From positions 597,079 to 661,078 of the forward strand of contig NZ_LMDC01000023.1 of assembly GCF_001425705.1 (NCBI RefSeq): a DNA stretch of 64,000 nt, given 5' to 3'. The notes beneath the pieces were generated by a model that saw nothing but the letters and a program-made list of their open reading frames with translations, did no database searches and was not told where the DNA came from. How positions within the stretch are numbered: position 1 is the stretch's first letter; the number at the start of each line of letters is the position of its first letter. Source of the stretch: Pelomonas sp. Root1217 (lineage in GTDB: Bacteria; Pseudomonadota; Gammaproteobacteria; Burkholderiales; Burkholderiaceae_C). Made by a program: the position numbers and the translations under genes. This document shows, piece by piece, positions 1 through 64,000 of this stretch.

Positions 1-44
1 GATGGGCGCTATGAGCGGTTGAGGCAGCGCTACTTCCGCTGAGG

Positions 45-67
45 GCGGGCGGCGCCATGCCGCCCGC
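45..67. terminator. Strong hairpin after the first lipoprotein gene
   Basis: A perfect 9-bp stem (GCGGGCGGC / GCCGCCCGC, 5-nt loop) lies 11 bp beyond the stop codon of the minus-strand lipoprotein gene. An outer repeat (GCGGTTGA at 15-22, TCAACCGC at 70-77) nests around it. No run of T follows on either strand, so it may be a terminator needing Rho or a 3' RNA-stability element. Confidence 0.4.
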
Positions 68-78
68 GATCAACCGCC

Positions 79-2445
79 TCAGTTACCGCCGTTGCCGGTG
101 GCGAGCACGAGGCCGTTCACGCCCCCGATCCAGGCCGTGTTGATGTCCACCGCCTGGATGGAGGTGAGATTGAGCAAGGTGCCGCTGGCCTGCTGACGCC
201 AGGTCTTGCCGCCGTCCTGGGTGGCCAGGATGAGGCCGCCGTCGCCAACGATCCAGCCCACCTTGGCGCTTGCGAACTTGATGTCCCGCAGCGTCAGGTT
301 GTTGCCGGCCACCTTGAGCGCGGCCCACTTGGCGCCGCTGTCTTCTGACTTGAGCAGCGTGCCTTCCGAACCCACGGCCCACACGGTCTTGGCATCGGAG
401 AAGGCGAGGGCCTGCAGCGAAGCGGTGGTGCCGGTGTACACGGCGTTCCAAGTAATGCCGGAGTCCGTAGAGACGTACACCGTGCCCGAGCCGCCGACAG
501 CCACCCAGGACTGATCACTGAAGCGCATCGACGTCACGCCGTAAGGCACGCTCAGTTCCGTCCAGGTCTTGCCGCCGTCCTTGGTGTAGGCCGACAGTGC
601 GCCACCGTAGCTGCGCTGCGACCAGCCCAGGTTCTCGTTCGAGAAATAGACGCCCGTGTAATACACGCCTGGCGAGACCGGGCTGGTGAGCCAAGTCTGG
701 CCGCTATCGGTCGACTTGTAGAGGCGACCATCGGAGCCCACCAGCCAGCCAGTCGTCTTGTTGACGAACTGCACCGTCCGCGCCACGCCGAAGTCAGCGC
801 TCTTGAGCTGCCAACTGGCGCCACCATCCTTCGTGGTGAAGGAGCGGCCGGCCGCGTCGGTCATGAACCCGTTCTTGGAGTCGCTGAAGGCCAGCGAGCC
901 CGGATTGCTGCTGTAGCTGTCGATACTCGCGATCACCTTGGTCCAGGTCTGGCCCTTGTCCTTGCTCAGGTAGGTAGCACCCTGACTGTCCATGGTGGAC
1001 AGGGTGTTGGCATCCACCCGGCGAAGGTTGTCGCCCGAGTAGCTGGACGAACTCTGGCTATTGGGGTTATTGAGCCTCGTCCAGGTCTGCCCGCCATCCT
1101 CGCTGAGCGCCAGGCCGTAATAGCTGCTGGCCACGATGTCATTGCCGCCCAGCGACACGTAGGAGTAATAGTAGTAATAGGGGTCGTTCAGCGGTACACC
1201 GAGCGCCGTCCACGTCGCGCCACCATCGGTGCTGCGCAGCAGGCCGTTGCCGCCCATGGCCACCAGCGTCTTGGCGTCTGCAGACATGCTGAGCAAACGC
1301 TGCACACCGGTCGACGTGCCCACGCCTTGGACATCCACCTTGGCCCAGGTGGTGCCGCCGTCCTGCGTGACGCGGAAGGTCTCGATGTAGTTGTACTTCT
1401 GCGTCGTCCAGTCGTAGCTGGAGCCCTTGGCAAAGAACGCGGCACGCAGGTCGTCGCGAGCGATCAGGTGAGTAGTATCGAAGTAGCTGCCGGCCGGCGG
1501 CGTGACGTCCAGCGTGCTCGTGTAGTTCGTGCCGCCGTCTGTCGACACGCGAACGCTGTTGTTCTGCAGGCTCCAGAACTTGCCGGTGGACGTGATCAGG
1601 TAGGGAACGGTCGTCAGAGACTTCCAGGTGACGCCGCCGTCCTTGCTGGCAAAGATCAGCCCGTAATAGTTACCGCTGGCGCCCGAGGTGCGGCCAACGT
1701 AGACCGTCTGGGCATCGACAGGCGTGATGGTGGCCATGTCGTAGCTGTACGAGGAGTCGGGCAGCTTGGACACGGCCCAGGTCGTGCCGCCATCGGTCGT
1801 GCGCAGGAGGGCCCCGAAAGCGCCGCTGGCCCAGCCGTTGTTGGCATCGAAGAATTTGATGCCATAGATGGACGCGGTGATGCCCGTGTTCTGGCGAACC
1901 CAGGTGGTGCCGCCATCGGTCGTCTTGAAGATCTCGCCGTTTTCGCCACCGCGCCAAGCCGTCGTGGCATTCAGGAAATGCACGGAGTTGACGCGGTTGC
2001 CCGTCGGCCGGGGGTTCTGCCAGCACCAGCCGTTGTTGGACGCGCCCGTGCAGTCCAGGCCCTTCACATTGGCGATGTTGGTGATGTTCAGCTTGCTGCG
2101 CACCTCGCGGCTGCTGCCCGCTTCGTTGGTGACCTTGAGCACCACATCGAACTCGCCGCCGCTGGCAAAGCTGTGGCTGGGTGCGGCATCCGTGCTGGTG
2201 CTGCCGTCGCCGAAGTCCCACTGGAACTTGAGGCCGCTCAAAGCGCCGGCGGAGTTGGTGAAATTCACTGCCGTGGCCGACTCGGATGTGGCCGGCGCGG
2301 TGATGGCCAGGTTTTCCGGAATGATGGTGGGTGCCGGAGGCGGGGGAGGCGTGCTGTCGCCGCCACCACCACCGCAGGCCGTCAGTACGGCCGTGGCCAG
2401 GATACTCATTCCCCATGCGCGCATGCGCAGCGTCAACTTCTGCAT
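79..2445 (-). CDS. PKD-domain lipoprotein with YCF48/BNR-like repeats
   Basis: A 788-residue predicted lipoprotein. The N-terminus is a signal peptide ending in a lipobox (AVLTAC, Cys24), followed by a Gly/Pro linker. A PKD domain (about residues 40-125, motif WDFGDGSTST) comes next. The rest, from about residue 170, is built of roughly ten repeats ending in D-G-G/S-x-T-W (for example TTDGGTTW, STDSGQTW), the signature of BNR/YCF48-type beta-propellers. Family knowledge suggests an exported scaffold or assembly protein, or a sialidase-like fold without proven catalysis. The ATG at 2445 was chosen because GGGGAGGA precedes it; a longer frame adds 19 non-signal residues. It is divergent from recG with 128 bp between. 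Substrate and partner are unknown. Confidence 0.8.
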   Translation of the reverse strand: MQKLTLRMRAWGMSILATAVLTACGGGGGDSTPPPPPAPTIIPENLAITAPATSESATAVNFTNSAGALSGLKFQWDFGDGSTSTDAAPSHSFASGGEFDVVLKVTNEAGSSREVRSKLNITNIANVKGLDCTGASNNGWCWQNPRPTGNRVNSVHFLNATTAWRGGENGEIFKTTDGGTTWVRQNTGITASIYGIKFFDANNGWASGAFGALLRTTDGGTTWAVSKLPDSSYSYDMATITPVDAQTVYVGRTSGASGNYYGLIFASKDGGVTWKSLTTVPYLITSTGKFWSLQNNSVRVSTDGGTNYTSTLDVTPPAGSYFDTTHLIARDDLRAAFFAKGSSYDWTTQKYNYIETFRVTQDGGTTWAKVDVQGVGTSTGVQRLLSMSADAKTLVAMGGNGLLRSTDGGATWTALGVPLNDPYYYYYSYVSLGGNDIVASSYYGLALSEDGGQTWTRLNNPNSQSSSSYSGDNLRRVDANTLSTMDSQGATYLSKDKGQTWTKVIASIDSYSSNPGSLAFSDSKNGFMTDAAGRSFTTKDGGASWQLKSADFGVARTVQFVNKTTGWLVGSDGRLYKSTDSGQTWLTSPVSPGVYYTGVYFSNENLGWSQRSYGGALSAYTKDGGKTWTELSVPYGVTSMRFSDQSWVAVGGSGTVYVSTDSGITWNAVYTGTTASLQALAFSDAKTVWAVGSEGTLLKSEDSGAKWAALKVAGNNLTLRDIKFASAKVGWIVGDGGLILATQDGGKTWRQQASGTLLNLTSIQAVDINTAWIGGVNGLVLATGNGGN

Positions 2446-2573
2446 TGCAGTTCCTCCCCTGCCCTCAACCGGGGCTGTTTTTCGGCCGCGATTGTGAAGC
2501 AAAAGAATGACGTTCCACGCGCGCGCCGCTCAGATGAGGGGTCAGCCCGGGACGTGATTCCTACCACCGCACA

Positions 2574-4640
2574 ATGCCGGCCATGTCCGAGGCTCCAACC
2601 CAGCCCCGCCCCGTTGTCAGCAAGTCCGCGCCGCAGAAGGCGATGGAAAGGCTCGGCCTCGTGCGCGACATCGACCTCGCCCTGCACCTGCCGATGCGCT
2701 ATGAGGACGAGACCCAGCTGATCCCCATTGCCGCGCTGCGCGAGAACGAGCCGGCGCAGGTGGAGGGCGTCGTCGTCGACTGCCAGGTGGAGCTGCGCAG
2801 CCGCCGCCAGCTGCTGGTGCGCGTGAAGGACGACTCCGGCACGCTGCTGTTGCGCTTCCTGCACTTCTACCCGTCGCAGCAAAAGCAGATGTCGGCCGCC
2901 ACCCGGCTGCGCGTGCGCGGCGAGGCACGCGTCGGCTTCTTCGGCCGCGAAATGGTGCACCCCGTCGTCAAGGTCGTCGACGAGGGCACGCCGCTGGCCC
3001 AATCACTGACCCCTGTCTACCCGGCCTCGGCGCAGCTGCCGCAGGCCTATCTGCGCAGGGCCGTCGCCTCGGGCCTGGCACGCGCCGACCTGCGCGAGCT
3101 GCTGCCGGCGGGCGTCGTGCCGCAAGGCCTGCCATCGCTGAAGGAGGCACTGCACTATCTGCACCATCCGCCGCCGGACGCCTCCCAGGCGGCGCTGCAC
3201 GAGCACAACCACCCGGCCTGGCAGCGCCTCAAGTTCGAGGAGTTGCTGGCCCAGCAACTGTCGCAGTTGCAGGCCCAGCGTGAGCGCGCCCTGCTCGCGG
3301 CGCCGGCGCTGCGTGCCCATCCAGGCGGTCTGCATGAGAAGCTGCTCGCAGCGCTGCCCTTCCAGCTGACCGGTGCCCAGCAGCGCGTGTCCGAGGAGAT
3401 TGCGCGGGACCTGGCCCGGCCACAGCCGACGCACCGGCTGCTGCAGGGCGACGTGGGCTCTGGCAAGACCGTCGTCGCCGCCCTGGCCGCGGCCGTGGCC
3501 ATCGACGCCGGCTGGCAGTGCGCGCTGATGGCGCCCACCGAGATCCTGGCCGAGCAGCATTTCCGCAAGCTGGTGCAGTGGCTGGAGCCGCTGGGCCTGA
3601 AGGTCGCGTGGCTCACCGGCAGCGTGAAGGGCAAGGCGCGGCAGAAGATGCTCGATGCTGCCGCCTCGGGCGAGGCCCAACTCGTCATCGGCACGCATGC
3701 CGTCATCGAGGACAAGGTGAAGTTCGCGCGGCTGGGCCTGGCCATCATTGACGAGCAGCATCGCTTTGGCGTGGCGCAGCGGCTGGCCTTGCGCAACAAG
3801 CTCAAGGCGATGGACCTGGAGCCGCACCTGCTCATGATGAGCGCGACACCGATCCCCCGCACTCTGGCGATGACCTATTTCGCCGACCTGGACGTGTCTA
3901 CCATCGACGAGCTGCCGCCTGGCCGCAGCCCCATCGTGACCAAGGTGTTTACCGAGTCCAAGCGGCACGACGTGCTCGACAAGATCCGCGGCGCCGTGGC
4001 GGATGGGGCCCAGGTCTACTGGGTCTGCCCGCTGGTGGAGGAGTCGGAGGCCATCGACCTGCGCAATGCCACCGAGACCCACGAGGAGTTGGCCGCGGCG
4101 CTGCAAGGCAAGGCCGTCGGCCTGTTGCATGGCCGCATGTCGTCCGGCGACAAGGCCGCGGTCATGGCGCAGTTCTCCGGCGGAGCGATGAGTGTGCTGG
4201 TGGCGACCACGGTCATCGAGGTCGGCGTGGACGTGCCCAACGCCAGCCTGATGGTCATCGAGCATGCCGAGCGCTTCGGCCTGGCGCAGCTGCACCAGCT
4301 GCGCGGCCGCGTGGGCCGCGGCGCGAAAGCCAGCGTGTGCGTGCTGATCTACAGCCCGCCGCTGTCCGACACAGGCAAGTCGCGGCTCAAGGCCATGGCG
4401 GAGACGACCGACGGCTTCGAGATCGCGCGGCGCGACCTGGACATCCGCGGCCCCGGCGAGTTCATGGGCTCGCGACAGAGCGGCGCCGAGCTGCTGCGGT
4501 TTGCCGATCTGCAGGAGGACGCGCCGCTGCTAGTCGCGGCCCGCAAGCTCGCCCCCGAGCTGCTGGATCGCCACCCGGCTGCAGCGGCCGCGCAGGTGAG
4601 GCGCTGGTTGGGCACCAAGGCGGAGTTCCTCAAGGCTTGA
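2574..4640 (+). CDS. recG: ATP-dependent DNA helicase RecG
   Basis: RecG reverses stalled replication forks and branch-migrates Holliday junctions. The protein is 688 residues, close to the usual 690 or so. An N-terminal wedge/OB domain is followed by the helicase core: Walker A GDVGSGKT (292-298 region), DEQHRFG at 393-399 (the DEQH box), MSATPIPRTLA (motif III), then TTVIEVGVDVPNAS and QLRGRVGRG (motifs V and VI). Two in-frame ATGs lie 9 bp apart (2574 and 2583), neither with a clear ribosome site. In several Betaproteobacteria recG is adjacent to oxyR; here oxyR is about 8 kb downstream. Confidence 0.97.
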   Translation: MPAMSEAPTQPRPVVSKSAPQKAMERLGLVRDIDLALHLPMRYEDETQLIPIAALRENEPAQVEGVVVDCQVELRSRRQLLVRVKDDSGTLLLRFLHFYPSQQKQMSAATRLRVRGEARVGFFGREMVHPVVKVVDEGTPLAQSLTPVYPASAQLPQAYLRRAVASGLARADLRELLPAGVVPQGLPSLKEALHYLHHPPPDASQAALHEHNHPAWQRLKFEELLAQQLSQLQAQRERALLAAPALRAHPGGLHEKLLAALPFQLTGAQQRVSEEIARDLARPQPTHRLLQGDVGSGKTVVAALAAAVAIDAGWQCALMAPTEILAEQHFRKLVQWLEPLGLKVAWLTGSVKGKARQKMLDAAASGEAQLVIGTHAVIEDKVKFARLGLAIIDEQHRFGVAQRLALRNKLKAMDLEPHLLMMSATPIPRTLAMTYFADLDVSTIDELPPGRSPIVTKVFTESKRHDVLDKIRGAVADGAQVYWVCPLVEESEAIDLRNATETHEELAAALQGKAVGLLHGRMSSGDKAAVMAQFSGGAMSVLVATTVIEVGVDVPNASLMVIEHAERFGLAQLHQLRGRVGRGAKASVCVLIYSPPLSDTGKSRLKAMAETTDGFEIARRDLDIRGPGEFMGSRQSGAELLRFADLQEDAPLLVAARKLAPELLDRHPAAAAAQVRRWLGTKAEFLKA

Positions 4641-4666
4641 GCGGGCCCGCGAGGCCGGAGGTCAGC

Positions 4667-4855
4667 TCACTTGCAGGTGAAGCTTTTGGCGTTCACTTCC
4701 TTGACGTTGCCGGTGCCGCAGGTCGCGACAGCCTGCTCGCTCATCTTGGTGATGGCGGCGGAGTCGGTCGTTGACGTGATGGGCGGCGCGAACACGCAGG
4801 CGCTGAGCAGGCTGGTGGCAGTCAGGGCGAGGGCGAAGGAGGCGAGGCGGGTCAT
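4667..4855 (-). CDS. Small lipoprotein, 62 aa
   Basis: A short predicted lipoprotein: signal peptide with lipobox LLSAC (Cys20), then about 42 mature residues ending in a cysteine (SFTCK). The region after the signal (VFAPPITSTTDSAAITKMSE) has no family I recognise. The second pair of cysteines (ATCGTG...FTC) could form one disulfide in the periplasm. The start at 4855 is the ATG directly before the hydrophobic segment. It is convergent with recG (26-bp gap) and follows the phosphofructokinase gene by 126 bp. Confidence 0.75.
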   Translation of the reverse strand: MTRLASFALALTATSLLSACVFAPPITSTTDSAAITKMSEQAVATCGTGNVKEVNAKSFTCK

Positions 4856-4981
4856 GCGATGTCCGGTGGTGGTTGAAAGCGCCGCAGCGTAGCGGCGGCA
4901 AGCACGGCGGTCGCTGGACGGCGGACAGAGCGTCGTTTCGCGCAGACAGGCTGCATCCACGCCGGACGGCCCGCGCGCTCG

Positions 4982-6103
4982 TCAGGCGCCCAGGCAGATG
5001 CCCAGGTCGCGCGCCGTGGCCAACGTATCGCCGTCCAGCGGCACGGTTTTCATGCGGCCGGCCACCTCGGCCAGCGGCACCGGTCGGACATCGTTGCCAT
5101 CCAGCGCCACCATGACGCCGCTGTCACCTGCGGCCAGCGCACGCACCGCCGCCGCGCCGAAGCGCAGGGCCGCGACCCGGTCGAAGGCCGTCGGGCTGCC
5201 ACCGCGAAGCAGGTGGCCGAGCACGACGCAGCGTGCGTCCTTGCCCGTCAGCCGCGCCAGCGCCTGGCTGACCTGCTCGCCCATACCGCCCAGGCGCTCT
5301 GCATGGCCGGCCTCGGCCGGCGCACACAGCGCGCGCATGCCGCCCGCGGGGCAGGCACCTTCGGCCACGACGACGAGGGAATAAGCCAATCCGCGGGCCT
5401 CGCGCTGCGCCACCATCGCCGCGACAGGCGCCAGCTCGAAGGGCAGCTCGGGCAGCAGGATGGCGTGGGCCCCGCCGGCCAGGCCGGCATGCAGCGCGAT
5501 CCAGCCGGCATAACGGCCCATCACCTCGACGACGATGACGCGGTGGTGGCTGGCCGCCGTGGTGTGCAGCCGGTCGATGCATTCGGCCGCGAAGGCCACG
5601 GCGCTGTCGAAGCCGAAGGTGGTGACGGTGCGATCAAGGTCGTTGTCGATGGTCTTGGGCACGCCGACCACGCGCAGGCCACGCAGGGCCAGCCTGTGCG
5701 CAATGGCCAGCGAGCCGTCGCCGCCCACGGCCACCAGCGCATCGATGCCGTCGCGGGCCAGCGCATCGAGCAGGTCCTGAGAACGGTCGACCAGGGCGGC
5801 GCTGCCGTCGGCCTGAACGGTCGGGAAGGCGAAGGGGTCGCCCTTGTTGGTGGAGCCCAGCAAGGTGCCACCCAGTGCGGCGATGCCTTCGACGCGCGCG
5901 GCCGTCAGCGGCGTGCAGCCGCCTTGGGGGTAGCGCTCGGGCCGCAACAGGCCGTCGTAGCCGTCGCGGATGCCGACGCAGGTCCAGCCTCGCTGCAGCG
6001 CGGCCCGCGTGACGGCGCAGATGACCGCGTTCAGGCCCGGCGCGTCGCCGCCACCGGTGGTGATGGCGATGCGACGGATGGGCGGGGCGGTGTCGACAGG
6101 CAT
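4982..6103 (-). CDS. 6-phosphofructokinase family protein
   Basis: A 373-residue PFK-family enzyme phosphorylating fructose 6-phosphate. Visible motifs: phosphate-donor loop TTGGGDAPGLN, VAVGGDGSLA (127-131 region), PKTIDND (149-155) and VVEVMGRYAGW. Gly in GGDGS is typical of ATP enzymes, where pyrophosphate enzymes usually have Asp. Lys in PKTIDND is more typical of pyrophosphate-type or group III enzymes; E. coli PfkA has PGTIDND. The donor is therefore unsettled. It is about 50 residues longer than E. coli PfkA. It starts 24 bp after the LytTR regulator gene and may be co-transcribed with it. Confidence 0.9.
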   Translation of the reverse strand: MPVDTAPPIRRIAITTGGGDAPGLNAVICAVTRAALQRGWTCVGIRDGYDGLLRPERYPQGGCTPLTAARVEGIAALGGTLLGSTNKGDPFAFPTVQADGSAALVDRSQDLLDALARDGIDALVAVGGDGSLAIAHRLALRGLRVVGVPKTIDNDLDRTVTTFGFDSAVAFAAECIDRLHTTAASHHRVIVVEVMGRYAGWIALHAGLAGGAHAILLPELPFELAPVAAMVAQREARGLAYSLVVVAEGACPAGGMRALCAPAEAGHAERLGGMGEQVSQALARLTGKDARCVVLGHLLRGGSPTAFDRVAALRFGAAAVRALAAGDSGVMVALDGNDVRPVPLAEVAGRMKTVPLDGDTLATARDLGICLGA

Positions 6104-6127
6104 GGCCGGAAGTCTGCCACCCCGGGG

Positions 6128-6847
6128 TCAGAGTTCCAGCTTCTCGCGCAGCAACTTGGCCTGGCGCCGCGACACCTCGACCTGATGGCCATCGCGCAGC
6201 GTGACGCGGTAGCCGTCGTTGCGCCAGGGCTCGATGCCCTGGACCCAGCGCAGGTTGATCAGGTGACTGCGGCTGGCGCGGAAGAAGAGCTGCGGGTCCA
6301 GCCGCTCCTCCAGGCCGGTGAGCGTGCGCGCGATCAGCGGGCGCTGGCCATCGAACCAGGCCTGCGCATAGTTGCCGCAGGCCTCGAAGCCGGCCACGTC
6401 GCCCAGGCGCACGAACCAGCAGCGCTCCCCGTCGCGCAGGAAGACCATGTCGTCGGCGCCCTTCAGCGCCGACGTGGGTGCAGCGGCGGGCACGGGGCGC
6501 AGGCGCAGCCGCGCCTTGGCGAGCGCAGCCTCCAACCGCCCGGCGTCGATGGGCTTGAGCAGGTAGTCCAGCGCATTGCGCTCGAAGGCGGCCAGCGCAT
6601 GCTGGTCATAGGCCGTGGTGAAGACAACGAGCGGCACATGTTCCAGTTGATCGAGCAGGTCGAAGCCGGTCGCGCCGGGCAGCTCCACGTCGAGCAGCAG
6701 CAACTCGGGCTGCAGCGTGTTGATGGCCTCGCGCGCCGGCGCCAGTTCGGCGGCCTCGCCAACGACGTCGGCATCGGGGATGGCGGCCAGCAACGTGCGC
6801 AGTTCCTGGCGGGCCAGGCGCGAGTCCTCGACGATGTAGATCCTCAT
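6128..6847 (-). CDS. LytTR-family response regulator
   Basis: A 239-residue two-component regulator. The N-terminal receiver domain has acidic residues near VEDS, the phospho-acceptor Asp53 in LLLLDVELPG and Lys in LLKPID. The C-terminal part (about 135-239) is a LytTR DNA-binding domain, with FFRASRSHLINLRWV followed by the basic VEVSRRQAKLL. Its start overlaps the kinase stop by four bases (ATGA), implying translational coupling. AlgR/LytR-type regulators control exopolysaccharide, pili or autolysis; the target here is unknown. No LytTR direct repeats were identified. Confidence 0.93.
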   Translation of the reverse strand: MRIYIVEDSRLARQELRTLLAAIPDADVVGEAAELAPAREAINTLQPELLLLDVELPGATGFDLLDQLEHVPLVVFTTAYDQHALAAFERNALDYLLKPIDAGRLEAALAKARLRLRPVPAAAPTSALKGADDMVFLRDGERCWFVRLGDVAGFEACGNYAQAWFDGQRPLIARTLTGLEERLDPQLFFRASRSHLINLRWVQGIEPWRNDGYRVTLRDGHQVEVSRRQAKLLREKLEL

Positions 6848-7884
6848 GCGTTCAGTTCCACAGTGACATTGACACGGCCGTCAGCCGCCGCGATGCGGCA
6901 GCCCGCGCCGTTGCCGCCAGCGCGCGCAAGGCGCTCGCGCAGGTTGGCCAGGCCCAGGCCGGTGCTGTCCGTCGACCCCGGCTTCCACTGGCCTGGGTTG
7001 TCGACGGCAATGTTCAACTTGCCGCCGTCGCGCCCGATACGGATGTCCACAACACCGCCGCCGGCCGTGCGCGCAATGCCATGCTTGATCGCGTTCTCCA
7101 CCAGCAGCTGCAACAGCATCGGCGGCACGCTGGCGCTCGCCGTGGCCGGGTCGACCTGCCAGTCCACACGCAACCTCTCCTCATGGTGCAGCTGCTCCAG
7201 CGCGATGTAGTCGCGCACAACCGCCAGCTCGTCGGCCAGCGGCACGCGTTCCTTGGCGCTGTGCTGCAAGGTGTGGCGCAGCGTATTGGACAGACGGCTC
7301 AGCATCTCGCGGGCGCGCGCTGGGTCTTCGTTGATGAGGGCACGCAGATTGTTCAGCGCGTTGAACAGAAAGTGCGGGTTGATCTGGGCACGCAGCACCT
7401 GCAGCTCCAGCTCGCGCGCGGCGGCCTCGGCCTGCCATTTGGCGACTTCGCCGACACGCCAGCGGTGCAACATCTGCAGGCCCATCCAGACGGCCATCCA
7501 CAACCACAGCATGATGGTGGTGTTGACCGTATAGCTCAGCAGCACCAGCCAGCCTTGCGGCACATTGGGTGGGAAGTGCAGCAGGCCCAGCGAGATCCCG
7601 GCCCAGTTGATGGCGAAGAGCATGGCCTGCACGGCCAAGGCAAACAGCGGCGGCAGCAGAGCCAGCCTCAGCAGCAAAGCGGGTGGTGAACGGTCCAGCC
7701 AGGCGCGGCGCAGGGCCAGGGCGCGCAAGCCCTCGCTGGCCGCCCACAAGCCGCCACCGACGCAGACCATCACAAAGACAAATGAGGCGTTGAGCGGCTG
7801 GAAGCTCGACACCATCGCGAGCGAAACGGCCACGTAGCCGCCCCACAGCAGCGCCTGCACCGCCATCCGCTTGCGCGTGTCCAT
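6844..7884 (-). CDS. LytS/AlgZ-type sensor histidine kinase
   Basis: A 346-residue inner-membrane sensor kinase. Four hydrophobic segments occupy about residues 8-140. They are followed by a short helix and the His_kinase domain QINPHFLFNALNN, with phospho-acceptor His171. The ATPase part has VENAIKHGI (N box) and GLGLANLRERL (G box). The ATG at 7884 is preceded by GGAGGG; the longer open frame upstream has no membrane segment and was rejected. The gene follows the hydrolase by 19 bp and overlaps the regulator by 4 bp, giving a hydrolase-kinase-regulator unit. No extracellular sensing domain is visible. Confidence 0.92.
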   Translation of the reverse strand: MDTRKRMAVQALLWGGYVAVSLAMVSSFQPLNASFVFVMVCVGGGLWAASEGLRALALRRAWLDRSPPALLLRLALLPPLFALAVQAMLFAINWAGISLGLLHFPPNVPQGWLVLLSYTVNTTIMLWLWMAVWMGLQMLHRWRVGEVAKWQAEAAARELELQVLRAQINPHFLFNALNNLRALINEDPARAREMLSRLSNTLRHTLQHSAKERVPLADELAVVRDYIALEQLHHEERLRVDWQVDPATASASVPPMLLQLLVENAIKHGIARTAGGGVVDIRIGRDGGKLNIAVDNPGQWKPGSTDSTGLGLANLRERLARAGGNGAGCRIAAADGRVNVTVELNA

Positions 7885-7903
7885 GCCCTCCAGCCCCCTC
7901 GAT

Positions 7904-8803
7904 TTACTTGGCGGCCGCCAGGAAACCCTTGACCTCGCCGACCAGCCAGTCGGCATCGTCCCACATGAGGAAGTGGTAGCCGCGCTGGCTCATCGAGACC
8001 TTCACGCCCTCGAGGCCGGCGTACTGGGCCTCGAAGATCTTCTTCGTGCTCTCCAGCGTCGAGCCCATGGGCTCGTAGGCCGCCCAGGCGCCGAGCACCA
8101 GAGTCGGTGCGGTGATCCTGGGCAGCAGCGGACGCAGGTCCTCGCCCCACAGTTCCGACATGGCCTGGGCCGAGGTGGTGCGGTCGCTGGCCATGCTCCA
8201 GGCAAAGACACGCTCGTTGTTGGCGGGCGTGCGGCTCATGCCCATGGACCCCTGGCGGGCGCCGGCCTCCCACTGCGCCGGGGTGGCGGACGACATCTGC
8301 TGGCGCATGGCCGCGGCGGCGCCCTTGGCCGTCTCGGGCGTCATGCCGCGCAGGCCGGCGAGGAAGGGCAGGGAGTCGACGATGACGAGGCGCTCGATGC
8401 GGCCGGGCTTCTCGGCTGCCATCTGCAGCGCCAGCACGCCGCCCAGGCTGTGGCCCATGACGACGGGTCGATCAAGCTTGCGATGGTCCATATAGGCCAG
8501 CAGGCGGTCGCGCATGCCGGCCAGGAAGTTGTCCGTCGCCACCGCAGGCGCGCCGGCAAAGCCGGGCAACTGCGCAATGTGGCATTGCACGCCCGGCTGC
8601 AGGGCCGCGCAGGTCTCGGCCCAGGTGGATGCGGCGCTGTTCAAGCCCGGGATCATCAGGACCGGCCGGCCCTGGCCGACAACGTCGATCTTGAGATCGC
8701 GAAACTCGGCCGGCGCCGCCTGGCTGTTGCTCACGTACAGGGCCGTCACGATGGCCACGGCAGCACCGAACAGGCCCATCCAGGAACGTTTGGCAATCGA
8801 CAT
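7904..8803 (-). CDS. Exported alpha/beta hydrolase
   Basis: A 299-residue alpha/beta-hydrolase with an N-terminal signal or anchor (residues 8-30). The oxyanion region reads MIPGLNSAAS, the nucleophile is Ser119 in MGHSLGG, and the likely catalytic His is in RGYHFLMW near the C-terminus. The ATG at 8803 has GGAG six bases upstream; two ATGs further upstream lack this. It probably acts in the periplasm on a small ester or amide. It leads the operon with the LytS/LytTR two-component genes, so it could process a signal for that kinase, but that is inference. Confidence 0.85.
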   Translation of the reverse strand: MSIAKRSWMGLFGAAVAIVTALYVSNSQAAPAEFRDLKIDVVGQGRPVLMIPGLNSAASTWAETCAALQPGVQCHIAQLPGFAGAPAVATDNFLAGMRDRLLAYMDHRKLDRPVVMGHSLGGVLALQMAAEKPGRIERLVIVDSLPFLAGLRGMTPETAKGAAAAMRQQMSSATPAQWEAGARQGSMGMSRTPANNERVFAWSMASDRTTSAQAMSELWGEDLRPLLPRITAPTLVLGAWAAYEPMGSTLESTKKIFEAQYAGLEGVKVSMSQRGYHFLMWDDADWLVGEVKGFLAAAK

Positions 8804-8936
8804 GCAAGTCTCCATCAAGGTTGCGATGGAGGCATGTTCGCCACGTGCGGGCCGGGCCGCTCGGGCTTGATGACGAACGGCGAGCCGCGCGGACGAATGG
8901 CGAAGCGAGGCGGCGAACGGCCCGCGACTTCAGACC

Positions 8937-9635
8937 TTACTTCAGCCTTTGTGCCCAGTAGACCAGCACCTCGGTGCGCGGCTCGATGTCGGTCGAGCTG
9001 TAGGTGTAGGTCGGCACGACGTTGATCGCGTCCAGCGTGTTCAGGCCGGAGATGATGCGGCCGAAGACGGCATAGCCCGGGTTGGCCGCGCTCTGGTAGT
9101 CCAGGCTGGTGTTGTCCTGCACATTGAAGAAGAACTGGCTGGTCGCCGAGTCGGCGTCGCTGCGGCGGGCCATGGCGATGGTGCCGCGCAGGTTGGACAG
9201 GTCGTTGTTGCTTTCCAGCTTGATCGGCGCAAAGAGCGGCGTCTTGGTCACCATGCCGCTCGTGTAGCCACCACCCTGGACGACGAAGTCACGGTCGACA
9301 CGGTGGATCAGCGTGCTCGTGTAAAAGCCCGCCGAGACGTATTTGTAGAAATTGGCGACCGTCTGCGGCGCGTAGGTGTCGTAAAGCTCAACGACGATCT
9401 CGCCGCTGCTGGTCAGCATGCAGACCGTGCCCCATTGGCTCGCCGCCGATGCGGCCAGGCCTGCGGGGCTGCATGACTGCGTGGGTGGATTCGGATTGGG
9501 ATTGGGGCGCGGATATTGGGTGCCGCCCCCACCGCCGCCTCCGCCTCCGCCTCCGCCGCCCACTTCGATCTCGACACCCCCGCCGCAGGCGGACAGGGCG
9601 GTGACGAGCAACAGAGCGGCGAGACGTTTGAACAT
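8937..9635 (-). CDS. Cyclophilin-type peptidyl-prolyl isomerase lipoprotein (poly-Gly linker)
   Basis: A 232-residue lipoprotein: lipobox ALSAC (Cys17), a linker with an unbroken run of 13 glycines, a Pro/Asn-rich stretch, then a cyclophilin domain. The domain shows VANFYKYVSAGFYTSTLIHR, FVVQGGG, GTIAMARRSDADSATSQFFF and PGYAVFGRI, the bacterial PpiA/PpiB-type core. Cyclophilins speed proline cis-trans isomerisation during folding; this one would sit on the periplasmic face of a membrane. It follows a second cyclophilin lipoprotein gene by 75 bp. The glycine run is coded by a GGC/GGA repeat near 9530-9565 that may vary in length by slippage. Confidence 0.92.
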   Translation of the reverse strand: MFKRLAALLLVTALSACGGGVEIEVGGGGGGGGGGGGGTQYPRPNPNPNPPTQSCSPAGLAASAASQWGTVCMLTSSGEIVVELYDTYAPQTVANFYKYVSAGFYTSTLIHRVDRDFVVQGGGYTSGMVTKTPLFAPIKLESNNDLSNLRGTIAMARRSDADSATSQFFFNVQDNTSLDYQSAANPGYAVFGRIISGLNTLDAINVVPTYTYSSTDIEPRTEVLVYWAQRLK

Positions 9636-9710
9636 GGCAGGACACCCGCGAGGTGAAGGGGCCTGCCTAACGAAGCGGCCCGCTGCCTGGACGACAGCGG
9701 ACGCAGCTTG

Positions 9711-10349
9711 TTACGGAATCACCTTGGCATCGGTGATCGTGATGTCGACGAGCGGCACGTCCGAGGCATTGGTGTTGACCGCCCGGATCTTGTCGACGAT
9801 GTCCATGCCGGCCGTCACCTGGCCGAACACGGCATAGCCAGGATTGGCTGCGTTGACGTAGTTCAGGCTCGCGTTGTCCACGGTGTTGATGTAGAACTGG
9901 CTGGTGGCGCTGTCAGGCACCGAGGTGCGGGCCATGGCCAGGGTGCCACGCACGTTGGACAGGCCGTTGCGGCTTTCCAGTGCAATGGGGGCATAGGTCG
10001 GCGTCTTGTCCAGCAGGCCGTCCGGCCCGCGCGTGACACCGCCGCCCTGGATGACGAAATCCCTGATGACGCGGTGGAAGACCGTGCCCTTGTAGAAGCC
10101 GTCGTTCACATACTTCAGGAAGTTGTCCACGCTGAGGGGGGCGTGGTTGTGGTCCAGGCCCAGCTCGATGTCGCCCATGGAAGTCGTGATCTTGACCTTG
10201 TGGGTGACGGTCAGGGTGACCGGCGCCGGCGGCGGGGTGACAGGGTCCCCGCTGCTGCCGCCACCGCCGCCGCAGGCGGCCAGGGTCAGCACAAGGGAAG
10301 TGGCGGCCAGGGCCAGCAGCGGGCGGCGGCGCAGTCGAATCTTTGTCAT
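9711..10349 (-). CDS. Cyclophilin-type peptidyl-prolyl isomerase lipoprotein
   Basis: A 212-residue lipoprotein with lipobox LTLAAC, a short Gly/Ser/Pro linker and a cyclophilin domain (VDNFLKYVNDGFYKGTVFHR, FVIQGGG, GTLAMARTSVPDSATSQFYI, PGYAVFGQV). The ATG at 10349 lies one base after the panC stop codon, so translation is probably coupled to panC. A TTG 12 bases further upstream could also start it, overlapping panC. The enzyme helps fold exported proteins. It is a clear paralogue of the next gene downstream, consistent with an old tandem duplication. Confidence 0.92.
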   Translation of the reverse strand: MTKIRLRRRPLLALAATSLVLTLAACGGGGGSSGDPVTPPPAPVTLTVTHKVKITTSMGDIELGLDHNHAPLSVDNFLKYVNDGFYKGTVFHRVIRDFVIQGGGVTRGPDGLLDKTPTYAPIALESRNGLSNVRGTLAMARTSVPDSATSQFYINTVDNASLNYVNAANPGYAVFGQVTAGMDIVDKIRAVNTNASDVPLVDITITDAKVIP

Positions 10350-10350
10350 T

Positions 10351-11597
<1,247 letters not shown>

Positions 11598-11604
11598 GAG
11601 CTGT

Positions 11605-12411
11605 TCAGAATCCGTGCACGTCGTTGACAGGGAAGGTCTTGGCCTTCACCTCGTCCACATAGCCCTTTACAGCGGCCAGTACCGAGTCCTTGCCGGCCAT
11701 GAAGTCCTTGACGAAGCGCGGCTTCCTGCCCGGCGTGATGTTGAGCATGTCATGCAACACCAGCACCTGGCCCGAAGTGCCCACACCCGCGCCGATGCCG
11801 ATGACGGGCACCGGGGACTCGGCGGTGATCTCGGCAGCCAGGGTGGCCGGCACCATCTCGTACAGCAGCATGGCCGCGCCCGCCTCCACCAGTTCCCGCG
11901 ACTCGCGCTTCATGCGTGCCGCGCCAGCCTCGTCGCGGCCCTGGACCTTGAAGCCGCCTAAAGCGTTCACCGTCTGCGGCGTGAAGCCCAGGTGAGCGCA
12001 GACCGGGATGCCGCGCTCGCTGATGAAGCGCACCGTCTCGGCCGTCCAGCCGCCGCCTTCGAGCTTGACCATGTGGGCGCCGGCTTTCACCAGCGCAGCG
12101 GCGCTCTTCCAGGCCTCCTCCTTGCTGACGTGATAGCTGTCAAAGGGCAGGTCGGCAATGATCCACGCCCACTTGTGGCCACGCGACACGCAGAAGGTGT
12201 GATAGACCATGTCCTCCAGGCTGACCGGCGCCGTCGAGCCGCGGCCCTGCAGCACGTTGCCCAGGGAGTCGCCGATCAGCAGGATGTCAACGCCGGCTTC
12301 ATCGAGCAAGCTGGCGAAGGCCGCGTCGTAGCAGGTCAGCATGGCGATCTTCTCGCCGCTGGCATGCATCTGCGCCAGGCGCGGCAGGGTCATGGGCTTG
12401 CGGTCAATCAT
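11605..12411 (-). CDS. panB: 3-methyl-2-oxobutanoate hydroxymethyltransferase PanB
   Basis: PanB transfers a hydroxymethyl group from methylene-tetrahydrofolate to 2-oxoisovalerate, making ketopantoate. The 268 residues include [47 protein letters not shown] and [20 protein letters not shown], all family hallmarks. The ATG at 12411 has GAGAGG five bases upstream; a GTG six bases earlier is an alternative. It is the first gene of the operon continuing through the WapI-like gene, panC and a cyclophilin gene. Confidence 0.97.
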
Positions 12412-12712
12412 GGCCACCTCTCAGTGAAAACCCTGGGGCCACCCCCGAGGCGGCCGCAGTGTAGCGTTCGGGCCTTGCTCCGGTGGCTGAGCATGGTCGA
12501 GGGACTGGCGAGGCTGGCCGCTGGGTAGGCGCGACGACGAATGTGGGCTTGTGCCCACGAGGCGGAGCAACACCCCCAGCGGCTCGAAGCGCCAGACCAG
12601 CGGCCATGCACCGTTTCGGATCGGAGTGGTGAGCGCCGACAAAGACATGAGGTTTTGATGTGACAAGCATTTCGAGCAATGGCGAGCGGTCAGCTGCCGG
12701 GGCAAGGCCTGT
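12412..12712. other. Divergent intergenic region, panB / oxyR
   Basis: About 300 bp between two divergent genes with no convincing open frame. It contains a perfect hairpin GTGGGC-TTGT-GCCCAC near 12543-12558. The last 80 bases before oxyR are richer in A/T and probably carry its promoter. I could not pick clear -35/-10 boxes or an OxyR site. Confidence 0.5.
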
Positions 12713-13636
12713 ATGACCCTCACAGAGTTGCGCTACATCGTCGCCGTCGCCCGCGAGCGGCATTTCGGCCGTGCGGCCGAGGCCTGCCACGTGTCGCAGC
12801 CGACGCTGTCGGTGGCCATCAAGAAGCTCGAAGAAGAGCTGGACCTGAAGATCTTCGAGCGCGGCGGCAGCGAGGTGTCGGTCACGCTGCTGGGCGACGA
12901 GATCGTGCGCCAGGCGCAGTCGGTGCTGGACCAGGCCGGCGCCATCAAGGAGATCGCCAAGCGCGGCAAGGACCCGCTGGCCGGCGCGCTGCGCCTCGGG
13001 ATCATCTACACCATCGGCCCCTATCTGCTGCCGGAGCTGGTCAAGCACACCATCGAGCTCTACCCGCAGATGCCGTTGATGCTGCAGGAGAACTTCACGG
13101 TGAAGCTGCTGGAGATGCTGCGCACCGGCGAGCTGGACTGCGCCATCATGGCCGAGCCCTTCCCCGAGGCGGGCCTGGCCACTGCCCAGCTCTATGACGA
13201 GCCCTTTGTCGTCGCGCTGCCGGCCGTGCACCCGTTGGCCACGCGCGAGGCCATCAGCGCCGAGGAGCTCAAGCGCGAGACCATGCTGCTGCTGGGCACC
13301 GGCCACTGTTTTCGCGACCACGTGCTGGAGGTCTGCCCCGAGTTCGCGCGCTTCTCCAGCGATGCCGAGGGCATACGGCGCAGCTTCGAGGGCTCGTCGC
13401 TGGAGACGATCAAGCACATGGTGGCCTCGGGCATGGGCGTGACCGTCGTGCCCGCACTCAGCGTGCCGCGCGAACCGAGCCGGCACCTGCGCTTCGTGCC
13501 CTTCAGCGAGCCCATCCCGACGCGGCGGGTCGTGCTCGCCTGGCGGCGCAGCTTCACGCGCTACGAGGCCATCGCGGCGCTGCGCAATGCCATCTACGCC
13601 TGCCAGCTGGACGGCGTGACCCGGCTGTCGCAGTGA
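12713..13636 (+). CDS. oxyR: Hydrogen-peroxide sensor regulator OxyR (LysR family)
   Basis: A 307-residue LysR-type regulator. The N-terminal winged helix-turn-helix (HFGRAAEACHVSQPTLSVAI) is followed by the effector domain. The two redox cysteines fall at 199 and 208 in GHCFRDHVLEVC, the same numbering and spacing as E. coli OxyR, so peroxide sensing by a disulfide is expected. It activates catalase, Dps and related genes in other bacteria; katG and dps lie 4-7 kb downstream on the same strand. The start is the ATG at the usual LysR N-terminus (MTLTELRYIV). Confidence 0.95.
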   Translation: MTLTELRYIVAVARERHFGRAAEACHVSQPTLSVAIKKLEEELDLKIFERGGSEVSVTLLGDEIVRQAQSVLDQAGAIKEIAKRGKDPLAGALRLGIIYTIGPYLLPELVKHTIELYPQMPLMLQENFTVKLLEMLRTGELDCAIMAEPFPEAGLATAQLYDEPFVVALPAVHPLATREAISAEELKRETMLLLGTGHCFRDHVLEVCPEFARFSSDAEGIRRSFEGSSLETIKHMVASGMGVTVVPALSVPREPSRHLRFVPFSEPIPTRRVVLAWRRSFTRYEAIAALRNAIYACQLDGVTRLSQ

Positions 13637-13704
13637 CGGCCTGAAACAGGCATGCTGCGCCGCACAATGTTCTACTGCGCATCATCTTCACATCGGCCTT
13701 CACC

Positions 13705-14424
13705 ATGAGCACCCTTCCCGTTGACGCCACGGCCGGCGCCATCCATTTCGTTGGCGGTGAAAAGGGCGGCGTCGGCAAGTCGCTGCTGTCGCGCCTGATG
13801 GCGCAGTACATGATCGACCGCGGCATCCCCTTCACCGGCTTCGACACCGACCGCTCCCACGGCGCGCTGCTGCGCTTTTATGCCGACTACGCCTCACCGG
13901 CCCTGGTGGACAACTTCGCGGCGCTGGACACCATCGTCGAGAGCGCCCTGGCCGAGCCGGGCCGGCGCGTGCTGGTGGACCTGGCCGCGCAGACGCACGA
14001 GCCGCTGGCGCGCTGGATGGATGAATCCGGCGTGCTGGAGCTGGCGGCCGAGGCCGGCGTGGCCGTGCACTACTGGCATGTGATGGACGCCGGGCGCGAC
14101 TCGGTGGACCTGCTGGCCCGCCTGCTCGACCGCTTCGGTGACCGGCTGCGCTATGTGCTGGTGCTCAACCAGTTGCGCGGTGACGACTTCTCTCAGTTGG
14201 AGCGCTCCGGCCAACTCGCCCGTGCGCAGGCCCTTGGCGCCCGCACCATGCCGCTCAAGCATCTGCAGGACGCGGTGCTGCGCAAGATCGATGCGGCAAA
14301 CGCGAGCTTCTGGTCGGCCCGCAACGCGCCCAGCGGCGAAGGGGCCAAGCTCGGCCTGCTGGAGCGCCAGCGCCTGCGCGTGTGGCTGGCGCTGGTGGAG
14401 AGCGAGCTGGCGCGACTGCTGTAG
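13705..14424 (+). CDS. ParA/MinD-like P-loop ATPase
   Basis: A 239-residue SIMIBI-class ATPase. The deviant Walker A EKGGVGKS lies near residue 25, and FDTDRSHGALL and RVLVDLAAQT give the Walker A' / Walker B regions. There is no helix-turn-helix domain and no ParB partner nearby, so chromosome partition is unlikely; related orphan ATPases occur in mobilisation loci and as cargo-positioning proteins. It lies 68 bp after oxyR on the same strand. Role unknown. Confidence 0.8.
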   Translation: MSTLPVDATAGAIHFVGGEKGGVGKSLLSRLMAQYMIDRGIPFTGFDTDRSHGALLRFYADYASPALVDNFAALDTIVESALAEPGRRVLVDLAAQTHEPLARWMDESGVLELAAEAGVAVHYWHVMDAGRDSVDLLARLLDRFGDRLRYVLVLNQLRGDDFSQLERSGQLARAQALGARTMPLKHLQDAVLRKIDAANASFWSARNAPSGEGAKLGLLERQRLRVWLALVESELARLL

Positions 14425-14444
14425 CGCTCATCAAAAATAGTGAC

Positions 14445-14510
14445 GACGCGCTTCGCCGCGTCACAGAGCATGGCGCCCTTCGCCGCAAAGACGGCTTTGC
14501 CAGGGGCGCC
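14445..14510 (+). promoter_or_regulatory. Two hairpins in the leader of the large lipoprotein gene
   Basis: The 89-bp gap holds two back-to-back inverted repeats. The first is GACGCG / CGCGTC (14445-14462, 6-nt loop). The second has an outer stem GGCGCCC / GGGCGCC (14472-14510) enclosing a perfect inner stem GCAAAG-ACGG-CTTTGC (14485-14500). The second ends three bases before the start codon and would mask the ribosome site. They may terminate the ATPase transcript or control translation. No T-run follows. Confidence 0.4.
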
Positions 14511-14513
14511 ACC

Positions 14514-17330
14514 ATGATCACAACCACCACGATGCGCCGCTGCCCGGCGCCTGTTCTGCTCTGCACACTGCTGGCCAGCGCCGCGCTGTTGAGCGCCTGC
14601 GGCGGCGGCGGCGAAACCCCCGCGCCGGTGCCAGCACCGCCGCCGCCAGCGCCCGCCACGGTGGCCATCACCGGCAAGGCCGTCGACGGCGCGCTGTCCG
14701 GCGCCACCGCCTGTTACGACCTGAACGACAACGGTGCCTGCGACACCGGTGAGCCGGCCTCGACGGCCACCGGCGCAGACGGCGCCTTCACGCTGGCGGT
14801 CGCGCCCACCGAGGCCGGCAAGCACCGCATCGTCGTGCAGGTGCCGGCCACGGCGGTCGATGCCGACACCGGCGCCACCGTCGGCACGGCCTACACGCTG
14901 CAGGCCCCGGCCAGCGGCACGAGTTCGGCGCACAACGTCTTCGTCAGCCCGCTGACCACCCTTGTGCAGGGCCATGTGGACGCCGCCGGCGTCAGCCTCG
15001 CCGACGCAACCGCCCTCGTGCAAGCCCAGGCCGGCCTGGCCGTGTCGCCGCTGGCCGACTTCACGGCCGCGAGCAATGCCGACAACAAGCAGGCAGGCCT
15101 CGTCGCCCGCCTCGTGCAGGCAACGGCGCTGGCCCAGGCGGACGCGCTCAAAGGCGTGGCTGGCCAAGCCGACCTCAGTGGCGGCACGATCACGGCGGCC
15201 GAGGTGCAGAAGCAGGTCGCAAGTGCGGTGGTCGGCGCCTTGCCGGCGATCGCCGGCAAGGCGGCCGAATCGACGGTCACTGCGGCCAGCGGCGCGGCGC
15301 TGACGACGGCCATCACTGAAGCCGCCCAGGCTGTCGTCGCCCAGGCCGGCTTCACGGCGGAGGAAGCGAAGGCGGCCATTGGTGTCGCCAAGCTGCCGGC
15401 CGAACCCGCGGTGACGACGGCCGTCGCCACGGGCCAGCTGACCGCCCTGCGCTACAGCGACGCCAACAACTGGTTCCTGCGCAGCCTGCAGGCCAGCGCG
15501 GCCGACAACACACCCGACGCGGCAAGCCTCACCCGCTACGCGTCCGTCTACATGCTCAGCCAGGGCAGCGCCTACACGGCGGCCGGCACGACGCAGGCCT
15601 GGGCCAACGGCAGCAGCTACGCGCGCAGCGGCGACCTGCATTGGAACGGCAGTGCCTGGGTCGCCTGCAAGCTGGGTGACCGCAATACTGCCACCTTGCG
15701 CGACGCCAAAGGCCGCCTGACCTACAACTACTGCGACGGCATGGAGAAGGGCCGCAGCTGGCGCAGCGCCGTGGACGTGGCGGGACAAGGCATCGCCAGC
15801 GTCTTCACCGGCCAGATCCGCAACTATCCCGGCGGCAGCAACGGCGTGGCCTATGCCAATTGGGGGCCGGCCAACCTGGCCACCTTCGGCAACGCCAGCT
15901 TCCCAAGCGGTGCCAAGCTGCTCTATCAGACCAACAGCGTCCTCGACACCGCTGTGGCCTACGACGTGCAGGACAGCGCGGTAGTGACCGCCTACGCCGC
16001 GGCCGTGGCCGCCGGCGGCGACGTGCGCGCCAATGCCGGCCTTGCCTGCGGTGGCACATTGGCGGCAACGACAATCACGACGCTGGAAGACCTCGTGGCC
16101 CACAACCCTGGCAAGCCCTGCGTCTTCGCCAAGTCCACCAGCGGCGGCGACGTCAGCCTGGACCCCAACGAGTGGTGGAGCAACTCGACGGCCAGCCTCG
16201 CCGTACTGGCCAATGCCATGGCGCGGCCGGCCGGTACCGGCAGCTGGTACAGCACCGATCTGCGCCTGCGCGTGGCCTTCACCGGCGGCGGCAGCACGGC
16301 GACGAGCTACTACCGCTGCCTGAGCCGCGCCAGCAATGGCAGCGCACGCAACTGCAGCCTGCTGGGCACCGGCAGCTACAGCATCAAGACCCTGGGCGAC
16401 GCTCGCGTGATGACCTTCAGCGGCCTGCCTGCGCTGATGCAGCAAGCCGGCTACAGCCGCGTCTTCATCGAGCGCGGCGGCAAGGTCTATCACGGTTACC
16501 AGAACGCGATCGGCGGCAGCAGCAGCCTGCTGCGCCTGAACCTAGAGGCCGCCAATGCCGTGCTCGCCGCCCTTCCCGGCATGCCGGTGATCGTCCCGAC
16601 GACACGCCATGCCGATCTCAGCGCCGCCAGCCAGGCCGCGCTCACGACGGCCAAGGGCGTCTGGCTGGCAACGGACGGCGATGACCTCGCGATGCTGCGC
16701 ATTGGCGATGGCGGCCGCTATCTGTACGGCCAGGCCACGCCGGCAACGGGCGGCTCCCAGACCGGCCACGAACTCGGCTGGCTGGACTACGACGCCGCCA
16801 GCCAGACCTTCCACGGCCTTGTCGAGAGCAATTCGGCCGGCGAGGGCGCCGAGTTGCGCCGCAGCGCTGCCGAGCAGGCCAGCGAGAAGCTGACCATCAC
16901 GGCCAGCCAGCTCAGCAGCAGCCTGGGCACCGTGTTCACTCGCGTGCCGAACGACCCTGCCGGCCTCGTCGGGCTGTGGGCCGCGGGCTCGGCCAGCGAC
17001 CTCAATACCCAGCATCTGCTCTTCCTGCCCAGCGGCAAGGTCATGTTGATCGACCCCTGGGGAGACACCTCGGGCGGCGTCTGCACAACACAGCGCCAGG
17101 GTCCCATGGGCGGCGAGTACGCCAGCTACAGCTGGAATGCCGCGACTGGCGCGCTGCAGATCTCTGCCAGGCTGTTCGACACCGATGGCTGCGCCGGCTT
17201 CTTCGACAGCAGCCCCGGCGGCCAGGGTTCGCTGCTGGACTATGTGCTCAAGCTGTCCGCCGACGGCAAGACGGCCACCGTCGCCACTTCGGAAGGCGAC
17301 CTGACGCTCTATCGGATCGCTCCGCAGTGA
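14514..17330 (+). CDS. Very large lipoprotein, 938 aa, function unknown
   Basis: A signal peptide with lipobox LLSAC, then Gly4 and a Pro/Ala linker. Residues about 55-140 resemble a carboxypeptidase-regulatory or Cna-B-like beta-sandwich (AVDGALSGATACYDLNDNG, followed by TGADGAFTL). Next is an Ala-rich, probably helical region (about 150-330). A long C-terminal part has repeated small-sandwich segments (GDGGRYLYGQATPATGG, LFLPSGKVMLIDPWGD) and scattered cysteines that could form disulfides. It is expected on the outer membrane. I do not recognise a named family. The ATG at 14514 was chosen because it precedes the signal peptide. Confidence 0.75.
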   Translation: MITTTTMRRCPAPVLLCTLLASAALLSACGGGGETPAPVPAPPPPAPATVAITGKAVDGALSGATACYDLNDNGACDTGEPASTATGADGAFTLAVAPTEAGKHRIVVQVPATAVDADTGATVGTAYTLQAPASGTSSAHNVFVSPLTTLVQGHVDAAGVSLADATALVQAQAGLAVSPLADFTAASNADNKQAGLVARLVQATALAQADALKGVAGQADLSGGTITAAEVQKQVASAVVGALPAIAGKAAESTVTAASGAALTTAITEAAQAVVAQAGFTAEEAKAAIGVAKLPAEPAVTTAVATGQLTALRYSDANNWFLRSLQASAADNTPDAASLTRYASVYMLSQGSAYTAAGTTQAWANGSSYARSGDLHWNGSAWVACKLGDRNTATLRDAKGRLTYNYCDGMEKGRSWRSAVDVAGQGIASVFTGQIRNYPGGSNGVAYANWGPANLATFGNASFPSGAKLLYQTNSVLDTAVAYDVQDSAVVTAYAAAVAAGGDVRANAGLACGGTLAATTITTLEDLVAHNPGKPCVFAKSTSGGDVSLDPNEWWSNSTASLAVLANAMARPAGTGSWYSTDLRLRVAFTGGGSTATSYYRCLSRASNGSARNCSLLGTGSYSIKTLGDARVMTFSGLPALMQQAGYSRVFIERGGKVYHGYQNAIGGSSSLLRLNLEAANAVLAALPGMPVIVPTTRHADLSAASQAALTTAKGVWLATDGDDLAMLRIGDGGRYLYGQATPATGGSQTGHELGWLDYDAASQTFHGLVESNSAGEGAELRRSAAEQASEKLTITASQLSSSLGTVFTRVPNDPAGLVGLWAAGSASDLNTQHLLFLPSGKVMLIDPWGDTSGGVCTTQRQGPMGGEYASYSWNAATGALQISARLFDTDGCAGFFDSSPGGQGSLLDYVLKLSADGKTATVATSEGDLTLYRIAPQ

Positions 17331-17409
17331 TGTCGCGTGCCGGAGCCATCGGGCTCTATTGACCGGGGCGCCCGATGATTTTGGCTATCGTTAGGTTTGA
17401 TCTATTTAA

Positions 17410-19665
<2,256 letters not shown>

Positions 19666-19667
19666 AG

Positions 19668-19950
19668 CCCCTCGTCCAAGGAGTACCCCGGCCGGTCTTG
19701 CAGACCGCGCTGCGGCAGGAGCCGCAGCCCTTCGGCAGGCTCATTGAGCCCACTGGGCTCAATGAGTCCGGCCTCAGCCCCCGCGGGGACGGCGATGCTT
19801 GCCGGATTGACCGGCAAGCACATCGCCCAAGGCGGGCCGGCTTGGTGAACTGAAGTCGGACACAAACAGTCCCTGCGGACTGTTTGTGCCTACGGAGGGC
19901 CATGAGTCTCTGGCTCATGGCAGGCCCGGCGCTCGTCCCGCAAGCTGACT
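19668..19950 (+). repeat. Hairpin-rich intergenic repeat, copy A1
   Basis: This fills the 358-bp katG-dps gap. It is a chain of perfect inverted repeats: CGGTCT-TGC-AGACCG (19693-19707), GCGGC-AGGA-GCCGC, a 13-bp stem at 19740-19766, CTTGCCGG-ATTGA-CCGGCAAG (19798-19818), a 12-bp stem at 19861-19888 and an 8-bp stem at 19899-19921. An inverted relative (copy A2) lies at 35475-35684. Copy A1 has about 75 extra bases carrying the last two stems. An open frame runs through it but is not a gene. Confidence 0.85.
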
Positions 19951-20023
19951 TGACAACTGCCTAGACGACCGCGGGCCAAGCGGAATCCGTTAGGCTCGCT
20001 CCAGTCCTGTTTTTGGAGCCCCC

Positions 20024-20518
20024 ATGGCCAAGAAATCCGCCGCCCCGTCCATCAGCATCGGCATCAGCGAGAAAGACCGCGCCGCGGTCGCCGCCGGCCT
20101 GTCCAAGCTGCTGGCCGAGACCTACACGCTCTACCTGACGACGCACAACTTCCACTGGAACGTCACGGGTCCGATGTTCAACAGTCTGCATGCGATGTTC
20201 ATGGCCCAGTACACCGAGCTGTGGAACGCCGTCGACCCCATCGCCGAGCGCATCCGCTCCCTGGGCTTCCCGGCGCCCGGCAGCTATGCCCAGTTCGCCA
20301 AACTCAGCGGCCTGCCCGACGCGCCCGCCACGCCGCCCAAGGCGATGAAGATGGTCGAAGTGCTGATGCAGGGCCACGAGGCCGTCGCCCGCACGGCGCG
20401 CGCCCTGTTCCCGCTGGTCGACAAGGCCAGTGACGAACCCAGCGCCGACCTGCTGACGCAACGCTTGACGATCCACGAGCAGACCGCATGGATGCTGCGC
20501 AGCCTGCTTGAAGAGTGA
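20024..20518 (+). CDS. dps: Dps-family DNA-binding ferritin-like protein
   Basis: A 164-residue four-helix Dps protein, which stores iron using peroxide and protects DNA. The inter-subunit ferroxidase residues are visible: His44 in [10 protein letters not shown], His56, and Asp71/Glu75 in DPIAERIR. The short Lys-containing N-terminus (MAKKSAAPS) could contact DNA. GGAG lies five bases before the start. It sits between katG and a DJ-1/PfpI gene and fits an OxyR-linked stress block. Confidence 0.95.
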
Positions 20519-20525
20519 GGCGCGC

Positions 20526-21131
20526 ATGAAGGTCGCCATCCTGACCTTTGACGGCTTCAACGAGCTCGACAGCTTCATCGCGCTGGGTCTGATCAACCGG
20601 CTGTACGCGCGCGGCTGGTCGGCTGCCATCACGAGCCCGAGCGCCCAGGTGACATCCATGAACGGCGTCACCGTCACGGCCCAGCAGCCGCTGGAGTTCG
20701 CCAATGAGGCCGACGTCGTGCTGTTCGGCAGCGGCATCCACACCCGCGCCATCGCCAACGACAGCGCGCTGCTGGACCGGCTGCAGCTCGACCCGCTGCG
20801 CCAGCTCATTGGCGGCCAGTGCTCCGGCACGCTGCTGATGGCCCGCCTGGGCCTGCTGGCCGACATGCCCGCCTGCACCGACACGACGACCAAGCCCTGG
20901 GTGGTCGAGGCCGGCGTGCGCGTCGTCGAGGAGCCCTTCCACGCCCGCGGCCCGATCGCGACGGCCGGCGGCTGCCTGGCCTCGCAATATCTGGCCACCT
21001 GGGTCATGGCCTCGCGTGCCGGGCTTGATGCCGCTCGCAGCGCCCTGCATTACGCCGCGCCGGTCGGCGAGAAGGACGCCTACGTCGAACGCCTGCTTGG
21101 CGTCGTCACACCTTTTCTGCCGCCGGCCTGA
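20526..21131 (+). CDS. DJ-1/PfpI-family protein
   Basis: A 201-residue class I glutamine-amidotransferase-like protein. The strand VAILTFDGFNELD and the nucleophile elbow GGQCSGTLL (Cys about 99) are typical of DJ-1/PfpI proteins, which include chaperones, glyoxalases and regulators. The acidic residue usually near the N-terminus (Glu in FNELD) is present. The ATG at 20526 has GAGG upstream and follows dps by 7 bp, so the two are probably co-transcribed. Its last 26 bp overlap the convergent desaturase gene. Confidence 0.88.
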   Translation: MKVAILTFDGFNELDSFIALGLINRLYARGWSAAITSPSAQVTSMNGVTVTAQQPLEFANEADVVLFGSGIHTRAIANDSALLDRLQLDPLRQLIGGQCSGTLLMARLGLLADMPACTDTTTKPWVVEAGVRVVEEPFHARGPIATAGGCLASQYLATWVMASRAGLDAARSALHYAAPVGEKDAYVERLLGVVTPFLPPA

Positions 21132-22140
21132 CGGCGCTCGTCGCCCGGCGCAGGCGGCCGATGCCTTCCGCGATCGAACCCACCGTCACCTGGTGGTATT
21201 CCGAGCCGGCCGGCAACTGCGCCATCAACCGGCGGTGCGCCGTCGGCAGCGCGTGATACGGCAGATAGGGCGCCACATGGTGCAGCGCATGAAAGCGCAG
21301 GCCTACCGGGCACAGCACCAGGGTGATCGGGTCGTTGGAGTCCACGTTCAGCGAGTCCAGCAGCTGGCCGCGCGCATCGCGGCCTTCGAGCTCCTCGACG
21401 TAGAGATGCGTGCCGCCCATGGCGCGGATGGTGTTCAGCGTCGCGATCAGCACGACCAGCAGCGCCCAGGCGGCCACCCACTGCCAGCCGGCAAAAATGC
21501 CAATCGCCACCAACGCCCAGCCCCAGGCGCAGCACCACCATTCGACCGCCATCGCCTCGGCGCGGGCGCTCTCCTTGATGGCCGGCGCGCGAAACGGCAT
21601 GCGCAGGGCCATGTGGACGAACTCCGGGATCATCTTTTCGCGAATGGGCGTCAGCACGGCCGCCAGCGGCGTCAGGATGGCGAAGCGCACCCACAGCGCC
21701 AACGGCAGGGCCAGGTTCAGCGCGAACAGCTTGGCGCTGGCCGAGCCGGCCCGGCTGTGGAATTGGTCGTACTCGCCGTCCTCGCGCGTGCCGTAGGTCA
21801 GCTTGTTGTGGTGTCCCTGGTGGATGGGCAGATACAGCAGGAAGGGAATCAGCAGCGGCACGCCCGAGACCGCATGCCAGACGTGGCGAAAGCCCTTCAT
21901 GCCCTGCTGGTGGAAGATCTCGTGGATGAAGCCCAGCGTGCGGTAGAGCAGCAGCACCGCCGCGAGGAAGGCGAGCGTGCGCAGCAGCGGCGCCCCCGGC
22001 AGCACGGCGACGACGAAGGCCGCCCAACCCACGGCGGCGCACAGCAGCAGATCGGCGAAGTAATGCGCCTGGTTGGGCTCGCGCAGGTCGGCCACCAGCT
22101 CCTGCACCCGCTTCATGTCGACCTGCTTGTCCATTGCCAT
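21106..22140 (-). CDS. Membrane fatty-acid desaturase family protein
   Basis: A 344-residue multi-pass membrane enzyme with the three His clusters of membrane di-iron desaturases/hydroxylases: HEIFHQQG, HQGHHN and HALHHVAPYL. It would insert a double bond or hydroxyl into an acyl chain or similar lipid at the inner membrane. The start is uncertain: ATGs at 22140 and 22134 are both plausible. The longer open frame upstream is highly basic and unlike the family. It is divergent from prfC (230-bp gap). Confidence 0.88.
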   Translation of the reverse strand: MAMDKQVDMKRVQELVADLREPNQAHYFADLLLCAAVGWAAFVVAVLPGAPLLRTLAFLAAVLLLYRTLGFIHEIFHQQGMKGFRHVWHAVSGVPLLIPFLLYLPIHQGHHNKLTYGTREDGEYDQFHSRAGSASAKLFALNLALPLALWVRFAILTPLAAVLTPIREKMIPEFVHMALRMPFRAPAIKESARAEAMAVEWWCCAWGWALVAIGIFAGWQWVAAWALLVVLIATLNTIRAMGGTHLYVEELEGRDARGQLLDSLNVDSNDPITLVLCPVGLRFHALHHVAPYLPYHALPTAHRRLMAQLPAGSEYHQVTVGSIAEGIGRLRRATSAVRPAAEKV

Positions 22141-22370
22141 CCCGTCTTGCCAAACCCGCCAACCATAATCCAGCGGCGGCCCGCGCTCCAGCGGTTTCGG
22201 GGCAAGCCGCCGCCGCGGATGTCGACTTTTCCCCTTTTGCCCTTTCGCTGCGCGCTTGAGGACCGTTCGCTTTGTTCGCGCAGGCTTGCCCGGTTTCACG
22301 GCAAGCAGGCCTCAACCGGGCCCAAGGGGCGGCCACGGATAATCGCGGGTTAGCCCGCTAGAAGAACTCC

Positions 22371-23999
<1,629 letters not shown>

Positions 24000-24005
24000 G
24001 GCTCG

Positions 24006-24575
24006 TCAGCAGGACGATCCCAGCCAGCGGCCGGTGGACAGCATGCGCTGATCCACCTCCTCGGCGCCCACCGCATTGCCGTTGCGGCCGTCCACCGCAT
24101 TGCCGCGGCCCTTAAGTTCGATGCGGTAGCTGCTCGGGCCATAGGTGGCCGCGAAGCTGCCCTGCGTCAGCCCGCCGCCACCGGTGCGGCAGATGTATTT
24201 GCCCGTCGCCTCGCTGGTGTTCATCTTGATGCCGCTCAGCTCGCATTTCCAAGGGCCGCTGCCACTGAGCGCCGACTCCAGATAGGCGGCCAGATCGATC
24301 TTCGCTTGTTGCGGACTCAGGCAGGCCTGCTTCTCGGCGGCCTGCTGGCGGTCCATCTCCGCCTTCTGCGCATCGGTCAGGCGGCTGCGCAGCTTGGATC
24401 GCAGCGCCTGGACCCCGGGCTTGATGGACTGGCCGTTGATCCAGATCTCGCTGTCGGACGTCCACAGGCCGGGATTGACCTCGAGGATGGGTGCGGCGCT
24501 GCAGGCGCCCGCGAACAGGGTGAGGGACAACGCGGCCGGCAGGACGCTGGGACGGATCGAACGAAGCTGGAGCAT
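24006..24575 (-). CDS. DUF3617-family exported protein
   Basis: A 189-residue secreted protein with a signal peptide ending near FAGACSAAP. Family features of DUF3617: LEVNPGLW at the mature N-terminus and CLSPQQA in the middle, then a Gly-rich beta region (GKYICRTGGGGLTQG) and a conserved-looking C-terminal Cys. The function of the family is not established. The ATG at 24575 sits just before the signal peptide; another ATG 12 codons upstream is possible. It is convergent with prfC (6-bp gap). Confidence 0.78.
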   Translation of the reverse strand: MLQLRSIRPSVLPAALSLTLFAGACSAAPILEVNPGLWTSDSEIWINGQSIKPGVQALRSKLRSRLTDAQKAEMDRQQAAEKQACLSPQQAKIDLAAYLESALSGSGPWKCELSGIKMNTSEATGKYICRTGGGGLTQGSFAATYGPSSYRIELKGRGNAVDGRNGNAVGAEEVDQRMLSTGRWLGSSC

Positions 24576-24723
24576 GGATGTCGGTCGGGAGGCTAGCAAA
24601 AAGGCGCGCATTGCAGCAGTTCGAGCAAGGCGGCGACATCCCTCGGTTGCAAGTCACGCAGCGGCCGCATCAGTGAATCGGCCCAGGCACCAAAATGCGC
24701 CAGCGGCAAGTCCACCCACTTCA

Positions 24724-25458
24724 ATGAAGCCAACGCCCTCATCCCGCCCCTGCCCCTCCTGCAACAACGCCATGCAGGTGCATGAGCTGCCGGGCCAGTA
24801 CGACAGCGCGGTGGAGATCGACTTCTGCTTCAGTTGCCAAGGCATCTGGTTCGACAGCATGGAGAACCTGCGCCTGGCGCCCGCTGCGGTGGCCACGATG
24901 TTCAAGGAGATGCACCAGCACCGCGACACGCCGCATGCGCCGCTCGCCGGCCGGCTGCGCTGCCCGCAATGCCGCGGCGGCCTCGTGCAAGGATTCGACG
25001 TCGTGCGAAGCGGCCGCTTCATCACCCACCGCTGCGAGAGCCGGCACGGGCGCTTCAGCAGCTTCTCGTCCTTCATGATCGAGAAGGGCTTCGTGCGCCA
25101 GCTCACCAAGCCCGAGATCGCCGACATCGCCAAGAAGGTCGGCGTCATCAACTGCAGCAACTGCGGCGCGCCGGTGGACCTGCGCAAGGAAGACAGCTGC
25201 TCGCATTGCCGCTCGGCGCTGTCGCTGCTGGACCCGGGGGCGGTGGAGAAGGCGCTGCAGAACTACGCCAAGGCGCCATCCGCTCATGCTGCCCCAGCAA
25301 CCGCCGTGGCAGACGCCCTTGTTGCGATGGCGCGCGAACGCTCGCGCACGCAACGCCTCGACGTCTGGCCGTCTGACACCCGGCTCACCGGCGCAGGCCT
25401 GGCGGTAGACCTGTTCGCCGTGGGCCTCACCCTCGTCAGCAGCCTGTGGGATGACTGA
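24724..25458 (+). CDS. Zinc-ribbon (zf-TFIIB type) protein
   Basis: A 244-residue protein with several CxxC pairs. The N-terminal CPSCNNAM...CFSCQGIWFD is the TFIIB-like zinc-ribbon; two further ribbons follow (CPQCRGG...HRC, then CSNCGAP...CSHC). The C-terminal tail (AVDLFAVGLTLVSSLW) is hydrophobic and may bind the membrane. Its stop overlaps an early ATG of the next gene, so the two are probably co-transcribed. Role unknown. Confidence 0.8.
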   Translation: MKPTPSSRPCPSCNNAMQVHELPGQYDSAVEIDFCFSCQGIWFDSMENLRLAPAAVATMFKEMHQHRDTPHAPLAGRLRCPQCRGGLVQGFDVVRSGRFITHRCESRHGRFSSFSSFMIEKGFVRQLTKPEIADIAKKVGVINCSNCGAPVDLRKEDSCSHCRSALSLLDPGAVEKALQNYAKAPSAHAAPATAVADALVAMARERSRTQRLDVWPSDTRLTGAGLAVDLFAVGLTLVSSLWDD

Positions 25459-25468
25459 AGGACGACCG

Positions 25469-26647
25469 ATGCCCAGCGATTTCGACAAAGGCCTGGCCCT
25501 GCACCAGCAAGGCCGGCTGGCCGAGGCTGAACCGCTCTACCGCCGCGTGCTGCGTACCGCGCCGAAACAGTTCGACGCCCTGCATCTGCTGGGCGTGATC
25601 TGCGGTCAGACCGACCGCTTCGACGAAGCGCTGGATCTGCTCAACCGCGCCGTGGCCCAGCGCCCCGGCAGCGCGCCGGCGCTGAACAACCTGGGCAACA
25701 CGCTGGGCAGCCTGGGCCGCCACCAGGAGGCCGTGCAGGCCTTCGAGCGCGCTCTTGCGGTGCGCCCCGAAGACGCCAAGGCGCTGCGCAACCGCGGCAC
25801 CAGCTTGCGCGCGCTTGAGCGCCCCGTCGAAGCGCTGGCCAGCTTTGACGCGGCCCTGGCCCTGCAGCCCAGCTACGCCGAGGCGCTGATCGGCCGCGCC
25901 GAATGCCTGTTGACCCTGCACCGCCGCTCGCAAGCCATCGAAGCCTTCCAGCAGGCCCTGCCCCTGGGCAAGGACGTCGACCAGATCCGCTATGCCCTGG
26001 CCGCTCTCGGCGTCGAGCCCGCGCCGCCCACGGCGCCCGCCGGGTATGTCGAGGCCCTGTTCGACATGTACGCCCACAACTTCGACAACCACCTCGTCAA
26101 GACGCTGGGCTATCGCACGCCCGAGTTGCTCGTCGCGGAGCTGCAGCGCGCCGATCCACCCAGCGGCGGCGAGGTCATCGACCTCGGCTGCGGCACCGGC
26201 CTGTGCGGGCCGCTGCTGCGCCCGCTGAGCGCCAGGCTGACCGGCGTGGACCTGTCCGGCCTGATGCTGGCCAAGGCGCGCGAGCTGGGCCTGTATGACG
26301 AACTGGTGCAGGGCGACATCGTCGCGGCGCTGCAGGGCCAGCCCCAGCGCTTTGACATCGCCGTCGCTGCCGATGTCTTCGTCTACGTCGGTGACCTGGA
26401 AGCCGTCTTCACCGCCACCGCGGCCGCGCTGCGCGCGGGTGGATTGTTCGCCTTCTCGGTCGAGGCCTGCGAGGCCGGCAGCGACTTCCGCCTCGGTCCC
26501 AAGCGCCGCTATGCCCACTCGCTGCCCTATCTGCGGCGCCTGGCCGCCAACCATGGGCTGGCCGTCGAGTCATCGACGCGCTGCGCCATCCGCAAGGAAA
26601 GCGACGAAGCCGTCGACGGACTGCTGGTCGTGATGCGCCGCCGGTGA
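25469..26647 (+). CDS. TPR-repeat methyltransferase fusion
   Basis: A 392-residue two-part protein. Residues about 1-185 form five or so tetratricopeptide repeats (ALHQQGRLAEAEPLYRRVL, APALNNLGNTLGSLGRHQEA). Residues about 195-390 are a class I SAM-dependent methyltransferase with VIDLGCGTGLCGPLL (SAM loop) and VAADVFVYVGDL. The TPR arm probably holds a protein substrate. The ATG at 25469 follows AAGGA by seven bases; an earlier ATG at 25451 overlaps the zinc-ribbon stop but has no ribosome site. The methylated target is unknown. Confidence 0.87.
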   Translation: MPSDFDKGLALHQQGRLAEAEPLYRRVLRTAPKQFDALHLLGVICGQTDRFDEALDLLNRAVAQRPGSAPALNNLGNTLGSLGRHQEAVQAFERALAVRPEDAKALRNRGTSLRALERPVEALASFDAALALQPSYAEALIGRAECLLTLHRRSQAIEAFQQALPLGKDVDQIRYALAALGVEPAPPTAPAGYVEALFDMYAHNFDNHLVKTLGYRTPELLVAELQRADPPSGGEVIDLGCGTGLCGPLLRPLSARLTGVDLSGLMLAKARELGLYDELVQGDIVAALQGQPQRFDIAVAADVFVYVGDLEAVFTATAAALRAGGLFAFSVEACEAGSDFRLGPKRRYAHSLPYLRRLAANHGLAVESSTRCAIRKESDEAVDGLLVVMRRR

Positions 26648-26654
26648 GCCCGGC

Positions 26655-26882
26655 TCAGCGCAGCTTCTTCGCGTAGTTGTCGCGCACGTTCTGGCTGATG
26701 TAGGTCGACAAGCCCCGGCCGGCCCGGGCCAGCCGCTTCATGTCCGACACGGCCTTTCGCCCCGGGTGCTCCACGTCGTAGACATAGATCGACCCGTCGG
26801 TGAACTGCACGGCAATGCCCACCGGGCCGGTAGCAAAGGCCACGACGCCGGAGTCGCCCTCGCGATTGGCATAGCGCTGCAT
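26655..26882 (-). CDS. Small KTSC-like protein, 75 aa
   Basis: A small soluble protein resembling the KTSC domain: AVQFTDGSIYVYDVEHPG then a basic helix and STYISQNVRDNYAKK at the end. KTSC domains occur in ribosome- or RNA-associated proteins, but function is unclear. The start at 26882 is the first ATG before the domain; an ATG at 26933 adds a Cys-rich 17-residue extension. It is convergent with the TPR-methyltransferase gene (7-bp gap). Confidence 0.6.
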   Translation of the reverse strand: MQRYANREGDSGVVAFATGPVGIAVQFTDGSIYVYDVEHPGRKAVSDMKRLARAGRGLSTYISQNVRDNYAKKLR

Positions 26883-26994
26883 CTTCACGGTAGCGCACTG
26901 GCAAGCAGCGTGCCGGCAGGGCGTGCCGTCCATGGGCTGCGAGGCGAACGGCGCGCTGCGATGATGTGCTTTTCCTTCCTGCCTCACAGAGCCG

Positions 26995-28089
26995 ATGAGC
27001 AAGCGTCTTGTACCCCTTGTTGCCGCCCTGAGCTGCACCCTCGCCCAGGCCGCCCCCGAACTCGAAACCGTCGTCGAAGGCCTCAAGACGCCCTGGGCGG
27101 TCGCCTTCCTGCCCGGCGGCCAGCTGTTGATCACCGAGCGTGACGGCGCGATGCGAACGGCCCAACCCGGCGGCAAGCCGAGCGCGCCCATCCAGGGCGT
27201 GCCGGCCGTCGATGCCGTCGGCCAGGGCGGCCTGCTGGACGTGCAGTTGGACAGCGACTTCGCCCGCAACCGCACGGTCTACTTCTGCTATGCCGAGCCC
27301 AGCGCCGACAAGAAGGCCAACAGCACGGCCCTGGCCCGCGCGCGCCTGAGCGACGACCTCAAGCGGCTGACCGACGTCAAGGTCATCTTCAGCCAGAAGC
27401 CCAAGGTCGAGAGCAAGCACCACTTCGGCTGCCGCATCGTCGAGATGCCCGACGGCAAGCTGATGCTGAGCCTGGGCGAACGCTTCAGCCAGATGCAGAG
27501 TGCGCAGACGCTGGACAACCATCTCGGCAAGATCGTGCGCGTCGGCAAGGACGGCAGCGTGCCGGCCGACAACCCTTTCGTCAACACGCCCGGTGCCCTG
27601 CCCGAGATCTGGAGCTATGGCCACCGCAATTCGCAAGGCCTGACGCTGGACGACAAGGGCCAGCTGTGGGAGCACGAGCACGGCCCGCAGGGCGGCGATG
27701 AGCTCAACCTGATCCGCCCCAGGCTGAACTACGGCTGGCCCGTCATCACCTACGGCGAGAACTACGGCGGCGGCAAGATCGGCGAAGGTATCTTCGCCAA
27801 GACCGGCATGGAGCAGCCCATCGTCAAGTGGGTGCCCTCCATCGCGCCCGCGGGGTTGGTGCGGCTGAAAAGCGCCAAGTACGGCCCGGCCTGGCAGAAC
27901 AGCTTCTTCATCGGCTCCCTGAAGTTCGGCCACCTGGAGCGCGTCAAGCTCGACGCGGACAACCGCCCGGCCGAACAGGAGCGCCTGTTCCCCGACGCCG
28001 GCCGCATGCGCGATGTGCGCGAAGGCCCGGACGGCCTGCTCTATCTCGTGCTGGAAGCCCACGGCCGCATCGTCCGCGTGAAGCCTTGA
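26995..28089 (+). CDS. PQQ-dependent sugar dehydrogenase (soluble, periplasmic)
   Basis: A 364-residue six-bladed beta-propeller with a cleaved signal peptide (LSCTLAQAA). It matches the soluble aldose dehydrogenase (YliI/Asd) family: TPWAVAFLPGGQLLITER, KHHFGCRIVEMPDGKLMLSLGE, SYGHRNSQGL, LWEHEHGPQGGDELNL and LNYGWPVITYGENY. These residues bind PQQ and calcium and supply the catalytic His. It oxidises aldoses in the periplasm if PQQ is available; no pqq synthesis genes are in the window. Confidence 0.93.
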   Translation: MSKRLVPLVAALSCTLAQAAPELETVVEGLKTPWAVAFLPGGQLLITERDGAMRTAQPGGKPSAPIQGVPAVDAVGQGGLLDVQLDSDFARNRTVYFCYAEPSADKKANSTALARARLSDDLKRLTDVKVIFSQKPKVESKHHFGCRIVEMPDGKLMLSLGERFSQMQSAQTLDNHLGKIVRVGKDGSVPADNPFVNTPGALPEIWSYGHRNSQGLTLDDKGQLWEHEHGPQGGDELNLIRPRLNYGWPVITYGENYGGGKIGEGIFAKTGMEQPIVKWVPSIAPAGLVRLKSAKYGPAWQNSFFIGSLKFGHLERVKLDADNRPAEQERLFPDAGRMRDVREGPDGLLYLVLEAHGRIVRVKP

Positions 28090-28286
28090 TGCGACACCGC
28101 GCCTGAGCGCGCGGCTGCCGCGTCGGGGCTTCGCGGGGGGAACCGAGCCCGGACGGCCTTCAGCCAGGGGCAGCGCGCGACCTGTGACGCCTTTCACGAA
28201 CAGCGCCTTTGATCCCACAGACACGGGTGTCGGCGAATCTGCCAGCACAAGGGGGTAAACGCGCCTAAGTCATTGATCCACATGAC

Positions 28287-28302
28287 TGGCATGGTGATTG
28301 CT
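28287..28302 (+). promoter_or_regulatory. Sigma-54 (-24/-12) promoter of the PEP-CTERM gene
   Basis: TGGCATG-GTGA-TTGCT fits the sigma-54 consensus TGGCAYG-N4-TTGCW at every position, with exactly 10 bases between the GG and GC pairs. The start codon is 38 bases further on, leaving a leader of about 27 nt. PEP-CTERM/exosortase loci are known to use sigma-54 regulators (the PrsK/PrsR pair), which supports the call. Confidence 0.8.
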
Positions 28303-28339
28303 AAAAGTCAAGGCGTATCCCTAACTTGAAGTTCCCACC

Positions 28340-28891
28340 ATGAAGCTCCTGAACAAGATCTCCATCGCCCTGTCTTCGCTGCTGCTGGCAGCGTCCGCCC
28401 AAGCCGCTCTGGTGATCGGCAACACCTATCTGGACTCGTCCAACGCCAGCTGGACCTATGTCGGCGACTACAACGTCGGCAGCGGCCCCCTCTGGTACGC
28501 CAACCCGACCCCGCTGAACTACAGCGCGCTGCAAGCCGCCGCCATCGTTTTCGGCAATGGCGACTACGCCATCTCCACCTCCGACAGCCTGGTCAATCAC
28601 CTGGCCTGGTACGACGGCTACGGCGACGGCAGCCACCTGCCGACCTACAACTCCTACGGCGGCGGCCAGGCTCTGGCCGAGAACTTCTTCGCCGATGTGG
28701 GCGGCGTGGGCTACACCCAGGGCGGCGACTATTCCGCCTACGTCGGCGGCGACCGTGCCGCGCTTGGCGGCGGTGCCTTCAACCACGTCTTCGTGGCAGC
28801 TGCCGGCACCGTGCCAGAGCCGGCATCGCTGGCCCTGGTGGCTGGCGCGCTGCTGGGCCTGGGCTTCGCCCGCCGCCAAAGCCGTCGCTGA
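28340..28891 (+). CDS. PEP-CTERM sorting-signal protein
   Basis: A 183-residue exported protein with a signal peptide (LLLAASAQA) and a C-terminal exosortase signal: VPEPASLAL, a hydrophobic helix and the basic tail ARRQSRR. The mature region is rich in Tyr, Gly, Asn and Ser (for example YDGYGDGSHLPTYNSYGGG), as in extracellular matrix proteins of this class. Exosortase EpsH-type enzymes would cleave and anchor it; none is in the window. It has its own sigma-54 promoter and terminator. Confidence 0.9.
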   Translation: MKLLNKISIALSSLLLAASAQAALVIGNTYLDSSNASWTYVGDYNVGSGPLWYANPTPLNYSALQAAAIVFGNGDYAISTSDSLVNHLAWYDGYGDGSHLPTYNSYGGGQALAENFFADVGGVGYTQGGDYSAYVGGDRAALGGGAFNHVFVAAAGTVPEPASLALVAGALLGLGFARRQSRR

Positions 28892-28940
28892 GCCGAAAGG
28901 TCCTGCCGGGTCGGCAAGTCCGACGGCCGGCTTTCCCATG

Positions 28941-28969
28941 AATCGGGCCTGCGGGCCCGATTTGCTTTT
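28941..28969 (+). terminator. Rho-independent terminator after the PEP-CTERM gene
   Basis: A 9-bp GC-rich stem (AATCGGGCC / GGCCCGATT) with a 4-base loop followed by TGCTTTT, 49 bases after the stop codon. Typical intrinsic terminator. Confidence 0.85.
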
Positions 28970-28977
28970 CCGGGCCG

Positions 28978-29111
28978 CTAAACCGCCGCCGCCGCCAGCT
29001 CGCGCAGCCAGGCCCAGGGATAGATGCCGCGGTCGTGGCCGAGTTCACCGCCGCCTCGATGCCAGTGACCTTCTCGATCAGCTCGCTGTACTTCTCGGGC
29101 TCGGCAGCGAT
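28978..29111 (-). pseudogene. Possible gene remnant, two broken frames
   Basis: On the minus strand the segment reads as coding-like DNA with GC-rich third positions, but in two frames. The upstream part reads AEPEKYSELIEKVTGIEAAV; the downstream part reads GELGHDRGIYPWAWLRELAAAV and ends at a stop at 28978. No start codon covers both. This could be the frameshifted tail of a decayed gene. I do not recognise the parent family. Confidence 0.3.
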
Positions 29112-29123
29112 TAGCCTGTGCGC

Positions 29124-29909
29124 TCAGCCGCCTGCATGCTGCAGCTGGTAGTCGCGCAGCGAACGCAGCAGGGCCTGCTGGCGGGCGCCGGGCGGCAACT
29201 GGCGGGCCACCTGCTCGAAGCGCCCCACGTTGCCGGCGTTCAGGAAGGGCCCGACGTTCTCGGCCACCGACTGCGCCGCCTGCCAGCCGCCGGTGTGGAC
29301 AAGGCCGACGAACATGTCGTCATAACCGCTGGACAGGCCGAGCTGCTGCCACTGCTGCAGCACCGGGTAGGCCTTGGCGAGCAGCACGGCGTCATAGCTG
29401 CGGCTCAGTGCCGAGACGGCCGCCGCCGCCGTCTCGGCCGACGGTGGCAGCCGCGCGGCGAGCGCCAGGGCCGCGGCCTGCACATGGCCGTCGGGAAATG
29501 CCAGCAGCTCGCGCGACCAGGCGGCCTGCTCGGCGGGGCTGCCGTGGGTGGCGAGACGGTCCAGCTGTTCGAGCAGCAGGCGCACCACCTCGAAGTGCTC
29601 GTCCATGCCTTCGCCGCGGGTCAGGCGGCAGCTGTCGGTGGCGTGGCAGCGAACCAGGGTGCGCAGCGCCTGCGCCGGTGGCGCTGTCGTGAGCGCAGCG
29701 ACCCCGGCGGGCTCTACGGTGGCTGTGGCGGCGGGCGAAAGGGCGGGCGACAGCAACGCCCCCGGCGGGACGCTGGCGGCCGGGCTTGGCGACGCCGCAG
29801 GCGACCGCCCCACCGCAGTGACGACGGCGGGCACGGCGTCGCCACGCTGCGTCCACCACAGCCCGATCACCACGGCCGCGGCAGCGGCCAGCGCCAGCAC
29901 AGCCTTCAT
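29124..29909 (-). CDS. Membrane-anchored protein, 261 aa, function unknown
   Basis: A single N-terminal membrane helix (residues 4-18) followed by a Pro/Ser/Ala-rich linker (about 30-75) and a helical domain (about 80-261), predicted periplasmic, with three Cys in total. The helical part has HEAT- or TPR-like spacing (EQLDRLATHGSPAEQAAWSR) but no clear repeat. It follows the lysozyme-like gene by 6 bp and ends a three-gene operon. Role unknown; partnership with that enzyme is suggested only by position. Confidence 0.65.
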   Translation of the reverse strand: MKAVLALAAAAAVVIGLWWTQRGDAVPAVVTAVGRSPAASPSPAASVPPGALLSPALSPAATATVEPAGVAALTTAPPAQALRTLVRCHATDSCRLTRGEGMDEHFEVVRLLLEQLDRLATHGSPAEQAAWSRELLAFPDGHVQAAALALAARLPPSAETAAAAVSALSRSYDAVLLAKAYPVLQQWQQLGLSSGYDDMFVGLVHTGGWQAAQSVAENVGPFLNAGNVGRFEQVARQLPPGARQQALLRSLRDYQLQHAGG

Positions 29910-29915
29910 CGCCGC

Positions 29916-31967
29916 TCAGGGCTGCAGGGCGAGGAAGGCCGCGGCCGGCCAGCGGTTGGTCCGGCAATAGGCGGCGTTGCCGGCGCGCGCCAGGCAGGCG
30001 TTGACCAGCGCCGTGCCGAAGGGCCCGTAGACGTCGGTCTCGGCGGCGCCGTTGCGGGTCACGGTCTCGGTGCAATGGAAGCGGTGCGCCATGGAGCGCG
30101 CCGCGCCGCGCGGGCAGTCGCCGTTGCCCGTGGCTGCCGCGGCCAGGGCCTTGCTCCAGATCGGCAGGGCGATAGCCACGCCGTCGACGATGCTGGCGCG
30201 GTTGGCCGTGCAGACCGCGCCACCGCCGGCGTCCACGCAGGCCTGCATCGCGGCGACGGTGAAGGGGCCATAGGTCTGGCTCGCGCTCATGCACTGGCGC
30301 AGGTGGCTGTCATAGCGCGTCCCGTTGGGGCAATGCGCAGGCTTGGCCGCGGAAGGCGCTGCGGTCGGCACGGCCCAGCTCGCCAGCGTCGACGCCGGAT
30401 AGAGGTTGCCGGCAAAGATCCAGCCTTCGCGCAGCACGCCGTCGTTGTGCAGGTACTCGACGCGGTAGTAGAGGTTGTTGGCCGACGCCGTGCCAAACAC
30501 TTCCTTGACCTGCACGGCCGTGTTGGCCGGGATGGCGACGAGCAGGGCGCCGCCCGGTGTGGCGCGCATGTTGAGGTTGGGCACGACCTTGACCCAGTCG
30601 CCCGCAAAAGCGATGGCGCCTGGGCCGGCCGGCGCCGCAGCCACGGCCAGCGAAGCATGCGAGGCGGCCGTGCCCGCGTCGATCCAGCCATCGGTCAGCA
30701 CGCCGCCGATGTCGGCGCGAATGCGATACAGCCGCCCCTGCTGCTGCGCGCCGCTGACCATGAAGTCCAGCACCTGGTAGGTGCCGGCGGCCGCCTGGCC
30801 CAGCACCATGCCATTGGGCGCGGAGCGCAGGTCCAGCGGCTGCAGCGTGGCGATGGCACTGGCCAGCGACTGCAGGCCCGGCACCTGGGCGCGGCAGAGC
30901 TGGTGGCGGTTGTGGTCGATGCGCGCGTAGCTGGCGGTCTGCGCCACATAGACCTGGGTGATGCTGCTCTCGTCGAAGCTGGCGCGGCCCGCCAGGCAGG
31001 CGGCGTCGCGCACGTCGTCCACGCACTCAAGCGTGTTGTTGCCGGCCAGCACGCAGGCGGCGGCGCCGACCTGCAGCAGCTTGCCGGGCTCGACGTTGCC
31101 GCCCACCGGCACCGGGCAGCTGGGGCCGTTGTCCATCAGGCAGGCCACGTCGATGCCGGCGGCCTTGTTCAGGTCCGCGATGTCGACCAGCCAGAGCCTG
31201 GCGTCGTAGTTGTCGCGGTAGCCGTTGTCCTTGGTCACGTTGACGTCGGCGGCGTTCTGCCAGCGGCAGACCTTGGTGGGCCCGCCGTTGTAGGCCGACC
31301 AGGCCGAGCGCGCACGGCCGCGCCAGTACTCGTCGACCTCGGCCGCGGTGCCCGTCGGCGTCGTCACGCCGCCGAGGCAGGCGGCCGGTGCCTTCTCCCA
31401 CGCATCGAAGTAGATGTCGATCGCATAGGTGAAGTTCTGCATCATGTTCCAGCCCTTGCCTTCCTGGAGCTGGACGAAGTGGTAGCGGTCGTCGACCTGC
31501 ATCATGCCGTGGCCGTGGCCGCTGTCGCCGCGCATCATCTTCAGCGCATAGGGCTGGCCGGCCGACAACTGGGCATCGCGGTAGTGAGACCAGAAGGTTT
31601 CCTGGCGCAGCGTCGCGTAGGTGCCGCGCTGGAAGGCTTCCAGCTCGCGTGCAGACACGCCCGGCTTGCGCGAGCGCAGGTAGCGGTCGCTCGCGTCGCG
31701 GATGACCGGGTACATCGCCTGCATGTAGCGCTTGCGCTCGTCGGTGAGGCTGGCCGAGGCGTCGTTGAAGATGGTGCCGGCGTAGTTGCCGCGCACGAAG
31801 CTGTCGGGGCCGAAGGCGTTGGCGTCGCAGCCCGACGGCGCCCGGCCATGGGTCCAGGTGCCGCCGACCTTGTTGGTGCAGGCCCAGTCGTTGGGCGTGG
31901 GCGTGTAGCCGGCGTGGGCCGTGGTGGCCAGGCCAAGGCACAGGGCGAAGAGGGCAAATGCTTTCAT
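29916..31967 (-). CDS. Secreted lysozyme-like protein with SH3-like domains
   Basis: A 683-residue protein with a cleaved signal peptide (ATTAHAG). Residues about 60-260 look like a goose-lysozyme/SLT fold: RQETFWSHYRDA (candidate catalytic Glu), GHGHGMMQVDDRYH and SAYNGGPTKVC, which match the ES, GLMQV and AYNAGP blocks. Two bacterial SH3-like segments follow (LDLRSAPNG..., LNMRATPGG..., each ending near GWI). The C-terminal quarter is Cys-rich. It probably cleaves peptidoglycan. The strong ribosome site AGGAGGT overlaps the stop codon of the upstream PEP-CTERM gene. Confidence 0.75.
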   Translation of the reverse strand: MKAFALFALCLGLATTAHAGYTPTPNDWACTNKVGGTWTHGRAPSGCDANAFGPDSFVRGNYAGTIFNDASASLTDERKRYMQAMYPVIRDASDRYLRSRKPGVSARELEAFQRGTYATLRQETFWSHYRDAQLSAGQPYALKMMRGDSGHGHGMMQVDDRYHFVQLQEGKGWNMMQNFTYAIDIYFDAWEKAPAACLGGVTTPTGTAAEVDEYWRGRARSAWSAYNGGPTKVCRWQNAADVNVTKDNGYRDNYDARLWLVDIADLNKAAGIDVACLMDNGPSCPVPVGGNVEPGKLLQVGAAACVLAGNNTLECVDDVRDAACLAGRASFDESSITQVYVAQTASYARIDHNRHQLCRAQVPGLQSLASAIATLQPLDLRSAPNGMVLGQAAAGTYQVLDFMVSGAQQQGRLYRIRADIGGVLTDGWIDAGTAASHASLAVAAAPAGPGAIAFAGDWVKVVPNLNMRATPGGALLVAIPANTAVQVKEVFGTASANNLYYRVEYLHNDGVLREGWIFAGNLYPASTLASWAVPTAAPSAAKPAHCPNGTRYDSHLRQCMSASQTYGPFTVAAMQACVDAGGGAVCTANRASIVDGVAIALPIWSKALAAAATGNGDCPRGAARSMAHRFHCTETVTRNGAAETDVYGPFGTALVNACLARAGNAAYCRTNRWPAAAFLALQP

Positions 31968-31976
31968 GCGACCTCC

Positions 31977-32609
31977 TCAGCTTTGACGGCGGCGCGCCGC
32001 GATGGCCAGCAGGCCGGCCAGCATCAGCGCAACGCTGCCGGGCTCCGGCACCGCGGCCACGTCGCCCACGCGCACGGCCCAGGCCTGGGCCAGGGTGTCG
32101 GTGGCGAGCTGGTCCTGCAGGCCCATGCCCATGAAGAAGCTCAAGGCCCAGCCAGATTCGGAGGCCGTACCCGTCCAGAACACCGGCCCGACCGGGTTGT
32201 TCGGATCGACGAGGCCGCTGAACGAGCCGGTGTGCGTGAGCCCGGCCGCCGTGTTGCCCAGGCTGGCGTAGAAGAGGTGGCCCAGCTCGCTGTTTGCACC
32301 GCTGTTGTTGATGCCGATGTCGGTGGAGCCGTCCTCTGAATAGTCCAGCCGCAGCGCGCTGCCATTGACCGGCGCCACCACCGGCAGGCGCCAGTCATCG
32401 AAGCCGCCAAAGCTCAAGGAAGCCGCCCATTGCTGCGCATCGGCCTGCGTGCGCAGTCCGCCAATGGCGGCATCGGCCAGCCAGGTCAGGTTGGTCTGCG
32501 TGTCGTAGACCATGGCGCCGTTGGCACGCGGCTGCAACTCGGCGCGGGCCGTTGCACCGATCAGCAAACCAGTTATTGCCAGGCCGGCAAGCAGTGTCTT
32601 CTTGGTCAT
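31977..32609 (-). CDS. PEP-CTERM protein with DUF1566 domain
   Basis: A 210-residue exported protein. After the signal peptide (IGATARA) comes a DUF1566/Lcl-like domain (YDTQTNLTWLADA, WAASLSFGGFDDWRLPV, FWTGTASE), then the exosortase signal VPEPGSVAL, a hydrophobic helix and RRRQS. The ATG at 32609 precedes the signal peptide; an upstream extension was rejected. It is the first gene of an operon with the lysozyme-like protein. No sigma-54 promoter was found here. Confidence 0.87.
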   Translation of the reverse strand: MTKKTLLAGLAITGLLIGATARAELQPRANGAMVYDTQTNLTWLADAAIGGLRTQADAQQWAASLSFGGFDDWRLPVVAPVNGSALRLDYSEDGSTDIGINNSGANSELGHLFYASLGNTAAGLTHTGSFSGLVDPNNPVGPVFWTGTASESGWALSFFMGMGLQDQLATDTLAQAWAVRVGDVAAVPEPGSVALMLAGLLAIAARRRQS

Positions 32610-32838
32610 GGGCGGGGCGACGGCGTCGCATGAACTGAGGGCGGGTCGCATGGTCTGCAAAACCACTGCGCAGCGACCAGCGGGTTAGTCCGGCCATGCG
32701 CTGCCAATTCGAGCGGGCGGCATAACCGGCGGGAATGCGGCCGGGCGGCGCGCGAAATCCGGCGTTCCTGGCGTCGGCGGGACAATCCGGGCTTCGCCCA
32801 GATCCCTCCCTAGTTCAAGGGGGGCGGCGTCCGCCCGC

Positions 32839-33360
32839 ATGTTCACGACTTTCTGGTTTTCGCCCGCCCAATTGCTGGGTTATCTCGCCTTCGTGCTCGG
32901 CGTCGCCTGCTTCCTGCAGACGGACGACCGCCGCTTCAAGTGGTTCATGACGGGCGAGTGCATCGCCTACATCGCCCACTTCGCGCTGCTGGGCAACCCG
33001 ACGGCGGTGGCGAGCTCGTCGCTGTCCATGCTGCGCTCGCTGCTGTCCCTTTACACGCGCTCGAAATGGGTCGCGGTGGGCGTGGTGGCGGCCAATGTCG
33101 GCTTCGGGCTGACCATTGCGCAAAAGCCCGGCGACTGGCTGCCGCTGGGCGCCTCGTGCCTGGGCACCATCGCCCTGTTCACGCTGCAGGGCGTGCCCAT
33201 GCGGCTGCTGATGATGTGCGGCACGGCGCTGTGGATCGCCAACAACCTGATCGTCGGCTCCATCGGCGGCACGGCGCTGGAGGTGGTCATCGCCGTGATC
33301 AACCTGGGGACGATCGCGCGCATGCTCAAGGCTCGCCCAGCCGCTCGAACTCCGCAATGA
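32839..33360 (+). CDS. YgjV-family inner-membrane protein
   Basis: A 173-residue membrane protein with five or six hydrophobic segments, resembling the YgjV (Imp-YgjV) family: the N-terminal LLGYLAFVLGVACFLQTDDRRFK and the later LRSLLSLYTRSK are characteristic. Function of the family is unknown. It ends inside the 3' end of the convergent YihY gene (35-bp overlap). Confidence 0.8.
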   Translation: MFTTFWFSPAQLLGYLAFVLGVACFLQTDDRRFKWFMTGECIAYIAHFALLGNPTAVASSSLSMLRSLLSLYTRSKWVAVGVVAANVGFGLTIAQKPGDWLPLGASCLGTIALFTLQGVPMRLLMMCGTALWIANNLIVGSIGGTALEVVIAVINLGTIARMLKARPAARTPQ

Positions 33361-34201
33361 CCTGGGCGCCGATCAGCAGCAGCGTGGCGCCGATCTCCAG
33401 GCTCAGCAGCACGGCGATGGCCGTCGTCAACGAGCCATAGACGGTGCCGATCTGCGACAGCGTGCCGAAGTACCAGACCAGCACATGACGCGACAGTTCC
33501 CACAGCAGGGCAGCCGCCAGCGCACCGATGAGGGCCAGCGGCAGCGAGGGCCGCCCGCCGGGCATCACCATGTAGACCGAGGCCAGCACGAACACCTCGC
33601 CGGCAAAGCCGAGCACGTAGAGCATCACGCCTGACACGCCGTGCAGCGACCACGAGTAGCCGAGGAACTCGACCTCGCGCTGCCCCAGCGCCTGGAAACT
33701 GCCGGCCACCAGCGTCACCAGCAGCAGCCCGACGCTCAGGGACAGGATGTAGAGATAGGGAATCAGTGCCGAGATCAGGAAATGCCGCTTCTTGAGCTTG
33801 CGCCGATGATGAAAGATGCCCTGCATGGCGCTTTCCAGGACGGAGAAGGCCAGCGAGCTGAAGAAGAGCATGCTGATGAGCAGCACCCAGCCCATCACGT
33901 CCCGGTGCGCCAGGAAGCGCGCCAGCTCGGCCACCACGGCGGCCGACTGCCCCGGCACCAGCCATTCCAGGTAGCGGCCCACGGTCTGCAGCAACCGCGC
34001 CTGATCGATCCAGTGCGACAGCGCGATGACGCTCAGGATGAGGAGCGGCACGATGGAAAGCAGCGCGTAATAGGCCACAGCCCCGGCCAGCAGCAGGCCC
34101 TGGTTGGCGCGGAAGGCCTTCAGCGTCTGCCAGGCGAAGCCCCAGGGGTTATGGAGCAAGCGGGCAGTCTGGCGGGCGAACTGGCGGGCGAGAAAACGCA
34201 T
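33326..34201 (-). CDS. YihY/BrkB-family membrane protein
   Basis: A 291-residue inner-membrane protein with six hydrophobic segments. AGAVAYYALLSIVPLLIL and the later GTVYGSLTTAIAVLLSLE are hallmark blocks of the YihY (formerly ribonuclease BN/BrkB) family, whose role is still debated. The start is uncertain: ATG at 34201 or GTG at 34225; neither has a clear ribosome site. Confidence 0.88.
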   Translation of the reverse strand: MRFLARQFARQTARLLHNPWGFAWQTLKAFRANQGLLLAGAVAYYALLSIVPLLILSVIALSHWIDQARLLQTVGRYLEWLVPGQSAAVVAELARFLAHRDVMGWVLLISMLFFSSLAFSVLESAMQGIFHHRRKLKKRHFLISALIPYLYILSLSVGLLLVTLVAGSFQALGQREVEFLGYSWSLHGVSGVMLYVLGFAGEVFVLASVYMVMPGGRPSLPLALIGALAAALLWELSRHVLVWYFGTLSQIGTVYGSLTTAIAVLLSLEIGATLLLIGAQVIAEFERLGEP

Positions 34202-34325
34202 GGAAGCAGGGTCCGTCACAGCCACCTGCCGGGCTTGTCAGCGGACGTAACTCGCCCCTGTCGGAGGCCGCCGCGACGCGTGAAAGCCGTTCGGCAAGGC
34301 GCATGCCCAGGCGCTACGCTAGGTC

Positions 34326-35474
34326 ATGCACGCCCTTCCTCCCGACCCCTCCTCGCTGGGCAACCAGCCGCTGCGCCTGCACATGCCGGTCGACGTGCGC
34401 AGCGTGTCGCTGGCGGTGCTGTCCGTGGTGGCTGTGCTGTTCGCGCTGCACGCAGCGGTCGCGCTCGTCGTGCCGGTGCTGCTGGGCCTGATGCTCAGCT
34501 ATGCGCTGGAGCCGCTCGTCTGCCGCATGGAGCGCTGGCGCCTGCCTCGCACGCTGGCCGCCGGCCTGGTGCTGTCGGCGCTGGTAAGTAGCGTGGGCTG
34601 GACGGCCTATGCGTTGTCCGACGACGCCAGCAGGTTGCTGGAATCGCTGCCGGCTGCTGCCGAGAAGGTGAAGACCGTCATGGCCGCCAAGCGCCCGGGG
34701 GCGGGAGATGGGGCCTTGGCCCAGGTGCAGAAGGCGGCTCTGCAGCTGGAGCAGGCGGCCGAGGCCAGCGGCGTTCCCGCCGTGACGCCACGCGGCGTCA
34801 CCCGCGTCATCGTCGAGAAGCCGCGCTTCAACCTGCATGACTATCTGTGGAGCGGCACGGTGGGTCTGCTGGCCTCGCTGGGCCAGGTCATGGTGGTGGT
34901 GTTTGTCGCCTTCTTCCTGCTGGCGGCGGGCGACAGCTTCAGGCGCAAGCTGGCGCACCTGGCCGGGCCCACCTTCGCCAAGCGCCGGCTGACGGTGCAG
35001 ACCCTGGACGAGATCGGCGACCAGATCCAGCGCTATCTGCTGGTGCAGCTGTTCACCAGCGCCGTGGTGGGCGTGACGATCTGGCTGGCCTTCATGGCCG
35101 TGGGCGTGGAGCACGCCGCGGTCTGGGGCGTGGTGGCCTTCGTGGGCGACTTCATTCCCTACATCGGCGCCGCGGTGCTGACCACCAGTGCGGGCCTGAT
35201 GAGCTTCATGCAGTTCGGCAGCGCCGACATGGCCCTGCTCGTGTCAGGCATCGCGCTGGGCGTGCACACGCTGTCGGGCAACCTGCTGATGCCGTACTTG
35301 AGTAGCCGCAGCAGCCGCATGAACGCGGTGGTCGTGTTCATCGGCGTGCTGGCTTTCGGCTGGCTCTGGGGCCTGTGGGGGCTGCTGCTGGGCGTACCCA
35401 TCCTGGCCAGCGTCAAGGCGGTGTGCGACCGGGTGGACGGGCTGCAGCCCGTCGGCGAATTGCTGGGCGCATAG
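34326..35474 (+). CDS. AI-2E-family transporter
   Basis: A 382-residue membrane protein of the AI-2 exporter/PerM family. It has two N-terminal helices, a large loop (about 95-165), then about five helices with the family motifs VAFVGDFIPYIGA and LMPYLSSRSSRMNAVVVF. Members export signals or act as Na+/H+ antiporters, so substrate cannot be read from sequence. It is followed at once by repeat A2. Confidence 0.9.
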   Translation: MHALPPDPSSLGNQPLRLHMPVDVRSVSLAVLSVVAVLFALHAAVALVVPVLLGLMLSYALEPLVCRMERWRLPRTLAAGLVLSALVSSVGWTAYALSDDASRLLESLPAAAEKVKTVMAAKRPGAGDGALAQVQKAALQLEQAAEASGVPAVTPRGVTRVIVEKPRFNLHDYLWSGTVGLLASLGQVMVVVFVAFFLLAAGDSFRRKLAHLAGPTFAKRRLTVQTLDEIGDQIQRYLLVQLFTSAVVGVTIWLAFMAVGVEHAAVWGVVAFVGDFIPYIGAAVLTTSAGLMSFMQFGSADMALLVSGIALGVHTLSGNLLMPYLSSRSSRMNAVVVFIGVLAFGWLWGLWGLLLGVPILASVKAVCDRVDGLQPVGELLGA

Positions 35475-35684
35475 CTCAGTTTTCGGGCCGAGCGCCGGGC
35501 CCTCCCAAGCCGGCCCGCTCTGGCGATGTGCTTGCCGGTTAATCCGGCAAGCATCCCCGTCTCCTCGGGAGCTGAGGCCGGACACAGTGCGCCCAGTGGG
35601 CGCGCTGTGCCTGCCGAAGGGCTGCGGCCCAAGCCGCAGCGCGGCCTGCAAAGGCCGGCCAAGGTAGCCCTAGGACGAGAGGCT
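35475..35684 (-). repeat. Hairpin-rich intergenic repeat, copy A2 (inverted)
   Basis: The 210-bp gap between two convergent genes is an inverted relative of the 19668-19950 element. It shares CTTGCCGG-N5-CCGGCAAG (35531-35551), a 13-bp stem centred on CCCA-G-TGGG (35583-35609) and CGGCCT-GCAA-AGGCCG (35642-35657). Arm sequences differ from copy A1 but mostly in matched pairs. It lacks the two extra stems of A1. Confidence 0.85.
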
Positions 35685-36620
35685 CTAACGATTTGCCGAG
35701 TAATTCACCGGCAGCCAGTCATAGCCCTTGCCGTCGGCGCGCAGCTTGCCGATGCCGGGGAAGGACACATGCGTCACGGCCACGTAGTAGCCCTCCTTGG
35801 CTGCGGCGGCATAAGCCTTTTCACGGGCAGGCGCGGCGGCCTTGGGGTCGGAGTCGAAGCTCATCGTCACGGCCGGCTCGGGGAACTGCACGGCCGCCAC
35901 GTGCATCAGGTCGCCCCAGAACATGATCTTCTGGCCCTTGCTCTCGGCGACGTAGTTGCTGTGGCCGGGCGTGTGGCCATAGGCCGGGAAGGCTTTCACG
36001 CCGGGCACGATCTCGACACCCGCGGCGCTGCCTTCGAAGGGCTTGAAGCGGCCCACGTCGGCATAGGCCTTCACGTTGGCGGCGATGGCCTTGGCGCCGT
36101 CGCCCTTGGCCACCTGCTCGGCCGACAACCAGAAGTCGGCGTCGCGCTTGTCCACGCGCAGCGTCGCGTTCGGGAAGCTGGCCTTGCCGTCGATGGCAGT
36201 GCCGCCGATGTGGTCGCCGTGCATGTGCGTGATGACCACTTCGTCGACCTGCTCAGGCGCATAGCCCGCAGCCTTGAGATTGGCCAGTACACGGCCCAAC
36301 GTCGGGCCGTACAGGCCAGCGGCGCCGGTATCGACGAGGACGATCTTGGCTCCAGTGTTGATCAGGTAGGCGTTGAAGGATGTCTCCAGCGGCACGCCGA
36401 GGTAGGCATGCTGCAGGGCCTTGACCGTGTTGGGCGCGGGCTGCTGCAGCAGCTTGTCGACCGGCAGGTCCAGCGTGCCGTCGGACAAGGCCGTGACCTC
36501 GAAATCGCCGAGCTGCAGGCGATACCAGCCCGGCGCCTGTCCCTTGAGCTGCGGGCCGGCGGCGAAGGCCGTGGCACTGACACCCAGGGCGAGGGCGGCG
36601 GAAAGCAGGCGGTTGAGCAT
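35685..36620 (-). CDS. Periplasmic MBL-fold metallo-hydrolase
   Basis: A 311-residue metallo-beta-lactamase-fold enzyme with a signal peptide (GVSATAFAAG). Metal ligands: THMHGDHIGG (HxHxDH), GHTPGHSNY and WGDLMH. The layout resembles lactonase-type enzymes including AHL lactonases, but substrate is not shown by sequence. GGAGAC lies six bases before the ATG at 36620. It is divergent from the TonB receptor gene. Confidence 0.88.
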   Translation of the reverse strand: MLNRLLSAALALGVSATAFAAGPQLKGQAPGWYRLQLGDFEVTALSDGTLDLPVDKLLQQPAPNTVKALQHAYLGVPLETSFNAYLINTGAKIVLVDTGAAGLYGPTLGRVLANLKAAGYAPEQVDEVVITHMHGDHIGGTAIDGKASFPNATLRVDKRDADFWLSAEQVAKGDGAKAIAANVKAYADVGRFKPFEGSAAGVEIVPGVKAFPAYGHTPGHSNYVAESKGQKIMFWGDLMHVAAVQFPEPAVTMSFDSDPKAAAPAREKAYAAAAKEGYYVAVTHVSFPGIGKLRADGKGYDWLPVNYSANR

Positions 36621-36742
36621 CTTGAGTCTCCGGGGGTTGAGGGGAAGCGGCGCGCAGGATAGCGGCGCCGTCTCAGCCTTGCAGCCCCCAGGGTGTTGTC
36701 TGCCGTCTGGACACGGCGCCGCGCGGCGAATGGCTGGATTCC

Positions 36743-36765
36743 GGACAGTGCCACCGCAGTGGACA
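36743..36765 (+). promoter_or_regulatory. Candidate activator site upstream of the TonB receptor
   Basis: GGACA-N13-GGACA, first half in the context TTCCGGACAGTGCC, 79 bases before the -24 element. The same spaced pair with a similar flank (TTTCGGACAACGCC) occurs upstream of the second sigma-54 promoter at 40722. Likely binding site for the sigma-54 activator encoded between them; inference. Confidence 0.5.
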
Positions 36766-36821
36766 CCGAAAACGCGGGTGAACCCGCAAGGGTTTGCAGG
36801 TAGTTCGCCCCGACTTGGCGC

Positions 36822-36837
36822 GGGCATGGCTTTTGCG
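36822..36837 (+). promoter_or_regulatory. Sigma-54 promoter of the TonB receptor gene
   Basis: GGGCATG-GCTT-TTGCG matches TGGCAYG-N4-TTGCW with mismatches only at the two ends and has the required 10-base GG-to-GC spacing. The receptor ATG is 43 bases downstream. Confidence 0.7.
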
Positions 36838-36879
36838 CTCCCGCTCCTGGTTCCGAACACAACAACCAGGAGACAAGCC

Positions 36880-39075
36880 ATGACCTCTCGCCACCCGGCA
36901 CGCTCGCGCCTGCAATTCGCCATCCTCGCCACGCTGGGCGCCACGATCGCCCTGCCCGCCGCCGCGCAGACCGTCGCCGCCGCCGAGCCCACGGTGACGA
37001 CGCTGGACGTCGTCAAGGTCACGGCGCGCAAGCGCGAGGAGTCGCTGCAGGACGTGCCGGTCGCCGTCACGGCGCTGACGGCCGACCAGCTCGACAAGCT
37101 GGCCATCAAGGACCTCGGCGACCTGCAGGGCCAGGTGCCCAACCTGACCATCTACGCCGCGCGCGGCAGCAACACGACGCTCACGACCTTCATCCGCGGC
37201 GTCGGCCAGGCCGACCCGCTGTGGGGCGTGGACCCGGGCGTGGGCATCTATTTCGACGACGTCTACATCGCCCGGCCGCAGGGCGCGCTGCTGGATGTGT
37301 ACGACGTGCAGCGCGTGGAAGTGCTGCGCGGCCCGCAGGGCACGCTGTACGGCAAGAACACCATCGGCGGCGCCGTGAAGTACGTGTCCAAGCCGCTGCC
37401 GACGGCGACCGAAGGCTCGGTGACGCTGGCGGTGGGCAACTACGGCCAGGTGACGGCCAAGGGCGGCGTGGGCACGGCGGTCAACGACGGCCAGTTCCGT
37501 TTTCGCGTCGCCGGCGCCAGCCTGAACCGCGAGGGCTACGGCAAGAACCTGACCGACGGCAGCCCCGTGAGCGACCAGGCCACGACCAGCGGCCGCGTAT
37601 CCATGGGCTGGTTCCCGACCGGCTCCAGCTTCAACGCCCAGGTGTCGGTGGACCGCACCAACGACGACTCGCACATGCGCGGCTTCCAGCGCCTGAACGT
37701 CAACGCCTTCGACCCCGCCAAGACGCCGCCGACCACCGGCCGCTACGACATCGCCACCGGCATGCCCAATGCCAACCGCACCAGCAGCGAGGGCGAATCC
37801 CTGACGCTGAACTGGGGCGTCAGCGAGGCCTGGAGCCTGAAGTACATCCTCGCCCACCGCGCCTCGGACACCAACACCTCCATCGACTTCGACGGCCTGC
37901 CCAACAAGATCGCCGACGTGCGCGCCGAATACCACGACAGCTCGCAGAGCCATGAGCTGCAGGCCGTCTACGAAGGCGCCAGCAGCTCGGGCGTGCTCGG
38001 TGTCTATTACTTCGACGGCCGCGCCGGCGGAACGGTGCGAAACAACTTCTTCAACCTGAGCTTCGGCACCACCAACGGCCTGGTCTACACCCAGGGCAAG
38101 GCCGTCTTCGGCGACTGGAGCTGGCGCCTGAGCCCGGCCTTCAGCGTCAGCACCGGCCTGCGCTACACCCAGGAGAAGAAGCGCGCCGTCGTGCTGAACC
38201 AGGCCTTCGCCAACGACCAGTTCAGCGGCAACCCCATCGCCGTGCCGGCCAATTTTGACAAGAGCCTGTCGGTCAGCAACACCTCGCCGCGCCTGTCGCT
38301 CGAGTACAAGGCCAGCAAGGAAATCAAGCTCTACACGACGGCCTCGCGCGGCTTCAAGAGCGGCGGCTACAACATCCGCGCCAACACCGTGGCCTTCCCA
38401 TCCTCGGGCCGGCCCTTCGCCGACGAGAAGCTCGACTCGCTGGAACTGGGCGCCAAGATGATCCTGGACGGCGGCCGGCTGGAGCTGAACACGGCGCTGT
38501 TCCACAACAAGTACAAGAACGTGCAGCTGTCGGTGTTCACCAGCTACACCCAGCCCAATGGCCAGCCCGGCTTCTTCGGCGACTTCACCAACGCCGGCAA
38601 GGCGACGGTGCAGGGCGCCGAGGTCGAGTTCCTGTGGATGCCGACGACATCCTGGCGCATCAGCGGCAACCTGGCCACGCTGGACGCCAAGTACGACGAG
38701 TACTTCGACCGCGGCGTCAACGTGGCCGCCCAGAAGAAGTTCACCAACACGCCGAAGTACCAGGCCAGCCTGAACCTGGAGCACAACGCCAGGCTGGCCA
38801 TGGGAACGCTGCGCTCGCGCCTGGGTGTCACTCATCGCAGCAAGGTCTACCCGACGACCGACCTGTCCGAGTCGCTCGCCCAGGACGCCTACACGCTGGT
38901 GAACGCCGGCCTGATCTGGGAGAAGGACGCCAAGCTGAGTTTCTTCCTGCAGGGCAGCAACCTGACCAACAAGGCCTACAAGACCGACGGCTACAACATC
39001 GCGGCCCTCGGCGTGCTGAACGCCTACTACGGCGCACCCCGCACCTTCACTGTCGGCGGCACGTTCAAGTTCTAA
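36880..39075 (+). CDS. TonB-dependent outer-membrane receptor
   Basis: A 731-residue outer-membrane barrel with signal peptide (IALPAAAQT). The plug domain shows VTARKREESLQDVPVAVTAL, FIRGVGQADPLW and VEVLRGPQGTLYGKNTIGGAV; the barrel ends in the aromatic-terminated strand TVGGTFKF. Receptors of this KREESLQDVP type carry diverse substrates, often not siderophores. The ATG at 36880 has AGGAGA upstream. Expression is probably sigma-54 dependent. It is immediately followed by a sigma-54 activator gene and a Liv-type transporter cluster, suggesting a shared substrate. Confidence 0.93.
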   Translation: MTSRHPARSRLQFAILATLGATIALPAAAQTVAAAEPTVTTLDVVKVTARKREESLQDVPVAVTALTADQLDKLAIKDLGDLQGQVPNLTIYAARGSNTTLTTFIRGVGQADPLWGVDPGVGIYFDDVYIARPQGALLDVYDVQRVEVLRGPQGTLYGKNTIGGAVKYVSKPLPTATEGSVTLAVGNYGQVTAKGGVGTAVNDGQFRFRVAGASLNREGYGKNLTDGSPVSDQATTSGRVSMGWFPTGSSFNAQVSVDRTNDDSHMRGFQRLNVNAFDPAKTPPTTGRYDIATGMPNANRTSSEGESLTLNWGVSEAWSLKYILAHRASDTNTSIDFDGLPNKIADVRAEYHDSSQSHELQAVYEGASSSGVLGVYYFDGRAGGTVRNNFFNLSFGTTNGLVYTQGKAVFGDWSWRLSPAFSVSTGLRYTQEKKRAVVLNQAFANDQFSGNPIAVPANFDKSLSVSNTSPRLSLEYKASKEIKLYTTASRGFKSGGYNIRANTVAFPSSGRPFADEKLDSLELGAKMILDGGRLELNTALFHNKYKNVQLSVFTSYTQPNGQPGFFGDFTNAGKATVQGAEVEFLWMPTTSWRISGNLATLDAKYDEYFDRGVNVAAQKKFTNTPKYQASLNLEHNARLAMGTLRSRLGVTHRSKVYPTTDLSESLAQDAYTLVNAGLIWEKDAKLSFFLQGSNLTNKAYKTDGYNIAALGVLNAYYGAPRTFTVGGTFKF

Positions 39076-39140
39076 GCGTGCGACTGAGCGGTCTCGGCCT
39101 CGCCGAGGGGGCGGGGCCGGCGCGGTACATTGCGCCGGTC

Positions 39141-40637
39141 ATGCCCCTGTCCAAAAACCAGACACCCGCGTCCGCCGGCATCCCGCAGGATGTCGACGGG
39201 CTGCTGCGTCTGGCCGCGCAGTCGATGTTCGACGTGCTGGCGCGGTCGACCGAAGGGATGATGGTCATCGACCGCAACCACCGCGTCGTCTGGATCAGCG
39301 AGGGCTACAAGCGCTTCCTACCGGCGCTGGGCTTCAACGACGAGCACGAGTTCGTCGGCCGCCCGGTCGAGGACGTGGTGCCCAACACGCAGATGCTGCA
39401 GGTGCTCGACACGGGCAAGCCGGTGCTGGTGGACCTGTTGACCAACAAGGCGGGCACCTTCCTCGTCAGCCGCCTGCCGCTGCGCAATGACGCGGGCGAG
39501 GTCATCGGCGCCTTGGGCCTGGTCCTGCTGGACCACCCCGAGACGACGATGCAGCCGCTGATCCAGAAATTCGCGCGGCTGCAGCAGGAGCTGGAGGACA
39601 CGCGGCGCCAGCTCGCCGCGCAGCGCCGGCCCAAGTACACGATCGCCAGCTTCATCGGCGCCAGCCCCGCGGCGCTGGAGGTCAAGCGCCAGGCGCGTCG
39701 CGTGGCGCAGACCGACTCCACCGTGCTGCTGCTCGGCGAGACCGGCACCGGCAAGGAGCTGATGGCCCACGCCATCCACGCCGCATCGCGCCGCGCCCAC
39801 CGGCCGCTGGTCAGCGTCAACATCGCCGCGGTGCCGGACACGCTGCTGGAAGCCGAGTTCTTCGGCGTCGCACCCGGCGCCTATACCGGCGCGGACCGCA
39901 AGGGCCGCGACGGCAAGTTCAAGCTGGCGGATGGCGGCACGCTGTTCCTGGATGAGATCGGCGACATGCCGCTGGCCTTGCAGAGCAAGCTGTTGCGCGT
40001 GCTGCAGGAGCAGGAGGTGGAGCCGCTGGGCAGCAACACGGTGCTGCGCGTGGATGTCCGCGTCATCGCCGCGACCAGCCGCGATCTCGCCGCCATGGTC
40101 GCCGCCGGCCAGTTCCGCGCCGACCTGTACTACCGCCTCAACGTGCTGCCCATCCGCGTGCCGGCCCTGCGCGAGCGGCTGGACGACATCGAGGCCCTGG
40201 CCGAGGCCCTCGGCGAAGACATTGCCCGCCGCAGCGGCATGCCGCAGAAGCTCTTGAGCCCCGACGCCATCGAATGGCTGATGCAGCAGGCCTGGCCCGG
40301 CAATATCCGCGAGCTGAGGAACACGCTGGAGCAGGTGAGCCTGATGAGCGACGACATGCAGCTCACCGCAGCGCATTTCCAGGGCGGTCCGGCCTTGCCG
40401 GCCGCTCCCGCACCCGCACCCAAACCGGCGGCCCCCGCCATGACCACGGCCCACGCCGTCGCCCCCTTGCCCGAGCTGATCGAGGCCCTGGAACGCGACG
40501 CCATCGCCCGCGCGCTGCAGGCGACCGGCGGCAACCGCATGGCGGCAGCGCGGCTGCTGCAGATTTCCCGGGCCTCGCTGTACGAAAGACTGGCGCGCTG
40601 GCCGGACCTGGAAGTCCAGCTTTCGGACAACGCCTGA
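39141..40637 (+). CDS. Sigma-54-dependent transcriptional activator (PAS-AAA-Fis)
   Basis: A 498-residue bacterial enhancer-binding protein. An N-terminal PAS-like sensor (about 25-135) is followed by the AAA+ domain with Walker A GETGTGKE (199-206), sigma-54-contact loop GAYTGA (246-251, a Phe-to-Tyr variant of GAFTGA), Walker B TLFLDEIGD and arginine-finger region. A Pro/Ala linker leads to a Fis-type helix-turn-helix (NRMAAARLLQISRASLYERL). No receiver domain, so it senses a ligand directly. A 7-bp hairpin (39117-39138) ends two bases before the ATG. Sigma-54 promoters lie both upstream and downstream of this gene. Confidence 0.93.
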   Translation: MPLSKNQTPASAGIPQDVDGLLRLAAQSMFDVLARSTEGMMVIDRNHRVVWISEGYKRFLPALGFNDEHEFVGRPVEDVVPNTQMLQVLDTGKPVLVDLLTNKAGTFLVSRLPLRNDAGEVIGALGLVLLDHPETTMQPLIQKFARLQQELEDTRRQLAAQRRPKYTIASFIGASPAALEVKRQARRVAQTDSTVLLLGETGTGKELMAHAIHAASRRAHRPLVSVNIAAVPDTLLEAEFFGVAPGAYTGADRKGRDGKFKLADGGTLFLDEIGDMPLALQSKLLRVLQEQEVEPLGSNTVLRVDVRVIAATSRDLAAMVAAGQFRADLYYRLNVLPIRVPALRERLDDIEALAEALGEDIARRSGMPQKLLSPDAIEWLMQQAWPGNIRELRNTLEQVSLMSDDMQLTAAHFQGGPALPAAPAPAPKPAAPAMTTAHAVAPLPELIEALERDAIARALQATGGNRMAAARLLQISRASLYERLARWPDLEVQLSDNA

Positions 40638-40647
40638 ATTTCGGACA
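40625..40647 (+). promoter_or_regulatory. Candidate activator site upstream of the transporter cluster
   Basis: GGACA-N13-GGACA in TTTCGGACAACGCC...TTTCGGACAC, straddling the stop codon of the activator gene and 97 bases before the -24 element. Same half-site, same 18-base period and same orientation as the pair at 36743-36765. Confidence 0.5.
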
Positions 40648-40721
40648 CTCCGCCCGTCCCTAACGGCCAAAAACCTCGGGACAACCCGAACGAATTCTGC
40701 CGCCGGCGACCCTTCCCCGCC

Positions 40722-40737
40722 GGGCACGGCCCTTGCA
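40722..40737 (+). promoter_or_regulatory. Sigma-54 promoter of the transporter cluster
   Basis: GGGCACG-GCCC-TTGCA fits TGGCACG-N4-TTGCA except for the first base. The first transporter gene starts 60 bases downstream after a good ribosome site (AGGAGA). Confidence 0.8.
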
Positions 40738-40797
40738 AAAAGGGAAGACACCGTCTGCCGACAGGGCAGGCCTGACGAACTTCAGGAGACAAGCCCC

Positions 40798-41997
40798 ATG
40801 CGCCTCACCACGCGCCGCTTTGCCATCGCCGCCGCCACCGTCGCGGTCGCCCTGCCCGGCCTCGCCCTGGCTGCCGGCAACGAGATCCGCATCGCCCACG
40901 TCTACAGCAAGACCGGCCCGCTGGAGGCCTACGGCAAGCAGACGCAGACCGGCTTCATGATGGGCCTGGACTACGCCACCGGCGGCACCATGACGGTGGC
41001 GGGCAAGAAGCTCGTCGTCATCGAGAAGGACGACCAGGGCAAGCCCGACGTGGGCAAGAGCCTGCTGGCCGCGGCCTATGGCGACGACAAGGCCGACATC
41101 GCCGTCGGGCCGTCGTCCAGCGGCGTGGCGCTGGCCATGCTGCCGGTGGCCGAGGAGTACAAGAAGATCCTGCTGGTGGAGCCGGCCGTGGCCGACTCCA
41201 TCACCGGCGACAAGTGGAACAAGTACATCTTCCGCACTGGCCGCAACTCGTCGCAGGACGCCATCGGCAACGCCGTCGCTTCCGACATTGCCGGCTTGAA
41301 CATCGGCATCCTGGCCCAAGACTACGCCTTCGGCCGCGATGCCGTGAAGGCCTACAAGGAAGCGCTGAAGAAGGCCAGGATCGTCCACGAGGAATACCTG
41401 CCCACGGCGACGACGGACTTCACCGCGGGCATCCAGCGCCTGGTGGACGCACTCAAGGACAAGCAGGGCCCCAAGGTCATTGCCGTCGTGTGGGCAGGCG
41501 CCACGCCGCCCTTCGGCGCGCTGGCCGCGCTGGACCTGCAAAAGCGCTACGGCATCGGCGTGGGCAGCGGCGGCAACATCCTGCCGGCCATGACGGCCTA
41601 CAAGCAGTTTCCGGGCATGGAAGGCGCGACCTACTACTACTTCGGCATCCCGAAGAACCCGGTCAACGAATGGCTGGTGGCCAACCACTACAAGCAGTTC
41701 AAGCAGCCGCCCGATTTCTTCACGGCCGGCGGCATGAGCGCGGCGATTGCGCTGGTGGAAGCGCTGAAGAAGATCGGCGGCGACACCACGACCAACAAGC
41801 TCATAAAGACCATGGAAGGCATGAGCTTCGAGACGCCCAAGGGCAAGATGACCTTCCGCGCCGAAGACCACCAGGCGATGCAGTCGATGTATCACTTCCG
41901 CATCAAGGTGGACCCGGCCTTCCCGTGGGGCGTGCCGGAGTTGGTGCGAGAGATCAAACCCGAAGAGATGCAGGTTCCGATCAGGAACAAGCGCTAA
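40798..41997 (+). CDS. Liv-type ABC transporter substrate-binding protein 1
   Basis: A 399-residue periplasmic binding protein (Peripla_BP_6/leucine-binding fold). It has a Tat-like or Sec signal (TTRRFAIAAATVAV...LALAAG), then IRIAHVYSKTGPLEAYGKQ at the start of lobe 1 and AVGPSSSGVALAMLPVAEEY, a typical ligand-loop region. It captures a small carboxylate, amino acid or aromatic acid; exact ligand unknown. First gene of the cluster and directly under the sigma-54 promoter. Confidence 0.92.
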   Translation: MRLTTRRFAIAAATVAVALPGLALAAGNEIRIAHVYSKTGPLEAYGKQTQTGFMMGLDYATGGTMTVAGKKLVVIEKDDQGKPDVGKSLLAAAYGDDKADIAVGPSSSGVALAMLPVAEEYKKILLVEPAVADSITGDKWNKYIFRTGRNSSQDAIGNAVASDIAGLNIGILAQDYAFGRDAVKAYKEALKKARIVHEEYLPTATTDFTAGIQRLVDALKDKQGPKVIAVVWAGATPPFGALAALDLQKRYGIGVGSGGNILPAMTAYKQFPGMEGATYYYFGIPKNPVNEWLVANHYKQFKQPPDFFTAGGMSAAIALVEALKKIGGDTTTNKLIKTMEGMSFETPKGKMTFRAEDHQAMQSMYHFRIKVDPAFPWGVPELVREIKPEEMQVPIRNKR

Positions 41998-42014
41998 GAC
42001 CGCCAAGTCAAAAG

Positions 42015-42092
42015 GCAACCACAGAGGCACGGAGACACAGAGGAAGCGCTCCGTGTCGGCAGTTCTCCGTACCTCTGTGCCTCCGTGGTTGC
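42015..42092 (+). repeat. Palindromic CACAGAG repeat, copy C1
   Basis: A 78-bp imperfect palindrome: the left arm begins GCAACCACAGAGGCACGGAG and the right arm ends with its near-complement CTCCGTGGTTGC, about 28 bases each with a few mismatches. It fills most of the gap between the binding protein and the first ATPase. The flank outside the right arm is ATTTCCTT. Copy C2 at 50512-50593 is in the opposite orientation. Confidence 0.85.
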
Positions 42093-42108
42093 ATTTCCTT
42101 CCCAGTCC

Positions 42109-42852
42109 ATGCTCGAAACCAAGAATCTGACGATCCGCTTCGGTGGCCATGTGGCCGTCGCTGGCGTGTCGTGCGCCTTCCAGCCCGGCACGCTGACGGC
42201 CATCGTCGGACCCAACGGTGCCGGCAAGACGACCTACTTCAACCTGATCTCGGGCCAGCTGCCCGCGAGCAGCGGCGAGGTGTGGCTGGACGGTGAGAAC
42301 CTGACCAGGCTGCCGGCGCCGGTGCGCACGCGCCGTGGCCTGGGGCGGGCCTTCCAGCTGACACAGCTGTTCGCGCACCTGACCGTGCTGGAGAACGTGC
42401 GGCTGGCGGTGCAGGCACGGCGCGGCAAGGGGCTGCGCATGCTGTCGGTGTGGCTGTCTCACAAGGAGCTGATCGACGAGGCCCGCGCCATCCTCGACCG
42501 CGTGCGCCTGGGTTCGCGTGCCGATGACTTCGCGGCCAGCCTGCCGCATGGCGACCAGCGCAAGCTCGAGGTGGCCATGCTGATCGCGCTGGATCCCAAG
42601 GTCTACCTGTTCGACGAGCCGACCGCTGGCATGAGCGTGGACGAGGTGCCCGTCGTGCTGGACCTGATCCGCGCGCTGAAGGCGGAGAAGAAGCACACGC
42701 TGCTGCTGGTGGAACACAAGATGGACGTCGTGCGCGAGCTGGCCGACCGCATCATCGTCTTGCACCAGGGCAAGCTGGTGGCCGACGGCGACCCGGCGAC
42801 GGTGATCGCGTCGCCTATCGTGCAAGAGGCCTACCTGGGGGTTGCGGCATGA
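42109..42852 (+). CDS. Liv-type ABC transporter ATPase LivG-like 1
   Basis: A 247-residue ABC ATPase. Walker A GPNGAGKT, Q-loop in FQLTQLFAHLTV, a signature region degenerate to LPHGDQRKLE (LSGGQ is usual; LivG proteins often have LSYGxQR), Walker B VYLFDEPTAG and switch His in LLVEHKMD. The ATG at 42109 is just outside repeat C1; a GTG inside the repeat was rejected. Ends with a 4-bp ATGA overlap with the next ATPase. Confidence 0.93.
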   Translation: MLETKNLTIRFGGHVAVAGVSCAFQPGTLTAIVGPNGAGKTTYFNLISGQLPASSGEVWLDGENLTRLPAPVRTRRGLGRAFQLTQLFAHLTVLENVRLAVQARRGKGLRMLSVWLSHKELIDEARAILDRVRLGSRADDFAASLPHGDQRKLEVAMLIALDPKVYLFDEPTAGMSVDEVPVVLDLIRALKAEKKHTLLLVEHKMDVVRELADRIIVLHQGKLVADGDPATVIASPIVQEAYLGVAA

Positions 42853-43583
42853 ACTTGCTCGAACTGAAGGGCGTCCACACCCACGTCGGGGCGTATCACA
42901 TCCTGCATGGCGTCGACCTCGAAGTGCCCGCTGGCCAGGTGACCATGCTGCTGGGCCGCAATGGCGCGGGCAAGACGAGCACCTTGCGCACGCTGATGGG
43001 CCTGTGGACGGCCAGCAGCGGCTCGGTGTGGTTCAAGGGCGAAGAGATCACGAAGCTGGCCACGCCTGACATCGCCTCGCGCGGCATTGCCTATGTGCCC
43101 GAGACCATGGGCATCTTCGGCGAGCTCAGCGTGGCGGAGAACCTGCTGCTGGCCGCCCGCTCGGCCAAACGGTTGGCGGATCTGGATGCGCAGCGGCTGG
43201 ATTGGCTGTTCGGTTTGTTCCCTGCGTTGAAGACGTTCTGGCAGCACCCGGCGGGCAAGTTGTCGGGTGGGCAGAAGCAGATGCTCGCCATCGCGCGCGC
43301 CATGATCGAACCGCGGGAGCTGTTGGTCATCGACGAACCCAGCAAGGGCCTGGCGCCGGCCATCGTGCAGAACCTCATCACGGCGCTGCGGGAGTTGAAG
43401 AAGACGTCGCAGGCGACGGTGCTGCTGGTGGAGCAGAACTTTCGGGTGGCGGCTGAGCTGGGCGATTCGGTCGCGGTGATGGATGACGGAAGGATCGTGC
43501 ATCGCGGGGCGATGCGAGAGTTGATCGAGGACGCGGCGCTGCAGCAGCGGTTGCTGGGGTTGTCGTTGGGAGCGCATCAATGA
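42849..43583 (+). CDS. Liv-type ABC transporter ATPase LivF-like 1
   Basis: A 244-residue ABC ATPase with Walker A GRNGAGKT, YVPETMGIFGELSV (Q-loop region), signature LSGGQKQML, Walker B LLVIDEPSKGLAP and VLLVEQNF (H-loop replaced by Gln, normal for LivF). It pairs with the LivG-like subunit it overlaps. Followed by a 603-bp gap filled by repeat B1. Confidence 0.94.
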   Translation: MNLLELKGVHTHVGAYHILHGVDLEVPAGQVTMLLGRNGAGKTSTLRTLMGLWTASSGSVWFKGEEITKLATPDIASRGIAYVPETMGIFGELSVAENLLLAARSAKRLADLDAQRLDWLFGLFPALKTFWQHPAGKLSGGQKQMLAIARAMIEPRELLVIDEPSKGLAPAIVQNLITALRELKKTSQATVLLVEQNFRVAAELGDSVAVMDDGRIVHRGAMRELIEDAALQQRLLGLSLGAHQ

Positions 43584-43624
43584 TCTGGGTCGCTCTTGCG
43601 AAGAGCCTCTCGACTCGTTGCAGT

Positions 43625-44145
43625 GAGCCGGGAGCCCGCCCCGGCAGGGCGGGTAACTTTTCTCTGACGCGCCAGAGAAAAGTCACCAAAAGAGGAGCGC
43701 TCAACGCAATCCGCACTCGAGCAGCGGCATGCGTTCGCGTTGCTCGGACTGGAGTACGCCCCCAAGCGACCCGCTGCGCTCTCGCTGCTGTCCCTGTGAA
43801 GAGAACCATCCATCGCCCCTTCACGCCGGTTAACGCCGGCTGCACGCCGCGCTCATCAGGAAATGCCAAACGGCCGCGTCGCCCGAGCGACGCTGCATTC
43901 GGTTTTGCTCGTGAGCACGGCGTGCAGCCGCGCGTCGGACGGGCTGATGGTGCGATGGATGCTGCTCGTGACAAGTCAGACGCGAGAGCGCAGCGGTTCG
44001 CTTCTTGTCGAAATGCCAGCGGCTGTTTTCGCGCGCCGCTCCTCGCGGCGCCGCGATCGTGTGCGGTTCAGGGCCTCTTCTTTGGTGACTTTCTTCTGGC
44101 CCCGCAGAAGAAAGTTACCCGGCCGCCGGGACGGACTCCCGGGAA
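43625..44145. repeat. Composite palindromic element B1
   Basis: Two roughly 250-bp halves in inverted orientation fill the LivF1-LivH1 gap. Each half is capped by a 14-bp hairpin: GTAACTTTTCTCTG...CAGAGAAAAGTCAC at 43653-43686 and GTGACTTTCTTCTG...CAGAAGAAAGTTAC at 44085-44118. Further inside are GC-rich stretches shared with B2 (47951-48515), which runs in the opposite direction. Open frames across it give chance proteins (LVTFFWPRRRK type) and are not genes. It would interrupt or attenuate the operon. Confidence 0.85.
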
Positions 44146-44186
44146 GCACATGCTCCGCCAAAGCAACCCACGCGAGTAGCGAGCCC

Positions 44187-45161
44187 ATGAAACTCGACCC
44201 CCGCCCCCTCGCACTGCTGGCAGCAATCATGCTTCTAGCCCTGCCCCTCACCGGCAGCCCCAGCACCTGGCTCAACCTGACGCTGGCCGGCATCGCCATG
44301 GGCTTGATCATCTTCGTCATCGCCTCCGGCCTGACGCTGGTCTTCGGCCTGATGGACGTCCTCAATTTCGGCCACGGCGTCTTCATCGCCCTCGGCGCAT
44401 TCACGGCCACCACGGTGCTGGCAGCCCTCGCCCCCTGGGCCACCTCCCCCGACGCCGCCACCAATCTCGCCGCCCTGGCAGCCGCCTGCACAGCCGGCAT
44501 GGCCGTCGCCGCCGCCGTAGGTGTCGTCTTCGAGCGCGTGCTCGTGCGCCCCGTCTACGGCCAGCACCTCAAGCAGATCCTCATCACCATGGGCGGCATG
44601 ATCATCGGCGAGGAGCTGATCAAGGCCACCTGGGGCGCGCAACTGATCCCGCTGCCGCTGCCCGATGCACTGCGCGGCATCTTCCTTTTTGGCGATGTCG
44701 CGGTCGAGAAGTTCCGCGTGCTGTCCATGGTCATCGGCCTGGTCGTGCTGGTCGGCCTGCTGCTCGTGCTGAACCGCACCAAGATCGGCCTGCTCATCCG
44801 CGCCGGCGTGCAGGACCGCGAGATGGTCGAGGCGTTGGGCTACCGCGTGCGGCGCCTCTTCGTCGGTGTGTTCGTCGCCGGCGCCGCGCTGGCCGGGCTG
44901 GGCGGCGTGCTGTGGGGCCTTGTGCAGCAAGGCGTCACGCCGCAGATCGGCGCGCAGGTGAACCTGCTGCTCTTCATCGTCATCATCATTGGCGGCCTCG
45001 GCTCGACCGTCGGCTGCCTCATCGGTGCGCTGCTGGTCGGTCTGGTGGCCAACTACGCCGGCTTCATCGCACCCAAGGCCGCGCTGTTCTCCAACATCGG
45101 GCTGATGGTCGCCATCCTGCTGTGGCGCCCGCAAGGCCTCTACCCGGTGGGCGCCAAATGA
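44187..45161 (+). CDS. Liv-type ABC transporter permease LivH-like 1
   Basis: A 324-residue permease with about eight membrane helices. GLTLVFGLMDVLNFGHGVFIALGAF is the LivH hallmark region, and IIGGLGSTVGCLIGALLVGL the conserved C-terminal loop. It has a longer Ala-rich segment (about 75-115) than most. Its stop overlaps the LivM start by 4 bp. Confidence 0.93.
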   Translation: MKLDPRPLALLAAIMLLALPLTGSPSTWLNLTLAGIAMGLIIFVIASGLTLVFGLMDVLNFGHGVFIALGAFTATTVLAALAPWATSPDAATNLAALAAACTAGMAVAAAVGVVFERVLVRPVYGQHLKQILITMGGMIIGEELIKATWGAQLIPLPLPDALRGIFLFGDVAVEKFRVLSMVIGLVVLVGLLLVLNRTKIGLLIRAGVQDREMVEALGYRVRRLFVGVFVAGAALAGLGGVLWGLVQQGVTPQIGAQVNLLLFIVIIIGGLGSTVGCLIGALLVGLVANYAGFIAPKAALFSNIGLMVAILLWRPQGLYPVGAK

Positions 45162-46240
45162 TCCGCGCGCTGCTTTCGCATGACCTGCCGCGCAGCCGCA
45201 TCCTCGGCGCGCTGCTGGTCGCCTGCTTCGTCGGCCTGCTCGGCGCGCCCTTCATCTTCCCGGGCACCCAGGCGCTGAACGTCGCGGCCAAGATCCTGGT
45301 CTTCATCCTGCTCGTCGCCAGCTATGACCTGCTGCTTGGCTACACCGGCATCGTCAGCTTCGCGCACACGATGTTCGTCGGCATCGGCGCCTACGGCATC
45401 GCCATCGCGTCGACGCGGCTGGGGTCGGACTGGACATCTCTGGGCATCGGCTTCATCGCCGCCCTCGCACTCAGTGCCGTGCTGGCGCTGGCCATGGGCC
45501 TGGCCAGCCTGCGCGTGAAGGCGATCTTCTTCGCGATGATCACGCTCGCCGTGGCTTCGGCCTTCATGACGCTGGCTTCGCAGCTCTCCGAATTCACCGG
45601 CGGCGAGGACGGGCTGAACTTCCAGCTGCCTGCCGCGCTGCGGCCCTCGACGGAGTTCATGGAAGAGCCTGTCCTCGGCGTCATGCTCGACGGCCGGCTG
45701 CTGACCTACTACCTGCTCTTTGTCGCGGTGACGCTGTTGATCGCGCTGCTGCTGCGCATCGTCAACTCGCCGTTCGGCCGCGTGCTGCAGGCCATCCGCG
45801 AAAACGAGTTCCGCGCCGAGGCCATCGGCTACCGCACCGTCATCTATCGCACCGGCGCCAACATCGTCGCGGCCCTGCTGGCCTGCTGCGGCGGCGCCTT
45901 GCTGGCCTTGTGGCTGCGCTACACCGGCCCGGAAACGGCCATGAGCATGGAGATCATGCTGGACCTGCTGCTCATCGTCGTCATCGGTGGCATGGGCACG
46001 GTCTATGGCGCGGTCATCGGCAGCGTGCTCTTCATCGTCGCGCAGAACTACCTGCAGGCGCTGCTCAAGGCGGCAGGCTCGCTCGTCGATGGCGTGCCCG
46101 TGTTGAGCACCCTGGTCTCGCCCGACCGCTGGCTGCTGTGGCTGGGCCTGCTTTTCGTGCTGGCGGTCTACCACTTCCCGGGCGGCATCGTCGGGCGGCT
46201 GCGGCTGGGCGCATGGACGCGCGGGAGAGCGAAAAAATGA
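45158..46240 (+). CDS. Liv-type ABC transporter permease LivM-like 1
   Basis: A 360-residue permease of about nine or ten helices. LLLGYTGIVSFAHTMFVGIGAY, FTGGEDGLNF and IRENEFRAEAIGY are standard LivM blocks. It forms the channel with LivH-like 1. The last bases (ATGA) overlap the hydrolase start. Confidence 0.93.
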   Translation: MIRALLSHDLPRSRILGALLVACFVGLLGAPFIFPGTQALNVAAKILVFILLVASYDLLLGYTGIVSFAHTMFVGIGAYGIAIASTRLGSDWTSLGIGFIAALALSAVLALAMGLASLRVKAIFFAMITLAVASAFMTLASQLSEFTGGEDGLNFQLPAALRPSTEFMEEPVLGVMLDGRLLTYYLLFVAVTLLIALLLRIVNSPFGRVLQAIRENEFRAEAIGYRTVIYRTGANIVAALLACCGGALLALWLRYTGPETAMSMEIMLDLLLIVVIGGMGTVYGAVIGSVLFIVAQNYLQALLKAAGSLVDGVPVLSTLVSPDRWLLWLGLLFVLAVYHFPGGIVGRLRLGAWTRGRAKK

Positions 46241-47079
46241 GATCGCGCTATGTCAACTGCCTGGGTCGCGAGATCCATGTCACCGAGTGGGGCGACCCGG
46301 CCGCACCGCCGGTCATCGCCTGGCACGGGCTCGCACGCAACAGCCGGGACTTCGACGAATTCGCGGCGGCGCTCAGCGCACGCTGGCACGTCGTTTGCCC
46401 GGACACGCCCGGCCGCGGCCTGTCGCAATGGGCGATCGACCCGGCGCGCGAGTACTGCCTGGAGTTCTATGTCGAACAAGCCGAAGCGCTGCTGGACCAA
46501 CTGGGCCTGGACAAGGTTCATTGGGTCGGCACCTCCATGGGCGGCGCCATCGGCACGCTCGGTGCCGCCACGCGCCTGCGCAACCGCATCCGCCGCCTGG
46601 TGCTGAACGACAACGGGCCTGAGCTGGCCGCCACGGCGCTGGCACGCATCCAGAGCTATGCCGGCCAACCGCCAAGCTTCGTGACGGTCAGCGAACTGGA
46701 AGCCTATTTCCGCGAGATCTACGCCAGCTTCGGTCATCTGTCCGATTCGCAGTGGCGCCACCTCACGGAAACCTCGCTGCGCCGCCTGCCCGACGGCCGC
46801 GTGACGCCCCATTACGACCCGGCGCTGGTGCAGCAGTTCGAGCATCACCCCGACGACTACGCGTTGTGGAGCGCCTGGGACGAGCTCGACCTGCCCGTGC
46901 TGTGCCTGCGCGGCGAGGACTCGACCTTGCTGACCGCCGAGACCGCGCAAGCCATGCGCGAGCGCGGCCCGCGCGCGGCCGTGGCGCTCATTCCCGGCTG
47001 CGGCCATGCCCCGGCGCTCAACACGCCCGAGCAGATCGGGCTCATCGAGCGCTTCCTCGCCGCCGGGCAAACCCCGTGA
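46237..47079 (+). CDS. Alpha/beta hydrolase inside the transporter cluster
   Basis: A 280-residue cytoplasmic alpha/beta-hydrolase. Oxyanion-hole HGLARNSRDF, nucleophile Ser in VGTSMGGAIG, acid in LRGEDSTLL, His in PGCGHAPAL. GGAGAG lies before the ATG at 46237, which overlaps the LivM stop by 4 bp, so it is made together with the permeases. It may hydrolyse the imported compound (an ester, lactone or ring-cleavage product), which would hint at the substrate class. Confidence 0.9.
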   Translation: MRSRYVNCLGREIHVTEWGDPAAPPVIAWHGLARNSRDFDEFAAALSARWHVVCPDTPGRGLSQWAIDPAREYCLEFYVEQAEALLDQLGLDKVHWVGTSMGGAIGTLGAATRLRNRIRRLVLNDNGPELAATALARIQSYAGQPPSFVTVSELEAYFREIYASFGHLSDSQWRHLTETSLRRLPDGRVTPHYDPALVQQFEHHPDDYALWSAWDELDLPVLCLRGEDSTLLTAETAQAMRERGPRAAVALIPGCGHAPALNTPEQIGLIERFLAAGQTP

Positions 47080-47139
47080 ATGCCCGTAAGCCAGCGTCAG
47101 GCTTGAAGGCCTAGAGTCGCGCAGCCAACCCAGACGTCC

Positions 47140-47910
47140 ATGAGCGAATACATCCTCGAGACCCAGGACCTGACCAAGGAGTTCAAGGGCTTCACCGCCG
47201 TGGACTCGGTGAACCTGCAAGTGCAGCGCGGCCACATCCACGCGCTGCTCGGACCCAACGGCGCGGGCAAGACCACCTGCTTCAACCTGCTGACCAAGTT
47301 CCTGACGCCGACACGCGGGCGCATCGTCTTCGCCGGCACCGACATCACCGGCGAGAGCTCGGCCCAAATCGCACGCCGCGGCGTCATCCGGTCCTTCCAG
47401 ATCTCCGCCGTCTTCCCGCACCTGACGGTGCTGGAGAACGTGCGTATCGGCCTGCAGCGCTTCACCGGCACGAGCTTCCATTTCTGGAAGGGGTTGACGG
47501 GACTGAAGACCTTGGACGCCAAAGTGTTGTCGCTGCTGGAGCTGGTCGACCTGCGCGACATGGCCCAGTTGAAGGCTGCGGATCTGCCCTATGGCCGCAA
47601 GCGGGCTTTGGAGATTGCGACCACGATGGCGATGGAGCCGCAGCTGATGCTGCTGGATGAGCCGACCCAGGGCATGGGGCATGAGGACGTGGACCGCGTG
47701 ACGGCCTTGATCAAGCGCGTGGCCGAAGGGCGCACGGTGCTGATGGTGGAGCACAACATGAAGGTGGTGGCCAGCATCGCGGATCGCATCACAGTGTTGG
47801 CTCGTGGTGCTGTCTTGGCGGAAGGCGACTACGCGACGGTGTCCAAGGATCCGGCGGTGTTGGAGGCGTACATGGGCACCGAGGCGACTGAGTTGGTGGG
47901 GGCGCATTGA
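47140..47910 (+). CDS. Liv-type ABC transporter ATPase LivG-like 2
   Basis: A 256-residue ABC ATPase: Walker A GPNGAGKT, Q-loop IRSFQISAVFPHLTV, signature-like LPYGRKRALE, Walker B LMLLDEPTQGM and LMVEHNMK. It probably belongs to the second transporter with LivF-like 2, although repeat B2 (643-bp gap) separates them. Not close in sequence to LivG-like 1, so the two sets are not a recent duplication. Confidence 0.93.
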   Translation: MSEYILETQDLTKEFKGFTAVDSVNLQVQRGHIHALLGPNGAGKTTCFNLLTKFLTPTRGRIVFAGTDITGESSAQIARRGVIRSFQISAVFPHLTVLENVRIGLQRFTGTSFHFWKGLTGLKTLDAKVLSLLELVDLRDMAQLKAADLPYGRKRALEIATTMAMEPQLMLLDEPTQGMGHEDVDRVTALIKRVAEGRTVLMVEHNMKVVASIADRITVLARGAVLAEGDYATVSKDPAVLEAYMGTEATELVGAH

Positions 47911-47950
47911 CGATGGTTGCCCGCTCGGTGCTTCTGCTTGGTGGCCGGTG

Positions 47951-48515
47951 TCGTGCCGGGAGTCCCGCCCGGCGGCGGGGTAACTTTCTTCTGCGGGGCC
48001 AGAAGAAAGTCACCAAAGAAGAGGCCCTGAACCGCACACGACCGCGACGCCGCCATGAGCGGCGCGCGAAAACATTCGTCGGGGACGGCTCGACGAAGCG
48101 AACCGCTGCGCTCTCGCGTCTGACTTGTGACGAACGCGCTCCCTCGCCACACATGCCCGTCCGACGCGCGGCTGCACGCCGTGCTCACCAAAACAGCCCA
48201 ATGCAGCGCCGCTCGGGCGGCGCGGCCGAGCAGCACTTCCGGTGCCGTCGCCCCAGCGACGCAGCAATTCCTGATGAGCCCGGCGTGCAGCCGGCGTTAA
48301 GCGGGGAGGTGGTGCGATGGCTGGTGCTCGTCACAGGGACAGCAGCGAGAGCGCAGCGGGTCGCGTCTGCCCGAAATGAAGCTGAGCGTTTTCGCGCGCC
48401 GTTGTCGGCGGCGTGGTACTCGCGTGCGGTTCAGGGCCTCTTCTTTGGTGACTTTCTTCTGGCCCCGCAGAAGAAAGTTACCCCGCCGCCGGGCGGGACT
48501 CCCGGCAATCTCCCG
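47951..48515. repeat. Composite palindromic element B2 (inverted relative of B1)
   Basis: Same plan as B1: two inverted halves capped by hairpins GTAACTTTCTTCTG...CAGAAGAAAGTCAC (47980-48013) and GTGACTTTCTTCTG...CAGAAGAAAGTTAC (48448-48481). The left half best matches the reverse complement of the right half of B1, and the right half the reverse complement of the left half of B1, so B2 is B1 turned round. It fills the LivG2-LivF2 gap. No gene seen in it. Confidence 0.85.
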
Positions 48516-48553
48516 ATGAGCAGCTGGCTCCGCTGAGCAAGCCAACAAAACCC

Positions 48554-49267
48554 ATGGCCACCCCAGCCCTCGAAATCACCAACCTCCACGCCTGGTACGG
48601 CGAAAGCCACATCCTGCACGGCATCAACCTCAGCGTGCAGCCCGGCCAGGTCATCACCCTGCTCGGCCGCAACGGCGCCGGCCGCACCACCACGCTGCGC
48701 GCCATCATGGGTTTGACGGGCGCACGAAAAGGCTCCATCAAGGTCCATGGTGAAGAGACCATCAACCTCTCCACCCACCGCATCGCCAACCTCGGCATCG
48801 GCTACTGCCCCGAGGAGCGCGGCATCTTCGCCAGCCTGACGACCGAAGAGAACCTGCGCCTGCCGCCGCTGCTCAAGAGCCGGCGCGGCAAGGTCATGAG
48901 CGAGACCGAGATCTACGCGATGTTCCCCAACCTCGCGGAGCGGCGCAGCAGCCCCGGCACGCGGCTGTCCGGCGGCGAGCAGCAGATGCTGGCCGTGGCG
49001 CGCATCCTGCGCACCGGCGCCGACATCCTGTTGCTGGACGAGATCTCCGAAGGCCTGGCCCCCGTCATCGTTCAGGCCCTGGCGCGCATGATCAAGGCGC
49101 TGAAAGCCCAGGGCTTCACCATCGTCATGGTGGAGCAGAACTTTCGCTTCGCCGCGCCGCTGGCCGACCATTTCATCGTCATCGAGCACGGCGAAGTCGT
49201 GCTGTCCTTCCCCGCCGCCGACCTGCCGGCCCACCAGGCCAAGATGGACGAGCTGCTCAGCGTCTAA
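48554..49267 (+). CDS. Liv-type ABC transporter ATPase LivF-like 2 (Arg in Walker A)
   Basis: A 237-residue ABC ATPase. Walker A reads GRNGAGRTTT: the catalytic Lys is replaced by Arg (codon CGC). Other motifs are normal: YCPEERGIFASLT, signature LSGGEQQML, Walker B ILLLDEISEGLAP, VMVEQNF. I recall the same Arg in other Burkholderiales LivF proteins, so it may be a tolerated lineage variant and not damage. It pairs with LivG-like 2. Confidence 0.92.
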   Translation: MATPALEITNLHAWYGESHILHGINLSVQPGQVITLLGRNGAGRTTTLRAIMGLTGARKGSIKVHGEETINLSTHRIANLGIGYCPEERGIFASLTTEENLRLPPLLKSRRGKVMSETEIYAMFPNLAERRSSPGTRLSGGEQQMLAVARILRTGADILLLDEISEGLAPVIVQALARMIKALKAQGFTIVMVEQNFRFAAPLADHFIVIEHGEVVLSFPAADLPAHQAKMDELLSV

Positions 49268-49291
49268 CCCGACAACACACTGGAGACAACC

Positions 49292-50488
49292 ATGAAGAAG
49301 ACTCTCATCGCCACCGCTCTCGCCACCTGCGGTTTTGCTGCCCAGGCCCAGATCTCCGGTGACGTCATCAGGATCGGCTTCCTGACCGACATGTCCAGCG
49401 TCTATGCCGACATCGACGGCGCCGGCGGTGTCGAGGCCATCAAGATGGCCATCGCCGACCTCAAGGGCATGACGGCTGGCAAGAAGGTCGAGCTGATCTT
49501 TGCCGACCACCAGAACAAGGCCGACGTCGCCTCGGCCAAGGCGCGCGAATGGATGGACACCCAAGGCCTGGACCTGCTGGTGGGCGGCACCAACTCCGGC
49601 GTCAACCTCGCCATCGCGACCGTCGCGGCCGAAAAGAAGAAGCCGTTCATCTCCATCGGCGCCGGCAGCTCCGCGCTGACCAATGCCAATTGCACGCCCT
49701 ACACCATCCACTACGCCTACGACACCGTGGCCCTGGCCAACGGCACCGGCGGCGCTGTGACCAAGGCCGGTGGCAAGAGCTGGTACTTCCTGACCGCTGA
49801 CTACGCCTTCGGTGCGGCGCTGCAGGCCGACACCACGGCGGTTGTGCAAAAGAGCGGCGGCACGGTCAAAGGCAGCGTCAAGCACCCGCTGAACGCGAGT
49901 GACTTCTCCAGCTTCCTGCTGCAGGCGCAGGGCTCGGGCGCGCAGATCCTCGGCCTGGCCAACGCGGGCGGCGACACGATCAACACCATCAAGGCCGCCA
50001 ACGAGTTCGGTATCACCAAGACCATGAAGCTCGCCGGCCTGCTGATGTTCATCAACGATGTGCACTCCCTGGGCCTGAAGACCACCGAAGGCATGTACCT
50101 GACCGACTCCTGGTACTGGAACCAGAGCCCCGAGGCGCGTGCCTGGAGCCGCCGCTTCTTCGACAAGATGAAGCGCATGCCCTCGTCGCTTCAGGCTGCG
50201 GACTATTCGGCCGTGACCCACTACCTGAAGGCCGTCGACGCCACCAAGACCGACGACGCCGACAAGGTCATGGCCAAGATGAAGGACACGCCGATCAACG
50301 ACTTCTACACCAAGGGCACCATCCGCAAGGAAGACGGCCGCGGCATCCACGACATGTTCCTGATGCAGGTGAAGTCGGTGAAGGAATCGACCGAGCCCTG
50401 GGACTACTACAAGGTCGTGACGCGCATCCCCGGCGAAGAGGCGTTCACAAAGCTGGCCGATTCCAAGTGCCCGCTCGTCAAGAAGTGA
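49292..50488 (+). CDS. Liv-type ABC transporter substrate-binding protein 2
   Basis: A 398-residue periplasmic binding protein with signal peptide (ATCGFAAQAQ). Lobe 1 begins IRIGFLTDMSSVYADIDG; ligand-region motifs include GGTNSGVNLAIATVAAEKKK and SSALTNANCTPYTIHYAYD. This SSVYADIDG type is common in Betaproteobacteria and often linked to aromatic or organic acids. GGAG precedes the start. It is only distantly similar to binding protein 1. Confidence 0.92.
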   Translation: MKKTLIATALATCGFAAQAQISGDVIRIGFLTDMSSVYADIDGAGGVEAIKMAIADLKGMTAGKKVELIFADHQNKADVASAKAREWMDTQGLDLLVGGTNSGVNLAIATVAAEKKKPFISIGAGSSALTNANCTPYTIHYAYDTVALANGTGGAVTKAGGKSWYFLTADYAFGAALQADTTAVVQKSGGTVKGSVKHPLNASDFSSFLLQAQGSGAQILGLANAGGDTINTIKAANEFGITKTMKLAGLLMFINDVHSLGLKTTEGMYLTDSWYWNQSPEARAWSRRFFDKMKRMPSSLQAADYSAVTHYLKAVDATKTDDADKVMAKMKDTPINDFYTKGTIRKEDGRGIHDMFLMQVKSVKESTEPWDYYKVVTRIPGEEAFTKLADSKCPLVKK

Positions 50489-50511
50489 TCGGCTGACTGG
50501 CATGAGGAAAT

Positions 50512-50593
50512 GCAACCACAGAGACACAGAGGCACAGAGAACGGCCTTTGACTCTTTTGTATTTCCTCCGTGTCTCTGTGCCTCTGTGGTTGC
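50512..50593 (-). repeat. Palindromic CACAGAG repeat, copy C2 (inverted relative of C1)
   Basis: An 82-bp palindrome with arms GCAACCACAGAGACACAGAG... and ...CTCTGTGGTTGC, in the gap between binding protein 2 and LivH-like 2. Outside the left arm is AGGAAAT and outside the right CTTTG, the reverse of the C1 flanks, so the two copies face opposite ways. Loop sequences differ. Confidence 0.85.
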
Positions 50594-50611
50594 CTTTGAA
50601 ACTGACGCCTC

Positions 50612-51499
50612 ATGACCGAGTTGTTTGGAATCCCGCTGCCGGCCCTCCTGGGCCAGCTGCTGCTCGGCCTGGTCAACGGCTCGTTCTACGCGATGCTGTC
50701 GCTGGGCCTGGCGGTCATCTTCGGCATGCTCAACATCATCAACTTCGCCCACGGGGCGCTGTACATGATGGGGGCCTTCTTCGCCTGGATGGGGCTGGAA
50801 TACCTGGGCCTGAACTACTGGCTCATGCTCGGTCTCGCGCCGCTCGCGGTCGGCCTCATCGGCATCGTCATCGAGCGCACGATGCTGCAGTGGCTCTACA
50901 AGCTGGACCACCTCTACGGCCTGCTGCTGACCTTCGGCATCACCCTCGTCATCGAGGGCGTGTTCCGCTCGGTCTACGGCGTCTCGGGCCAGCCCTACCA
51001 GGTGCCCGAGGCGCTGCAGGGCGCCACCAACCTCGGCTTCATGATCCTGCCCAACTACCGGGCCTGGGTCGTCGTCGCCTCGCTCATCGTCTGCTTCGCG
51101 GTCTGGGCGCTGATCGAGAAGACCTCGCTGGGCGCCAAGCTGCGCGCCGGCACCGAGAACCCCAAGCTCGTTCAGGCCTTCGGCATCAACGTCCCGGCCA
51201 TGGTCACGCTGACCTATGCCGGCGGCGTGGCGCTGGCGGCCTTTGCCGGCGTGCTGGCCGCGCCCATCCTGCAGGTGTCGGCGCTGATGGGCACCAACCT
51301 CATCATCGTGGTGTTCGCCGTGGTGGTGATCGGCGGCATGGGCTCCATCCTCGGCTCCATCCTGACCGGCCTGGGTCTCGGCATCGTCGAAGGGCTGACC
51401 AAGGTGATCTACCCCGAGGCGTCCAACACGGTCGTGTTCGTCGTCATGGCCATCGTGCTGCTCGTCCGACCGGCCGGCCTGTTCGGCAAAGAGAAATGA
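50612..51499 (+). CDS. Liv-type ABC transporter permease LivH-like 2
   Basis: A 295-residue permease of about eight helices with NGSFYAMLSLGLAVIFGMLN and NFAHGALYMMGAFFAW (LivH signature) and VVVIGGMGSILGSILTGL. Four-base overlap with LivM-like 2. Preceded by repeat C2, whose right arm ends 18 bp before the start. Confidence 0.93.
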   Translation: MTELFGIPLPALLGQLLLGLVNGSFYAMLSLGLAVIFGMLNIINFAHGALYMMGAFFAWMGLEYLGLNYWLMLGLAPLAVGLIGIVIERTMLQWLYKLDHLYGLLLTFGITLVIEGVFRSVYGVSGQPYQVPEALQGATNLGFMILPNYRAWVVVASLIVCFAVWALIEKTSLGAKLRAGTENPKLVQAFGINVPAMVTLTYAGGVALAAFAGVLAAPILQVSALMGTNLIIVVFAVVVIGGMGSILGSILTGLGLGIVEGLTKVIYPEASNTVVFVVMAIVLLVRPAGLFGKEK

Positions 51500-52476
51500 A
51501 CAAGAAGCTCATCGGCTATGCCGCGCTTTTCATCGGCATCGCGCTGCTGCCGCTGCTCGGCGTCTACCCCGTCTTCGTGATGAAGGTGCTGTGCTACGCC
51601 CTCTTCGCCTGCGCCTTCAACCTGCTGGTGGGCTTCACCGGCCTGCTGTCTTTCGGCCATGCGGCCTTCCTCGGCACGGCCGCCTATGTGACCGGCCATG
51701 CACTCAAGGTCTGGGGCCTGCCGACGCCGGTGGGCATCCTCGTCGGCGTGGGCGGCGCGGCCGCCGTGGGCCTGCTGTTCGGCCTGCTGGCCATCCGCCG
51801 CTCGGGCATCTACTTCTCGATGATCACGCTGGCGCTGGCGCAGATGCTGTACTTCTTCTTCCTGCAGGCGCCCTTCACCGGCGGGGAAGACGGCCTGCAG
51901 TCGGTGCCGCGCGGCAGCTTCCTGGGCCTGCACCTGGAGAACGACCTGGTGCTGTTCTACGTCGTGCTGGGCATCTTCATCGCCGCCTTCTGGCTGATCT
52001 ACCGCATCGTGCACTCGCCGTTCGGCCAGGTGCTGACCTCGATCCGCGAGAACGAGGCACGCGCCACCTCCCTGGGCTATGACACCGGCCACTTCAAGCT
52101 GCTGGCCTTCGTGCTGTCGGCGGCGCTGGCCGGTCTGGCCGGCTCCACCAAAACGCTGGTACTGGGCTTCGCCACGCTGACCGATGCGATCTGGACCACG
52201 TCGGGCCTCGTCATCCTGATGACGCTGGTGGGCGGCATGGGCACGCTGGTCGGCCCCATGGTGGGCGCGCTGGTCATCATCGCGCTGGAGAACAAGATCG
52301 GCGACTTCGGCAATTGGCTGGGCGAGCTGACCGGCGTGGCCTGGTTCAACAGCCTGGGCGAATCGGTCAGCCTGGTCACCGGGCTGATCTTCATCGTCTG
52401 CGTGCTGGCGTTCAGGCGCGGGCTGGTGGGTGAGGCGATGGCGTTGCTGGAGCGCAAGCCGAAGCCTTCTTCCTGA
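51496..52476 (+). CDS. Liv-type ABC transporter permease LivM-like 2
   Basis: A 326-residue permease with LLVGFTGLLSFGHAAFLGTAAY, FTGGEDGLQSV and IRENEARATSLGYD, standard LivM features. Last gene of the cluster. Its final 65 bp overlap the 3' end of the convergent EamA gene. Confidence 0.93.
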   Translation: MNKKLIGYAALFIGIALLPLLGVYPVFVMKVLCYALFACAFNLLVGFTGLLSFGHAAFLGTAAYVTGHALKVWGLPTPVGILVGVGGAAAVGLLFGLLAIRRSGIYFSMITLALAQMLYFFFLQAPFTGGEDGLQSVPRGSFLGLHLENDLVLFYVVLGIFIAAFWLIYRIVHSPFGQVLTSIRENEARATSLGYDTGHFKLLAFVLSAALAGLAGSTKTLVLGFATLTDAIWTTSGLVILMTLVGGMGTLVGPMVGALVIIALENKIGDFGNWLGELTGVAWFNSLGESVSLVTGLIFIVCVLAFRRGLVGEAMALLERKPKPSS

Positions 52477-53329
52477 ACACCAGCACATTGCCCGCCATCA
52501 CCAGTGCCAGGCCCACCAGGGCTGGCGCCGTCCAGCGGTAGCCCTCCACCCAGGCCGACACATTCAGCGCCACGACGGGGAACAGCACCGTGCTGTAGGC
52601 CGCCCGCTCGGGGCCGAGCCGCCCGACCAGCGTCAGATAGGCTGTGAAGCCGATGACCGACCCGGGGATGGCGAGATACAGCAGGGCGCCGACATAGCGG
52701 GTGCTCGCGTCGAACGTGAAAGGCAGGCCGGCCAGCAGCGCATAGCCCGTCAGGATCGCCGTGCCCACCGCCATGCCCCAGGCATTGGTCTGCACCGGCT
52801 TGAGGCCCTGCTGCTGCAGCGCGGCCGACAGCAGATTGCCGGTCGAAAAGCACAGCGTGCCACCCAGCGCCCAGGCCAGGCCGGCCGGGCTCGCGTGGCC
52901 ACCGCTGATTTCGGGCCAGAACAACAACACCAGCCCGGTCAGGCCCAGCGCGCCACCCGCCAGGACCTGCGGCGCGACGGCGCGGCCATGGATGAGACGG
53001 GCCAGCAGCGCATTCCACAGCGCCGCGCTGGAGAACACCACGGCGACGAGCCCGCTGGCCAGCGTCTGGCTGGCGTTCAGGAAACAGACGAAGTTCAGGC
53101 AGAACAGACACAGTCCCTGGGCGAGCATCCAAGTGAGCGCCCGCCCACGCGGCACGACGAGCTGGCGCCGCCAGGCCAGCCAGGCGAACAGCACCAGGGC
53201 CGCGAGGCCGAAGCGGTATGCGATGGACAGCGCAATCGGCACGGGGCCCAGTTGCCACTTCAGGGCAATCCAGGTCGTACCCCAGATCAGCACGACGAGC
53301 AGGTAGAGGAAGGCATTCATGCCCGCCAT
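52412..53329 (-). CDS. EamA/DMT-family exporter
   Basis: A 305-residue membrane protein with ten predicted helices in two EamA halves (LLVVLIWGTTWIALKW in the first; GTLCFSTGNLLSAALQ in the second). The family exports amino acids, metabolites or drugs. Two ATGs nine bases apart (53329, 53320) are possible. The Pro/Ala-rich C-terminal tail (after FRKKASACAPAT) lies in the stretch overlapping LivM-like 2. It is divergent from an AraC gene that may control it. Confidence 0.9.
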   Translation of the reverse strand: MAGMNAFLYLLVVLIWGTTWIALKWQLGPVPIALSIAYRFGLAALVLFAWLAWRRQLVVPRGRALTWMLAQGLCLFCLNFVCFLNASQTLASGLVAVVFSSAALWNALLARLIHGRAVAPQVLAGGALGLTGLVLLFWPEISGGHASPAGLAWALGGTLCFSTGNLLSAALQQQGLKPVQTNAWGMAVGTAILTGYALLAGLPFTFDASTRYVGALLYLAIPGSVIGFTAYLTLVGRLGPERAAYSTVLFPVVALNVSAWVEGYRWTAPALVGLALVMAGNVLVFRKKASACAPATPSPHPPARA

Positions 53330-53422
53330 CGTGGCGCCGCGGGCGGCCGTGCGATTGCATATTCCTGCGCATCGTCGGCCTCAGGCCGGCATGGGGAAGG
53401 GCTTAGCACCTAGCATCGCTGC

Positions 53423-54325
53423 ATGCTTGACCTGACCGCCGGTGCCACGGCCGACCAGCCCGTCTTCGACGTGCTGGGCCGCTCCAGCGCGCGCCGGGAG
53501 CGCGAGCTGGCACTCCCCGACAGCCTGCGCCTGGTGCAGTGGTGCAACGACGGCGGGCGCATGGACTACCAGCGGCCCGGCCACCACACGTTGTCCGTCT
53601 ACCTGCAGGGCGGGCACGACACGCACCTCATCGAGACGCCCGGCGAGACCGGTTCGCCCGGCTGCCACTGCATCCTGCCGGCCGAGCACGAGTCGCGCTG
53701 GAACGTGGCCGGGCCGCTGCGCTTCGTGCATCTCTACCTGTCCGAGGGTGCCTGGGCCGACCGCATCGTGCGCCTGCTGGACGCCGAACCCCGCGCCATC
53801 ACGCTGGAGCAGCGCATCTTTGGCGAAGACGCCACGCTTGCCGCCTGGGCCCAGGGCGTTGCGATGTGCGACTGGCAGGACCCCGTCGAGCGCCTGCGCA
53901 TCGATGTGCTGAGCCAGGCCGCGCTGGACCATCTCGTGCTGCGGGCCGCCCAGCCGCGGCTGCGTGAGCGGGCCGAACGCTCGCTGGGCGGCTTGTCCGG
54001 CGCGGCGCGGCGTCGGGTGCTGGATTTCGTTGATGCCCACCTGGACAGCGCCGAGCTGAGCCTGCCCCGGCTGGCCGCCCAGGCTCACCTGTCGGAATTC
54101 CATTTCGCGCGCATGTTCCGCACTTCCATGGGTTGCACGGTGCACGCCTGGGTCGCTGCCCGCCGCCTGGACCGTGCCCGCACCCTGCTGTGCGACACCA
54201 CCCTGCCCCTGGCCGATGTCGCCGCCGCCTGCGGCTATGCCGGCTCCAGCCATCTGAGTCGCCACGTCAAGGCGGGCCTGGGCGCCACGCCGGGCCAGTA
54301 CCGGCGCACCATGGGCCTGCGCTGA
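53423..54325 (+). CDS. AraC-family transcriptional regulator
   Basis: A 300-residue regulator. The N-terminal half is a cupin-like sensor domain (HTLSVYLQGGHDTHLIE, PAEHESRW). The C-terminal 100 residues form the double helix-turn-helix: LPRLAAQAHLSEFHFARMFR and LADVAAACGYAGSSHLSRHVK with GATPGQYRR. Divergent from the EamA exporter (93 bp apart), the usual place for its regulator. Confidence 0.9.
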   Translation: MLDLTAGATADQPVFDVLGRSSARRERELALPDSLRLVQWCNDGGRMDYQRPGHHTLSVYLQGGHDTHLIETPGETGSPGCHCILPAEHESRWNVAGPLRFVHLYLSEGAWADRIVRLLDAEPRAITLEQRIFGEDATLAAWAQGVAMCDWQDPVERLRIDVLSQAALDHLVLRAAQPRLRERAERSLGGLSGAARRRVLDFVDAHLDSAELSLPRLAAQAHLSEFHFARMFRTSMGCTVHAWVAARRLDRARTLLCDTTLPLADVAAACGYAGSSHLSRHVKAGLGATPGQYRRTMGLR

Positions 54326-54403
54326 CTGCTGCCAGTACGCCGTCAGCATTCACTGGCGAGTTAGGGGGAGCGCGCCGCGGCGACATGGCTCACCATTCAG
54401 TCC

Positions 54404-54550
54404 ATGGCCACGTCAGCCCGCTTCAAGTTCACCGCCACGCTCGTGGTGTCGGTGCTGGCGTGCGTCCTGACGCTTTTCGTGCCCGGTGAGGACGACGCGC
54501 CGGGTAGCGCAACCCACACTGCCAGCCTGTTGCCACCGCCCCAGCGCTGA
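54404..54550 (+). CDS. Possible 48-aa membrane or exported peptide
   Basis: In a 347-bp gap, ATG-initiated frame of 48 codons with strongly G/C third positions. The peptide begins MATSARFKFTATLVVSVLAC, a plausible signal or single membrane helix, followed by an acidic, Pro-rich tail ending PPPQR. No clear ribosome site. No family recognised. The rest of the gap (54551-54672) shows nothing. Confidence 0.45.
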   Translation: MATSARFKFTATLVVSVLACVLTLFVPGEDDAPGSATHTASLLPPPQR

Positions 54551-54672
54551 ATTCCAGCCGCCCCGGCGTGACAAACGGCGCCACCTGGGCCTTCCTCGAA
54601 AGGCCAGTTCGCGAAGCGGACACTCACTGGCCCGATGATGTGCGACTTTGAAGTAGCGCACTTCCCCCGAAG

Positions 54673-55851
54673 ATGAACGAGCTGTTGACCTGGCCCCTGG
54701 CCGCCGTGGCGGTTGCCGTCGTGCTGTTCCTGCTGTGGCTCGGCCGACGCCGGCAACAAAAGGCCCGTGCCGACGCCCAGCGCCGCGAGGCCGAGCGCCT
54801 CATGCTGGCGCAGGCCGAATATGCGACTCGCGCCCAGCGCGTGCCCGCCGAATCCGCCCGCCAGCAGGCCGACGATGGGGCCCTGCGCGAGATCGAGGCT
54901 GCCCTGTCCCAACGCCTGGGTCAGCAGCGCGCCGAGGAAGAACAGCTGGAGGCCGAGCGGGCGCGCGTCGAGCACGAGGAAACCCTTCGCTTTGAGGCCC
55001 AGGCGCAGGCAGCCCGCGAGGCCGCCGAGGCCCAGCGCCTGGCAGAACAACGTGCCGAGGCCGAGCGGCGCGAAGCCGACGAGCGGGCCGCCCGCGAGGC
55101 CGCCGAAGCGGCCGAAGCCGAACGCGTGGCGCAGGAACGTGCCGAGGCTGAGCGCCTCGCCCAGGAAGCCGCCGCCCGCGAAGCCGAGGCACGCCGCCTG
55201 GCCGACCTGAAGGCCCAACAAGAAGCCGAGGCCGAACGCCAGGCCCGCGAACAGGCCGCCCGCGAGGCTGCCGAGCTGCAGCGCCTGGAGGACGAGCGCG
55301 CCGCTCGAGAAGCAGAAGCCCTCAGGCTGGCCGCCAAGCAGGCCGAGGCCGAGCGCGCGGCTGCCGCCCGACGCCTGGCGGACGAACAGATCGCGCGCGA
55401 AGCCGCTGAACGTGCCACCGCTGCAGCTGCTGCTGCGGCCGCGGCGGCGCAGCCCACCCGTGAGCTGCGCGCCGACGAGACCCTCGTTCTCGTCGCCGAC
55501 GACTCCAAGATCGTGCGCGTCAAGATCAGCCGCCTGCTGGCCGGCCAGAGCTATCGCGTCGCGCTGGCTGAGAGCGGCGAGCAGGCGCTGGAGCTGATGG
55601 CCGCCGAGCGTCCGCACCTCTTGATCACCGACGTCGAAATGCCCGGCATCGACGGCTTCGAGCTGACCCGCCAGGTGCGCGCCGCCGCCGTGACGGCCGA
55701 ACTGCCCGTCGTCATGATCACGTCCTCCGACGACAAGCAGGCCGAGGCCGCCGCTGCTGGAGTGACCCAGCTGCTGGGCAAGCCCTATTCGGAAGAGGCG
55801 CTGATCGCCGCCATCGAGAAAGCCCGGCTCGCAGTGCGAGTCCCCGCCTAA
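54673..55851 (+). CDS. Membrane-tethered coiled-coil response regulator
   Basis: A 392-residue protein with an unusual order. Residues 8-25 are a membrane helix followed by the positive stop RRRQQKAR. Residues about 30-250 are a long Ala/Glu/Arg/Gln-rich coiled coil (repeats such as AEAERVAQERAEAERLAQ). A poly-Ala linker leads to a receiver domain (about 268-385) with DDSK, phospho-acceptor Asp320 in ITDVEMPGIDG, and Lys in LLGKPYSEE. No output domain. It probably acts as a phosphorylation-dependent scaffold at the inner membrane, perhaps chemotaxis- or polarity-related. The low-complexity coding creates long false frames on the other strand. Confidence 0.88.
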   Translation: MNELLTWPLAAVAVAVVLFLLWLGRRRQQKARADAQRREAERLMLAQAEYATRAQRVPAESARQQADDGALREIEAALSQRLGQQRAEEEQLEAERARVEHEETLRFEAQAQAAREAAEAQRLAEQRAEAERREADERAAREAAEAAEAERVAQERAEAERLAQEAAAREAEARRLADLKAQQEAEAERQAREQAAREAAELQRLEDERAAREAEALRLAAKQAEAERAAAARRLADEQIAREAAERATAAAAAAAAAAQPTRELRADETLVLVADDSKIVRVKISRLLAGQSYRVALAESGEQALELMAAERPHLLITDVEMPGIDGFELTRQVRAAAVTAELPVVMITSSDDKQAEAAAAGVTQLLGKPYSEEALIAAIEKARLAVRVPA

Positions 55852-56201
55852 GCAGCCTTTTGCAACTCGCGCGCCCATCGCGGCGCCCATTGCAGCAGCG
55901 GCTCGATGGCCACCAGCAGTGAGCGCCCCTGCGGCGCCAGCCGATAGCCACTGCCCGCGTCATGTTCGACGAGCAGGGCCTGGCGCAGCTCCGTCAGCCG
56001 CTGGTTCAGCACCGAAGCCGACAGGTCGCCGCAGGCGACCTGCAGGGCGCGGAAGGTCAGGCTCGCATCCTCACCCCGCAGCTCCCACAGGATGCGCAGC
56101 GTCCAGCGGCGGTGAAAGAGTTCCAGCGCGGCATTGATCGCGTCCTTGCCGGAGGCGGGCGTGTCCGTCGTGGTCAGCTTTGCGAGGCGTTTTGTCGTCA
56201 T
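55848..56201 (-). CDS. HxlR-family transcriptional regulator
   Basis: A 117-residue winged-helix regulator of the HxlR type (WTLRILWELRGEDASLTFRAL, LSASVLNQRLTELRQALLVE). It usually represses a divergent redox or aldehyde-stress gene. It is divergent from a carboxymuconolactone decarboxylase-family gene, and each start codon is bordered by a similar 17-bp inverted repeat. Its last 4 bp overlap the convergent response-regulator gene. Confidence 0.9.
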   Translation of the reverse strand: MTTKRLAKLTTTDTPASGKDAINAALELFHRRWTLRILWELRGEDASLTFRALQVACGDLSASVLNQRLTELRQALLVEHDAGSGYRLAPQGRSLLVAIEPLLQWAPRWARELQKAA

Positions 56202-56218
56202 GCTTTGATTTTAGAAGC
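56202..56218. promoter_or_regulatory. Operator-like inverted repeat next to the HxlR gene
   Basis: GCTTTGATTTTAGAAGC, an imperfect palindrome ending one base from the HxlR start codon. It matches the site at 56248-56264 at 13 of 17 positions. Probably the autoregulatory operator. Confidence 0.55.
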
Positions 56219-56247
56219 AAGCTCGGCTAGAGTTCACCCACCACAAC

Positions 56248-56264
56248 GCTTCTAATTTCGAAGC
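56248..56264. promoter_or_regulatory. Operator-like inverted repeat next to the decarboxylase gene
   Basis: GCTTCTAATTTCGAAGC, with arms GCTTC and GAAGC, ending exactly at the start codon of the carboxymuconolactone decarboxylase-family gene. A protein bound here would block its transcription or translation. Also TTAGAAGC (56211) and GCTTCTAA (56248) pair across the gap. Confidence 0.55.
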
Positions 56265-56822
56265 ATGAGCACGCACACACCCCGCATTGCCCCGCAAACC
56301 CTGCCGCTGCCGTCCGACCTGGCCGAGCGCATGAACCGCCTGCTGCCGGCTGGCATGCAGCCGCCGCAGATCTTCCTGACCGTGGCGCGCCACGGCGAGC
56401 TGTTCAAGGAGATGGTGGACACCGGCTTGCTCGGCCCCACCGGCCTGGCCGACCGCAAGCGCCTGGCGCCCATGCTGCGCGAGACCATCATCCTGCGCAC
56501 CTGCGCCATGGCAGCCTGCGACTACGAGTTCAACCTGCACGAGCAGACGATCTCGCGGCGCATGGGCCTGGGCGATGCGCAGATCGCCGACCTGCGCAAG
56601 GCCAAGCCCGATGCAGCGCTGTGGACGCCCGAGCTGGCGGCCGTGCTCCAGCTGGTCGACGGTCTCGTCCAGCATCTGGACGTCGACGACGCGACCTGGG
56701 CCGCGCTACGCCGCCACTTCGACGAGCCCGCGCTGATCGAGATCACGCAGCTCGTCGGCCACTACACCGGCGTGGCGATGCTGGCCGCCTTGGCAAGGCC
56801 GGGTTTCGATCATTACCGCTAA
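56265..56822 (+). CDS. Carboxymuconolactone decarboxylase-family protein
   Basis: A 185-residue AhpD-like/CMD protein. The core reads RETIILRTCAMAACDYEFNLHE, where CMD proteins carry the active-site Cys and His; the second Cys is spaced CxxxxC, not the CxxC of true AhpD, so peroxidase activity is doubtful. The gene is controlled by the divergent HxlR gene by position. Substrate unknown. Confidence 0.87.
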   Translation: MSTHTPRIAPQTLPLPSDLAERMNRLLPAGMQPPQIFLTVARHGELFKEMVDTGLLGPTGLADRKRLAPMLRETIILRTCAMAACDYEFNLHEQTISRRMGLGDAQIADLRKAKPDAALWTPELAAVLQLVDGLVQHLDVDDATWAALRRHFDEPALIEITQLVGHYTGVAMLAALARPGFDHYR

Positions 56823-56861
56823 CGGCTATCGTCGGGCCGCAGGGACAACTCCGACGCAGAC

Positions 56862-57398
56862 ATGGAATTCCAAAGATTCACCGCACCCGACGCCGCGGCG
56901 CTCGAAGTCAGCATTGACGTGCACCGGGCCAGGCTGGCGCAGGCATTGCAGGTCGGTGACGAGCTGGGCCTTGTCGATCACACGGGCGACCTGGCAGGTC
57001 TGCTGACGACGGCTCGCCGCGAGGCCGAAGCCCTGGCGCTGCTGCAGCAACAATTGGACCGCGTCGAGCAGTTCTCCAACTCGGAGGTGTCCGGCGGGTT
57101 CTGGAATGCCTACGCCACGGCGCTGCAATACAACGGCCAGCATGCCCAGGCGGAACCGGCCTTCGCCAAAGCGCTGGCGCTGTCACGCGCCGGCGGTTGG
57201 CTGCGGCTGCAATCCTTTGTGCTGCAGCACTGGGGCCGCAGCCTGGTGGAGCAAGGCGATCTGGATCAGGCGCAGCTGAAGTTCGAAGAAGCGCTCGCGA
57301 TTCGCCAGCAGTTGAACGACCCGCGACAGGCCTCCACCGAGAGCGCCCTGTCCGGCCTGGCGGCGTTGCGCGCGCAAGCTGTCCGCCCATCCCATTGA
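56862..57398 (+). CDS. TPR-repeat protein, 178 aa
   Basis: A soluble protein of about three tetratricopeptide repeats in the C-terminal two-thirds (AYATALQYNGQHAQAEPAFAKAL, WGRSLVEQGDLDQAQLKFEEAL). No signal peptide. Probably a protein-binding module. The next gene (GFA family) starts 16 bp later after AAGGA and is likely co-transcribed. Confidence 0.8.
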   Translation: MEFQRFTAPDAAALEVSIDVHRARLAQALQVGDELGLVDHTGDLAGLLTTARREAEALALLQQQLDRVEQFSNSEVSGGFWNAYATALQYNGQHAQAEPAFAKALALSRAGGWLRLQSFVLQHWGRSLVEQGDLDQAQLKFEEALAIRQQLNDPRQASTESALSGLAALRAQAVRPSH

Positions 57399-57414
57399 GC
57401 CAAGGAACCCCGCC

Positions 57415-57786
57415 ATGAATGAAGCTCTGCTCCAGGGCAGCTGCCACTGCGGCGCCGTGCGCCTCACGCTGCCCTTCGCCCCTGAGAAGGCGACCCGATG
57501 CAACTGCTCGATCTGCCGCCGCCTGGGCGGCCTGTGGGCCTATTACGAGTTCGGCACCGTCAAGGTTGAAGGCCACCCCGAGCACACGGCCGAGTACGTC
57601 TGGGGTGACAAGACCCTGCGCAATTTGCGCTGTGCGCATTGCGGCTGCTCGACGCATTGGGAGCCGCTGGTTCCCGAGGCCGGCGCCCGGCATGGCGTGA
57701 ACCTGAACAATTTCGACCCGCGGCTGCTGGAAGCGGTGCAGGTGCGCCGATTTGATGGCGCCGACACCTGGACGTTCCTGGATTGA
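57415..57786 (+). CDS. GFA/CENP-V-family zinc protein
   Basis: A 123-residue protein of the GFA family (glutathione-dependent formaldehyde-activating enzyme-like). Zinc ligands: GSCHCGAV, CNCSICRRLGG and CAHCGCSTHW. Enzymatic activity of many members is unproven. It lies downstream of a TPR gene and near a glutaredoxin gene. Confidence 0.9.
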   Translation: MNEALLQGSCHCGAVRLTLPFAPEKATRCNCSICRRLGGLWAYYEFGTVKVEGHPEHTAEYVWGDKTLRNLRCAHCGCSTHWEPLVPEAGARHGVNLNNFDPRLLEAVQVRRFDGADTWTFLD

Positions 57787-57793
57787 TGACAGG

Positions 57794-58186
57794 TCAGCGC
57801 CGCAGGCCCGACCAGCTCACCTCGTTCAAAAAGCTCACGTCCAGCTTGGCTGGCGACTGCGCGCGGTCCAGCAGGAACACGCTGTCGCCGCGTGCCTGCA
57901 GAATTTTGCCCATGGCCAGGGTCAACGGCACCTCCACCACCGGCAGCCTCGGATAGTCGGACGTGACCCGCACGAGGTTCCTGCCAATGCGCGTCACCGT
58001 CACGGTCACGCCACTCCTGGACGAACCCTTGGAGTCCGAGATCACGTCGCCCTCGTACGTGCCTTCGGCGGCATCGCCCAGATCGGGCTTGCGGCGCGGC
58101 TCGTCGGCAGCGCCAGCACGCAGCGTCCAGGGCGCCAGCAGTGCGGCGGCGGCGAGGCGGACCACATCGGATCGACGCAGGATCAT
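57794..58186 (-). CDS. Small exported protein, 130 aa, function unknown
   Basis: Signal peptide with two Arg in MILRRSDVVRL and cleavage near LRAGAADE; the RR could suggest Tat export but the motif is not complete. The mature part is a beta-rich domain (GVTVTVTRIGRNLVRVTSDY). A strong AAGGAGAA precedes the start. No family recognised. Convergent with the GFA gene (7-bp gap). Confidence 0.7.
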   Translation of the reverse strand: MILRRSDVVRLAAAALLAPWTLRAGAADEPRRKPDLGDAAEGTYEGDVISDSKGSSRSGVTVTVTRIGRNLVRVTSDYPRLPVVEVPLTLAMGKILQARGDSVFLLDRAQSPAKLDVSFLNEVSWSGLRR

Positions 58187-58250
58187 GGACGTTCTCCTTC
58201 GAGAATCGAGGGCCCGATGCTAGCGACGCCGCGCCCTCTAGACTGTGGGC

Positions 58251-58493
58251 ATGCACCTCAACATCGTCGTCTATTCCAAGTCCGCCTGCCCTCAATGCGA
58301 TACCGCCAAGAGCCTGTTGAAGGCCCGCGGCCTCGCCTTCGAGGAGATCAAGATCGACGACGAGGATCAGCGCAAGGCCTTCTACGAGAAGTGCGGCCCG
58401 TCCGTTCGTCAGATGCCGCAGATCTTCATCAACGACCAGCGCGTGGGCGGTGCGGATGGGCTTCGGGCGGCTTTCGTGCAGCTGAAGATCTGA
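58251..58493 (+). CDS. Glutaredoxin
   Basis: An 80-residue thioredoxin-fold protein: VVYSKSACPQCDTAKSLL with redox pair Cys13/Cys16 (CPQC), cis-Pro in QMPQIFIND and GGADGL for glutathione. NrdH-like and Grx3-like proteins share this size. The ATG at 58251 was preferred over a GTG six bases upstream. Confidence 0.9.
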   Translation: MHLNIVVYSKSACPQCDTAKSLLKARGLAFEEIKIDDEDQRKAFYEKCGPSVRQMPQIFINDQRVGGADGLRAAFVQLKI

Positions 58494-58500
58494 GTCCCTC

Positions 58501-59664
58501 TCAACGCTTCACGGCCGCCAGCAGCTTGGCCGTGAACTCGTTCAGGGCCGGCCCGTTGTCGATCCAGCGCACGACGGCGACGATGTCGTTCTCCCAGTCG
58601 ATGTAGATGATGTTCTGGCCATTGCCGCGGAAGGTCACGCTGCTTTCGGGCGCCGCGGGCAGGGCCTTGCGGCCGGTGTTGAGGAACCAGTTGCAGTAGC
58701 CGTACTCGGCGTTGTCCGGCCCGGGCTGGCGGGCCTTGGTGATCCAGTCGCGCGAAATGAGCTGGCGGCCGGCCCACTCACCGTGGCGCAAGTGGAGATA
58801 GCCGAAGCGCGCCATGTCCCAGGCGTCGATGAACATGCCGCCGCCCCAGTGGCCGCCGCCCGAGACCGATTGCATGCGCTGGCCGTCGAGCTCCACCCAG
58901 CTGTTGTCATAGCCGTGCCAGCGCCAGCGGCTGGAGGCGCCGATGGGGTCCATGACGCGCTCGCGCAGCACCTCGGGCAGCGGCCGGCGCCAGATCTGCA
59001 GCGCGGCCAAGGCGAGCACGTTGACGCGCACATCGTTGTACTTGTAGTGCCTGCCCGGCTCGTACAGCGGGCGGTTCGGCCAGTCCTCGGGCGTCTTGCC
59101 CACGGGTCGGTCGGCCCAGTCCGGCTTGCCCCACAGCGTGCCCTGCCAGTCGCTGGTCTGGCGCAGCAGGTGCTCCCAGGTGATGGGCGCGTTATGCGGC
59201 GTGGCGAACAGGTCGACACCGGGCGGCATGGCGTCGGCCACGCGCTCGTCGGTGCTCTTGATCAAACCCTGCTGCCAGGCCACGCCCACGACCGTCGACA
59301 AAAAGGTCTTGGTGACGCTGTGCGACATGTCGACACGCCGCGTGTCGCCCCATTCGGCCACCAGCTTGCCGCGATAGACGACGAGGCCGTTGGCGGCGGC
59401 GCGCTCGCGCGTAGGGCCGATCTGGCCACCGAAGTAGGGCTCGGCCTTGCCAAAGGTCTGGGCCAGCGCCAGGGCTTGGTCGCGCGGCAGCGGGTTGTCG
59501 TGGGCCTGGGCGTAGGCGACGGCCTCGGCCAGCTTGGCGGCGTCGACGCCCATCGCGGCCGGCTCGGCGCGCTGCCAGTCGCCACGGGGTGGAAAGTAGG
59601 CCGGCTCGGCGGCGGCAAACGTCCAGACGAAGCTGGCGAGAAGGACAAATCGACGGCGGCTCAT
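58501..59664 (-). CDS. Serine hydrolase, beta-lactamase class C family
   Basis: A 387-residue exported protein (signal peptide ending AAAEPAYF). Class C beta-lactamase/esterase fold: SxxK motif in MSHSVTKTF, second motif YND (in HYKYNDVRVN, where YxN is usual) and GNGQNIIYID near the third motif. Likely an esterase or peptidase of the periplasm and not a resistance enzyme; substrate unknown. Convergent with the glutaredoxin gene. Confidence 0.88.
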   Translation of the reverse strand: MSRRRFVLLASFVWTFAAAEPAYFPPRGDWQRAEPAAMGVDAAKLAEAVAYAQAHDNPLPRDQALALAQTFGKAEPYFGGQIGPTRERAAANGLVVYRGKLVAEWGDTRRVDMSHSVTKTFLSTVVGVAWQQGLIKSTDERVADAMPPGVDLFATPHNAPITWEHLLRQTSDWQGTLWGKPDWADRPVGKTPEDWPNRPLYEPGRHYKYNDVRVNVLALAALQIWRRPLPEVLRERVMDPIGASSRWRWHGYDNSWVELDGQRMQSVSGGGHWGGGMFIDAWDMARFGYLHLRHGEWAGRQLISRDWITKARQPGPDNAEYGYCNWFLNTGRKALPAAPESSVTFRGNGQNIIYIDWENDIVAVVRWIDNGPALNEFTAKLLAAVKR

Positions 59665-59714
59665 CGGGCCATTGTGGCCAGAGCTTGCACCGTTCGGCCG
59701 TCTCGCGCGAGGCG

Positions 59715-59741
59715 AAAAAAAACCGGCTCAGAAGAGCCGGT
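59715..59741 (-). terminator. Intrinsic terminator of the RNA-binding protein gene
   Basis: On the minus strand an 8-bp stem (ACCGGCTC / GAGCCGGT, 4-nt loop) is followed by eight T residues. It lies 23 bp after the stop codon of the RRM gene. Confidence 0.93.
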
Positions 59742-59763
59742 CATTCACAGGGCGCCGCTGGGT

Positions 59764-60114
59764 TCAGTAGCGACCACCGCCGAAGCCGCCCGTGCCGTAG
59801 CCGACATCGGCACGCTTGGCTGCGGTGTAGCCAGCTGCGCCATAACCGCTCGAATCCTTGTTCGCTTCGCGGGGACGGGCCAGGCTCACGACGATGGCGC
59901 GGCCATCGACGGACATGCCGTTCAGGGCGGCAATGGCGGCCTGGGCGACGTCGGCAGAAGCCATTTCCACAAACCCGAAGCCCTTGGAACTGCCGGTTTC
60001 CCGGTCCATCATGACCTTGGCCGAGGAAACGCTGCCGAACTCGGCAAAGTTGCTTTTGAGGCTGGCATCGGTCACGGAATAGGGCAGGTTACCCACGTAA
60101 ATCTTGTTGCTCAT
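59764..60114 (-). CDS. RRM-type RNA-binding protein
   Basis: A 116-residue protein with one RNA recognition motif: RNP2 IYVGNLPY (residues 5-12) and RNP1 SKGFGFVEM, followed by a Gly/Tyr-rich tail (GYGTGGFGGGRY). This plan resembles cyanobacterial and proteobacterial cold-linked Rbp proteins. Translation probably starts at 60114, with AAGG upstream. The gene follows a small conserved gene by 107 bp and ends in a strong terminator. Confidence 0.93.
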   Translation of the reverse strand: MSNKIYVGNLPYSVTDASLKSNFAEFGSVSSAKVMMDRETGSSKGFGFVEMASADVAQAAIAALNGMSVDGRAIVVSLARPREANKDSSGYGAAGYTAAKRADVGYGTGGFGGGRY

Positions 60115-60221
60115 GGACGAGCCTTTCTGAGGATTGACGCACCGCGAGGATGCGGATGCGGATCTGCGAATCGGAGTCCGCAGCGATTGGGATGTCGACG
60201 GGAACTGGCGGAGCCAGATCG

Positions 60222-60431
60222 TCAGCATCCAGGGTGGGTTGGCATGCACGCTTGCAGCCAGCCCTGAGTGACGGCGAACAGCCGAGCAGCTTCGCGTGAC
60301 GCAAACGTCGTTTCGAAGCGGAACTCACGACGTTGACTGTCGTTGCCCTGGGCCCGGCGAACCGAGAAAGAGGCGCGAAAGCGGCCACAGTCGGTCGGGT
60401 GTGTCGCGGGCGAAACGACGTACTTGCCCAT
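60222..60431 (-). CDS. Small conserved protein, 69 aa
   Basis: A basic, soluble 69-residue protein (MGKYVVSPATHPTDCGRF at the start; TFASREAARLFAVTQGWL near the end). I recall similar short proteins next to RNA-binding or cold-shock genes in Burkholderiales, from memory only. No domain with known function. It is probably the first gene of the transcript that includes the RRM gene, starting from the promoter at 60591-60620. Confidence 0.6.
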   Translation of the reverse strand: MGKYVVSPATHPTDCGRFRASFSVRRAQGNDSQRREFRFETTFASREAARLFAVTQGWLQACMPTHPGC

Positions 60432-60590
60432 GGAGATGGCGTTGTTCGAAATCTTGTTCAGTCAGGGTTGCCAGGCTTGAGTCGCCCGGCGGGAGTGCTT
60501 TTTGGCTCGGTTGTCGGCCAAGAAGTGTCGAAGGCCGCTATTCGCGACCCTTGGCGCCGTAAACAACAGGCGTGATCACGGCGACCACGG

Positions 60591-60620
60591 ATTATATCTT
60601 TTCTTGAATATTCATATGAA
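60591..60620 (-). promoter_or_regulatory. Sigma-70-type promoter on the minus strand
   Basis: Minus-strand TATAAT (plus 60591-60596), a perfect -10 box, 18 bp from TTCATA (plus 60615-60620), a moderate -35. The surrounding 60 bp are strongly A/T-rich and include the palindrome ATTCATATGAAT (60610-60621). It would transcribe the 69-aa gene and the RRM gene with a leader of about 150 nt, and overlaps the 3' end of the GST gene. Confidence 0.6.
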
Positions 60621-61308
60621 TCGTTATTTCTTTTGGTGTTGAATTGATCACGCCGGTGCACAACCGCCGTGACAGTGCCCCACCGCGTTCGAGCAGGAAG
60701 CCGCGCAGCCTCTGCGCATAACCCGGCGCGACGGCCTGCCGCACCGAGGGCCGCCCTGCCAGCGCCTCGCGCCAGGCCTGCACCCGCGGCAGGCCATCGA
60801 ACAGGGCCTCGGGCGGGATGACGTCGAAATAGCGGAACACCGGGCCGAAGACGGCATCGACGAGGCCGAAGCGCCGGCCGGAAAACCAGGGGCCGTCGCT
60901 CAGGACCGCCTCCAGTTGCTCGAAGCGAGAGCGCAACGCAGCGTAGGTGCGATCCAGGGCAGCTTCATCGGCCGCGCTGTAGAGCACGGCGATGCCGCTG
61001 AGCACGGCCGAGCCAAACTCCATCCAGGCCCGCTCGCGGGCGCGGGCCAGCGCATCCGGAGGATGCAGGCGCGGCGGCCGCGTCTCGTCCAGGTATTCGC
61101 AGATGACGGCGGACTCGAACAGCGCCTCGCCATCGACAACCAGCACCGGCGTCTTGCCCAGCGGCGACAGGCGCAGGAACCAGCCCGGCTTGTGGGCGAG
61201 GTCCACATTCACGCGCTCGAAGGCCACGTTCTTCTCCCTCAGCACGATGGCCGCACGCTGGACGTAGGGGCACAGGGCGTGGCTGACCAGGGTGAGGCCG
61301 CCGCTCAT
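60592..61308 (-). CDS. Glutathione S-transferase family protein
   Basis: A 238-residue GST. The N-terminal thioredoxin-like domain has SHALCPYVQRAAIVLREK (Cys-Pro at the active-site position) and LGKTPVLVVDGEALFESAVICEYLDE (glutathione site with Glu-Ser). The C-terminal helical domain follows. The last 20 or so codons are A/T-rich and unlike the rest, because the promoter of the next transcript lies there. Start overlaps the DoxX stop by 4 bp. Confidence 0.92.
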   Translation of the reverse strand: MSGGLTLVSHALCPYVQRAAIVLREKNVAFERVNVDLAHKPGWFLRLSPLGKTPVLVVDGEALFESAVICEYLDETRPPRLHPPDALARARERAWMEFGSAVLSGIAVLYSAADEAALDRTYAALRSRFEQLEAVLSDGPWFSGRRFGLVDAVFGPVFRYFDVIPPEALFDGLPRVQAWREALAGRPSVRQAVAPGYAQRLRGFLLERGGALSRRLCTGVINSTPKEITIHMNIQEKI

Positions 61309-61715
61309 GCCGCGCGCCAGGTGAACCGAGCGCTGCGCTTGATCGCGGCGGCGCCATCGCCGGCCAGCCACAGCACGACGGACATCGCGGCCAGGAAGAC
61401 CGGGTACTCCCAGCCGCCGCCGGGTGCGGTGAACACCCAGCCTTTGGGCGCGTGCACCCAGGCCGCACCGAGCAGGATGGGCAGCAGGGCCAGCGCGGCC
61501 TGGCGCGGGTACAGGCCCAGCAGCAGCAACGCGCCGCCGAAGGCCTCGGCGGCGAAGACGGCATAGGCCAGCGAGCCGGGCAGGCCCTGGCCCGCAAAAA
61601 ACTGCGCGGTGCCCGGCAGCGTGAAGACAAACAGCTTGAGCCCCGCATGCGCGAGGTACATCAAGCCCAGGGACAGGCGCAGCAGCAGCAGGCCGGCAGA
61701 GGTCGAGGCATTCAT
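61305..61715 (-). CDS. DoxX-family membrane protein
   Basis: A 136-residue inner-membrane protein with four hydrophobic helices, typical of DoxX/DoxD (LLLRLSLGLMYLAHAGLKL, AEAFGGALLLLGLYPR). GGAG lies eight bases before the ATG at 61715; an ATG at 61748 is an alternative. It is co-transcribed with the GST gene and divergent from a LysR gene, a common arrangement for stress-inducible pairs. Confidence 0.9.
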   Translation of the reverse strand: MNASTSAGLLLLRLSLGLMYLAHAGLKLFVFTLPGTAQFFAGQGLPGSLAYAVFAAEAFGGALLLLGLYPRQAALALLPILLGAAWVHAPKGWVFTAPGGGWEYPVFLAAMSVVLWLAGDGAAAIKRSARFTWRAA

Positions 61716-61745
61716 CAGCAGCTCCAGGTGTGGTGGTGATGCGTT

Positions 61746-61800
61746 CAATGTAGGCAGGCAACCGGCGCAAGAAAATACGCAGGCAAGTCAACCTACATTG
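61746..61800. promoter_or_regulatory. Long-spaced inverted repeat between doxX and the LysR gene
   Basis: CAATGTAGG (61746-61754) and CCTACATTG (61792-61800) are perfect complements 37 bp apart; one arm ends five bases before the LysR start codon. The sequence between repeats GGCAGGCAA / CGCAGGCAA. Probably the region where the LysR protein controls both genes. Confidence 0.5.
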
Positions 61801-61805
61801 CAGCC

Positions 61806-62678
61806 ATGCAATACGAACTCGCTCCCGCCGACCTCGCCCTGGTGCTGGCGTTGCACCGTGCCGGCACGCTGGCCGCGGCCGGCGAGCGGCTCGGCGTCAA
61901 TGCGTCCACCGTGTTCCGCATGCTGCAGCGCGTGGAGCGGGGCCTGAGCCAGCCACTGTTCGAACGCGGCCGGCGCGGCTACAAGGCCATGGAACTGGCC
62001 CGCACGCTGGCCGCCCAGGCCGAACAGGTGGAGGCTGCGCTGGAAGCCGCCCGCGCAGCCGCGCACTCCCAGCCTGGCCAGGCGGCGGGCACAGTGCGCC
62101 TCACGACCACCGACACGCTGCTGCACGGCCTTCTGGCCCCCGCGCTGGCTGCCCTGCACCGGGCTCAGCCGCGGCTGCAATTCGAGCTGCACACGGGCAA
62201 CGAGCTGGCCAGCCTGACGCGGCGCGACGCCGACATCGCGCTGCGCGCCACCGCCAAGCCGCCGCCGCACCTGATCGGCCGGCGCGTCGGGCCGATCCGC
62301 GTCGCGCTTTACGCGGCGCGGTCGAGCGCCATCAAGCACTGGGACCAGGTCGAGGCCGGCACCGCCGCCTGGGTCGCGCCCGACGATGGCCTGCCCGAGC
62401 ACCCCTCGGTGCGCTGGCGCCAGAGGCACTTCCCGACACTGCAGCCGGCGTTTCGCACGGGCAGCGTGCAGAGCGTGGCCGAGCTGGTGGCGCAGGGGCT
62501 GGGCGTGGGCGTGCTGCCGCTGTTCCTGGCCGAACCGAAGCGCGAGCTGCGCCGACTGACCGAGCCGCTGGACGAGGCCGAGACCGACCTCTGGCTGCTG
62601 ACCCACCCCGAGACCCGGCACCTGCAGCGCGTGCAGACGGTCTGGAGCCACCTGGCCCAGGCGCTGGTGCTGGATTGA
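61806..62678 (+). CDS. LysR-family transcriptional regulator
   Basis: A 290-residue LysR regulator: helix-turn-helix GTLAAAGERLGVNASTVFRML near the N-terminus and a substrate-binding-like effector domain (VRLTTTDTLLHGLLAPAL, VAELVAQGLGVGVLPLFLA). By position it controls the divergent doxX-GST operon. No redox Cys pair. Confidence 0.92.
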   Translation: MQYELAPADLALVLALHRAGTLAAAGERLGVNASTVFRMLQRVERGLSQPLFERGRRGYKAMELARTLAAQAEQVEAALEAARAAAHSQPGQAAGTVRLTTTDTLLHGLLAPALAALHRAQPRLQFELHTGNELASLTRRDADIALRATAKPPPHLIGRRVGPIRVALYAARSSAIKHWDQVEAGTAAWVAPDDGLPEHPSVRWRQRHFPTLQPAFRTGSVQSVAELVAQGLGVGVLPLFLAEPKRELRRLTEPLDEAETDLWLLTHPETRHLQRVQTVWSHLAQALVLD

Positions 62679-62699
62679 CCCCTGTCAAGGCAAAAGCGC

Positions 62700-62730
62700 T
62701 TGACCTTGCCATGATGGGAAGCTTGACGAT
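62700..62730 (+). promoter_or_regulatory. CueR-type promoter of the copper ATPase gene
   Basis: TTGACC (62700-62705) and GACGAT (62725-62730) are 19 bp apart, the long spacing used by MerR-family activators. The spacer carries the dyad ACCTTGCCA-TGA-TGGGAAGCT (62703-62723, 8 of 10 pairs), close to the CueR box ACCTTCCCA...TGGGAAGGT. No merR-type gene is in the window. Confidence 0.7.
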
Positions 62731-62736
62731 GCCAGC

Positions 62737-64000
62737 ATGAACAGCACCACCGCCCCCGCCACCGCACTGAACGACGTGACACTGCAGGTCAGCGGCATGA
62801 GCTGCGCGTCCTGCGTGCGCCGCGTCGAGAAGGCCCTGCAGGCCGTGCCCGGCGTGCAGCAGGCCAGCGTCAACCTCGCCACCGAAAAAGCCAGCATCCA
62901 GGCGTTGCCCAATGTGCCCGCCGCTGCGCTGATGGCGGCCCTGGGCAAGGCCGGCTACCCGGCCACTCTCGTCGAAGCCGCCGCGCCGCCCGTGCCCGAA
63001 GTCCACGGCGGCCTGCCCGCCTGGTGGCCGGTCGCGTTGGGCGCCTTGATGAGCCTGCCGCTTATGCTGCCGATGCTGCTGGGTGTGATGCTGCCCGGCT
63101 GGCTGCAGCTGCTGCTTGCAACCCCGGTGCAGTTCGTGCTCGGCGCGCGCTTCTACCGCTCCGGCTGGGGCGCGTTGCGGGCCGGCAGCGGCAACATGGA
63201 CCTGCTCGTCGCACTCGGCACCTCGGCGGCCTACGGCCTGTCGGTCTATCTGCTGGCACGCCACCCCGGCCACCCCCACCTCTACTTCGAGGCCTCGGCC
63301 GCCGTCATCACGCTGGTGCTGCTCGGCAAGTTCCTTGAGCAGCGCGCCAAGCGCCAGACCACCGATGCCATTCGCGCGCTGAGCGCGCTGCGGCCGGCGA
63401 TGGCCCGCCTGCTGCGGGGTGAGGCCGAGGTGGAGGTGCCGGTGGCCGAAGTCCGTGTGGGCGACCTGGTCGCCGTGCGTCCCGGCGACCGCATCCCGGT
63501 GGATGGCGAGATCGTCAGCGGCCGCAGCCACGTGGACGAGTCGCTGATCACCGGCGAGAGCCTGCCGGTGGCCAAGGCCGAAGGCCAGCGCGTGACCGGC
63601 GGAGCCATCAATGCCGAGGGCGCGCTGACCGTGCGCACTACCGCCGTCGGCGCCGAGACGACACTGGCCCGCATCATCCGCATGGTCGAGTCGGCCCAGG
63701 CCGCCAAGGCGCCCATCCAGCGCATCGTCGACCGCGTCAGCGCCGTCTTCGTGCCCGTCGTGCTGGTGCTCGCGGCCCTCACCTTCGTCGGCTGGTGGCT
63801 GCACGGTACCGGCGCCGAAGCCGCCCTCGTCAACGCCGTGGCCGTCCTCGTCATCGCCTGCCCCTGCGCCCTGGGCCTGGCCACGCCGACGACGCTGATG
63901 GCCGGCACCGGCGTCGCGGCGCGCCAGGGCATCCTCATCAAGGACGCCGAAGCGCTGGAACTGGCGCATGCGGTGACGGTCGTCGCCTTCGACAAGACCG
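62737..64000 (+). CDS. copA: Copper-translocating P-type ATPase CopA (cut by window end)
   Basis: The first 421 codons of a heavy-metal P1B-ATPase. An N-terminal metal-binding domain has GMSCASC (Cys23/Cys26). Membrane helices follow, then the actuator motif TGES, the transmembrane metal site CPC (Cys375-Pro-Cys377, copper/silver type) and the phosphorylation site beginning DKT (Asp419) at the very edge of the window. The nucleotide domain is beyond it. The start codon lies only 7 bases after the -10 box with no ribosome site, so the transcript may be leaderless. Confidence 0.95.

Follow-up and report, generated by a model that had tools for sequence, protein, structure and literature searches.

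A sigma-54-dependent activator tied to the use of 3-hydroxybutyrate (3HB) has been described in Pseudomonas aeruginosa, where, as far as the accessible text of these papers tells, PA2005 is an RpoN-dependent activator of (R)-3-hydroxybutyrate metabolism (2015, PMC4806590; cited in PMC13390443 and PMC4894688). The locus analyzed here likewise encodes a sigma-54 activator that would be tied to 3HB use; compared with PA2005 as portrayed in that text, the targets of its regulon are transporters, a receptor and a hydrolase. Liv/HAAT-type ABC transporters, such as those with the substrate-binding proteins 3n0x and 3nnd, share the Peripla_BP_6, BPD_transp_2 and BCA_ABC_TP_C domains with this locus, whereas the transporter found here has a sigma-54 promoter, a coupled alpha/beta hydrolase and a receptor joined to it by a shared operator. 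The extracellular PHB depolymerases and 3HB-oligomer hydrolases known from Burkholderiales-type bacteria are encoded inside the same operon in relatives; in contrast, neither enzyme had a match in the genome studied here, whose regulon includes a TonB receptor. A literature search, in which subscription journals were mostly outside coverage, found no paper on this regulon or on the regulation of PHB-fragment uptake.

From comparison with related sequences, we consider it likely that this locus is a local sigma-54 regulon for the capture of PHB breakdown products, whose PAS-type activator senses a 3HB compound. In the proposed mechanism, the activator would bind 17-bp palindromes (TGTCTGAANTTCAGACA), the principal one having its centre some 83 bp before the -24 element, and the activator's N-terminal domain would sense 3HB or an oligomer. 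The activated protein would then drive RNA polymerase-sigma-54 at two promoters, one leading to a TonB-dependent receptor and the other to a binding protein, a Liv-type ABC transporter and an alpha/beta hydrolase. Through an additional palindrome at the beginning of its own gene, the activator would probably restrain its own expression. In many relatives, a PHB depolymerase or a 3HB-oligomer hydrolase is encoded in this operon as well. A widespread activator, against which no NCBIfam model scored over its cut-off, would thereby be matched with an operator, with a set of targets and with a probable substrate. How the uptake of PHB fragments is regulated, as part of the turnover of bioplastics and storage polymers, becomes testable.

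Genes of the locus and the activator

The receptor, the activator, the Liv-type operon and a second Liv-type set (to 52476) all lie on the + strand of the window, i.e. the whole stretch of 64,000 nucleotides that was analyzed (Table 1). The sequence-only reading had listed a TonB receptor, two inner-membrane transporters and a hydrolase, and had placed an activator gene with GAYTGA and a Fis-type helix-turn-helix (HTH) between two promoters; all of these assignments were confirmed by translation or Pfam, the transporters as Liv-type ABC gene sets and the hydrolase as one of the alpha/beta type.

Table 1. Coordinates of genes, -24/-12 promoters and operator copies in the window
Feature	Position	Strand	Support
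Upstream operator copy of receptor promoter, TGTCTGCCGTCTGGACA, -125 from -24 box	36697..36713	.	5 mismatches; rank 4 of 63,984
Operator, receptor promoter, main copy TGGCTGGATTCCGGACA, -91	36731..36747	.	Rank 3 of 63,984
-24/-12 promoter of TonB-receptor gene, GGGCATGGCTTTTGC	36822..36836	+	
TonB-dependent receptor, 731 aa	36880..39075	+	Pfam TonB_dep_Rec_b-barrel and Plug over cut-off
Activator, 498 aa, with PAS-like N-terminus, GAYTGA-containing AAA+ sigma-54 domain and Fis HTH	39141..40637	+	Pfam
Operator copy over activator codons three to eight, TGTCCAAAAACCAGACA	39148..39164	.	Rank 2 of 63,984
Weak upstream operator copy of transporter promoter, AGTCCAGCTTTCGGACA, -109	40613..40629	.	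6 mismatches; rank 12 of 63,984
Operator, transporter promoter, main copy CGCCTGAATTTCGGACA, -91	40631..40647	.	Rank 1 of 63,984
-24/-12 promoter of transporter operon, GGGCACGGCCCTTGC	40722..40736	+	
Periplasmic substrate-binding protein 1 (SBP1)	40798..41997	+	Peripla_BP_6
Two Liv-type ABC ATPases	42085..43583	+	
Two Liv-type permeases	44187..46240	+	BPD_transp_2 in each
Alpha/beta hydrolase, 280 aa	46237..47079	+	Abhydrolase_1; final gene of conserved operon
Second Liv-type set, encoding ATPases, a binding protein and two permeases	47140..52476	+	Candidate regulon member

The central domain of the activator matches PF00158 (E 1.5e-68), with GAYTGA in the translation in agreement with the GAxTGA loop of sigma-54 activators, and its C-terminus matches HTH_8 (PF02954, E 1.5e-11, over the cut-off), a Fis-type HTH; AAA_lid_14 is also over its Pfam cut-off. 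At the N-terminus, PAS_4 scored 22.6 bits, just under the cut-off of 23.1, and residues 20-126 match the histidine kinase 5fq1 (E 3.8e-8) and the CitA PAS domain 8bjp (E 5.2e-8) in the PDB. Matches to the activator at E <= 1e-60 were found in at least 245 of 250 genomes of the family, many of them being paralogues. The window's genome has sigma-54: two matches to its DNA-binding domain were found (G000:C23:446402 and G000:C1:344639; L206 and L207), apparently two rpoN genes.

Among the transporter genes, the ATPase at 42085-42852 contains ABC_tran and BCA_ABC_TP_C (Pfam), and that at 42849-43583 was assigned from its translation and conserved place. The PDB relatives of SBP1 are 3n0x (E 1.2e-161) and 3nnd (E 3.7e-154), for which the PDB listing names no ligand. 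The alpha/beta hydrolase may be a cytoplasmic hydrolase of 3HB dimers or oligomers, or of another ester; a perfect -24/-12 consensus (TGGCACG-N4-TTGC) occurs inside its gene (46384-46398). The genes translated at 36880-52476 do not include a 3HB-dehydrogenase gene. In the gap between receptor and activator, the predicted RNA fold had a z of -2.3.

The second transporter was assigned by Pfam for one ATPase, the binding protein and one permease and from translations for its other genes, and it also adjoins in the congeners L031 and L033 and partly in Paucibacter (L076). Two repeat-bearing gaps (43584-44186 and 47911-48553) lie among the transporter genes, both with common inverted repeats of 101-146 nt (83-94% complementary) and with terminator-like hairpins, at 43634 and 47962; the transcription unit may be split there. 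With these gaps interrupting the cluster, the second transporter is a candidate member of the same transcription unit.

A conserved palindrome upstream of sigma-54 promoters

We compared 69 loci (the window plus sets of 40, eight and 20), which were picked by rank among the matches listed and are mutually related, not independent; seven loci with no SBP1 in the fetched stretch were dropped, leaving 62 with the window included. Within the window, matches to the -24/-12 consensus with up to two mismatches are no commoner than expected by chance (33 versus 42.4), so the two promoters, with two mismatches for the receptor element and one for the Liv element, rest on conservation. A -24/-12 element was present within 230 bp in 62 of the 62 SBP1 loci (100 shuffles: mean 4.4, maximum 10), and the transporter promoter is identical across three congeners. 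Both promoters lie where the sequence-only reading had put them and are conserved in relatives.

By reading the intergenic sequences of relatives, we found that the conserved element upstream of these promoters is the 17-bp palindrome given above. At first look, it was present with up to 5 mismatches of 16 in 19 of 20 upstream regions, two of which are the window's own (300 shuffles: mean 1.2, maximum 5). With thresholds for motif and promoter that were fixed after the first alignments had been seen, as were our own score cut-offs of 12.5, 13.4 and 15, a palindrome upstream together with a -24/-12 element was detected in 56 of the 62 SBP1 loci, against a mean of 0.16 and a maximum of 2 in dinucleotide shuffles. 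The other six (L040, L047, L053, L059, L060 and L066) had no palindrome with 5 or fewer mismatches. Counted from the -24 box, sites in relatives are concentrated around -67, -91 and -110, with -108 to -111 as a recurrent position. Often a promoter has two or three of them, at spacings of 17 to 36 bp; a perfect copy is found in L039.

The receptor promoters exhibited the same arrangement. Among 14 receptor orthologues (12 loci, including the window, plus L054 and L076), all 14 have a -24/-12 element and a palindrome with at most 5 mismatches, which none of 200 shuffle runs produced, and in 12 the palindrome has at most 4 mismatches. Targets with -24/-12 elements (62/62) and distal upstream sites (56/62; 14/14) are thus found at both kinds of promoter, as is characteristic of sigma-54 activators. 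In six genomes, the receptor gene is unlinked to the activator yet has the operator, being located on another contig in G028 and about 25 to 112 kb off in G154, G236, G206, G111 and G007. That unlinked receptors have the operator too is an argument for the operator, rather than simple proximity, as what joins receptor and transporter. The earlier claim of a shared sigma-54 operator for the two promoters is upheld, with conservation in the bacterial family, and has a wider reach than had been proposed.

The window's own copies are imperfect, with 3-6 mismatches. When a symmetric weight matrix was built from 106 promoter sites outside this genus, which were picked with a consensus written from alignments that included the window, the copies at 40631, 39148, 36731 and 36697 ranked first to fourth among all 63,984 window positions. 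Both main copies are positioned at exactly -91 from the -24 box; that of the transporter promoter overlaps the activator stop codon and is also found at -91 in the congeners L032 and L033, and the receptor 17-mer at -91 has 4, 6, 4 and 4 mismatches in the window and three congeners. The upstream receptor copy has a counterpart at -125 or -124 in three congeners (5, 6 and 6 mismatches). Near the activator start, sites scoring 15 or more were found at 7 of the 69 loci (shuffles: mean 0.02, maximum 1), and the copy is absent from the congener L031. Self-repression is common among activators of this kind, and the position of the copy in the window makes autoregulation possible.

The likely substrate and the receptor

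The operon order in relatives is SBP1-LivG-LivF-permease-permease-hydrolase. Of the 69 fetched stretches, 36 contain the whole set, and some of the stretches are too short to do so. A PHB depolymerase gene lies between SBP1 and LivG in 15 of the 69 loci (tblastn homologues at least 45% identical to a single reference sequence, a threshold that excludes L050, where the fetched stretch breaks off within such a gene), and Esterase_PHB with fn3 domains (PF10503 with fn3) was seen in the depolymerases of L047 and L057. In 9 of the 69 loci, a homologue of the 3HB-oligomer hydrolase PF10605 follows the permeases. No operator of their own was detected within 600 bp of 14 of the 15 depolymerase genes (L040, where the contig ends inside the gene, was left out) or of the nine oligomer hydrolase genes, with the exception of one 5-mismatch 17-mer far upstream in L039; -24/-12-like matches (12.8-13.4) occur at three of the nine oligomer hydrolases.

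A homologue of the activator with about 51-52% identity is found in Pseudomonas (L080, the sole Pseudomonas locus whose neighbours were scanned), and three frames follow it. The first, of 463 aa, had no NCBIfam match at 1e-20; the others encode a 3-hydroxybutyrate dehydrogenase and an acetoacetate-CoA ligase, both scoring over curated cut-offs. This homologue may correspond to PA2005 (HbcR). By eye, the gaps of L080 and L082 contain GTCTC-N6-GAGAC-like repeats, as against the GTCTG-N5-CAGAC form of the operator described here. The contexts in Delftia (L077) and Paraburkholderia (L079) gave no clear hint of a substrate. Given the PHB enzymes in the operon of relatives, the 3HB neighbours in Pseudomonas and PA2005, we infer that 3HB, or oligomers of it, is what the activator senses and the transporter takes up.

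Because neither the operon-type PHB depolymerase (at E <= 1e-40) nor the PF10605 oligomer hydrolase had a match in the window's genome, the case for this substrate comes from relatives, and the substrate may have changed here. The four genomes of this genus all have the receptor, and neither enzyme was detected in them. The search for a PHB depolymerase at other places in the window's genome gave four Esterase_PHB matches, of which the two strong ones were read; each lies in a 358-aa frame that we take for a cytoplasmic-type esterase, and such a depolymerase was not retained. Operator searches of the genome found none near any of the four.

It is accordingly worth weighing whether the same regulon and operator serve another short hydroxy acid, fatty acid or ester here, with the PHB enzymes as later additions to a general carboxylate-uptake operon. 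The absence of both enzymes from the window's genome fits this alternative, as does the greater frequency of the whole transporter-hydrolase set (36 of 69) than of the depolymerase (15) or the oligomer hydrolase (9), several loci being too short. However, two unrelated PHB enzymes joined the operon at two fixed places, with no operators of their own in the copies examined, and the Pseudomonas homologue stands beside 3HB-catabolism genes; we therefore regard another substrate as unlikely and retain 3HB or its oligomers as the preferred one. In six loci (L034, L035, L036, L038, L042 and L055), a chemoreceptor gene lies between the activator and SBP1 (Cache-HAMP-MCP in L034, homologues in the other five), which suggests chemotaxis toward the same compound.

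We further compared the distribution of the receptor with that of the PHB enzymes in 60 genomes. A receptor match of at least 64% identity was found in 13 genomes (the window's own included), a depolymerase of at least 55% identity in 19 and the oligomer hydrolase PF10605 in 26 (weak in G198, in pieces in G104). Receptor and depolymerase together occurred in none of the 60, G021 having only a weak 38% match, and receptor and oligomer hydrolase together only in G160. The overlap of one shared genome in 60 has a hypergeometric probability of 0.0001, and by genus one of 41 is shared with about 3.7 expected (P 0.026); both tests ignore phylogeny and leave out G021, which would add a second shared genome and genus. 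One may tentatively suppose, with a good deal of doubt, that the TonB receptor, as an energised outer-membrane importer, replaced the PHB-digesting enzymes in this clade and takes in 3HB oligomers that neighbours release, under the operator shared with the inner-membrane transporter. If true, these bacteria would be scavengers of the PHB digestion of others and the receptor the first candidate TonB route for polyester fragments; the near-exclusion makes a division of labour between digesters and scavengers testable. The best PDB relative of the receptor is the pesticin receptor, and its PDB relatives do not tell the ligand. In L043 and L063, a TonB receptor of a different kind (57% identical to each other) lies between the activator and SBP1, with no operator upstream; L043 comes from G212, a genome with both PHB enzymes.

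Recognition of the operator and extent of the regulon

A regulator other than the adjacent activator might bind the palindromes, with the activator working elsewhere, and the seven of the 69 activator loci that show no SBP1 in the fetched stretch would agree with this. Against it, the site occurs upstream of -24/-12 elements at recurrent distances next to the gene for this activator. In some genomes a site is found at the start of the activator gene too, and Fis-type HTHs bind palindromes as dimers. A different regulator thus appears highly improbable, and binding by the activator encoded at the locus remains the preferred interpretation.

The sequence-only reading had proposed another form for the shared site, a direct repeat GGACA-N13-GGACA. 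Exact copies do exist at both promoters with the same period (36743-36765 and 40625-40647), and a third is found in the window at 13908. The repeat is not a conserved unit, however: the scan of orthologues that the reading called for found it in 3 of 76 orthologous promoters (W_SBP, L193_TB, which is the window's receptor promoter, and L065), two of which are the window's own. The orthologous promoters of the congeners are without it, and in L032, where the gap before SBP1 is 161 bp as in the window, there is no GGACA at all from 60 bp before to 400 bp past the activator end. The pairing of half-sites, given as 79 and 97 bases upstream, was also wrong, in that GGACAs at -79/-61 before the receptor had been paired with those at -97/-79 before the Liv cluster. 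The GGACA at -79, the sole equivalent one of both promoters, is the right half of the palindrome at -91. Palindromes account in this manner for three of the window's four GGACAs, and the 17-mer at the second receptor GGACA (36761) ranks 358th of 63,984. Recognition of direct repeats by the activator, despite their exact match and common period at the two window promoters, therefore deserves next to no credence, the repeat being confined to 3 of 76 orthologous promoters and in the whole genome only somewhat commoner than its reversed control (28 places versus 19), whereas the palindrome is conserved and explains three of the four GGACAs. We accordingly dropped GGACA-N13-GGACA as an operator; what stands is a shared sigma-54 operator that connects import across the outer and the inner membrane, and the site first proposed was wrong in form.

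We also searched whole genomes for the palindrome. When up to 3 mismatches were allowed, the consensus had three matches in the window's genome, of which one is at this locus, and the reversed control had one; weaker sites escape such a search, as the receptor's own sites did. The degenerate pattern YGNCYGRANTYCRGNCR, which was written after both window sites had been seen, had two matches genome-wide, exactly at both promoters (reversed control: five). In 12 related genomes, 11 of 15 places with up to 2 mismatches were at this locus (control: two).

Off-locus copies were not retained as further targets. All six examined (L155, L157, L171, L164, L158 and L172) overlap open frames of at least 130 aa, and none has a -24/-12 element scoring 13 or more within 300 bp. 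The description of the regulon as self-contained is for the most part right, since good copies elsewhere are few and coincide with open frames, though three of the six have weak -24/-12-like matches within 300 bp (12.5 on the minus strand for L155 and L171; 12.8 for L158) that reach 12.5, the cut-off used for SBP1. One of these copies, GGTCTCAAGTTCAGACA (L155 and L171), has the same sequence in the window's genome as in a congener; it lies where two open frames meet and could possibly be a weak further target.
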